DNA of 35,184 nt from Archangium lipolyticum (GTDB lineage Bacteria; Myxococcota; Myxococcia; Myxococcales; Myxococcaceae): assembly GCF_024623785.1 (NCBI RefSeq), contig NZ_JANKBZ010000059.1, positions 1 through 35,184 of the forward strand, in the 5' to 3' direction. A program made the position numbers and the translations under genes. Below, in pieces: positions 1 through 35,184 of the stretch (within the stretch, counting starts at the first letter, position 1; each line of letters begins with the position of its first letter). The notes under the pieces are model-generated. The model searched no databases. It was not told where the DNA came from and saw only the letters and a list, made by a program, of their open reading frames with translations.

Positions 1-142
1 TCGGCCGCCGCGCTGCTTCCAACCACTCAGGCTCCGTCTTCGTCGTCGCTGTGTTCGTCGTCATCGCGCCGCGCACTCTGCGGCTCCTCGAGTTCCTCCA
101 CTACCTGGGCTGGAGCGGAGGCTTACGGAAAGTCACTCCGTC

Positions 143-559
143 ATGGCCACGAAGCGCCTTGTCAAGGCACGGCGAACTCCCGCCGTTGCGGCGGACGGCG
201 CAGCGGAGGGGGGGCCATCCAGCGCGGACGAAGATGGGGCTGCGGAGGTGCCGGTCTACCGGGTGCTCACCAGGCTGGTGTCGCAGTCGGAGCGGATGCT
301 CAGCGAAACGGAGGTGGTGGAGAAGGCGCTCACCGAGCTGAAGGCGGGGGCTACGCCCGAGGTGAAGGTGCTCGTGAAGAAAGCGGCCGAGATGCAGCGG
401 ACGTTGGGAAAGGCGTGCATGGAGATCGCCGAGCGGCTGGACGCTGCATGCGGGGGTCTCGTCAGCTCCTCGCAGCAACCGGAGGATTCCGGAAACGTTT
501 CCGAAATCTCCCCCGTGCCCCCATCCGCGCAGGCCCACGTGGCGCACGAGGGGGCCTGA
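143..559 (+). CDS. Hypothetical protein, 138 aa
   Basis: No family recognised. The N-terminus is basic and Ala-rich and looks disordered (residues 1-35). Residues about 45-110 read as a long amphipathic helix or coiled coil rich in Glu, Lys and Leu, with a stretch EMQRTLGKACMEIAERL. The tail is low-complexity. A GGAAAG stretch 10 bases upstream can serve as ribosome binding site. The gene ends two bases before the start of the DUF5131 gene, so the two are probably co-transcribed. The overall form suits a small phage-type accessory or DNA-binding protein, but no function can be assigned. Confidence 0.6.
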   Translation: MATKRLVKARRTPAVAADGAAEGGPSSADEDGAAEVPVYRVLTRLVSQSERMLSETEVVEKALTELKAGATPEVKVLVKKAAEMQRTLGKACMEIAERLDAACGGLVSSSQQPEDSGNVSEISPVPPSAQAHVAHEGA

Positions 560-561
560 GC

Positions 562-1419
562 ATGTCCAAGAGCACGAACATCCAGTGGTGCGACTCCACG
601 GTGAATCCCACCATGGGTTGCGACGGCTGTGAACTGTGGGGACCTGGGCGGCGCTCCTGCTACGCGGGAATGCTCCACCAGCGCTATGGGGGGCGTAGCT
701 CCGGCTATGCGCCCGTGTTCGAGCAGGTGACGCGCTTCCCCGGTCGTATGGCGGACGCCGCGCGCTGGCCGGACCTCGCTGGCAGCCCTCGACCCGACAA
801 GCCGTGGCTCGATGGTTCGCCGCGGCTGGTCTTCACCTCGGACATGTCCGACGCGCTCTCGAAGGGAGTCTCTTTCGAGTACTTGACCACGGAGATCATC
901 GCAGCCGTGACGAGCGCGGAGGGGCAGCGGCATCGGTGGCTCTGGCTCACCAAGAGACCGTCCCGGATGGCGGAGTTCTCCCGGTGGCTGTCCGGCCTCG
1001 GGCAGCCATGGCCGGAGAACCTCTGGGCGGGCACCAGCATCACCGCGGCCGCCACCTGTGGGCGCGTCACTGAGTTGCTCGAAGTGGGCGATGCGCGGAC
1101 GACACGATTCCTCTCGGTGGAGCCGCAGGTGGAGCCCATCAGCCTCGCCGACTGGCTGCCCGAACTGGACTGGGTCATCCAGGGCGGTGAGTCCGGAGAG
1201 AGCCCGCGTGCCTTCGATCAGGACTGGGCCCGGAGCCTGATGGTCGAGTGCGAAAGGGCCGGCGTGCCGTACTTCCTCAAACAGTTGGGGGCGCACCCGA
1301 TGGAGAAGGGCCAGCGCCTGAATCTGAGGGACCGGCATGGCGGCGACTGGGGCGAGTGGCCGGAGGAGCTGCGACGGCGCGAGGTGCCCGGCGTGGACCG
1401 CCGGTACAGCCGCGGCTGA
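562..1419 (+). CDS. DUF5131 family (phage Gp37/Gp68-like) protein, 285 aa
   Basis: The N-terminus (NIQWCDSTVNPTMGC) and the spacing C10, C20-x2-C23-x9-C33 are typical of the DUF5131/PF07505 family, found in actinophages and in many bacterial mobile elements. The Cys cluster resembles a radical-SAM-like iron-sulfur site, and the body contains the family features WLTKRP and VQGGESG with a C-terminal YFLKQLG. Reaction and substrate are unknown. As I recall, family members often sit beside a three-Cys-motif partner (TcmP); none is seen here. The start chosen follows the stop of the upstream gene by two bases. A longer in-frame reading from 415 overlaps that gene and lacks family similarity, so I rejected it. 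Confidence 0.88.
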   Translation: MSKSTNIQWCDSTVNPTMGCDGCELWGPGRRSCYAGMLHQRYGGRSSGYAPVFEQVTRFPGRMADAARWPDLAGSPRPDKPWLDGSPRLVFTSDMSDALSKGVSFEYLTTEIIAAVTSAEGQRHRWLWLTKRPSRMAEFSRWLSGLGQPWPENLWAGTSITAAATCGRVTELLEVGDARTTRFLSVEPQVEPISLADWLPELDWVIQGGESGESPRAFDQDWARSLMVECERAGVPYFLKQLGAHPMEKGQRLNLRDRHGGDWGEWPEELRRREVPGVDRRYSRG

Positions 1420-1685
1420 CGAAGCCCAGGTGGGGCAGGGCGTGCAGCGTCGGCGTTCTGCCCAGCCTGAGCGTTGCTCACCATCTACCGCGCCGATCTC
1501 ATCAACGTGGAGTTGGCATAGCGCGCAGGCCCCTGCGAGCCGCCGGCAATTCGTCATCAAGTTCTTCCGGACGCAGAAGTGGGCGCGGAGATCAGACATG
1601 AAAGTAGTTATGCCATTTGGGCGTTTGGGGCCGGATTGCCTACGTTGTTTATGCAATTAGGCACGAATTTCGGAGGCTTTTCTCA
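1420..1685. promoter_or_regulatory. AT-richer leader with small inverted repeat
   Basis: This 266-bp gap becomes clearly AT-richer towards its end (about 1600-1670) than its surroundings. It carries an inverted repeat TGCCTA (1637-1642) / TAGGCA (1658-1663), followed by a good ribosome binding site GGAGG at 1672-1676 for the next gene. It probably holds the promoter, and perhaps an operator, of the 1686-2275 gene pair. No exact -35/-10 pair is convincing. Confidence 0.35.
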
Positions 1686-1877
1686 ATGCGAGCACCTGGA
1701 GCCATTGAAAGTTATGTGACGAGTTTCGCGCTGCCCCGCGACATGCGCTCGCGACTGGATGACCTGCGACTGGCCCGAGCCCAACGCGACGGTGGTGCAC
1801 CGCCGCCCTTGCGCTCCCTCATCCTGGAAGGGCTGGAGGAACTCCTGGCGCGTGAACTGGATGAGGTGAAGCGATGA
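1686..1877 (+). CDS. Small ribbon-helix-helix-like protein, 63 aa
   Basis: The predicted pattern is one short beta strand (YVTSFALP) followed by two amphipathic helices (RDMRSRLDDLRLARAQ and LRSLILEGLEELLAREL). This is the layout of ribbon-helix-helix DNA-binding proteins such as antitoxins and plasmid copy or partition regulators. The start is fixed by GGAGG nine bases upstream; a longer in-frame start at 1617 has no ribosome binding site. Its TGA overlaps the ATG of the next gene (ATGA), so translation is probably coupled. It likely autoregulates from the inverted repeat just upstream, which is inference. Confidence 0.6.
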   Translation: MRAPGAIESYVTSFALPRDMRSRLDDLRLARAQRDGGAPPPLRSLILEGLEELLARELDEVKR

Positions 1878-2275
1878 TGCCGGACACCTACGGATGTGCC
1901 ATGGTTCTCGTTGGGGCTGGCCTAAACGGGCTGGTGCTCCTCCGGTCACTAATTGCACTCGCCCAGACCACGGATGCCTTCATGGGCAGCTTCCGGGACG
2001 CCCAAGTCGTCATGCGTCGCAAGCCGCCGCGCGTGCTGTGCGTCATCGAGGAGCAGCTCACCAAGGAGGGGTGGGAGACGGTGGCGCGGTGGGCGAGTGA
2101 GGCGGCGAGCCGTGTGCTGGTGCTCGTCGAGCGCGCGCCGGAGCAGCGCTATCCGGCGTTGACGGTCGTCCTCGCGGCCACCACAAAGTTGGGGCCCCAC
2201 GCACGGGCCGTCATCGCCGAGCCCAACAACCTCGTGGCCCTGCGCGAGTTCTGCCGGGAGGTGGGCCGGAGCTGA
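1874..2275 (+). CDS. Hypothetical protein coupled to the RHH-like gene, 133 aa
   Basis: No family recognised. It overlaps the upstream small gene by four bases (ATGA). The sequence alternates hydrophobic strands and helices: an N-terminal hydrophobic segment (VLVGAGLNGLVLLRSLIALA, possibly a buried helix or membrane segment), then PPRVLCVIEEQL, SRVLVLVERA and ALTVVLAAT, suggesting a small alpha/beta fold. The pairing of a DNA-binding-like small protein with a second protein is compatible with a toxin-antitoxin or replication-control pair, but no catalytic motif is visible. Confidence 0.55.
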   Translation: MMPDTYGCAMVLVGAGLNGLVLLRSLIALAQTTDAFMGSFRDAQVVMRRKPPRVLCVIEEQLTKEGWETVARWASEAASRVLVLVERAPEQRYPALTVVLAATTKLGPHARAVIAEPNNLVALREFCREVGRS

Positions 2276-2425
2276 ATCCCAGCGGCACGCTCAGCCGCCT
2301 CTCCGGCTGTCTCATGCCGAAGAGTACCTACGAAACGGACCCTGAATGGAAGACCTGCGTCAGCGGGTTCATTCCATTGAATTTCGACACAATCCACCAT
2401 CGCAACCACTCGCAGGCATAAGTTA

Positions 2426-4828
2426 ATGCAACCCAACCATAATATGAAACAGTCGGCCATTTTGGCCGCGTCTGGTACTCGCTTCGAAATTACCCACGCC
2501 ACGCGCCCGGATGCCTCTACCGACTGGGAGTACTATGTGGTGGAGCTGGACGCGACGAAGCTCCTCATCGAGCTGCTCACCGCCCCGCCGCGGCCCGAAA
2601 TCGCGAAGGAAGGTTACATCTTCGTAAAACCCAAAGGGTGCCTCCTTCCTCGCGGCCGTTCCCTCGAGCTGCGAGACATCGAGGGGGTGTGCGCTCTCGT
2701 CCTCGATGTCCACAACACTGATCGCCTTTGCTGGGACGTGGGCTATCCCTACAGTCCGGACCGCCTGCGCGAACTCCTCGCCTTCAGCGGGGTGATGTAC
2801 TCCACCGACACAACCGGCTCCGTGTGCGACCGCATGCGCATCATCCTGCTGCTGGACCGCATGCATAGCCTCCAGGAGCTCCACCGGCTGACGGCGTGGG
2901 TGATGCGGCTCTTCGCCTCGCCGGGCATCACGCCGCTCGCCCCGAACAGGCTGATCGAGGCCCCGCAGTGCACCATGCAAGAGGCCACCGCGGAGTCGGC
3001 CTGGTTGGTGGAACTGAAGGGGCCGAAGCTCAGCGTGGACATGGTCCCGTTCGACTTTCGGGAGCCGATCTTCCTCGAGCCGAAGGTGCCAACGGCGCAC
3101 CACTCCGCCGTCCTGGCTGCCCTCCTCAATGGGAAGATGTGGTGCTGGGCCAAGAAAAACGTGAAGTCGCTTTCTCCGCAGCTGCGCCACGGAATCGCCA
3201 CCAACCTCGCCGCCATCGTCAACGAGGACCTCGACGCGCTCAATGCGTGCGTCGCTGCCGCCACGCTCCTGTTCCCTGATGGGAAGGGCGATGCGGAGGC
3301 GCTGCTCGCTGCCGCGGCCAAGGAGGAGCCGATGATCTGGCTGGACCTGAGCGGACACGGGCTGCCTCCTCCGTACGGGCGCGAACTCACCCCGGTGGCC
3401 GATGCCCGAGCCGAAGCGGCCATGGGGGACGCCAACCCCACCAAGTACCTCTTCAACGTCAGTGCAAACCGTTACGAGATTCTCCAGGCCGACGACAGCT
3501 ATCTCCAGGACATCCTGCCCGAGGCGTTCGCCACCATGCTCGCCCCCACCATTGGGGACCGGAAGGCCATCGAGCGCTTCATGAAGACGCAGATTCCCCA
3601 TTACAAGAAGCGTGCTCCCGTCTACGAGAGCATCGAGCGACTGGTGGAGCACAACGGGCTCATGACGTTCAACACTTTCGTCCCCACGAGCATCGTGCCG
3701 CGTGAGGGCGACTGGACGGATATTCGGGCGCTCGTAATGAATCTCGTGGGCGAGGACCGGCGTGAGGAGGCGCTGGAGTTCTTCCTCGACTGGCTCGCGC
3801 TCTTGGTGCAGAGCATCTACCTCAAGCTGGCGCCGTTGAAGATGTTGACTGCGGTGGTTCTCCACGGAGAGCAAGGATCGGGCAAGGGGACGTTGGTGGA
3901 GGTGCTCGAGATTCTCTACCCGGCGGGAAGCGTCATCACCGTGGACCAGGAGCGGCTCGAGGAGCGGTTTTCCTCGTGGAACGCGGACACGTTGCTGCTG
4001 GTGGCCAACGAGGTGAACTCGGGTACGACGAAGGAGAAGACGCTCGCAAACAAGCTGAAGCGGCTCATCACCGACCCCACCGTGGTGGTTGAGGAGAAGG
4101 GGGAGAAGGCGCAGCCCAACACCAAGAACAAGATGTCGCTGCTCTTCTGCTCCAACGACGACCGTCCAGTCCGTATCGAGCGAGGAGACCGGCGCTTCAT
4201 CGTCTTCCACAGCCGCACCAAGCTGTCGCAGCCGCTAATCAAGGCTCTGCGGGCGGACATGAGTGGCCCGCGCAGGCAGGTGGCGGCCTTCTTCCACCAT
4301 CTGCTCCACCGACAGGTGCAGATTGACGTCAACACCCAGTTCGAGACCACCGCTTGGCGGCTGATGCAGAACGCCTCGCTCTCGGCGGTGGAGAAGGCGG
4401 TGGACGAGATGCGGGTGGTGGGCTACCGCTCGATGGCGGCGGCATGGGAAAAAGCGGACGACAAGCGGTTTGACGAAGCGCGCGTCGCCACCGTAGTGGG
4501 TAGCGCGGACGGGTGCGAACACATCCCCTCCCGGGAACTCATCTGCGTCCTCAAGCACTGGGCGCGTAGCCAGGGCCTGTCCGTCCCAGACACCATCGAC
4601 ACCCCGCTCCGTAACGCGCTGAAGGCCGCCTTCCCGGAGGCCAGCGCGGGTCGTGCCTCCATCAAGGGACGCGGCCAGGAGCGGGTGTGGCTGGGTCTGC
4701 CGCTGGACGTGGATGCCGACGGCAAGGTGACGCGCCGCTCGGGTGAGAAGGCGCCCAACGCCGTCCCTACCTCCGAGATGAGCCCGGCGAAGGTGCCCCC
4801 GGGCACCGAGAAAGACTTCGCCAACTGA
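2426..4828 (+). CDS. Phage/plasmid-type primase-SF3 helicase replication protein (DUF5906-like), 800 aa
   Basis: This is probably the replication protein of a mobile element. Residues 475-610 form a superfamily 3 helicase/AAA+ core: Walker A GEQGSGKGT (481-489), Walker B LLLVANEVN (523-531), sensor 1 LLFCSND (572-578) and an arginine-finger region ERGDRRF (585-591), as in DUF5906 and D5-like primase helicases. The N-terminal 200 residues resemble a primase-polymerase: ALVLDVHN (90-97), a YSTDTT segment (125-130) and RMRIILLLDR just after, matching the place of the catalytic Asp and ST(x)H motifs. The usual Asp-x-Asp and His are not intact. The start is uncertain (2426 or ATG 2444), as neither has a clear ribosome binding site. 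A strong hairpin follows the stop. Confidence 0.85.
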   Translation: MQPNHNMKQSAILAASGTRFEITHATRPDASTDWEYYVVELDATKLLIELLTAPPRPEIAKEGYIFVKPKGCLLPRGRSLELRDIEGVCALVLDVHNTDRLCWDVGYPYSPDRLRELLAFSGVMYSTDTTGSVCDRMRIILLLDRMHSLQELHRLTAWVMRLFASPGITPLAPNRLIEAPQCTMQEATAESAWLVELKGPKLSVDMVPFDFREPIFLEPKVPTAHHSAVLAALLNGKMWCWAKKNVKSLSPQLRHGIATNLAAIVNEDLDALNACVAAATLLFPDGKGDAEALLAAAAKEEPMIWLDLSGHGLPPPYGRELTPVADARAEAAMGDANPTKYLFNVSANRYEILQADDSYLQDILPEAFATMLAPTIGDRKAIERFMKTQIPHYKKRAPVYESIERLVEHNGLMTFNTFVPTSIVPREGDWTDIRALVMNLVGEDRREEALEFFLDWLALLVQSIYLKLAPLKMLTAVVLHGEQGSGKGTLVEVLEILYPAGSVITVDQERLEERFSSWNADTLLLVANEVNSGTTKEKTLANKLKRLITDPTVVVEEKGEKAQPNTKNKMSLLFCSNDDRPVRIERGDRRFIVFHSRTKLSQPLIKALRADMSGPRRQVAAFFHHLLHRQVQIDVNTQFETTAWRLMQNASLSAVEKAVDEMRVVGYRSMAAAWEKADDKRFDEARVATVVGSADGCEHIPSRELICVLKHWARSQGLSVPDTIDTPLRNALKAAFPEASAGRASIKGRGQERVWLGLPLDVDADGKVTRRSGEKAPNAVPTSEMSPAKVPPGTEKDFAN

Positions 4829-4858
4829 CCTATCGGCTGCTCCTGCCGGCCTCGAAGG

Positions 4859-4897
4859 AACGTGCCCCTCCCCGTCGAGGCCAGGCCGGGGCACGTT
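4859..4897 (+). terminator. Strong GC hairpin after the replication gene
   Basis: Perfect 10-bp inverted repeat AACGTGCCCC (4859-4868) / GGGGCACGTT (4888-4897), starting 30 bases after the stop codon. A competing pairing GGCCTCG (4848-4854) / CGAGGCC (4876-4882) exists. There is no T-tract, so this is a terminator or mRNA 3'-end stabiliser by position only. Confidence 0.5.
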
Positions 4898-5139
4898 GGT
4901 GCCGCCGCCGGTTTGTGATGCCAAGGGGGCGGCCCCGGGCCCTTCGGCACTTGCTAGTGACTCGGCTGAGGGTGTCTACCTCGCGCTGACGCGCAAGTGC
5001 CTGTGATTCATGGGCTTTTCGGATACGGGCCGTGCCAGCTAGGCGTTAGACGCCAGAAGGCCGGTTACCACCGAGCCTTGCTCCCTTTGGAGTACCTGGT
5101 CCTCCTCCATTGGATTTCACTTCTTTGGCTGGCTGACTA

Positions 5140-5176
5140 GGTTTTCTCTGTCTAGTGTCTAGAAAGAGAGAAAACC
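5140..5176. repeat. Nested palindrome, 10-bp plus 5-bp stem
   Basis: Outer arms GGTTTTCTCT (5140-5149) and AGAGAAAACC (5167-5176) are perfectly complementary. Inside them lies TCTAG-TGT-CTAGA (5151-5163), a second perfect stem, so the whole can fold into one long hairpin with a small bulge. It is AT-richer than its surroundings and lies in the gene-poor region. It may be a terminator acting in both directions or a protein-binding site; no T-tract follows on either strand. Confidence 0.6.
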
Positions 5177-5364
5177 AAGTTCTTTCAGTAGCTTAGGTCC
5201 TAGACACCTGCGGGAGCTGGCGTCCTCTCCCGTGTTGCGAGCAGTCCTCACACGCAAGCTTGGCCGAGTTGGGCGAATGGCCGGGTGGCGGTAGCGCGGC
5301 GGCATGACCCCTTGAGCCTTGTTTCTGCGGCCACCACCATCTCCCCGGGCCACCGGGCGCCTTA

Positions 5365-5550
5365 GTGGTGCACGTCTGCGGCCCGGCCAGGGCGCGTCCA
5401 GGGGCTCTCCGCGCCGTCATCACCACGGCGGTGGCGGAGGCCGTCGATGACCTATGCTTGAGCATGCTCCGTCGCCTCCTCTCCTTCCTCCGCCGCCCCC
5501 GGGCCACCGATCGCCTTCACCACTACCGAGAAGACCTGGGGCAGGAGTAG
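5365..5550 (+). CDS. Possible small protein or gene remnant, 61 aa
   Basis: A GTG-started frame of 61 codons with very high G/C in third positions, encoding an Ala/Arg/Leu-rich helix (ITTAVAEAVDDLCLSMLRRL). No ribosome binding site and no family recognised. It could be a small protein, the tail of a decayed gene, or chance in GC-rich DNA. Confidence 0.2.
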   Translation: MVHVCGPARARPGALRAVITTAVAEAVDDLCLSMLRRLLSFLRRPRATDRLHHYREDLGQE

Positions 5551-5736
5551 GGCAGACCTCGATCCTCGTCCCGGCGGAACCGTCGGACGCGGCGGCTCGC
5601 GGATCCGCTGGCCCGCTGAACCACCCCGGAGCGTTGTCCACGCCGGGACCTCGCGCTCCTCGTGTCCTCGGTGGAGATCTCCGAGTCGCGCACTGCCCGC
5701 ATTGTGCGGGGCACGGGTATCAATTAACATCAATGG

Positions 5737-6213
5737 GTGACAACTCCCACGGTTCCCCGTCATCTCTCGCTCGCCGCATGCGCTTCCGACACGCAGCTGG
5801 AGGCCGTCGCACGCGAGGAGCCGCCCTCGCTGCCGCCCCGTCTCGGCCTGCCAGCGCTGGACCAGCTCGCGCTCACCAGCTTCACCACCGGTGATGCGGC
5901 GCAGCTGGTGGAATACGCACGCGGCATGGCCGAGGCGCTGGCCTCAAACGACGGCGATGCCACCCGTCGGCGAACAATCGCCCGTTTGCTGGCCGTTGCC
6001 CGAAGCCAGGTGGATTTGATCGACGCCGCGGTGGGCGAGGCGCTGGGCCGGCGGGACTTCGACGCGGTGAAGGCGCTCACTAAACTCGCGGACAGCATGA
6101 CGCGGCGATTGAAGATGCTGCTGGAGGAGCATCGTATTGAGTTGGGCCGCGACAAGCCCGTGCAGATGTTCGTTGCCCACGCGGACACCGTGACGGTCCG
6201 CGGGGGAGGGTGA
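5737..6213 (+). CDS. Hypothetical helical protein, 158 aa
   Basis: GTG start; the frame is closed upstream by a TAA at 5725, so the start must lie near here. The first 50 residues are Pro/Ala-rich. Residues about 55-140 are strongly helical and charged (AAQLVEYARGMAEALASNDG, then VKALTKLADSMTRRLKMLLEE), in the manner of small phage accessory or terminase-small-subunit-like proteins, but I cannot name a family. The next gene begins eight bases after the stop, so the two form an operon. Confidence 0.6.
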   Translation: MTTPTVPRHLSLAACASDTQLEAVAREEPPSLPPRLGLPALDQLALTSFTTGDAAQLVEYARGMAEALASNDGDATRRRTIARLLAVARSQVDLIDAAVGEALGRRDFDAVKALTKLADSMTRRLKMLLEEHRIELGRDKPVQMFVAHADTVTVRGGG

Positions 6214-6220
6214 TTGCGCT

Positions 6221-6583
6221 ATGGCGATCTATCGCGACCAGGTCTCGCGCATCACGCTGCCGATGATACGGGCGCAGATGAAGCCCACACGCTTCCGTGA
6301 GGCGAAGTCCATTCGGCTGGAGAAGTTCGGCTTCGAGGCGGAGGTGCAGCTCGTGCGTGTGGCGAGCCCCACCAGTTTCGGCGGAGAGCGCGTTTTCTTC
6401 GCCTGCCCGCGCCTGAGGTGCGGCGCGCTCGTGAACGTGCTGGGCTGTGTCATGTGGTACGGCTGGGGCTGTACGCGGTGTACGCGCTGGCGCGGGCGGA
6501 ACCGGCGGCGAATCAACGTGGGCCCCGGAGTTGTGGCACTCCGGGAAGGACTCCGCTCCCGCCGAAACGGTGAATTTGCTTGA
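6221..6583 (+). CDS. Zinc-ribbon protein of mobile elements, 120 aa
   Basis: Cysteines at about residues 62, 67, 76, 84 and 87 (ACPRLRC and GWGCTRC) form a zinc-ribbon-like pair in the pattern CP-x3-C ... C-x2-C followed by RWRGRNRR. This resembles small zinc-ribbon proteins of phages and integrative elements in which a CPxC and a CRxC knuckle flank a tryptophan-rich loop. A GGGGGAGGG stretch ten bases upstream is a good ribosome binding site. Probably nucleic-acid binding. It converges on the DUF4062 gene with an 11-bp gap. Confidence 0.6.
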   Translation: MAIYRDQVSRITLPMIRAQMKPTRFREAKSIRLEKFGFEAEVQLVRVASPTSFGGERVFFACPRLRCGALVNVLGCVMWYGWGCTRCTRWRGRNRRRINVGPGVVALREGLRSRRNGEFA

Positions 6584-6594
6584 GGCACTCCTCA

Positions 6595-7647
6595 CTACAC
6601 GCGCGCATAGACGGTCATATCGGCTTGTCGGAACATCTCTAGCCCTCGATCTGGCCCGTAGTGCTTGATGAGATCCTTCACATACTGGTTCAGCGCCAGC
6701 GGCAGGGAGATATCCGTGCGATCCGAAAAGCGCAGGTAGACGTACGTGGTCTGCCGACCATCGGGATCCGAATGAATGTCGTATTCCCCCCGGATACCGT
6801 AGGGCTCCACCTGCTGGAACACACGATTGCCTCTGCTGGTGCCCCACGTCTTATCCTTGAAGGCCGCCTCCTTCATGGACCACCTACCGGACCCAGGGTC
6901 GAAATCACCATGGCGAGCGATGACCCACAGGAGCTTCACCTTCTCGTCATAGGTGCCGGGGTTGTCCGTGAGCAGCCTCCCAAGCAGGGTGTGCAACTTG
7001 TGGATCCCCTTGGTGAGTTCCGGCGCATCGTCCTTGGTGTGCTCCGCCTCGATGAGCGGAAAACTGCCTGGTAGTGGGGCAAGGCCCTCAGGAGCCACGG
7101 GCTTTGCGCCTGGCGAGCGCGATTTCACGAACTCCTCCGACCACAGGAGTGCGTTGTAGGCGAATTGAGCGGTTAGCGCTTCTTTCACCTCGGCGATGGT
7201 GCTGAAAGTCTTGACCCAGTTGTCCTCGCTCGCCCCTGCCACCTGGTCGATGAAGTCGAAGATGCGCTTGTCGTCCACGACAAAGGACATATCGGCGGTA
7301 GGGTTCTTCGCGTAGAAGGGCTTTGCATCCCTCACCTCCTTCTTGACAAAGGTGTATATGGGGAGGCGCAGCTTGACGGCGCGGTTGTACTCCTCGTTGG
7401 TGATGGACTTCTCGCTGTGCACTGCGGTCCCACCACGACGACCACCGATGATGAGGACGAAGTAGTTGGAGCGCTTAACCTGCTCGAGGCACGCGGCGTG
7501 AGAGTGCATCCCGCTTGTTACCGGGAACTTCACTGAGTCGGACAAGATAGGCTCGTGGCCGAGTTGGCGGAGATGGTCCGCCAGCACCTCACGCTCGGTA
7601 CTGAGATCGTAGCAGGTGGAACTCAGGAAGGTGTGGGGCTTCATCAT
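6595..7647 (-). CDS. DUF4062 domain protein (TIR-like fold), 350 aa
   Basis: Residues about 5-100 match DUF4062: FLSSTCYDLSTEREVL, a His/Glu-rich second element and the strand NYFVLIIGGRRGG, followed by SITNEEYNRA. DUF4062 belongs to the TIR/SLOG-like nucleotide-handling folds and is often found in signalling or defence proteins coupled to ATPases or effectors. Here the C-terminal 200 residues (from ELTKGIHKLHTLLGRLL on) are not a recognisable NTPase and end in a beta-rich segment. Alternative start codon at 7644. It stands alone, convergent with the zinc-ribbon gene. A defence or stress-sensing role is inference from the family. Confidence 0.8.
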   Translation of the reverse strand: MMKPHTFLSSTCYDLSTEREVLADHLRQLGHEPILSDSVKFPVTSGMHSHAACLEQVKRSNYFVLIIGGRRGGTAVHSEKSITNEEYNRAVKLRLPIYTFVKKEVRDAKPFYAKNPTADMSFVVDDKRIFDFIDQVAGASEDNWVKTFSTIAEVKEALTAQFAYNALLWSEEFVKSRSPGAKPVAPEGLAPLPGSFPLIEAEHTKDDAPELTKGIHKLHTLLGRLLTDNPGTYDEKVKLLWVIARHGDFDPGSGRWSMKEAAFKDKTWGTSRGNRVFQQVEPYGIRGEYDIHSDPDGRQTTYVYLRFSDRTDISLPLALNQYVKDLIKHYGPDRGLEMFRQADMTVYARV

Positions 7648-7725
7648 AGGGCAGGCCCCTCTACTGAAATATCGCCGTCATGTCACCTGCTTGGTGCGTC
7701 TGTTGCTTCCTGTCCAATCAGGTAG

Positions 7726-7949
7726 GCGAGCCAATTCAGCAATCTCACCAAGCAGGCAGGCGATGGCTTGTCAAAACGCTTCCGGGTGCGCTTTAGCGTT
7801 CAGTTCAAGCACGCCGAGCACGCATCCTGGCTGCTCGACCTCCGGGAGTTCGTCACTCGGGTGGCGTAAGCGGCACGCTGGACGGCAAGTACGAAAAGGA
7901 CGTGGCCGACGAGCTGCGGTAGTGGTACTCCGACCGCCCGCGAATCTGA
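7726..7949 (+). pseudogene. Frameshifted remnant of an unknown gene
   Basis: One frame (from about 7726) reads protein-like into HAEHASWLLDLREFVTRVA and hits TAA at 7867. In the next frame the text continues directly as SGTLDGKYEKDVADELR, stops at a TAG (7920-7922), and continues as WYSDRPRI before TGA (7947-7949). A two-base frameshift plus a CAG-to-TAG change would explain the break in a continuous C-terminus. No ATG begins it, so the 5' part is lost. Family unknown. Confidence 0.4.
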
Positions 7950-7990
7950 CTTGCCCATCGGCACGCTCACGGCACATTCGTGGAGAACGT

Positions 7991-8022
7991 AAAGAAAACG
8001 GGCGCCATGTGGCGACGCCCGT
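7991..8022 (-). terminator. Intrinsic terminator of the DUF932 gene
   Basis: Read on the minus strand, an ACGGGCG ... CGCCCGT stem (8022-7998) is followed by TTTTCTTT. It lies 54 bases after the stop of the DUF932 gene. It is the most classical terminator in the window. Confidence 0.7.
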
Positions 8023-8076
8023 CCTCGGCCACAGCGCGTGCTGCGCGCTGGCACGCATCGAGGTCGCGGTGGTCCT

Positions 8077-9054
8077 TCAAGTCGCAAGCCGGATGCGAGC
8101 CGTGTCCGCGATGGTCGCCAGCGCCTGGCGCTTCAAGCTGGCCGCCTTGCCCATCCATATGGATTCGAGGCGCAGTGCGTCCACGCTCTTGCCCTTTGGG
8201 ACTCGGGTGTGCCGGTGGTGATCGGCGTACTCGCTGAACGCCTGGAGCGCTCCCCACGCGGTACCGCGGATGGAACCCGCGAGTCCCCGGCCGGCGTGGA
8301 ACAGCTCCACGACCTTGTTACGCCCCTTCATCAGGCGTGGGTGCTCAGCCTCGTCCTGGGGCAGCGGCATCACCAAGTCGATGACGTTTCGCAGCTGGTG
8401 CTCGCTGAAGCGCGTCATAGCGAGGTGGTCGGAGAGTGCCGCGAAACGCTCGTAGCCCTGCACCAAGCGCCGGAAGGCCCTGCCGGCCTCGTCGAGTCGC
8501 GCCTTAGCGCTTGAAGTGTGCAGGATTTGCCACTCCGCCCCGTCCCGCTCCCCGAGCGCGACACCGATGGTGTTCTGGCACACCACGCGCGTGGCCACGT
8601 TCTTGAGGGTGATGGCCGTGCTGCCGTCATGGCCGCAGTACCCCAGCACATACTTCTTGATGGGGGACTTGTCGCCACGGACCTGGATGTCGCCGGGGAG
8701 CTCGCCCAGAAGCCATCCGCGTACGCCGTTGCGGCCCAGCGTTCCGGCGGTGTGGAAGATGCAGCGCATGCCACCGGCGGCCTCCACGAGTGTGCGGGCC
8801 ACCTCCTCGAACTGGATGACCTCGTAGCCCCGGTTGACGGTGGCTAGGTACTCGCCCGTGTCCTGTCGGAAGAGGGCCTTCTTGTCCGGAATGGGCTCAT
8901 CCATGCCCGGGGCGAAGACGGGCCGCTCCTCCGCTCTGTAGAAGCCGGCGGCCTCCACGATGGACTCGTAGTCGGTATTCTGCGGCAGCTGCGTGCCCAG
9001 GCCATGCCAGGGCTCCTGGCCCACGTAGGCCATTTGGTTGATGTCGTGCGGCAT
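8077..9054 (-). CDS. DUF932 phage/plasmid-like protein (TIGR03299 type), 325 aa
   Basis: Starts MPHDINQMAYVGQEPWHGLG, the typical N-terminus of DUF932 proteins of phages and plasmids (phage/plasmid-like TIGR03299). The body has YCGHDGSTAITLKNVATRVVCQNT, split by the conserved GHDGS and VCQNT elements, and a helical C-terminal half. The molecular function is unknown; homologues occur in plasmids, phages and conjugative elements, often near recombination or replication genes. The start at 9054 is set by AAGGAGGAG five bases upstream; the longer reading from 9147 has no such signal. A terminator follows. Confidence 0.9.
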   Translation of the reverse strand: MPHDINQMAYVGQEPWHGLGTQLPQNTDYESIVEAAGFYRAEERPVFAPGMDEPIPDKKALFRQDTGEYLATVNRGYEVIQFEEVARTLVEAAGGMRCIFHTAGTLGRNGVRGWLLGELPGDIQVRGDKSPIKKYVLGYCGHDGSTAITLKNVATRVVCQNTIGVALGERDGAEWQILHTSSAKARLDEAGRAFRRLVQGYERFAALSDHLAMTRFSEHQLRNVIDLVMPLPQDEAEHPRLMKGRNKVVELFHAGRGLAGSIRGTAWGALQAFSEYADHHRHTRVPKGKSVDALRLESIWMGKAASLKRQALATIADTARIRLAT

Positions 9055-9661
9055 GGTGCTCCTCCTTGTCGATGAGTGAGGGCGCGCCTCGATCTCTCGG
9101 AACGCGGGCTGGATGGGTCCCGGGTCCCGCTCGTTCGCGGTGCGCACCTCTGGATGGGTTGGAGGACTGCGGCGGTCGGTTGGCCGACGCCAGCAGGGGG
9201 AGTCCCTGCCACCGGCTTATACCGAGGCGTGCTCTTCCGATTCGGCGGGGGCGGAACCGCGGCTCTACGCCTCGTTCATGCCGGAAGCTGAGCTCTCTTT
9301 ACCGCGTAAAGAGGCGTGTTGGCGCGACCGTGAATGGCGAGCCGACCCTCCGTGTCTCGCCTCCGCGCACCACGCGATGAGGGCCACGGTGGTGATGGCT
9401 TGAGCCCGGCGTACGGCGAACCGCGTAAGCTTTGAGATTCGGGGCTGGACGCTACCAGAGGAGTAACCCAGGTGCGCTTGCTCCTCACGTCACGAAACGC
9501 CTTGGCTACCATTCCTCCCTCGGAACCAGGGCTGTGCCGCTCTGACGGGTTGACTAGGGATGGGAACCTTGGCGGTAGTGCTGGGCTTTCCTTCTGCGAT
9601 TGGCTGTGTTACCCGTAGCAGCACAATCCAGCCGCAACCCATGCACATCGGAGGTGTTGTC
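9055..9661. promoter_or_regulatory. Divergent intergenic region with a palindrome
   Basis: This 607-bp region separates the minus-strand DUF932 gene from the plus-strand lipoprotein-pseudokinase-XRE operon, so it should hold promoters for both. The clearest element is CTCTTTACCGCGTAAAGAG at 9295-9313 (8-bp arms). No coding frame looks real. A shorter piece, ACCGCGTAA, recurs near 9420. Confidence 0.45.
9295..9313. promoter_or_regulatory. Operator-like palindrome
   Basis: Arms CTCTTTAC and GTAAAGAG around a three-base centre CGC. It lies between divergent genes and upstream of an operon with three XRE regulators, so it is a candidate binding site for one of them. Only one full copy was found. 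Confidence 0.35.
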
Positions 9662-10276
9662 ATGCCGCGCGTTTCTTCCTCGCGTCGGACGGGGATTCGT
9701 CTTGCTTCGACTCCCGCCCGCTCCCCCTTGGGCCTTCTCACGCTGCTCTCCGTGGTCCTGCTGTGTCCCCTCGCGTGCGCGAGCAACAGCCCGCCCCAGG
9801 CGTATGCCTCCACCCGGGATGCACTCGCGGATCTGGACGAGTTCGGAGCGCTGCTCATGCGGGCGGGGCTTCCTCCGGAGTTGCTGCCCTCGGGACGCGA
9901 GGTGTCCCCGGAGCAGGCCAAGCAGCTCCGGTTGCAGTTTCACCTCTACCCGCTCTATCCGCCCAAGCCCGTGGAGTACGCCCCCTGGCTCGTCGCGGAC
10001 GTGCTACTGCTCGACATCACTTTCAAGAGCACCGCCGTTTCCCGGGCTGAGCTGGGCCGTCGCATCCAGGAGTTCAAACCCCTCCTGGTGCTCCGCCCCG
10101 ACGGCTACCTCGCTGAGGCGCTCACCGGCAGGGCCGAGCGATGCGTAGGTCCGGTGGAGGTGAAGGACAACACCTACCGCGCTGGCGACTACGAGCTGGG
10201 CGCCTTCTACAGGCCCGATGAGAACAACGAGCCGCAACCCGTTTCCGTTGGCGGGCAGTCCGCCGCATCCCATTAG
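9662..10276 (+). CDS. Lipoprotein with SitA-type central domain, no toxin domain, 204 aa
   Basis: Residues 1-39 are a lipoprotein-like signal (basic Arg-rich start, hydrophobic LGLLTLLSVVLL, then CPLAC with the likely lipidated Cys at 39). Residues about 121-193 (SRAELGRRIQEF, VLRPDGYLAEALTGR, VGPVE, RAGDYELGAFY) align with residues 150-222 of the 520-aa lipoprotein at 17300-18862. The protein ends shortly after this domain, so it lacks the long C-terminal part. The start is set by GGAGG seven bases upstream; the in-frame start at 9560 is rejected. It is followed after 24 bp by the pseudokinase, suggesting an envelope partner of that protein. Confidence 0.75.
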   Translation: MPRVSSSRRTGIRLASTPARSPLGLLTLLSVVLLCPLACASNSPPQAYASTRDALADLDEFGALLMRAGLPPELLPSGREVSPEQAKQLRLQFHLYPLYPPKPVEYAPWLVADVLLLDITFKSTAVSRAELGRRIQEFKPLLVLRPDGYLAEALTGRAERCVGPVEVKDNTYRAGDYELGAFYRPDENNEPQPVSVGGQSAASH

Positions 10277-10300
10277 CCGCTTCCTCGCCAAGACTCGTCC

Positions 10301-11464
10301 ATGTCTCGCTCACCTCACGGCCCTGCTGCTCGCATCACCTTCGAGTCCGGTGGCTACCGCTACAGCATCTTGCGCCACCTCGTCACCCACCCCCAGTACG
10401 ACACCCTCCTGCTCGCCTCGCGCCAACACGCGGAGGGTGGGCCCGTCAAACTGGTGGAGCTCAAGCCCGTGGTGTTGGAGGAGGGCCATGAGGGACTAGA
10501 GCGCGTGCTCGAGGAGGTGCGGCTCGCCCGTTTCCTACGGCACCCCAACAACATCGCCGCCGTGTACGGGTATGCGGTGCAGAACGAGCTGCCCTACATC
10601 GTCATGGAGCACATGCGCGGCTGCTATCTCCTCACCGCCATGGACGCCGCCGTGGCCGTGGGCCGCCGCCTGTCTCCGGCCTTCGCCGCCTACGTCGCCG
10701 GTGAGGTGGCGGACGCCCTCGACTTCGCGCACCGTGCCGTGGACGAAGCGGGCCGTCCTCTCCACCTGGTGCACCGGGCCGTGGGCCCCATGCGTATCCG
10801 CCTCGGGCGCAATGGTCGCGTCCAGGTCACCAACTTCGGCGCCGCTTATTCGGAGCTGCTGGGCCGCATCCGCTCGCCGGACGGACTCCTTCGGGGGGAC
10901 CCGTCCTACATCGCTCCGGAGATTCTCCTGGGCTTCCTACGGCCCGAGCCGGGCCAGCGTGACGTGCTCACTCCCAGGAATCTCGACGGACGCGCAGACA
11001 TATTCTCGGTCGGCTTGGTTCTGCTGGAGATGCTCCTGGCGAGCTACCCCCTCGACCCGCCCGACTCCCTGTGGCGGGACGTGAAGCGCCGCTTCCCGGC
11101 AGAAGTCCGTAGCGAGGTGCCCACCTTCATCAATCTGGAGACGCTCGCCGACCGCGTGCTGCACTTTGGCCCGGAGGAAGTTCAACGAGTGGCCGAGGAG
11201 TTGCCGACGCCGCTACGGCAGATTGTCTCCAAGGCGCTGCGCCCTAACCCAGATGAGCGCTACCAGACCGCGGGCGAGCTGCGCGACGAGCTGCACGCCT
11301 ACCTACGTGCATCACCTCAACCCTACGGAGCTAAGGACGCCGAGGAGGAGTTGGCCGAGACTCTCAAGGAAGCCTCCGACCTCGACAAGCTGGCCGCCCA
11401 CGCTGGCGTGGAGCGGGGCGTGCTCCCCGTGCCGCCCGACATCGATACCGACGACTTCCACTGA
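10301..11464 (+). CDS. Ser/Thr protein pseudokinase, 387 aa
   Basis: Overall kinase fold: alpha-C region with EEVRLARFLRHPN (71-83), hinge YIVMEHM (99-105), APE (205-207) and ADIFSVGLVLLEML. The catalytic elements are broken. HRD is HRA (158-160), so the catalytic Asp is Ala. The metal-binding Asn five residues on is Arg165. DFG is NFG (178-180). There is no Gly-rich loop at the N-terminus. It should therefore not phosphorylate by the normal mechanism and more likely acts as a binding or allosteric partner, perhaps of the active kinase at 13 kb. There is no membrane segment. It is co-transcribed with the upstream lipoprotein and with the XRE gene nine bases downstream. Confidence 0.85.
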   Translation: MSRSPHGPAARITFESGGYRYSILRHLVTHPQYDTLLLASRQHAEGGPVKLVELKPVVLEEGHEGLERVLEEVRLARFLRHPNNIAAVYGYAVQNELPYIVMEHMRGCYLLTAMDAAVAVGRRLSPAFAAYVAGEVADALDFAHRAVDEAGRPLHLVHRAVGPMRIRLGRNGRVQVTNFGAAYSELLGRIRSPDGLLRGDPSYIAPEILLGFLRPEPGQRDVLTPRNLDGRADIFSVGLVLLEMLLASYPLDPPDSLWRDVKRRFPAEVRSEVPTFINLETLADRVLHFGPEEVQRVAEELPTPLRQIVSKALRPNPDERYQTAGELRDELHAYLRASPQPYGAKDAEEELAETLKEASDLDKLAAHAGVERGVLPVPPDIDTDDFH

Positions 11465-11473
11465 GAACGCACC

Positions 11474-11893
11474 ATGGCCCAGGTACATAAGACACAAGCG
11501 AAGCTGGCCCTTCACCTCGGAGCGATGGCACGCGAGGCGCGTGCACGCGCGGGGCTGACGCAGGAGGAAGCGGCTGAGCGCATTGGCGTGGCGACGGAGG
11601 TGTACGGGCGCCTGGAGCGCGGCAACATGCTCCCCAGCCTTCCCACGCTCATGCGCCTGTGTCGCGCTCTGGCCGTGGATGCGAACCGGCTGCTGGGCTT
11701 CTCGTCCTCGACGCCTCCCGCATGGCTCACCCTCGAGATTCCCGGTGAAGACGAATCACCCGCGGTGCGCCGTCTTCTTCGCTCGGTGCGCAGGCTCAAG
11801 CCGCGGCAACTCACCGCGCTCAGCAACGTCGCCAGTGCCCTATTGCCCTCTCCGGGCGCACGGGCCCCACGCAAGACGAAACACGCTTCTTGA
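11474..11893 (+). CDS. XRE family regulator 1, 139 aa
   Basis: The helix-turn-helix spans about residues 14-70: AREARARAGLTQEEAAERIGV, then VYGRLERGNMLPSLPTLMRLCRALAVDANRLLGF, the HTH_3 pattern. A linker ending in TPPAWLT leads to a small C-terminal helical module (AVRRLLRSVRRLKPRQLTALSNVASALL) shared with its neighbours. It starts nine bases after the pseudokinase and its stop overlaps the region where the next paralogue begins. Likely a transcription factor of this operon; ligand or partner unknown. Confidence 0.88.
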   Translation: MAQVHKTQAKLALHLGAMAREARARAGLTQEEAAERIGVATEVYGRLERGNMLPSLPTLMRLCRALAVDANRLLGFSSSTPPAWLTLEIPGEDESPAVRRLLRSVRRLKPRQLTALSNVASALLPSPGARAPRKTKHAS

Positions 11894-11904
11894 AGGCATG
11901 GCCG

Positions 11905-12318
11905 ATGGATATGGACGCGGCGTTGAAGAAGTACCTCGGAGATGCGGCTCGGGCGGCCCGCCTGGAAAAGGGCTTCTCTCAGGCCCAGGTCGCCCAGAGC
12001 GCCGAGCTGGCCACGGCTGTTTACGGACGCATCGAGCGCGGTGAGATGATGCCCAGCCTTCCGGCGGTGCAGCGGCTGTGCCGAGCGCTGGACGTCGATG
12101 CGAATACGCTGCTGGGGTTTTCATCTCCGACGCCGCCCGCGTGGTTCACTTCACCGCCTCCGAAGGAGAGGCCGGCTGTCCACGAATTCCTCCGCACGGC
12201 ACGCCGGATGAAACCTCGCCAACTCAGAGCGCTGCGGGGCGTGGCCCAGGCCATGCTCACGACGAACTCGAGCACTTCCCGACGGCCCACGCCCTCGACG
12301 CAAGACGCCCGCTGCTGA
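11905..12318 (+). CDS. XRE family regulator 2, 137 aa
   Basis: Close paralogue of the preceding gene: helix-turn-helix ARLEKGFSQAQVAQSAEL and VYGRIERGEMMPSLPAVQRLCRALDVDANTLLGF, the same TPPAWFT linker and the same C-terminal module (FLRTARRMKPRQLRALRGVAQAML). The ATG at 11905 has GAAGG eight bases upstream; a TTG at 11890 that overlaps the previous stop is an alternative. The strong similarity to regulator 1 points to tandem duplication. Confidence 0.85.
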   Translation: MDMDAALKKYLGDAARAARLEKGFSQAQVAQSAELATAVYGRIERGEMMPSLPAVQRLCRALDVDANTLLGFSSPTPPAWFTSPPPKERPAVHEFLRTARRMKPRQLRALRGVAQAMLTTNSSTSRRPTPSTQDARC

Positions 12319-12397
12319 CCATGACCCGCCTGAAGCTGCACCGATGAAGGACCCTCACCATCCGGCGTGCGGCACGACGCGCGGAGGACTTTGGTAG

Positions 12398-12799
12398 ATG
12401 CGACCCATGGAACTCGAACAGCTACAGCCCGAACAGCTCCAGCAATCCCTGGGAGAAGTGGCCCGTGCGGCTCGCGAGCGGCTGGGGCTCACCCAGGCCC
12501 AGGTCGCGCGCCAGGCCGGAATCGCCGCCAATGTTTATGGTCGCATTGAACGCGGCGGAATGATGCCCGCCGTCCCGACGCTGCGAAAGCTTGCGCGCAC
12601 CCTCGGCATCTCCGCAGACGCGCTGCTCGCGTTAAGCCCCACTGATGTGGCCGCCTCCGTCGATGCGCCCGCCCCCGAGGGCAGCCTGTCGCCGGAGCTG
12701 CTGCAACTCGTGAGCATGCTGCGCGGGTGGAGCCCCGCGAAGGTGAAGCGGCTGATTCGGGTGTTGAAGGTGTTGGAGAACGCGACCGACGACGAGTGA
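12398..12799 (+). CDS. XRE family regulator 3, 133 aa
   Basis: Third tandem paralogue. Helix-turn-helix: ARERLGLTQAQVARQAGI, then VYGRIERGGMMPAVPTLRKLARTLGISADALLAL. The C-terminal module is present but more divergent (LLQLVSMLRGWSPAKVKRLIRVLKVLE), closer to the minus-strand XRE gene at 20.5 kb. GGAGG lies ten bases upstream. A gap of 79 bp separates it from regulator 2, so it may have its own promoter. Confidence 0.88.
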   Translation: MRPMELEQLQPEQLQQSLGEVARAARERLGLTQAQVARQAGIAANVYGRIERGGMMPAVPTLRKLARTLGISADALLALSPTDVAASVDAPAPEGSLSPELLQLVSMLRGWSPAKVKRLIRVLKVLENATDDE

Positions 12800-12983
12800 G
12801 CGGACGCAACGAGATTGGGCTGGGGCCAGGGGCCGAGCTGCACCCGGACTTTGGAGGGGTACTGGTGTGCGCCGCCCCTGGCTCTGGCCGCTGTACGCGA
12901 GGCAAGCGTCTGTGCTCCGCGTGGACACGGGCACGCGCCAGGTGTGATTCAAGCAGCGCAACCTGAGAGCCGAGTCGTGCTAG

Positions 12984-13011
12984 CCTCCAACTCCGGAGGT
13001 CGACTCATTCC
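12984..13011 (+). promoter_or_regulatory. Ribosome binding site inside a small stem
   Basis: GGAGG (12995-12999) upstream of the kinase start can pair with CCTCC (12984-12988) six bases before it, and CTCCGGAG is itself palindromic. The Shine-Dalgarno site is also rather far (12 bases) from the ATG. This may keep kinase translation low. Confidence 0.3.
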
Positions 13012-15174
13012 ATGCAACTCCCGCCGTTCAAGCAGCCCGAGTCCGGGGACATTGTTGGTGACTACCGCCTCACAGCAAAGCTGGGCGATGGTGGACAGGG
13101 GCTCGTCTTCAAGGCCGAGCGCGCGGGCCGCTTCTTCGTCATCAAGTTCTTCCGTGCCCGCGAGCTGGACGCATGGGGCCTCATGGAGGTGTCCATCCTC
13201 CAGAAATTCAAGCACCCCAACATCGTCCGCGTCCGTGGCTACGACCGCTGGCCCGACCCTGACCACGGCTACTTCTACATCGTCATGGAGTGGGTGGACG
13301 GCCTGACGCTGGAGCAGTACGCCCTCACGGAAAACCCGTGTGCCCGCCGGTGCGCGGGCCTCATGCTGACGCTGGCCCGCACCCTCGGAGCGGTGCATCG
13401 CAAGAATGTCCTTCACCGTGACATCAAGCGGGACAACATCATCATCCGCTCGCGCAACGTGGAGCCCGTGCTGGTGGACTTCGGCATAGGCGCCGTGGCC
13501 GAGGCCACCCCGGTGCCCGGCTCCAGCGTGCTTCCACCCGGAACGCAGGAGTACGTGAGCCCCGAGGCATGGCGCTTCCTCGGGGAGAACGCGGGCGATC
13601 CGGTGAGCTACAAGTCCCAGGTGTCCGACGAGCTGTGGGCGCTGGGCGTTACCTTCTACTGGCTCCTCACCAACCGGCTGCCCTTTGGCACCCGGCGCAA
13701 CCCTCTCATGGTGAAGGCGATTCTCGGCACGACTCCTCCGGCCCCGCACGAGTGCAATCCTCGGGTGCCCAAGGCGCTGTCCGACGTGTGCATGCGCATG
13801 TTGGAGAAGGAGCCCGCCGTGCGCTTCCCGGACATGGCGGCGCTGTGCGCGGTGCTCGAGTCGGCGTTGGCCGAGGCCCGGGGCGACGCGAGCTGGGACG
13901 TGCCACTGGGCGACCCGGATACGCCCGAAGAGGCGATGACGGATGAGGTTCCAGCGCAGGTGCCCTGGGACGAGGAGGAACTCGCGGTGCGCAGGTGCTT
14001 CGCACCGCCGCGACGCGGACAGAAGAAGCTGAGTGCCGAGGAGAGCCGTACTTCTGTGGTTGCTCCGCCTGTCATGCCCGCCGCGCCTCCAAGCCCCGCG
14101 CCGGTGGCCGAGGCCCTGGCGGCGCGCATGGCGGCCATATTCCCCGCCCATGCCTGGGAAGGCGTGCCGCTCCCCGAGGGGGAAGTGGCAGCTCCGCCGT
14201 TGCCGGCGGTGCAGGGCTCCGCGGTTCCCGAGTCGGGGGTCGTCGCCTCTCAGATGAGGTATGCAGGACCCACGCGCGAAGCCGTTCCGAGGCGAGGGCC
14301 ATTGAGGCTCGCAGTCTCGCGGGCCTTCCCCACCTTCATGGGCACTCTGCCCGTGCGCGCCGTGGCTCTGGACGGCCTACGCCGGGCGGCGTTGGTGCTG
14401 GTGTTGATGGCAGTGGCGGCTGCGGCCAGTGCGGGCGCGGTGCTCGCCGCCTCTCCCTCTCAGGCAGGCGGTATTACGCAGCACCAACCTGCATCAGAAC
14501 CCCTTACGTCTTCCGGCAACAACCCGACTCTTCACACCTACCTTGCCCGGGAATTGGCGGTTTCGCGGGAGTCGCCGCAAGCTGGCGGGGGCGCGGCGCT
14601 GTTTTTGCCTTCCACCCCCGCGCCGGCATTCACCACCGCCATGCTTCGTAAGGAAGACTTCAGCGTGAACACCCCCGAGAAGCCCCAGCCCCAGGCCCGG
14701 CGTGCCCGTTTCGCGGAGAAGTGCGTTACCGCGGCCTGCTGCGCCGTCCTCGGCGGCTGCGTTGGCGTGCCCTCGGTGCGCCCCGCCCCCAAGCCCGAGG
14801 CGTGCCCCACGAGCGCCGTGGACACCATGAATGCGTTGGGCATCCACATTGGGCAAGAAGCCTTTGGCTCTTTCCCCGTTGTCGGGGGTGCCAAGCCCGT
14901 CACCGTGACGGAATACAGCACGTTCACACTAACGACCGACTTGGGAGAGCTGAGGCCGGGCACAGTCCTTTCCGGGCGGCTCATCTTCGCGGAGGACCGT
15001 GTCTATGGCCGATTCAAACAGGCCAAGGCGCCGAGCGGGAAGACGTACCCCGTCTGCTTGGAGCTGAGGAGCCGGGCGGGTGAGCTTGGCGTGAAAATGA
15101 AGCCGGACGGCGGGCCTGACTCCGCAGTCGTCTCCTCCAGCCAAGACGTCAGGGCGGTGGATCGCTTCGAGTAG
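13012..15174 (+). CDS. Active transmembrane Ser/Thr protein kinase, 720 aa
   Basis: Complete Hanks-type kinase: Gly-rich loop LGDGGQG (24-30), Lys45 in VIKFF, HRDIKRDN (135-142), DFG (156-158) and SPE (183-185). A Pro/Ala-rich linker (about 300-450) leads to one membrane helix (about 459-480, LVLVLMAVAAAASAGAVLAA). The C-terminal 160 residues, with a Cys-rich hydrophobic stretch (CCAVLGGCVG), PEACP and a beta-rich end with YGRFKQAKAPSGKTYPVCLEL split by turns, form a domain I know from myxobacterial kinases; it is probably on the far side of the membrane as a sensor. Downstream lies a DUF2381 gene, a usual neighbour of such kinases. The pseudokinase operon lies upstream. Confidence 0.92.
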   Translation: MQLPPFKQPESGDIVGDYRLTAKLGDGGQGLVFKAERAGRFFVIKFFRARELDAWGLMEVSILQKFKHPNIVRVRGYDRWPDPDHGYFYIVMEWVDGLTLEQYALTENPCARRCAGLMLTLARTLGAVHRKNVLHRDIKRDNIIIRSRNVEPVLVDFGIGAVAEATPVPGSSVLPPGTQEYVSPEAWRFLGENAGDPVSYKSQVSDELWALGVTFYWLLTNRLPFGTRRNPLMVKAILGTTPPAPHECNPRVPKALSDVCMRMLEKEPAVRFPDMAALCAVLESALAEARGDASWDVPLGDPDTPEEAMTDEVPAQVPWDEEELAVRRCFAPPRRGQKKLSAEESRTSVVAPPVMPAAPPSPAPVAEALAARMAAIFPAHAWEGVPLPEGEVAAPPLPAVQGSAVPESGVVASQMRYAGPTREAVPRRGPLRLAVSRAFPTFMGTLPVRAVALDGLRRAALVLVLMAVAAAASAGAVLAASPSQAGGITQHQPASEPLTSSGNNPTLHTYLARELAVSRESPQAGGGAALFLPSTPAPAFTTAMLRKEDFSVNTPEKPQPQARRARFAEKCVTAACCAVLGGCVGVPSVRPAPKPEACPTSAVDTMNALGIHIGQEAFGSFPVVGGAKPVTVTEYSTFTLTTDLGELRPGTVLSGRLIFAEDRVYGRFKQAKAPSGKTYPVCLELRSRAGELGVKMKPDGGPDSAVVSSSQDVRAVDRFE

Positions 15175-15288
15175 CCGTCGGTCATGGGCTCGGTGGCTTG
15201 GAGGTCAGGCGCCTGGAGGGCGGGGGTGTGGTAGAGGCCGGACTCTTCCTGGCGCTCGCGCGCCACTCCCGTTGAAGGTTGACCTCCC

Positions 15289-16233
15289 ATGCTCCTCGCG
15301 CCTCCCGTCGCCCTCGTGGCGCTGGTTCTCCTGTCCACGCCCTCGGATGTCTCCGCGGCTCGCGGTATGGATGAGTGCGAAGCCGCGAGCCCGCGCATCG
15401 AGCTGTCCCCCACGCCCAACAAGGGACAGGCGCCAGTGGTGTGTATCGGCCCAGGTCTGCACATCACGTTCCGCTTCGACTCGTTGCTCCAGCATGAATC
15501 CCTGAAGATTCAGGAGCGGGAATGGTTCGAGGACTGGGCCTTGGGACAGCAGACGCTCACGCTGGTGCCCCGCGAGAACCTGGCCGCCGGAAAGCGGACT
15601 GAAGTGGACGTGTGCTTTGCGGACGGTGCTGCGCCCGCGTGCGCCACCTTCGAACTTGTGGTCCATCCCGGGCTCGGAATGCAGGAAATCAAGGTGTTGC
15701 GGCAGCCGCGCCCTGTGGCTCACTTCCAGCAAGTCGCCAAGGAGGCCGAGGCAGAGGTGCAGCAGTGCCGGGCGGAGGTGCGGCAGCTCCGCGCCGAGCG
15801 CGGCGTCCCGGATGGGCTGAGGGGCGCCATTGCTTCCAGCATCGTGGATGGAGAGAGAGGTGTCCTCGTCAAGGATCTGACTGACGATGTCACTCCGAAG
15901 GAGGGCAACGCTCTCGTCAAGGACCGCGTCTACAGCTACCGCGCCAAAGAGCGAGTGGCCGTGGAGGTGTACCTAGAGAATCCTAGCGCGACGCCGTGGA
16001 CGGCGGCGGGCGCGGTCCTTCGGGGGCACAAGGGCGAGGTGTTCAAGCCCCTCCCAATCTGGCAGCCGGACCCCATTCTACCGGCGGAGCCAGGACGCGA
16101 GTACAAGCGGCTGGGCCGTGTCGTGGTGGAACTCATGGCTACGGAGAAGGAGGCCCGGGGCACCTATACCCTCATCCTGTGGGACGCGGCTCGGCAACGC
16201 GCCGTGACACTCGACAATGTGACGTTTCCGTAG
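15289..16233 (+). CDS. DUF2381 family exported protein, 314 aa
   Basis: Signal peptide at residues 1-23 (LLAPPVALVALVLLSTP, cleavage after VSA). The mature protein matches DUF2381, a Myxococcus paralogous family: beta-rich N-terminal half with TFRFDSLL and TLVPRENLAAGKRTEVDVCF, a central Glu/Gln/Cys helix (EAEAEVQQCRAEVRQLRAE), then ERVAVEVYLENP and a final strand repeat with GTYTLILWD. Function is unknown; location is periplasm or outer membrane. It follows the active kinase by 114 bp in the same direction, and this pairing is frequent in myxobacteria, suggesting an envelope partner or target of the kinase. Confidence 0.88.
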   Translation: MLLAPPVALVALVLLSTPSDVSAARGMDECEAASPRIELSPTPNKGQAPVVCIGPGLHITFRFDSLLQHESLKIQEREWFEDWALGQQTLTLVPRENLAAGKRTEVDVCFADGAAPACATFELVVHPGLGMQEIKVLRQPRPVAHFQQVAKEAEAEVQQCRAEVRQLRAERGVPDGLRGAIASSIVDGERGVLVKDLTDDVTPKEGNALVKDRVYSYRAKERVAVEVYLENPSATPWTAAGAVLRGHKGEVFKPLPIWQPDPILPAEPGREYKRLGRVVVELMATEKEARGTYTLILWDAARQRAVTLDNVTFP

Positions 16234-16274
16234 GGGGCCGAAGGGCGCTGGATGCCATAGAACGCAGGGCGTTT

Positions 16275-16727
16275 TCACCCCTCGCGGAGACAACGTTTGA
16301 AGCTCTGAACAGAGGACAAGAGGTCCTCGCGGACAGGGTCGTTCACGGGAAGCTCATTTCCGGGTTGGGAAAAGAATGTCTCAACGCCGTGTAGAATAGA
16401 TTTGCAGAGAATTGTGGACTCGGCTTCGCCAAGTTCTGTGGTTCCGCAACGAACTGAGATACTCCCTCGCTTGGACTTCTTGAACCAAACGGAAAAAGAG
16501 GAGTCCGCTCCGACGAACCTATACTCAGACTGGTTCCCCCTCAACAGCGTCTCCAGTCCGTAGAGAAGATCCGTAATGGCAATGGCCAGCATCATTGCCT
16601 GATCTGGGCTCTTCCCACGCGATGTGCAAATTCCTTTTTCTCCCGAAAAAGTCATGTGCCCCAGATCGAATGATGAATGCCCTGAGAGCATCTGCTCATC
16701 GACCCATTCACATTGAAATACGACCAT
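16275..16727 (-). CDS. Small immunity-like protein, 150 aa
   Basis: No exact family recognised. The form (short strands at the N-terminus, a helix AMMLAIAITDLLYGLETLL, a central FVGADSSFSVWF strand, a C-terminal helix ending in SVQSFKRCL) is like small cytosolic immunity proteins encoded behind polymorphic toxins. GGGGAGGAGA directly upstream of the ATG is a strong ribosome binding site. It lies 120 bp after the first immunity-like gene of the lipoprotein cassette, in the same direction. Base composition is lower in GC than the neighbours, a usual sign of exchanged immunity genes. Confidence 0.6.
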   Translation of the reverse strand: MVVFQCEWVDEQMLSGHSSFDLGHMTFSGEKGICTSRGKSPDQAMMLAIAITDLLYGLETLLRGNQSEYRFVGADSSFSVWFKKSKRGSISVRCGTTELGEAESTILCKSILHGVETFFSQPGNELPVNDPVREDLLSSVQSFKRCLREG

Positions 16728-16847
16728 TCTCCTCCCCTCTCTTGATAGGAAACATAGTGATGACCCTTCCCATTCGAAGCTCGCCGGAGTGGCCTCTAAA
16801 CTTGCTTCGGCTACAGACGCAACCAGGAATGACGCTGGCCGTCGGCT

Positions 16848-17303
16848 CTATGCATTGTTCATGGTGGCGGCCATCTTCAGTGCGTTCCAGAAACCGAAGA
16901 ATGCCGCCCCTGCCTCAAGCTCTAGCTCCACCGCCTCTCCTCTTCGGAGCAGAATCTTCAGTCGATTAAGGGCCAGTTTTCCGTTTGAGCTTGAGGCCAG
17001 GGTTCCGTTGACGTGAGCGGCATCCACCGTCGCATCTTCAATCTCGCTCCAGGGAAGATGCAGGATGCCATCAGGTCTCCAGGTTATGACCTGCTCAGTA
17101 GTGAGTAGCACCCAATGTTCTGGATCTCGAAAGTGCGAAAGCACCGGGAGTTCCCCGCCCCGAACGGCAGCCATGTTGAGCAGGTTCGTGCGCACCTCCG
17201 CCGGGAAATCGTCGAAGGGGCGAGTCCACGTTCCTTCGCTTCCTGAGCGATAGAACTTCCGGAGGAGCCTCTGGCGCCTCGCCTCTGCGCTGAGACCAGT
17301 CAT
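16848..17303 (-). CDS. PH-like probable immunity protein of the lipoprotein toxin, 151 aa
   Basis: Its ATG overlaps the stop of the 520-aa lipoprotein gene (ATGA), the usual toxin-immunity coupling. Residues about 60-145 look like a bacterial PH-like domain: HWVLLTTEQVITWR, LPWSEIEDATVD, KILLRRGEAVELELEAG and a final amphipathic helix FFGFWNALKMAA. There is no signal peptide, so it would act in the cytoplasm, as expected for immunity to a toxin that enters the recipient cell. The role as immunity protein is inferred from position. Confidence 0.65.
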   Translation of the reverse strand: MTGLSAEARRQRLLRKFYRSGSEGTWTRPFDDFPAEVRTNLLNMAAVRGGELPVLSHFRDPEHWVLLTTEQVITWRPDGILHLPWSEIEDATVDAAHVNGTLASSSNGKLALNRLKILLRRGEAVELELEAGAAFFGFWNALKMAATMNNA

Positions 17304-18862
17304 GGCAGCAACTCCTTGACCAATTCAATTGTGTCTTTGTTGATGAGCCGAAACGTGAACCCAAAGCGCTGCGCAATTGCTGGGTTCAAAAAGCCCTGAT
17401 TGATCACGGCATGTCCCGTAATGCTCAGGCGGGTGGCGCCGGCGGCGCGCGCTTCAGCCTCAAAGGCCGCTATCAATTGTCTCAAGGATACTGCTCCTTT
17501 GGCCTCTGCCTCGATCAGCAAGATATTACGCTGGAAGGTCTGGCCAACAAGCCCCTTGTTCCCGAAGATCCGGAAGCCGTTGATCCTCTCGGGTGGCAGT
17601 CGGGTTGCTTGCTGAAGAAGTTCCTCGGCTGCTGGGCGCATCTGCCCCTGCGGTGCCTCCGAGGTCCCAGTGCCGGGCCCACCTGCCTGCTGGACGATAA
17701 CGGCCGCCCACGGTCCACCACGCAATACCGTAGCCGCCTTACCCACTGGCACCACGACGCGTTCCACCATCAGCACCCCATCGGCCGAGAGAGACAGCAT
17801 CGGCACGGTGGCCTCCGCGCCTGCAAGGGCCCCCCGCAGCGTGCTTGTCGTGCCCCCAACGGCACCAAAGGTGACGATGAGGTTGGTCGTCAACTTGGAG
17901 ACCGCCTTCACCTGCTCACCGCGAGTCATGTACCGGAAGTGCTCGAGGTACTCCGGCGAGGAGGCGATGAGGGCCGCGACTCCCGCCGGGAGGTGTTGCA
18001 GCGCCGCGATGCTGTCCAGCGGGCGCGTGAGCAGGTGGCCCATGGCATGGTACAGCTCGACGAAAGCCTCCTCCGCGCCATCCAGCGAGCGGCCGATGTA
18101 GTCGGCGTCGTCGTACACCTCGGCCAGTGGGGGCCCTTCCATGAGGGGGCGCAGTTGCGCATCCGCCTGCCGGAAGACCCACCCATTGACGGTGTAGAAG
18201 CGGCCCAGCTCGAAGGAGCCAGCACGGAAAGCTTCCTCCTTCCACTCCACCGGGCCCACCTTCTGCTGGGTGCGTCCGTTGAGCGTCCAGGCCAGGTATC
18301 CGTCCGGTCGCAGCACGGCCACCGTCTTGAATCGTTCGATCCGGCGCAGCAGCTCCTCGCGGGAGACTTCCCCTCCCTCCAGCACCTCGCGCAGCAGGTG
18401 GCAGACGGCCATTCGGGGCGGGAACGAGCCCAGCGTCACGGGCTTGTTCATCAGCACCGCCAGCACCCGGGCCGCCTCCTGGGGCGAGAGGGGCGCGCCT
18501 CGCGGGGACAGGTCGTTGAAGTTGTCCAGACCCGCGAGTGCCAGTAGGTACTCGAAGGCGTCAACCTGCACGGCGCCACTGGCCACCGCGCGCACCGCCA
18601 TCTCGGCTGGGCTCACCATGGCCACCTCCGTGCCCTGCACGCGCTCACCCCGTCGGCGGAGCAGCCGAGCGGGTGCATTCGAGTCCGTGGCCGCGTACTG
18701 GGCGCCATCACGCACCTCGCCCGCCAACCCAGAGGAGGCACGCGGGTTGCGGTCCAGAAGCATGCCGCGTCCCGCTGGTGGCGTCACCGTGATGCAGCCG
18801 GTGGACAGCACGACAGCCCCAAGTACCAGAGCCACCCACTTCCGCGGCATCTCAGCGGGCAT
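17300..18862 (-). CDS. SitA-like polymorphic toxin lipoprotein, 520 aa
   Basis: Lipoprotein signal MPRKWVALVLGAVVLSTGC gives lipidation at about Cys23. Residues 105-240 form a domain with VLRPDGYLAWTLNGR, KVGPVEWK and RAGSFELGRFY, also present in the lipoprotein at 9.7 kb. Residues 320-395 are hydrophobic and Gly-rich (LIVTFGAVGGTTSTLRGAL, VVVPVGKAATVLRGG), suited to membrane passage. Residues 405-520 look like a separate small alpha/beta domain (FEAEARAAGATRLSI, RFGFTFRLI), the probable effector. The layout matches SitA toxins, which myxobacteria pass between kin by outer-membrane exchange (SitBAI system). The toxin activity is not identifiable. The start could also be the ATG at 18850; the gene overlaps its upstream neighbour by 11 bases. 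Confidence 0.75.
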   Translation of the reverse strand: MPAEMPRKWVALVLGAVVLSTGCITVTPPAGRGMLLDRNPRASSGLAGEVRDGAQYAATDSNAPARLLRRRGERVQGTEVAMVSPAEMAVRAVASGAVQVDAFEYLLALAGLDNFNDLSPRGAPLSPQEAARVLAVLMNKPVTLGSFPPRMAVCHLLREVLEGGEVSREELLRRIERFKTVAVLRPDGYLAWTLNGRTQQKVGPVEWKEEAFRAGSFELGRFYTVNGWVFRQADAQLRPLMEGPPLAEVYDDADYIGRSLDGAEEAFVELYHAMGHLLTRPLDSIAALQHLPAGVAALIASSPEYLEHFRYMTRGEQVKAVSKLTTNLIVTFGAVGGTTSTLRGALAGAEATVPMLSLSADGVLMVERVVVPVGKAATVLRGGPWAAVIVQQAGGPGTGTSEAPQGQMRPAAEELLQQATRLPPERINGFRIFGNKGLVGQTFQRNILLIEAEAKGAVSLRQLIAAFEAEARAAGATRLSITGHAVINQGFLNPAIAQRFGFTFRLINKDTIELVKELLP

Positions 18863-20180
18863 GGTCCACCCCCAGGCCCAGGGACGCGAAGGCGCCCGGG
18901 CGCAGCGCTCCGCCCGGTGTCGGGAACAGCAACGTGCCGCCCTGGCCCACCGCGTACAGCCACCCGCCAAAGCGCCAACGCACCTCGCCCGAATACAGGT
19001 AGCGCGCCTCTGGCCTGCCCACTCCGGTGGCGAGCGCGCTGACGGCCACCTCCACGCGCCGCTCGGCCAGCTGCGCCGCGAGCCGCCCGTCCACGTCCAC
19101 GCGTCCCCAGGTAAACGCCTCCACCGCCAGGGAGAGGTGCAGGTGCCGTTGCCGCAACCCGCCAAGTCGCACCGCATCCCACCCCACCACCGCCTCGCCG
19201 TACACCGAGAAGCCGTCGGGAAAGGGCGCCTCCACGACTGGCAATCCGGAAGGGCCCGCTGCGCGGAAGCGCGCCAGCTCGTAGTCCGGGCCGAAGAGGC
19301 CCTGGCGAAAGCCTCCGCGCTGCCCTCGCACCTCGAGCCGCAGCCGTGCGTCCAACGTGGGCGTCACCGCATCCGCACCCACGCCGGCCACCGCGCCCCA
19401 GGCCCCGCCCACACCCGGACGCCCACCCCAGCCGGCCAGCACGTGCAGCTCGTAGTCCGGGCGCACCACCACCACCGCCGTTCCATCCAGGTGCGCCAGC
19501 GTCACCTGGGGAGAGTGGCCTCCGGCCCGCCCCCAGTCGTGCACCGCGGACAACGCCAGCGTGTAGCGCCCCGGTTGCTCCTGCGGGCCCGTGAAGAGGT
19601 GTGCCAGGTCGAGCGCTACCTCCGCGCCCATGAGGCGCGCACCCAGCACGTCCGAGGAAAACGCCTCCGCGTACAAGGGCCCCAGCGTGCCGGTGAGAAA
19701 GGCTCCAGCCGGGTAGTAGTCCGGATTGGTGCGGTTCGAGTACCGCCGTACCAGGTGCCCGGAAAGGAGGCTGTAGCTGTCGAGGGCGCCCGCCCACAGC
19801 CCCACCGGGGAGGCGTCCGAGCCCAGCTTGAGCGCACGCACCAGCTGGCCCCAGTCCGAGAGGCTGTCCCAGTCCTCGCGGCGCACCAACCCGCCGCCCT
19901 GAACTCCGCCCCCCAGCCGCAGCCGCACCGGAGCGCCCAGGTTGACGCCGAGCTCCTCGCCGCCGTCCAGCACCAGCATGGGGGTCAGTTGGACATAGCG
20001 CTCCACGCCGCCCGTCCCGCCACCCGGCAGCAGCGCCAACCCGGTGGCCTCCAGGCGCGCCAGGTAGTGCAGGCGCCCAGCCGAAGAAGCCGATAGCGGT
20101 GGCTCCATTGCCCCATCGGGTGGGTTGTCGGGCCCTTCCGCCTGCGCGAGGAGCAGTAGCACCAGCAGCGTGGATGTCAT
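18852..20180 (-). CDS. Exported beta-barrel-like outer membrane protein, 442 aa
   Basis: Short signal peptide (STLLVLLLLAQA). The rest is rich in alternating strands with aromatic ends (RLHYLARLEATGLALLPGG, YELHVLAGWGG, GFSVYGEAVVGWDAV, HLHLSLAVEAFTWG, YLYSGEVRWRFGGWLY) and ends in a strand with AFASLGLGVD, as in outer-membrane barrels, although the final residue is Arg rather than Phe. Good ribosome binding site GGAGG. It overlaps the lipoprotein toxin gene by 11 bases, so it takes the SitB place in a SitB-SitA-SitI order. Whether it is a true SitB homologue or a transporter for the lipoprotein cannot be told. Confidence 0.65.
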   Translation of the reverse strand: MTSTLLVLLLLAQAEGPDNPPDGAMEPPLSASSAGRLHYLARLEATGLALLPGGGTGGVERYVQLTPMLVLDGGEELGVNLGAPVRLRLGGGVQGGGLVRREDWDSLSDWGQLVRALKLGSDASPVGLWAGALDSYSLLSGHLVRRYSNRTNPDYYPAGAFLTGTLGPLYAEAFSSDVLGARLMGAEVALDLAHLFTGPQEQPGRYTLALSAVHDWGRAGGHSPQVTLAHLDGTAVVVVRPDYELHVLAGWGGRPGVGGAWGAVAGVGADAVTPTLDARLRLEVRGQRGGFRQGLFGPDYELARFRAAGPSGLPVVEAPFPDGFSVYGEAVVGWDAVRLGGLRQRHLHLSLAVEAFTWGRVDVDGRLAAQLAERRVEVAVSALATGVGRPEARYLYSGEVRWRFGGWLYAVGQGGTLLFPTPGGALRPGAFASLGLGVDHAR

Positions 20181-20274
20181 CAGCGCCTCCGATGGATGAC
20201 GCCCACTCTATCGGGTGGCCCTGACAAATCCGGACAGACTGGACAGCGCGGGCAAAAGGCGCCTCGTGTCGTAG

Positions 20275-20487
20275 GGTCCGCAACCCAACCACACGGGTCG
20301 CCTGGAGCAGCTCGATGCACCCCCGGTGCAGAAGGAGAGCGCATGCCACTTTGCACGGTCCGATCCCTCCTCGCAGGAGTCGTCGCGACCGCGCCGCCTG
20401 CTGCGCACCCTGCGCCAGTTGGACGACAAGCAGCTCAGCGCTGTCGGTTACATGGCGCGCAGCCTCGTGCAGCCCGAGGCCCGTTAG
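20275..20487 (+). pseudogene. Decayed C-terminal remnant of an XRE regulator
   Basis: The open frame ends RPRRLLRTLRQLDDKQLSAV then GYMARSLVQPEAR and a TAG. This aligns with the C-terminal module of the XRE regulators at 11.5-12.3 kb (VRRLLRSVRRLKPRQLTALS; FLRTARRMKPRQLRALRG). The helix-turn-helix part is missing and an in-frame TAG at 20272 closes the frame upstream, so only the tail survives. It converges on the intact minus-strand XRE gene, whose stop overlaps its end. Confidence 0.55.
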
Positions 20488-20861
20488 CTCACGTCGGAGA
20501 GGTGGGTACCGGCCGTCTCCAGCAGCTTGCGCAAGAGCGCCAACCGCTCCGGCGGCCACCCCTGAAGGACGTGGATGATGCGGCTCAACTCGGGGTGCTC
20601 ACCGGCCGCGGGCGGAGGGGCCGGCGCCGTTACCTCGTGGGCCTGGGCACCCAGGGACAGGAGCACGTCCGAGGAGATGGCCAGGGTCTCGCAGATGCGC
20701 CGCAGCGTGGGCACGCTGGGCACCATGGCGCCCCGCTCGACCCGGCCGTAGACGCCGGGCTTCAGGCGCACCTTCTTGGCCACCTCCGCCTGCGTGAGGC
20801 CCAGCCGCAGGCGAGCAGTTCGAGCAGCTTCCCCCAGAGCGTGTCGCAGCTTCTCGTCCAT
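20484..20861 (-). CDS. XRE family regulator 4, 125 aa
   Basis: Helix-turn-helix at residues about 10-70 (RLRLGLTQAEVAKKVRL, VYGRVERGAMVPSVPTLRRICETLAISSDVLL), then a Pro/Ala linker and a C-terminal helical module (LSRIIHVLQGWPPERLALLRKLLE) most like regulator 3 at 12.4 kb. It lies just outside the SitA-like cassette. No obvious partner gene, so it may regulate the cassette or be left over from the same duplication that made the tandem set. Confidence 0.85.
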   Translation of the reverse strand: MDEKLRHALGEAARTARLRLGLTQAEVAKKVRLKPGVYGRVERGAMVPSVPTLRRICETLAISSDVLLSLGAQAHEVTAPAPPPAAGEHPELSRIIHVLQGWPPERLALLRKLLETAGTHLSDVS

Positions 20862-21042
20862 GGTGTGCGTCTACTGCAAACAGCGGAAGGCCGCGACGAA
20901 CAACTCCCAGCACGTGCCAGGACATCTGTCGCTGGCCAGCATCAACATTGTGCGAGGTGCTCTATCCAGCCCCCCGAGTAGGCATGGAGGCTGCGCGCAG
21001 AATGCAGCAGAATGTCGTTTTGCCTCGATACGGGAGTGCGAC

Positions 21043-21624
21043 ATGACGGCTTACGACCATTTCGCGGGGGACTTTGGCGGACATACTGCGGATTTCTCCG
21101 ACGCGCTGACGCTCTTCGAGGTCGGGGCATTGCTCGCCCGAGGCGCCAGAGCCGTCGGATGCGAGTTCTTCACGGAGTTCCCGCCCAGCCCCACTGCGGG
21201 CCGACGTGGTCGGCGTATAGATTTCGTTTGGGCGGTGCGGGCGCACCAGCCAGAGAACGGACGCCGCTGGCTTCCTCTTGCTGCTTTCGAGGTTGAGGGG
21301 CTCGATGTTCCGGCGGGCAGCCTTGAGCAGGATGTGGAGCGACTTGCGGAACTGGCCCACGGAGAGGAGATCCCGATGTCGGTGATTCTCTACCGTACGA
21401 CGGAAACCGGCTGGATGTTCTGGAATCCCGGCCCGGCTCCAAAGGCCCGGGAAGACCAGCTCCTTGAGCTGGTGCGCTCCAGACTCGCGGCGCGTCCACC
21501 TCCGTGCGGCTCAGTCGAAGCAGTGCTGGATCGTGAACTCCTGCAAGGCAAACGACTTGCACGCTGGGTCGACCAAGCACGGACGCGGTTCGAGGCTCTT
21601 CGTCTCGCTGGTCGATTGGCGTGA
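21043..21624 (+). CDS. Small PD-(D/E)XK-like protein, 193 aa
   Basis: Residues 55-90 read GRRGRRIDFVWAV then a turn and LPLAAFEVEG: an Asp60 followed by an E83-V84-E85 strand. This is the D ... ExE variant of the restriction-endonuclease fold seen in small uncharacterised bacterial proteins that have a DVVW ... AFEVE core. Later segments (SLEQDVERLAELAHG, IPMSVILYRT) continue the alpha/beta pattern. CGGGAG seven bases upstream sets the start. The usual Lys is replaced by Glu, so nuclease activity is uncertain. It lies at the edge of the defence genes and may belong to them. Confidence 0.55.
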   Translation: MTAYDHFAGDFGGHTADFSDALTLFEVGALLARGARAVGCEFFTEFPPSPTAGRRGRRIDFVWAVRAHQPENGRRWLPLAAFEVEGLDVPAGSLEQDVERLAELAHGEEIPMSVILYRTTETGWMFWNPGPAPKAREDQLLELVRSRLAARPPPCGSVEAVLDRELLQGKRLARWVDQARTRFEALRLAGRLA

Positions 21625-21811
21625 TCCGTCGCTCTCTCGTGCATTTGTCCTTCAAGCCAACCGCTACTGCACCTGCTATGGCCACCGCTCGTGGCCCAGA
21701 GCCTCGTTGCTCAGTCAGGGGCGAGCAACTGGTCACCACCAATTCGCTGTTGTCGGCGGAACTGGCGAGCTTCCTGGAGCACAATAAGATGAAGGGCAGG
21801 GAAGCAGATAA

Positions 21812-22699
21812 TTAGATGGTGTCCCCGAACAGGAGATCGGGCAGCGGAGTGGTTTCAACCCAGAGCCCCGCCTCGCGCTGAACGTAGTACTGGCACAAAG
21901 TAACGATCTTGCTGTGGTCGCCCAGGCGAACTCTTTGGCGCTCAACCTCCGTCCTCCCAGCGATAGCATCACTACTAAAGCCAGAACTGGAGAGCAGAAG
22001 CCCTGCCGTCGCCGAATTCTTGACCACCACATCGAAGAAACTCTTCAGAATCCTTCGTCCAGGTCGGGATGGTGGAGTCCAATGCTTGATTTCAACGAGG
22101 AAAGTGATGGGTTTTCCATCCTTCGCGCAAGAGAGTTCCAGGTCGAACCCGCCGTCCTGTGCTAGCGGGGTGAGCCGCGTCACGAATCCCAGGCCCTCGA
22201 AAACCTCTCGGAGCACCCTTTCGAGTTCAGGCCATTCCAATTCCATAAGTCCGTCTGGGAATTTTGCGATCCATTTGGCGATTTCCCGCATAGTCTTTCG
22301 CAAGATGAACTCTCCGTAGCCTGGACCGTATGGGGCAGGAGCGTCCTCGTCTTGCTGCTGGGGCGAAACCTCCGCTAGGTATCTCTTGAGTCGTGGCAGA
22401 GCGCCGTGCCGTGACCACACGATTCGTCCCTCCGCCTCAAGCCGATCCATGTTTTCGCGGCTGAAGCGCCAGACTCGCCCGTTGGGGGGAAGCTGCCCAC
22501 GCCACTCAAATCGGAGCGGGGACGTGGTGCCCGGTGCAGTGAGAGCACACTGAATGTACGGACCCTTCGGGTCGTCATCCGGATTCCTGAACCTGTCAGC
22601 CGCGAGTTTGCTACGGCTCTTGACATTCGTGTTTGACACTGGACTGCCTCCCCTCAGTGAGTCTGCCATGAAGGAACCGGTGAAGGCGACGAGTGGCAC
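21812..22699 (-). CDS. Mrr-type restriction endonuclease with a Mod-like recognition segment, 295 aa
   Basis: Residues about 39-112 (NPDDDPKGP, PPNGRVWRFS, GRIVWSRHG, RLKRYLAEVS) closely match residues 269-348 of the Mod methyltransferase at 26.6-28.5 kb (NPDNDPRGP, PPPGRFWRIS, GRIWWGPTG, SIKRYLSEVS). In Mod this part lies between the two catalytic motifs, where target recognition is expected. No methyltransferase motif is present here. Residues 155-285 form an Mrr-like PD-(D/E)XK nuclease with Asp186 (GGFDLEL) and E203-I-K205 (FLVEIKHW). The start is unclear (GTG 22699 or ATG 22669; neither has a good ribosome binding site). Probably a stand-alone restriction nuclease, perhaps modification-dependent. 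Confidence 0.75.
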   Translation of the reverse strand: MPLVAFTGSFMADSLRGGSPVSNTNVKSRSKLAADRFRNPDDDPKGPYIQCALTAPGTTSPLRFEWRGQLPPNGRVWRFSRENMDRLEAEGRIVWSRHGALPRLKRYLAEVSPQQQDEDAPAPYGPGYGEFILRKTMREIAKWIAKFPDGLMELEWPELERVLREVFEGLGFVTRLTPLAQDGGFDLELSCAKDGKPITFLVEIKHWTPPSRPGRRILKSFFDVVVKNSATAGLLLSSSGFSSDAIAGRTEVERQRVRLGDHSKIVTLCQYYVQREAGLWVETTPLPDLLFGDTI

Positions 22700-22877
22700 A
22701 GCTCAGCGTGAAGAACAGCCCGTCGAACTGGACAATTTGCTGGCGATTAGCACCTTGAAGTGCGCCTGAGCCCACGTGCCTTGAGTTGGTGCTGCGGCGC
22801 GTGCACCTCGAGGCCAAAAAATGCCGGGGGCTCGTGGGCCACCACGGCATGCAGCTGCGAGAGGGCGGGGGAGTGCG

Positions 22878-23489
22878 TCAGGGGGCGCGCGTCTCGGGCG
22901 CGGTGCTCCCGTTGCCCTTCCGCCTGCTGCCATTGTGGGAGGGCTTCTTGCCGGTCTCCTCCTGCCTGCTCGGGGTCGTGGCGGCGGTGCGTTGACGCCC
23001 GGGGACGGCAAAGACCTCTCCCCGGTCCTTCCCGTGGAGGAACTGCTCCACCGCATCCTGCCGGCGCGCCAGGTCCGCTACGGCCTCACGCAGCTCCTCG
23101 CCGAGAGCTCGCGTTTCGCTCCGCTGAGCGTCGAGCTGGCCCTCGAGTTCGGCCATGGAGGTGATGAGTTCCGCCTGCGAGTCGTTCAGGATCACCCTGA
23201 AGTCGCTCACCGTCTTCGTGTTCATGGCGGTGAGCTTATCCAGCAGCTCCGCATGCTTCTTATCCAGCTCGTCCGGGGTCAGCTGGCCGTGGAGGTTCTT
23301 GAGCGACTCGGCCGTCTCGAGCACCTCGTTCCGGTCGCGCGGCGTGGTGTCGAGGCCGCCGTCATCGAGCCACCGGCTGATGCGCTCGCGCTGGGCATAG
23401 ACAAAGCCACCGAGGGCGGTTGCTGCGGCACCCAGAGTGAGTTTGCCGAAATGGTTGATGATAAAGGGGGGCAGGGGAATTACGGCCAT
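22878..23489 (-). CDS. Membrane-anchored coiled-coil protein, 203 aa
   Basis: One N-terminal hydrophobic segment (LTLGAAATALGGFVYAQ, about residues 16-32) is followed by a long charged coiled coil (about 55-150: VLETAESLKNLHG, LDKLTAMNTKTVSDF, QLDAQRSETRALGEELREAV) and a Lys/Ser/Gly-rich disordered tail. No family recognised. It lies 99 bp behind the Res gene in the same direction and may belong to the restriction operon. An AGGAG seven bases before the ATG sets this start; the ATG at 23534 in the same frame is an alternative. The ribosome binding site is covered by a hairpin. Confidence 0.6.
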   Translation of the reverse strand: MAVIPLPPFIINHFGKLTLGAAATALGGFVYAQRERISRWLDDGGLDTTPRDRNEVLETAESLKNLHGQLTPDELDKKHAELLDKLTAMNTKTVSDFRVILNDSQAELITSMAELEGQLDAQRSETRALGEELREAVADLARRQDAVEQFLHGKDRGEVFAVPGRQRTAATTPSRQEETGKKPSHNGSRRKGNGSTAPETRAP

Positions 23490-23534
23490 GCGGAAGCTCC
23501 TGGCGGAGGCCCAGGAGTCATTTCCTGGGCTCAT
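23490..23534 (-). promoter_or_regulatory. Alternative hairpins covering the coiled-coil gene ribosome binding site
   Basis: In the minus-strand transcript three segments follow one another: GCCCAGGA (23530-23523), TCCTGGGC (23516-23509) and CCAGGAG (23503-23497), the last containing the Shine-Dalgarno AGGAG. The middle segment can pair with either side: 8 bp with the first, 7 bp with the ribosome binding site. This is the layout of a translational switch. Confidence 0.4.
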
Positions 23535-23588
23535 GTGCTGATACCCACCAGCGCCTACGGATTTAGAAACCCCAGTGATAACCCCACT

Positions 23589-26500
23589 TTAGGTTGGCTC
23601 GACTTCGCTAAGGACCTGATCGAGCGTCCGCGCGACGGTGTACTTGAGCGGCGGCTCGCTGACGCCAAGGCTGGCGAAGTGTGCCTTGCCACATTCGATT
23701 TTCGCGCGCTCCTTGTCGCGGAGGTCGTTCACGAACAGGTCGCCCTTGGTCTCGACCACGAAGTAAACCCGCTCGCCCTCATCGGTCTGGACCAGCACGG
23801 CCCAGTCCGGGTTGTACCCACCGAGAGGGGTGGGGACGGTGAACCAGCCTGGGAGCTTGGTGTAGACCTTCACCGCAGCGTTCTTCTCTAGCTGGTCGGC
23901 GAACGACGCTTCGACGTCCGAGTCGTAGACCACGTGGTCGTGTACTGACTTGGAAGCCGCCATCATGTTCTTGAGATAACCAGTAAGCTCCTTCTCCTCG
24001 AAGAGCTGCTGGGCGTAGTAGTGCTCGTCGCCGAGTCGCTGGTACTTGATCCCCTCTACCACCGCGAGCTGCTTGCACCCGTTGATTGCGTGGGCCACGA
24101 AGTCGATGAACTGCTGCGGGTTTCGCTTGAAGTCGTCCAGCCGACCGCTCTCAGTCAGCACCCGATAAATCGTCCGCCGGGTGAGCTGGGTCCGGTCTTG
24201 CAATTCGGTGAGGATGTCGGGCAACTCGACCTGGGCTTCCTCAAGGAACACCGGAGCAGAGGTTTGGGTCTCCTTCGCGTCCACGCCCGCTTTACCGATC
24301 ACGAGCTCCGCCGTCGTCCATAGGAGCCGCGCCTTTGGCACACGTGGTGCCTCGCGGACGGACCGCACACAATCTGCGATGAGCTTCTCGTTGTCGAACT
24401 CCAGCCGGTAGGTGGTCCGGTGCTTGATCCGGTCCCAAAGCGCCCTGAAATCCTCGCCAAGGAGAACTTCGCGCCGGGTGCCAATCGGTTTGCGCAGGTC
24501 GGCGTCCTTGATTTCCAGCCGCCCCGCGAGTTTGCGGAGGACTTGCTCGATCTCCTTCTGGATGGCCTCGAACTCCGGCGGCAGTGACAGGGACCCATCC
24601 TTCAGCGCCTTGCGAAGCGAGTCCTGCACCTTTCCGCGCGTGTCGATATGGCCGGCCGCACGCAGGTGATCCCATACCGCCTTCGACTTTTCCGCGCCTA
24701 GCAGAGCCGGTCTCCCGGCCTCTCCCTTCACAGAGATCGTCGCGAATTGGTGCGCTTCGACGATGCCGAAGCGGATGCCGGTGTCAGCCTCGATTTCACG
24801 CTGCAAGTTCTCTGCGAACTCTTGGTAGCTCTCAGTGGCGACGACCGTGAGAGTATTAACGTCAAAGCCGCGAACGCGCTCTCCCTTCTGGTTCACGCAC
24901 AGCCGGAGCCCCCGTCCGATGGTTTGGCGGCGTTCGCGTTCGGTTCGGATGTCTCGCAGAGTGCAGATCTGGAAGACGTTGGGGTTATCCCAGCCTTCGC
25001 GCAGCGCCGAGTGGGAGAATATGAATTTGAGCGGTGTCTCCAGGCTCAACAGCCGCTCCTTGTCCTTCATGATCAGGTTGTAGGCCCGCTCCGCGCTGTC
25101 CCGGCTCTGCTGGTTGTTCTCGGCGGTGTCAGTCCAGCCGCCGTGTTTGTCGACGGAGAAGTACCCGTCGTGGATCTCGCTGGCGTCCCGCGAGAGGTCG
25201 ACCTCCTTGAATAGCGTGACATAGTCCGGGCGCGAAGCCATGCGCCGATATTCTTCCTCGAAGATCCGTGCGTAGGGTCCCTTGATTGCCGTGCCCTGCG
25301 CATCGTACTGCCGGTAGCGGTCCACCTGATCGATGAAGAAAAGGCTGAGAACCTTGATCCCCTGGGGCCGGAGCCTCTTCTCCTTATCGAGGTGCTCTTG
25401 GATGGTTCGTCGAATCATCTGCCGCTGCATCTCCATCGGGTCGACGTCGCCAAAGGCTTGGCCGGGCGTCAGCCAAACCGGGTCGATGCCCGGCACTCGG
25501 AGTTCCAGCAACTTCTGTCCGCGTCCGGCACGGATCTCGCCTATCCGGTGGTCGCGGTAGAGCGGTCGGCTCGTGGCCAGCTCGAGATCGTCGCCGTCTT
25601 CGACGGTGAGCTCGACGCGCCGAACGCCGCCCGGTCGCTGCGCATCCACCTCGATCTTCGCGGTAACCCCACCGCGGTTGCTCGCAACGGAGACGAGCTT
25701 CACGTACGGTCGGTTGTGGGCGCCGTCGACGGTGGCCGAGGCGACCTCAATCTGTTTGACAAGTTTCTGTTCGTAGGCGTCGATCGCGTCGAGCCGGTAG
25801 ACCATGTGGTGCTTATCGACATGCGTCGCCGAGTAGCGGAGTGTGCACAAGGGTTTCATTCGCGCGAGAGCCTGTCGGCCTCGGCCGTCGAGTCCGCCGT
25901 CCACGCTCTGCGGTTCATCAACGATGAGGATGGGCCTGGTGGCGCTGATGAGGTCGATGGGTTTCTCGCCGCCGGTCTTCTCGCTCGGGCGGTACATCAC
26001 ATTCTTCGACTTCTCGCGACGGCGTTGTTCGTCGGCTTCCTCCGCGACGGCCTCGGCCTCATCGCCGAACCGGCTCATGGCGCCGACGGTGACGATCATG
26101 ATCTGGATGTGTGGGCTGGTGGCGAAATTGCGGACCTGTCCAAGCTTCCCCGAGTCGTAGATGAAGTAGTCGAACGGCGTTCCCGCGTAGATACTGCGGA
26201 AATGGTCCTCGGTCATCTGAAGGGACTTGTAGACCCCCTCCTTGATGGCGATGGACGGCACGACAATTACGAACTTGGTGAAGCCGTAGCGCTTATTCAG
26301 CTCGAAGATGGTGCGCAGGTAGACGTAGGTCTTCCCGGTGCCGGTCTCCATTTCCACGGTGAAGTCGCCAGACTCGAGTTCTTCTGCGGGGCGTAGGCCG
26401 TTGCGGAGCTGGACGTCCTTGAGGTTCTCCAGTACCTGGTCCGGGAGCAATTGGAGTCGGTTGCCGGTTCCCTGTTCATTCTCCATGCCGGGGAGGAGCG

Positions 26501-26630
26501 CGGCACCGCCGAGCGCCCCGCGCGTCACAGTGAACGCGGTGCGACAGACCTCCTGACCGCGGAACAGGTCACAGACCCCGTTGATGGCGCGGAGCTGGTA
26601 GTCGAGGTTCGGTTCGAAGTGTAGCTTCAT
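23589..26630 (-). CDS. res: Type III restriction enzyme Res subunit, 1013 aa
   Basis: Superfamily 2 helicase plus nuclease. Walker A METGTGKTY (94-102), motif II DEPQ (238-241), motif V/VI region SALREGWDNP and RRQTIGRGLRL. The C-terminal PD-(D/E)XK nuclease has GGYNPDWAVL with Asp942 and VVETKGD with E960-T-K962. This is the Res subunit that, with Mod, translocates on or cuts DNA carrying unmethylated sites. Length is normal for Res. It starts 12 bases after the Mod stop with AGGAG upstream and is the last enzyme of a four-gene operon. All key motifs are intact. Confidence 0.92.
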   Translation of the reverse strand: MKLHFEPNLDYQLRAINGVCDLFRGQEVCRTAFTVTRGALGGAALLPGMENEQGTGNRLQLLPDQVLENLKDVQLRNGLRPAEELESGDFTVEMETGTGKTYVYLRTIFELNKRYGFTKFVIVVPSIAIKEGVYKSLQMTEDHFRSIYAGTPFDYFIYDSGKLGQVRNFATSPHIQIMIVTVGAMSRFGDEAEAVAEEADEQRRREKSKNVMYRPSEKTGGEKPIDLISATRPILIVDEPQSVDGGLDGRGRQALARMKPLCTLRYSATHVDKHHMVYRLDAIDAYEQKLVKQIEVASATVDGAHNRPYVKLVSVASNRGGVTAKIEVDAQRPGGVRRVELTVEDGDDLELATSRPLYRDHRIGEIRAGRGQKLLELRVPGIDPVWLTPGQAFGDVDPMEMQRQMIRRTIQEHLDKEKRLRPQGIKVLSLFFIDQVDRYRQYDAQGTAIKGPYARIFEEEYRRMASRPDYVTLFKEVDLSRDASEIHDGYFSVDKHGGWTDTAENNQQSRDSAERAYNLIMKDKERLLSLETPLKFIFSHSALREGWDNPNVFQICTLRDIRTERERRQTIGRGLRLCVNQKGERVRGFDVNTLTVVATESYQEFAENLQREIEADTGIRFGIVEAHQFATISVKGEAGRPALLGAEKSKAVWDHLRAAGHIDTRGKVQDSLRKALKDGSLSLPPEFEAIQKEIEQVLRKLAGRLEIKDADLRKPIGTRREVLLGEDFRALWDRIKHRTTYRLEFDNEKLIADCVRSVREAPRVPKARLLWTTAELVIGKAGVDAKETQTSAPVFLEEAQVELPDILTELQDRTQLTRRTIYRVLTESGRLDDFKRNPQQFIDFVAHAINGCKQLAVVEGIKYQRLGDEHYYAQQLFEEKELTGYLKNMMAASKSVHDHVVYDSDVEASFADQLEKNAAVKVYTKLPGWFTVPTPLGGYNPDWAVLVQTDEGERVYFVVETKGDLFVNDLRDKERAKIECGKAHFASLGVSEPPLKYTVARTLDQVLSEVEPT

Positions 26631-26642
26631 TGCAGGGCGCTC

Positions 26643-28499
26643 CTAGAGGCTGGTGACCTTGGACAGGCCGTGCTGTTCGAGGATGGCCGCGAGGTTCGAC
26701 TTGGCCACGTCGTCGGCGAAAGCGCTGTCGCGGAAGACACAAGTCGTCTCGCCGACTGGGGCGAGCACCTTGTGCCACTCGGCAATGCCCAGCGCGAGCC
26801 GCTCGACGTCCTTGCGGGCGATCTTCTCTTCGACGCAGACCATCAACACGCCGCCGCCAATGCTGTGCACCGTCTTTCCTGCAATGGTCCGGTGCTCGAT
26901 GGGGACACACAGATCCAGCCCGAGCTTGAGGAGAACTTCGTAGAGGATATCGTCTGGGCTACGGTCCTCCTTGATATGCTCCAAGTTGTCGAGGAGTGAT
27001 TTCTTGAGGTTGTCTCGGTTTGGCTCCCACCCACGGATGTTCGAGCTGTCGAGCTTGAACACGCGAAAGCCGAGATCGCCCGAGAGAGTTGTGGCGTCTT
27101 GCTGAATCTTCTTGCCTGCGCGGCGCAGGCGCTCTTTTGAGATCGCTGCGATAGTTGCTAAATCGCTTCTTCCCGTGGGCTCAGGCATTTGGACGAGGAT
27201 GTAGCGTCGATTGCCTCCCTCCGTTGCGTTCAGCCGCATCACCGCATCGCCCGTCGTGGCCGAACCCGCAAAGAAGTCGAGGACGATGTCTGACGAGCTG
27301 ACCTCAGTTCCCAGCCGCAGCATTCTTTCAATGAGAGCTGTCGGCTTTGGCGTGTCGAAGGATTCAGTGTCCGGGAAGAGAGCTCGAAGCTCGTTCTTCG
27401 ACGTGCGATTGCTGCCGACCTCCTCTTTCCGCCAAAGGGTCCGAGGAATCAAATCCGAGACCTCAGAAAGGTATCGCTTGATACTCGGCCGGGCTTCTCC
27501 AGTCGGCCCCCACCAGATGCGTCCATCTGCATCAAGTTCCCGTAGCTTCTGTTCAGAGATACGCCAAAACCGGCCTGGCGGCGGGCTGAAGGTTCGGCCA
27601 CTTGGCCCCTTAACGCTGTATTGCCCCTTTGAGTAGGGCTTATTCGCGTAGGGGTCTCCAGGAAGCCATGGGCCCCGAGGATCGTTGTCAGGATTGGCGT
27701 AAATTGAGTTTGCTTCATCCGTTCGTGGGAGTCGCGTAGGAGCCCACGAAGGATCTCGCGAATACACTAGCACAAACTCGTGGTCCTCCGAGAATTGTCT
27801 TGCCGAATTTCGCGGTGAGTCAGCCTTCTCCCAGATAGCAGTGGCTACGAAGTTTTCTTCTCCAAAGACTTCGTCCATCATGTACCGAAGAGTGTGAACC
27901 TCGTGATCATCGATCGACACGAAGATTACGCCGTCTTGGGCAAGAAGGTTCCGCGCCAACTTCAGCCGCGGATACATCATATTCAGCCAATCGGTATGAA
28001 ACCGTCCGGACGCCTCGGTGTTGGACGTGATCTTCCGTCCACCCTCCACCTGCCCAGTCAGCTCCAGGTAGTTCTTGATGTTGTCCTGAAAGTCGTCCGG
28101 ATAAACAAAATCCTTGCCAGTGTTATACGGCGGATCGATGTAGATGAGCTTGACCTTTCCGGCATAGCTCTTCTGCAACAACTTCAGGACTTCCAGGTTG
28201 TCACCCTCAATGAAGAGGTTCTGCGTGGTGTCCCAGTCCACGCTCTCCTCGGGGCACGGACGCAAGGTCCCGGTCGACGGAGTCAGCGCGAGCTGGCGGG
28301 CTTGCCGCTTTCCGTGCCAGTAAAGCCCGTACTTCTCCTCGCGCTCGTCCACAGATCCCCCGAGGACCTGCTTAAGCACGTCGAAGTCGATCTTCCCCTC
28401 CGCGAACGCCTCGGGGAATAGCGTCTTCAGCTTCGCCACGTTCTCGGCCACGAGGTCAGCGGATCGAGTCGTCGGGTCATCCACGGTGAGCTTCCTCAT
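26643..28499 (-). CDS. mod: Type III Mod adenine-specific DNA methyltransferase, 618 aa
   Basis: Beta-class amino-methyltransferase: motif IV DPPY (122-125) precedes the AdoMet motif LDFFAGSATTGDAV (about 406-419). The typical Mod N-terminus is present (SADLVAENVAKLKTLFPEAF, then EEKYGLYWHGKRQAR). The part between the motifs (about 215-350) is the expected target-recognition region; its DNA (27.4-27.9 kb) is visibly AT-richer than the ends of the gene, a sign of domain exchange. It would mark host sites and guide Res. The ATG at 28499 has AAAGAGG upstream; a GTG at 28520 overlapping the previous stop (GTGA) is an equally possible start. Confidence 0.92.
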   Translation of the reverse strand: MRKLTVDDPTTRSADLVAENVAKLKTLFPEAFAEGKIDFDVLKQVLGGSVDEREEKYGLYWHGKRQARQLALTPSTGTLRPCPEESVDWDTTQNLFIEGDNLEVLKLLQKSYAGKVKLIYIDPPYNTGKDFVYPDDFQDNIKNYLELTGQVEGGRKITSNTEASGRFHTDWLNMMYPRLKLARNLLAQDGVIFVSIDDHEVHTLRYMMDEVFGEENFVATAIWEKADSPRNSARQFSEDHEFVLVYSRDPSWAPTRLPRTDEANSIYANPDNDPRGPWLPGDPYANKPYSKGQYSVKGPSGRTFSPPPGRFWRISEQKLRELDADGRIWWGPTGEARPSIKRYLSEVSDLIPRTLWRKEEVGSNRTSKNELRALFPDTESFDTPKPTALIERMLRLGTEVSSSDIVLDFFAGSATTGDAVMRLNATEGGNRRYILVQMPEPTGRSDLATIAAISKERLRRAGKKIQQDATTLSGDLGFRVFKLDSSNIRGWEPNRDNLKKSLLDNLEHIKEDRSPDDILYEVLLKLGLDLCVPIEHRTIAGKTVHSIGGGVLMVCVEEKIARKDVERLALGIAEWHKVLAPVGETTCVFRDSAFADDVAKSNLAAILEQHGLSKVTSL

Positions 28500-28516
28500 G
28501 CGCGCCTCTTTACTAG

Positions 28517-29272
28517 TCACAGTCTCTTCCTCAAAGCGGCGTATTCCGCCTCAAGCTGTTTGAGCTTCACGTTCAGGTCCACCAGCCGCCGGAGTTGTGT
28601 CTCGCCTCTCGCGGCGGTCCGCAGCGCCTTCATCTCCGCTTCCAACCTGGCGCACGCATCGAGTGCCTCGTGCCGCGCTTGCGCATCTCTCGGCGTCGTC
28701 GCGCGGCTGAACACGCCCGTTATCATGGCCGCCCGATATGCGACCACGGTTTCCATCCACCCTTCGTATACCGTCCACAGCGACTCGGCTGCTTGGCGCG
28801 CCAGTGGCAAAGCTTCCAGGAATCCCTCCACCACGGCCGGCGGGGTTCCGTCGCCCATCTCGGCGATGGTCAAATCGCCGTCCATCACCCAGTTCCCGGC
28901 TTTCGCCTGTGACCACCGTTTGTGCGCGAGCGACAGGCACAGGCGAGGTGCTTGCTCGCACACGAGGAGTACTGGATACGGGATCGCCCGATGCACCAGT
29001 TCCATCAGCCGGTCAGCCTTCCCCTGTGGCCGCATCGACAAGCTCAGCACCGCGAGTTCTTCGTACGTCCGCTCCCCATCCGTGAACCCGGCGATCCCGC
29101 AGTTGGAGGGCTTGAGGGTGGCGACCCACGTGATTTCTTCGACGCCCTCCGTGACCAGCCGCCGGTCCGAAGACGACGCAATGTTCTCTGACAACATCTT
29201 CTTCGGCACTCTCCGGGGTTGCACCGCGTCCCCGGGTAGGCCGAGCGCGCCGATCACCTTCTCCGGGGTCAC
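28517..29272 (-). CDS. DUF4391 family protein, 251 aa
   Basis: Starts VTPEKVIGALGLPGDAV with KVPKK-like RRVPKKMLSEN and EEITWVATLKPSNCGI, then YEELAVLSL and IPYPVLLV: the DUF4391 pattern. The C-terminus is a coiled coil (LEAEMKALRTAARGE, LNVKLKQLEAEYAALRKRL). Function unknown. The GTG start overlaps the helicase stop (GTGA), and its own stop overlaps a GTG of the Mod gene, so it is tightly coupled in the middle of the restriction operon and likely forms part of the complex. The longer frame reaching 29524 only overlaps the helicase gene. Confidence 0.85.
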   Translation of the reverse strand: MTPEKVIGALGLPGDAVQPRRVPKKMLSENIASSSDRRLVTEGVEEITWVATLKPSNCGIAGFTDGERTYEELAVLSLSMRPQGKADRLMELVHRAIPYPVLLVCEQAPRLCLSLAHKRWSQAKAGNWVMDGDLTIAEMGDGTPPAVVEGFLEALPLARQAAESLWTVYEGWMETVVAYRAAMITGVFSRATTPRDAQARHEALDACARLEAEMKALRTAARGETQLRRLVDLNVKLKQLEAEYAALRKRL

Positions 29273-32200
29273 TCGGGCCCACCCGGCAGGATGACCACGA
29301 ACGCGACGACCTCGAAGTCGTCGCTCCCGGCGAACTCGCCCTTTCGCGTCTGGGTGCCGCCGGGCTTGAATAGGCTGGCCACCGCACGCTCCTCGCCGCG
29401 TCCCACCACGCTTCCCACCGCAGTTGCCAGCAGGCGCTGTGCGTGACGCATGTCCTCGCCCGCCTTCGTCGTCCGATCGTATCGGGCACAAGCGCCGGCG
29501 TCCGGCAGGTCTTTGCCCACGCACGTCCGCTTGAGCCGGTCGAGGATCCGTTTTGCCTGTGGGTAGGGCAGGAGGACCGTCCCGTCTTCGCTCACGTGCA
29601 CAAGGTAATGCGGCGACAACGGGTAGCTCCCGTCCGCGAGTGACTCGGCGGCGTCTCCCTCTGCGCGCAGGCAGAATATGATCCCCGGGGGCACCTCGGA
29701 CTCCAATGAGGTCGTCACCGCGCTTGCACCCAGAGGCAGGCTCTCCAGCGCGTCCGGTTGTGTCCGCCCGAGCTCAGCGAGGTCGATTCGGAAGTCGTTC
29801 AGGGTGAGATCGGTGATGGAAACGCCCGTAGATAGGTCCTCCAGATCGATCACCGCGTCCTGAAGCCGGAGCAGTTGCTTGCGCCGGTACTCCAGGTCGT
29901 TCATCCCGTTCGCGCCCCGCGACTCGATTAGGTTCTCTTCGCCGGTAGCGGACACGTCGAGCAGCACCATTCGGCCGCTCACGCGCTGTTCGAGGTTGAT
30001 GTACTCCTCAAGTTCCATGTTCGGCCAGAAGTTGACGAGCTGGATCCTTGCGTTCGGCGAGCCCAGTCGGTCGATGCGTCCGAACCGCTGGATGATGCGC
30101 ACCGGGTTCCAATGGATGTCGTAGTTGATGAGCCAGTCGCAGTCCTGGAGGTTCTGGCCCTCCGAGATGCAGTCCGTGGCGATCAGGAGATCAATCTCCC
30201 CCTCGGCCGCGTCTTCCATGGATCTTTCACGCGAGCGCGGAGAGAACGCGGTTAGAATCGACCCGAGATCCTTCCCCACTGAGGGCAGGGTACTTTGATT
30301 GCTTCCCGTCCCGGTGACGAGTGCGGATTGGAGCCCCAGTTCCGCCTTCGCCCAGGGCGAGAGCTGATCGTACAGATACCGAGCGGTGTCCGCGAACGCG
30401 GTGAAGACGATCACCTTCCGGTTCTGGCCGTTGATCGGGCGCTCGCATTTGGCGGCGATCACCCGCTTCAGCTCGGAGAGCTTGGCGTCCCGCTGCGGGC
30501 TGACGTCCTTCGCCGCCGAGAGCAGTGTCATCAGCCTGTTGCGGTCCTCCTCCAAGTCCTGCTTCCAGCGAACGACGTCTACGTCCTTCAGCAGTACTTT
30601 CACTTTCCGCCCGGCGACGAGGCCCTCGAACTCCGGATCCTCGAGATCCACCTCGCGGATGTCCAGCGCTGGCGACTCGTTCGCATGGCTCTCGATACGC
30701 CCGATGATTGTGTTGACCGCTTCGAGCTGGCGCTCCACGGTGAGTGCGAACGACACCACCGAGCTCTCCATCCGCTTGAGCACGTTGACCCGGAGCAGAT
30801 TGACAAGGCTCGTTTCGCGATCCTGCTGCTTGAAGAACCCCTTCCCGCCGCGGACCTCGCGCCTGTACCGCTCCTCGTAGTCCGCCTGCTTGTGCGGCAG
30901 GATGTATTGGAGCGGTGCGTACGAGGCGAGGTTGAGCTTCCGGATTTCGGTGTTGATGACGTGGATGCGCGGGAACTTCGCCGCCCGGTCCACCTCGGCC
31001 TTGATGTTGATAGGCCGCAGGCGCTCCGGGAACTTCCCAGTTTCGTCCGTGCCGTAGTACCGCTCGATGTGCCTCCGCGACCGGGCGATGGTCAACAGGT
31101 CGAGCAAGGCGAAGTAGTCGAATCCCAGCATCTCCACCAGCCGTGTTGGCGTCCGCTCCGCCTCATCCAGCTCCAGCCAACGATTGAACTGCTTTTGCGC
31201 CAGTCGTGTGGTGGTCTCGATGCTCGGAATGCCGTGATCGAACAGTGCGCCGTCATTCCCCTCGGTCACGAAGGCGATCTGGTTCTTCAAGTCCGCCAGT
31301 CGGTTGTTGACCGGGGTCGCCGATAGCATGAGCACGCGGGTCTTCACCCCCTCACGGATAACCTTCTGCATGAGCCGCTCGTAGCGGGTGACGCCGCCTT
31401 CCTGTGGGCTCAGCTTGTTGCGGAAGTTGTGCGACTCGTCGATCACTACCAGGTCGTAGTTTCCCCAGTTAATGTTACGAAGGTCGATGTCGCCGGACAT
31501 CCCGCTCTCGCGCGAGAGATCGGTGTGGTTCAGCACGTCGTAGTTGAACCGATCCGCCGCGAAGAAGTTACGCCGGTCGTTAGCGCGGTAGAGGGTCCAG
31601 TTGTCCCGCAGCCGCTTCGGGCATAGGACCAGGACGCGATCATTGCGCAGCTCATGGTACTTGATGATTGCCAGCGCCTCGAACGTCTTACCGAGCCCCA
31701 CGCTGTCCGCGATGATGCAGCCCCCGAAGCGGTTGAGCTTGTCGATGGCCCCCACCACGCCATCACGCTGGAACTTGTAGAGCCGCTTCCACACACCCGT
31801 GTTGCGGATGCCCGTGGCGGCCTTGATCACCTGATCTTCGTCCAGGGTATCGCCGCGTCCCTCGAAGAGCGTCTGGAGGATCCGCGCGTAGACCAGCGAC
31901 GGCGGGTGGTGCGCTGCCACGCGCTCGAGCTGCTCGACCAACGCGCGGTCTGGCGCCTTGCCTCCCTCGAGCTGGGACCACTGGAACTCGAGCCAGGCCG
32001 AGAAGTGTGACCGATCCTCGGGGGTGTCCAGATCGTGGATCAGCCCCAGCGGATTGCCAGGCGTGAGTCCGAGCCCATCGGTCGTCAACGACAACGCCCC
32101 CGAGACGGCTTGCACCGGCTGCGCGTCCGCGTCGCGGAGCACCAGCGCGCCCTGAGGAATTCTTCCCTTCGCGCGCCGGACCTCTGCCTTGCGTGCGATC

Positions 32201-32466
32201 CACTCCAGGCACCGCCGCGCCAGCCACCGCGCTTGCAGCCGGTTGCGCGCTGCGCGATCCGCTTCGTGCCCCAGCAGAGCGCAGTCCAGGTCCTCCCGCG
32301 GCAGCAGTAGGCGCGCCCGCTCGATCGCGAAGAGCTCCGCGTGCAGGGCTTCGAACGCGAAGATCGAGAAGTCAGAGGTGACCGCGTCGATGTAGTTGCC
32401 CGGCCGCAGCCACGGACGGATGAGGTCGATGACCCGCTCGTTCCCAGCGTTACGGATGATCTTCAT
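29269..32466 (-). CDS. SNF2-type helicase with degenerate PLD-like N-terminus, 1065 aa
   Basis: Superfamily 2 translocase: Walker A ADSVGLGKTF (253-262), motif II DESH (343-346), motif III SATP (382-385), motif V ATDCISEGQNLQ and motif VI QRFGRIDR (793-800), as in SNF2/HepA-like proteins. The first 165 residues have the spacing of a phospholipase-D-like domain (GALSLTTDGLGL, then AWLEFQW) but lack an HxK motif, so this part is probably not catalytic. It is the first gene of the operon with DUF4391, Mod and Res. No classical ribosome binding site is seen. It may remodel or move DNA for the restriction complex. Confidence 0.9.
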   Translation of the reverse strand: MKIIRNAGNERVIDLIRPWLRPGNYIDAVTSDFSIFAFEALHAELFAIERARLLLPREDLDCALLGHEADRAARNRLQARWLARRCLEWIARKAEVRRAKGRIPQGALVLRDADAQPVQAVSGALSLTTDGLGLTPGNPLGLIHDLDTPEDRSHFSAWLEFQWSQLEGGKAPDRALVEQLERVAAHHPPSLVYARILQTLFEGRGDTLDEDQVIKAATGIRNTGVWKRLYKFQRDGVVGAIDKLNRFGGCIIADSVGLGKTFEALAIIKYHELRNDRVLVLCPKRLRDNWTLYRANDRRNFFAADRFNYDVLNHTDLSRESGMSGDIDLRNINWGNYDLVVIDESHNFRNKLSPQEGGVTRYERLMQKVIREGVKTRVLMLSATPVNNRLADLKNQIAFVTEGNDGALFDHGIPSIETTTRLAQKQFNRWLELDEAERTPTRLVEMLGFDYFALLDLLTIARSRRHIERYYGTDETGKFPERLRPINIKAEVDRAAKFPRIHVINTEIRKLNLASYAPLQYILPHKQADYEERYRREVRGGKGFFKQQDRETSLVNLLRVNVLKRMESSVVSFALTVERQLEAVNTIIGRIESHANESPALDIREVDLEDPEFEGLVAGRKVKVLLKDVDVVRWKQDLEEDRNRLMTLLSAAKDVSPQRDAKLSELKRVIAAKCERPINGQNRKVIVFTAFADTARYLYDQLSPWAKAELGLQSALVTGTGSNQSTLPSVGKDLGSILTAFSPRSRERSMEDAAEGEIDLLIATDCISEGQNLQDCDWLINYDIHWNPVRIIQRFGRIDRLGSPNARIQLVNFWPNMELEEYINLEQRVSGRMVLLDVSATGEENLIESRGANGMNDLEYRRKQLLRLQDAVIDLEDLSTGVSITDLTLNDFRIDLAELGRTQPDALESLPLGASAVTTSLESEVPPGIIFCLRAEGDAAESLADGSYPLSPHYLVHVSEDGTVLLPYPQAKRILDRLKRTCVGKDLPDAGACARYDRTTKAGEDMRHAQRLLATAVGSVVGRGEERAVASLFKPGGTQTRKGEFAGSDDFEVVAFVVILPGGPE

Positions 32467-33091
32467 CGAGGGGGAGCATTCTACGACGGGTCTCCTAGCT
32501 TTGTTAAATGCGGTTCAGCTAGCTCCGATACCTCCAGCCGCAGGACCCGGTTAGGGGAATACGATCCTGAAGCGGAGCGCATAAGAGGACTGGGAGCCCT
32601 TGGTGAGGGAGCGGGCTGGTAGAGAGTCCGCGGGAGGCGCTGACGAGCACCTCTCGGGCTGTGCGCTGGGCCGGTGGAACCGCCGTATGGCCCCAGGAGA
32701 GTCGGGGCACGTTGGCTCTCTACGGGGTTCCATCAGGCACATGAGCACTGCGGGCCGACCAGCCATCATCGCTTCGGTGTCGGAGGGCTTCCTTGTGCTC
32801 CAATGTACCCCTCCAGAGCAGATTCGGGGAGCGCCAGACGGCACATGATGGGGCGGATCAAGGCGAGGATCCCTAATAAAATCAATGCCATAGCGGGTAA
32901 AGGCGCGTCCTGCCCAGGAACGTCCACCGTCCTACCGTGGGTTCGATGCTTGCCTCCTCCTTCAGCGGGCCCAGTAATCCGCAGGGCTGCTGGGCCGCGG
33001 CCGCGAAGCTTGCGGGTCCACGAGATTCTCGGCTTTCGGCGCTCCTGCTTGGTCGCTAGGCTCGCGCCGCGTCCCACACCGAGGGGAAATG
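32467..33091. promoter_or_regulatory. Divergent intergenic region with a structured stretch
   Basis: This 625-bp region between the restriction operon (minus) and the GmrSD-like gene (plus) should carry both promoters. No credible gene. Between 32619 and 32723 the sequence is strongly self-complementary: outer stem GTAGAGAG / CTCTCTAC, inside it a CGGT-GGA-ACCG hairpin and a CCCC-AGGAGAGTC-GGGG hairpin. An AT-rich patch (CCCTAATAAAATCAATG) at about 32870-32890 is the best promoter candidate for the plus strand. Confidence 0.4.
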
Positions 33092-34825
33092 ATGAGCTAC
33101 AAGGCCAAGACTCTCGCCAGCCTCATCGAGGCCATCCAGCAGAACCAGCTGCTCCTGCCGCACATCCAGCGGCCATTCGTCTGGGAGCGAGATCAGATGC
33201 GTCGGCTCTTCGACAGCCTGATGCGCAACTATCCCATCCAGACCCTGCTCTTCTGGCGGACGAAGAGTCACATCAAGGCCCGGCGCTTCCTCACCACTGT
33301 CGAGTGGGATCCGGACCTGAGCAGGCACTACGACCGCGAGCGGAGCAAGGCGGGCGTCGACAAGATGTTCGTGCTCGATGGCCAGCAGCGCCTCCAGACG
33401 CTCTATGCACTCTTTGCCGGATCGGTCCGGAACGAGAAGCAGGCGGGTGCGGAGGAGGAGGCTTGGTTCGATCTCACCAGTGGCACCCAGGTGGACGCCG
33501 AGGGAGTTCTCTACCCGCTCCAGTTCTCCGCCGGCCCGCTGGAACTCCCCTGCTACCGCCTGCGAGACCTGCTGGAGAAGGATGCGCAGCAGAGCGCCTG
33601 GGACATCGGCGACCGAATCAACGCCGAACTCGATGGGCGCTTGCAGGAGTCCCCGGAACAGCAGTCCGCGCGGCGCAATCGCGTGCAGAAGAACTTGGCC
33701 ATGCTCTCCTCCCTCCTCCTGGAGGAGAAGTACTTCTGGATTGAGGAACTCGACGGAGTGAACAAGTCTCTGCCCTACGAGCGCATCCTGGAGATCTTCA
33801 TCCGGGTGAACTCCGGCGGCACCAAGCTGTCGTCCTCGGACCTGATGTTCGCGGCCATGAAGGAGGGGTGGGAGCAGGTCGAGGAGAACATTGAGGGCGT
33901 GGTGCATCTGTTGAACGAGGGGAAGCTCGAGTTCGACAAGACCTTCGCGCTCAAGTGCCTCGTGGTGGCCCATGGCCATAGTGCGGAACTGGGGCCCGAC
34001 AAGTTCGGTTCCCAGCAAGAGGAGGAGCAACTCCTGAAGAAGCTCTCCGACAACTGGCCTCAAGCGGAGAAGACCTTCGCCCAGCTTCGCGACTTCATCC
34101 GGCACGACTTGGCGCTCTATTCGGATAAGGTGATCCGCAGCTATTCCTGCTTCGTGCCTCTCTTCGACTACCTCTTCCACAACCCCGCCCCAGACGAGCG
34201 CAACCGCCGGTTGATGCGCGCCTATTATTACAAGTCCCAACTCTTCAACTGGTACTCGTCCCAGACCGACGGTCTCATCAACGTGCTGCACGGCATCGTC
34301 GGCAAGAAGCTCGCGGGATTCCCTCTGCCCGACATCAAAACGTACTTCCTCTCACGGGGATACACAGTGGAACTGGCGCAGGCGCACCTAACTGATATGC
34401 GGCTGCGATACATCGTGCTGAACCTTATCTACGTCGCGCGATTCGGGAGTAGCCCCTTCGACGTGAAGTACGAGGGCAACGAGCCGCAGATCGACCACAT
34501 CTACCCGCAGAGTTCCCTGCGCTCACAACTCGGGTTGGGCACGGTCGACATCAATCACCTCGGCAACTACCGCTTCATTGGAGCTAGGGAGAACCTGCGC
34601 AAGCGCGCTGAGAAGCCGGCCGAGTATTTCAGCCGTCTCGCGGCCGACAGCGTAGACATCTCCCGCCACCTACTCGTGACTGAGTTCTCGGACGACCCCA
34701 AGAAGCTGGCGTTCGACCGGCAGACCTACCTGAAGTTCCGTGAGCGCCGCCTCGAGGAGATTCTGAAGATCAGCGCGGAGGTGGTGAACGCGGAACTGGT
34801 GCCAGCGCCTCCTTCGGCCGCATAG
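33092..34825 (+). CDS. GmrSD/BrxU-like restriction protein (DUF262 + HNH), 577 aa
   Basis: N-terminal DUF262 domain: LLPHIQRPFVWERDQMRRL, then the nucleotide-hydrolysing motif VLDGQQR (94-100) and IRVNSGGTKLSSSDL. The C-terminal DUF1524-like HNH nuclease has QIDHIYPQ (His about 469), NHLGNYRF and ARENLRKR. This two-domain layout is that of GmrSD, BrxU and SspE, enzymes that cut modified DNA or sense modification with NTP hydrolysis. The ATG at 33092 is five bases after GAGGGG; the ATG directly before it (33089) is too close. It is transcribed divergently from the SNF2-DUF4391-Mod-Res operon and would complement it by attacking modified phage DNA (inference). Confidence 0.9.
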   Translation: MSYKAKTLASLIEAIQQNQLLLPHIQRPFVWERDQMRRLFDSLMRNYPIQTLLFWRTKSHIKARRFLTTVEWDPDLSRHYDRERSKAGVDKMFVLDGQQRLQTLYALFAGSVRNEKQAGAEEEAWFDLTSGTQVDAEGVLYPLQFSAGPLELPCYRLRDLLEKDAQQSAWDIGDRINAELDGRLQESPEQQSARRNRVQKNLAMLSSLLLEEKYFWIEELDGVNKSLPYERILEIFIRVNSGGTKLSSSDLMFAAMKEGWEQVEENIEGVVHLLNEGKLEFDKTFALKCLVVAHGHSAELGPDKFGSQQEEEQLLKKLSDNWPQAEKTFAQLRDFIRHDLALYSDKVIRSYSCFVPLFDYLFHNPAPDERNRRLMRAYYYKSQLFNWYSSQTDGLINVLHGIVGKKLAGFPLPDIKTYFLSRGYTVELAQAHLTDMRLRYIVLNLIYVARFGSSPFDVKYEGNEPQIDHIYPQSSLRSQLGLGTVDINHLGNYRFIGARENLRKRAEKPAEYFSRLAADSVDISRHLLVTEFSDDPKKLAFDRQTYLKFRERRLEEILKISAEVVNAELVPAPPSAA

Positions 34826-35062
34826 GAAAGGTGGCTGCGCTCTCAGCATGCTACCGGCTACAGCTCGCGTGTGGCTCGTGGCACATGAAAGGGATGGGGA
34901 CCCTGTAGAGGGCGGCAGCGGGGAGGCCGTGTGCCGGGCGGGGATAGCCGCCGTGCAGCCCTTTGGAGGGGGCACGCGCCTGCTCTGGCCGCTGTCCTAC
35001 GCGGTGCCGCGGTGGATACTGGGAACCCAGTGGCGACAGGACCGCTGTCATGTGCCCCCAAT
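34826..35062. other. Gap after the GmrSD-like gene, with open frame
   Basis: A frame starting at ATG 34848 stays open to the window end (from MLPATARVWLVAHERDG) and has high G/C third positions, but lacks a ribosome binding site. It runs into the probable intron below, so it is more likely chance or a gene remnant than a gene. GGCGGC (34911-34916) / GCCGCC (34947-34952) can form a stem. No clear terminator. Confidence 0.3.
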
Positions 35063-35184
35063 GTGCGTGCGCCGTGAAGGTGCACTTGACCAGCGGGTGG
35101 AAGTCCCGCCCGAGGAGGAAGTCGACCCCCTCGGTAGCTATCTGGCGGGGACGAGGGGTGACCCTCGGACTCGAAGCCCAGAGA
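35063..35184 (+). mobile_element. 5' part of a probable group II intron, cut by the window end
   Basis: From GTGCGTGCGCCGTGAAGG the text follows the style of the 5' end and domain I of bacterial group II introns: GTGCG-type start, then a GCGGG-TGGAAGT-CCCGC hairpin (the recurring gggtggaagtccc signature), a CGAGG ... CCTCG stem and GTAGCTATCTGG. The exact first base (35063 or 35067) is uncertain. An intron-encoded reverse transcriptase would lie beyond the window. Recognition is from memory of such sequences, not an alignment. Confidence 0.45.

What the first reader, a model, noticed from the sequence alone, without database searches (positions are those of the whole stretch)
22878..32466. 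SNF2 helicase - DUF4391 - Mod - Res operon with a membrane coiled-coil partner
A type III Mod/Res pair would suffice for restriction. Here it is preceded by a 1065-aa SNF2-type translocase with a degenerate PLD-like N-terminus and a DUF4391 protein, joined by GTGA overlaps, and followed by a membrane-anchored coiled-coil protein. The tight coupling suggests one multi-subunit machine with two different motors (SNF2 and Res). Neither DISARM (no DUF1998 pair) nor BREX (no PglZ or BrxC) fits. The role of DUF4391 and of the membrane anchor is unknown to me.
Basis: partly seen in the sequence, partly recalled or inferred. Interest (0 to 1): 0.62.

Follow-up and report, generated by a model that had tools for sequence, protein, structure and literature searches.

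The report
Type III restriction system, SNF2–DUF4391 variant
A four-gene variant of a known DNA-restriction system, found in many bacteria, in which the usual cutting and marking pair is regularly preceded by a second DNA motor and a small protein of unknown function that probably work with it.

Summary
The order is widely conserved: of 69 loci with at least 6.5 kb downstream of SNF2, 69 have DUF4391, 69 Mod and 67 Res. Anchored on DUF4391 instead, SNF2 lies upstream in 49 of 50 loci with room. The reverse does not hold: 49 of 97 related Res genes show no DUF4391 upstream (some cut by contig ends), and nine of 19 opened have Mod-Res only. The coiled-coil gene is not a component: it is absent from the 85 other loci and occurs in congeners without DUF4391. 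A helicase upstream of Type III mod genes is published (Eco86II, PMC8259958), but the one in that strain is of another SNF2 type, with no DUF4391. The SNF2 N-terminus has a phospholipase-D fold without its active site. Most likely SNF2 and DUF4391 form an accessory motor working with Res; that mechanism is inferred. Verdict: new variant of a known kind.

The parts
29269..32466 (-). SNF2-family motor, 1065 aa, with an N-terminal PLD fold lacking the HxK active site (modelled residues 1-235) and an intact helicase core (about 229-816)
28517..29272 (-). DUF4391 protein, 251 aa: alpha/beta domain followed by C-terminal long helices; GTG start overlapping the SNF2 stop (GTGA)
26643..28520 (-). Type III Mod, 625 aa, beta-class amino-methyltransferase; GTG start overlapping the DUF4391 stop (GTGA)
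23589..26630 (-). Type III Res, 1013 aa, SF2 motor plus C-terminal PD-(D/E)XK endonuclease

Best explanation
[quoted passage not shown] Shown: Mod and Res are Type III subunits by sequence, and SNF2 with DUF4391 is a regularly linked pair encoded upstream of them in a fixed order across many phyla. Inferred: Mod recognises and methylates a short asymmetric site and, with Res, restricts unmethylated DNA as EcoP15I does. SNF2 and DUF4391 form a sub-complex; the dead PLD domain serves as a dimerisation or DNA-binding platform, and DUF4391, through its helical C-terminus, couples the SNF2 motor to the Mod-Res complex, chiefly to Res. The SNF2 motor then moves along or remodels protein-covered invading DNA so that Type III complexes meet or stay engaged, which makes restriction more efficient or widens its target range. 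The module is an enhancer, not a requirement for methylation.
For: Gene order and strand in 67 of 69 loci with room, from Pseudomonadota, Bacillota, Bacteroidota, Actinomycetota and several other and candidate phyla (record titles, origins). Six plasmid places were opened from SNF2 matches: the five at 39-70% identity all have the four genes, one with an IS element between Mod and Res and one with further methylase pieces (Listeria DUF4391 by Pfam); the sixth, at 30.7%, is told under evidence against. SNF2 upstream of DUF4391 in 49 of 50 loci with 600 bases of room, the exception having a GmrSD-type gene in between. GTGA overlaps. Partial correlations of pairwise distances over 57 loci: SNF2-DUF4391 0.59, Mod-Res 0.50, SNF2-Res 0.38, DUF4391-Res 0.21, SNF2-Mod 0.10, DUF4391-Mod 0.07 (n): two co-varying pairs, linked through Res although SNF2 and Res are the outermost genes. 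PLD nuclease domains hold the SauUSI dimer together (PMC7913695, abstract). The EcoP15I motor remodels nucleoprotein contacts to start sliding (PMC11142916, abstract).
Against: No complex was predicted or assayed. 49 of 97 Res places counted show no DUF4391 upstream (some are cut by contig ends), and nine of 19 opened have Mod-Res only with ample sequence upstream. Four plasmid places opened from Res matches have no window-type pair. On the Res tree some rows without the pair lie very near rows with it (L158 beside L157, L230 beside L027), though both look like decay (an IS element before Mod in L158; only a Mod fragment in L230). For Eco86II the helicase was not needed for methylation and was not detected in the partly purified enzyme (PMC8259958, passages), although that helicase is of another type. 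A distant relative of the SNF2 protein on a Planktothrix plasmid (30.7% identity) stands beside a Type IIG-like methylase, with no DUF4391, Mod or Res annotated. Two of 69 loci (L047, L084) show no Res. The distance correlations are not corrected for shared ancestry or for joint transfer of neighbouring genes.
Confidence: 0.5

Rival explanations
1. SNF2-DUF4391 is a self-protection or control module: a remodeller that strips stalled or mis-targeted Mod-Res from the host chromosome (restriction alleviation), not a part of the attack.
For: The SNF2 protein lacks the PLD HxK site in 62 of 64 aligned rows, window included. Co-variation is with Res rather than Mod. That some SNF2 proteins strip bound proteins from DNA is recalled, not from a call.
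Against: Mod-Res systems without the pair exist, so self-protection does not generally need it. No direct evidence.
Confidence: 0.2
2. Two defence arms share one mark: Mod methylation is read both by Res and by a separate SNF2-DUF4391 effector, as in systems where a SNF2 protein and a methylase work without Res.
For: The SNF2 core resembles DrmD, BrxH, DpdE and ZorD. A distant relative sits beside a IIG-like methylase. Mod and Res form a pair of their own in the distance analysis.
Against: No surviving HxK in the window SNF2 and no nuclease match for DUF4391; of 69 loci with room only L047 and L084 show no Res; SNF2 co-varies with Res more than with Mod.
Confidence: 0.17
3. Ordinary defence-island co-location without functional coupling.
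For: The window has other defence-like genes nearby: a GmrSD-type gene and an Mrr fusion; half of the operons (34 of 68 with Res) hold further ORFs, many of them defence-type.
Against: Fixed order and strand in 67 of 69 loci, 4-base overlaps, and 49 of 50 in the DUF4391-anchored test.
Confidence: 0.03

Closest known systems
Three-gene Type III systems with a 5' helicase-like ATPase: Eco86II (E. coli NCTC86) and BspHIV (PMC8259958, passages read)
   Same: A helicase-like gene upstream of Type III mod and res; the paper reports the association in more than 500 genomes.
   Different: The SNF2-Mod-Res locus of NCTC86, which I take to be Eco86II, has 20 bases between SNF2 (963 aa) and Mod, so no DUF4391; its SNF2 aligns with the window type only over the helicase core. 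A relative of it (Rhizobium, L159) has DrmD as best PADLOC match, the window type has C3a139. Which helicase families make up the paper's 500 genomes I could not check.
EcoP15I Type III restriction-modification
   Same: Mod and Res are homologous to the EcoP15I subunits (PDB 4zcf: Mod E 1.7e-59, Res E 3.1e-64).
   Different: Two further conserved genes, SNF2 and DUF4391.
SauUSI (PLD nuclease and SF2 motor in one protein)
   Same: The N-terminal domain has the PLD fold (Foldseek E 2.2e-5 to SauUSI), followed by an SF2 motor.
   Different: PLD active site lost in the window; encoded next to a separate Mod-Res.
PADLOC model C3a139 'HKD+Snf2' (PDLC01075)
   Same: Best PADLOC match of the window SNF2 (E 4.1e-107) and of the E. 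coli and Listeria plasmid members.
   Different: The model names one protein; the PADLOC paper PMC8565338 does not contain the name, and DUF4391 has no PADLOC match.
DISARM class 1 (DrmD SNF2)
   Same: SNF2 core related to DrmD (158 bits).
   Different: Below the curated DrmD cut-off (610 bits); no DUF1998 match in the genes scanned. That class 1 DISARM has DrmD and a methylase is recalled.
Type-2 BREX-related systems (PMC12839542, passages only)
   Same: An HKD nuclease with a Swi2/Snf2 helicase working with an N6 methylase is described there.
   Different: DUF3780 is given as specific to them; the passages do not mention a Type III Res, and DUF4391 is not in the paper (one search lists one other paper only).

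Membership tests
Type III restriction-modification | Mod: beta-class amino-methyltransferase with DPPY and FxG motifs, homologous to EcoP15I Mod | tested here: met
Type III restriction-modification | Res: SF2 motor plus C-terminal PD-(D/E)XK nuclease, homologous to EcoP15I Res | tested here: met
Type III restriction-modification | Mod2Res complex, one-strand methylation of an asymmetric site, ATP-dependent cleavage | not testable with these tools
   needs biochemistry or methylome data
Helicase-containing Type III systems of PMC8259958 (Eco86II class) | SNF2 gene immediately 5' of mod, of the Eco86II helicase type | tested here: not met
   DUF4391 lies between SNF2 and Mod; the NCTC86 SNF2 aligns only over the helicase core; its locus has no room for DUF4391. 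Identity of that locus with Eco86II is inferred from strain and gene order.
DISARM | DrmD above the curated cut-off | tested here: not met
   158 bits against 610
DISARM | a DUF1998 protein (DrmB) in the operon | tested here: not met
   no such match in the seven genes scanned
BREX | PglZ and BrxC present | tested here: not met
   no such match in the seven genes scanned
SauUSI-type PLD-helicase nucleases | intact HxK PLD active site | tested here: not met
   V109/R111 in the window; HxK in 2 of 64 rows
SauUSI-type PLD-helicase nucleases | PLD fold N-terminal to the motor | tested here: met
   Foldseek to SauUSI E 2.2e-5
Known fold for DUF4391 | match to a solved structure | tested here: inconclusive
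   0 of 412 Foldseek matches at E 0.001 or better; VIA rows cover mainly residues 190-251

The most novel reading that the evidence does not exclude
A two-motor Type III restriction complex: an SNF2 dimer, held by its dead PLD domain and tethered by DUF4391, docks on Res and converts the passive sliding of Type III enzymes into driven long-range movement, so that cleavage no longer depends on two suitably oriented sites meeting by diffusion.
Probability: 0.18. Interest if true: 0.75.

Novelty: new variant of a known kind. Interest (0 to 1): 0.5.

Why it matters
DUF4391 occurs in 34 of 398 and 23 of 398 sampled genomes of two large phyla (each count includes the centre genome, which was known to have it), and nearly every locus with enough sequence shows the same four-gene system. 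That gives an unstudied Pfam family a context that can be tested, separates two kinds of helicase-bearing Type III systems, and makes it possible to ask why a restriction system with one motor would keep a second.

Tried and rejected
Rejected: the coiled-coil gene as a component. Rejected: DISARM and BREX membership. Rejected: chance co-location. DUF4391 fold: no Foldseek match at E 0.001 or better in PDB or in viral models; VIA rows cover mainly the C-terminal helices; a profile search of PDB sequences gave nothing below E 0.02. That absence says nothing on novelty of the fold. The N-terminal domain of DUF4391 was not predicted alone, and no complex could be predicted.

Literature: DUF4391 is in 1 paper of the library, not on defence by its title and the start of its abstract; PF14335 in 0. 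Searches joining SNF2 or helicase terms with Type III terms, ARMADA/DISARM terms and insert-gene terms were judged from their listings; among these only PMC8259958 was seen to describe a helicase upstream of Type III mod. The library holds open-licence papers only. Papers seen: PMC8259958, PMC12839542, PMC12458937 and PMC8565338 as passages; PMC11142916 and PMC7913695 as outline and abstract.

The order test used profiles trained on the same loci. In the DUF4391-anchored set (56 loci) L107 and L131 come from the two centre genomes, which were chosen through SNF2, and L152 and L154 are one gene. In one search places were retyped and second pieces and short fragments left out: 25 of 26 and 36 of 37 DUF4391 places, 43 of 49 and 54 of 65 Res places; one fragment so dropped is the start of Res beside the DUF4391 of G434. 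DUF4391 of L137 stands at a contig start with no Mod in the 1.5 kb downstream: undecided. The Res tree is a FastTree of 81 rows out of 114 loci given; Res of the Eco86II kind (L163, L165, L167, L168) fell below the length or score limit. Insert ORFs are mechanical; 42 were passed to Pfam, chosen by eye from the 58. The distance test used the 57 loci with all four proteins long enough; an L049 exclusion written into changed nothing, as L049 was not in the set.
Full report
What is in the window. The window is a whole 35,184-base contig (C59) of a 12.6 Mb genome. On the minus strand, in order, lie SNF2 (1065 aa), DUF4391 (251 aa), Mod (625 aa) and Res (1013 aa). The SNF2 stop and DUF4391 start, and the DUF4391 stop and Mod start, overlap as GTGA; Mod and Res are 12 bases apart. 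Pfam gives DUF4391 PF14335 (E 1.4e-58), N6_N4_Mtase for Mod, and ResIII plus RE_endonuc for Res. Mod and Res are homologous to the EcoP15I subunits. Catalytic and motor motifs are intact.

The SNF2 protein. Its best PADLOC model is C3a139 'HKD+Snf2'; it is far below the curated cut-offs of DrmD and the other NCBIfam equivalogs listed. A model of residues 1-235 (mean pLDDT 88) matches PLD-fold proteins, first SauUSI (E 2.2e-5), then human BJ-TSA-9, BfiI and Nuc. Where HxK is expected from the spacing to the conserved glycine, the window has V and R; 12 of 64 aligned rows keep the H and 2 keep HxK. So 'degenerate PLD-like' is right; a few relatives still resemble the active form.

Conservation from the SNF2 side. 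A search with an alignment of six SNF2 proteins gave 80 loci from named records, the best of 580 relatives; five loci of the window's phylum and the window were added: 86. In 69 with at least 6.5 kb downstream, DUF4391 is present in 69, Mod in 69 and Res in 67, same strand and in this order; no Res was found in the stretches held of L047 and of L084 (Methanobrevibacter). Across all 86, 68 show Res: 61 with the simple order, 6 with two Mod hits, 1 with two DUF4391 hits. On plasmids, 101 records carry a relative of the SNF2 protein at E 1e-60 and 45 a DUF4391 relative. Six places found by SNF2 were opened: five, at 39-70% identity, have the four genes, with DUF4391 unannotated in Listeria but matched by Pfam at E 1.5e-8; the sixth, Planktothrix at 30.7%, has a Type IIG-like methylase instead. 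On a plasmid of the archaeon Methanomethylovorans, SNF2, DUF4391 and Res matches lie in order on one strand within 10 kb; Mod was not checked there. Copies of the E. coli plasmid operon at 95% identity or more occur in 10 of 5,426 complete E. coli genomes, nine of them over 80% of the length.

Conservation from the DUF4391 side. This lessens the bias of choosing by SNF2. DUF4391 is in 6 of 195 genomes of the window's phylum, the window's own included, in 34 of 398 of the phylum of a Clostridium and in 23 of 398 of that of a Pseudomonas, centre genomes included. Of 56 loci fetched there, 50 have 600 bases of room upstream, and 49 of these have SNF2; in the other a GmrSD-type gene lies in between. 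Mod lies within the 1.5 kb fetched downstream in 44 of 53 with room. Res lies within 12 kb downstream on the same strand for 48 of 61 places counted; of the 13 others 6 were opened and none contradicts the order.

Conservation from the Res side. Only 48 of 97 Res places counted have DUF4391 upstream; some of the rest are cut by contig ends. I opened 19 of the 49: three have a DrmD-type SNF2 and Mod, one has a remnant of the window-type SNF2 with Mod, nine with ample upstream sequence have Mod-Res only (two of them, L236 and L237, with far-off Res), four are short of sequence, and two (L230, L238) lack a clear complete Mod. On a Res tree the four-gene label needs 8 changes against a shuffled mean of 14.0, 0 of 500 as low; rows without the pair sit beside rows with it on short branches, for example L158 beside the Listeria L157 and L230 beside L027 and L093. 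Both look like decay. So the dependence is largely one-way: the pair goes with Mod-Res, but Mod-Res does not need the pair.

A second, published class. PMC8259958 (passages) reports a helicase-like ATPase 5' of mod in Eco86II and BspHIV, with close neighbours in more than 500 genomes; it was not needed for methylation, and its peptides were not seen in partly purified Eco86II. In E. coli NCTC86 I found SNF2 (963 aa), Mod and Res with 20 bases between SNF2 and Mod, which I take to be Eco86II; the paper gives this strain one putative Type III system. Its SNF2 aligns with the window type only over the helicase core. A Rhizobium locus (L159) has a DrmD-type SNF2 upstream of Mod, a DUF262 gene and Res. 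The published association is therefore, for Eco86II, of a related but different kind; the paper does not mention a DUF.

Accessory genes inside the operon. 34 of the 68 loci with Res carry further ORFs of 100 aa or more, 58 in all: 35 between Mod and Res, 15 between DUF4391 and Mod, 8 before DUF4391 (mechanical ORFs, some surely spurious). Of 42 passed to Pfam, matches include DUF1016_N (5 members, 4 with YhcG_C), GmrSD_N (4), RhuM (3), AAA_21/AAA_15 (2), Schlafen AlbA (2), PLDc_2 (2), and DarT, Macro, Fic and S_4TM (1 each). The operon has pockets that accept other defence-type genes.

The coiled-coil gene. No homologue was found in the 85 other loci. Matches occur in 9 of 59 related genomes including its own, with several copies in the congener G004; 4 of the 5 congeners have one, and none of the 5 has a DUF4391 match. 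In G004 the window's left flank (matches within 12689-20350, 88-92% identity) is followed after about 70 bases by the coiled-coil gene and then by other sequence. In G027 a homologue lies near BrxB- and DUF6079-type genes. It looks like a resident of variable sites, not a part of the restriction system.

How it may work. The pairwise distances of the four proteins in 57 loci, after removing what the others explain, link SNF2 with DUF4391 (0.59), Mod with Res (0.50) and SNF2 with Res (0.38), DUF4391 with Res less (0.21), and hardly Mod with SNF2 (0.10) or DUF4391 (0.07), although DUF4391 and Mod are neighbours (not corrected for ancestry). This suggests an SNF2-DUF4391 sub-complex that meets Res. 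DUF4391 is predicted with high confidence (pLDDT 97) as an alpha/beta domain plus long C-terminal helices, with no clear relative among solved structures; I infer an adaptor. In SauUSI the nuclease domains hold a dimer together (PMC7913695, abstract). I therefore favour an accessory motor that helps Mod-Res on invading DNA (0.5) over a self-protection remodeller (0.2) and a second effector reading the same mark (0.17).

Known or new. Type III membership of Mod and Res is met on sequence. I saw no description of the SNF2-DUF4391 addition in the papers that my searches listed or that I read in part. It is a new variant of a known kind, widespread and testable.

Noticed in passing
window 21812-22699 (-): ORF that joins a Mod-like segment (residues about 26-111) to an Mrr-type nuclease domain (PF04471, E 2.8e-15). 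In plasmids 48 records match, none over 80% of it; a Halobacterium gene annotated as restriction endonuclease matches the Mod-like part.
   Followed up: partly
window 33089-34825 (+): Divergent GmrSD_N/DUF262 gene (PADLOC HEC-05, E 7.3e-70) upstream of the operon; genes of this type are also found inside four-gene operons elsewhere.
   Followed up: partly
window about 20350-23564; L259, L260, L263: Apparently variable chromosomal site: the left flank is conserved in a congener, where a coiled-coil gene follows it after about 70 bases; another homologue lies near BrxB/DUF6079 genes in a family member.
   Followed up: partly
L159, L163, L165, L167, L233, L235, L241: A separate class with a DrmD-like SNF2 upstream of Mod-Res; relatives of this SNF2 are on 50 plasmid records, mostly Salmonella and Klebsiella.
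   Followed up: partly
L012, L034, L045, L063, L075, L076, L084: Two or more Mod-like ORFs in one operon, which might mean a spare specificity subunit; some may be frame breaks.
   Followed up: no
L040 16024-17761: Two inserts between Mod and Res; DarT and Macro domains were each found once among the 42 inserts scanned and by their sequence starts I place them here.
   Followed up: no
L162 8410-13992: Planktothrix plasmid: a distant relative of the window SNF2 directly followed by a Type IIG-like methylase instead of DUF4391-Mod-Res.
   Followed up: partly
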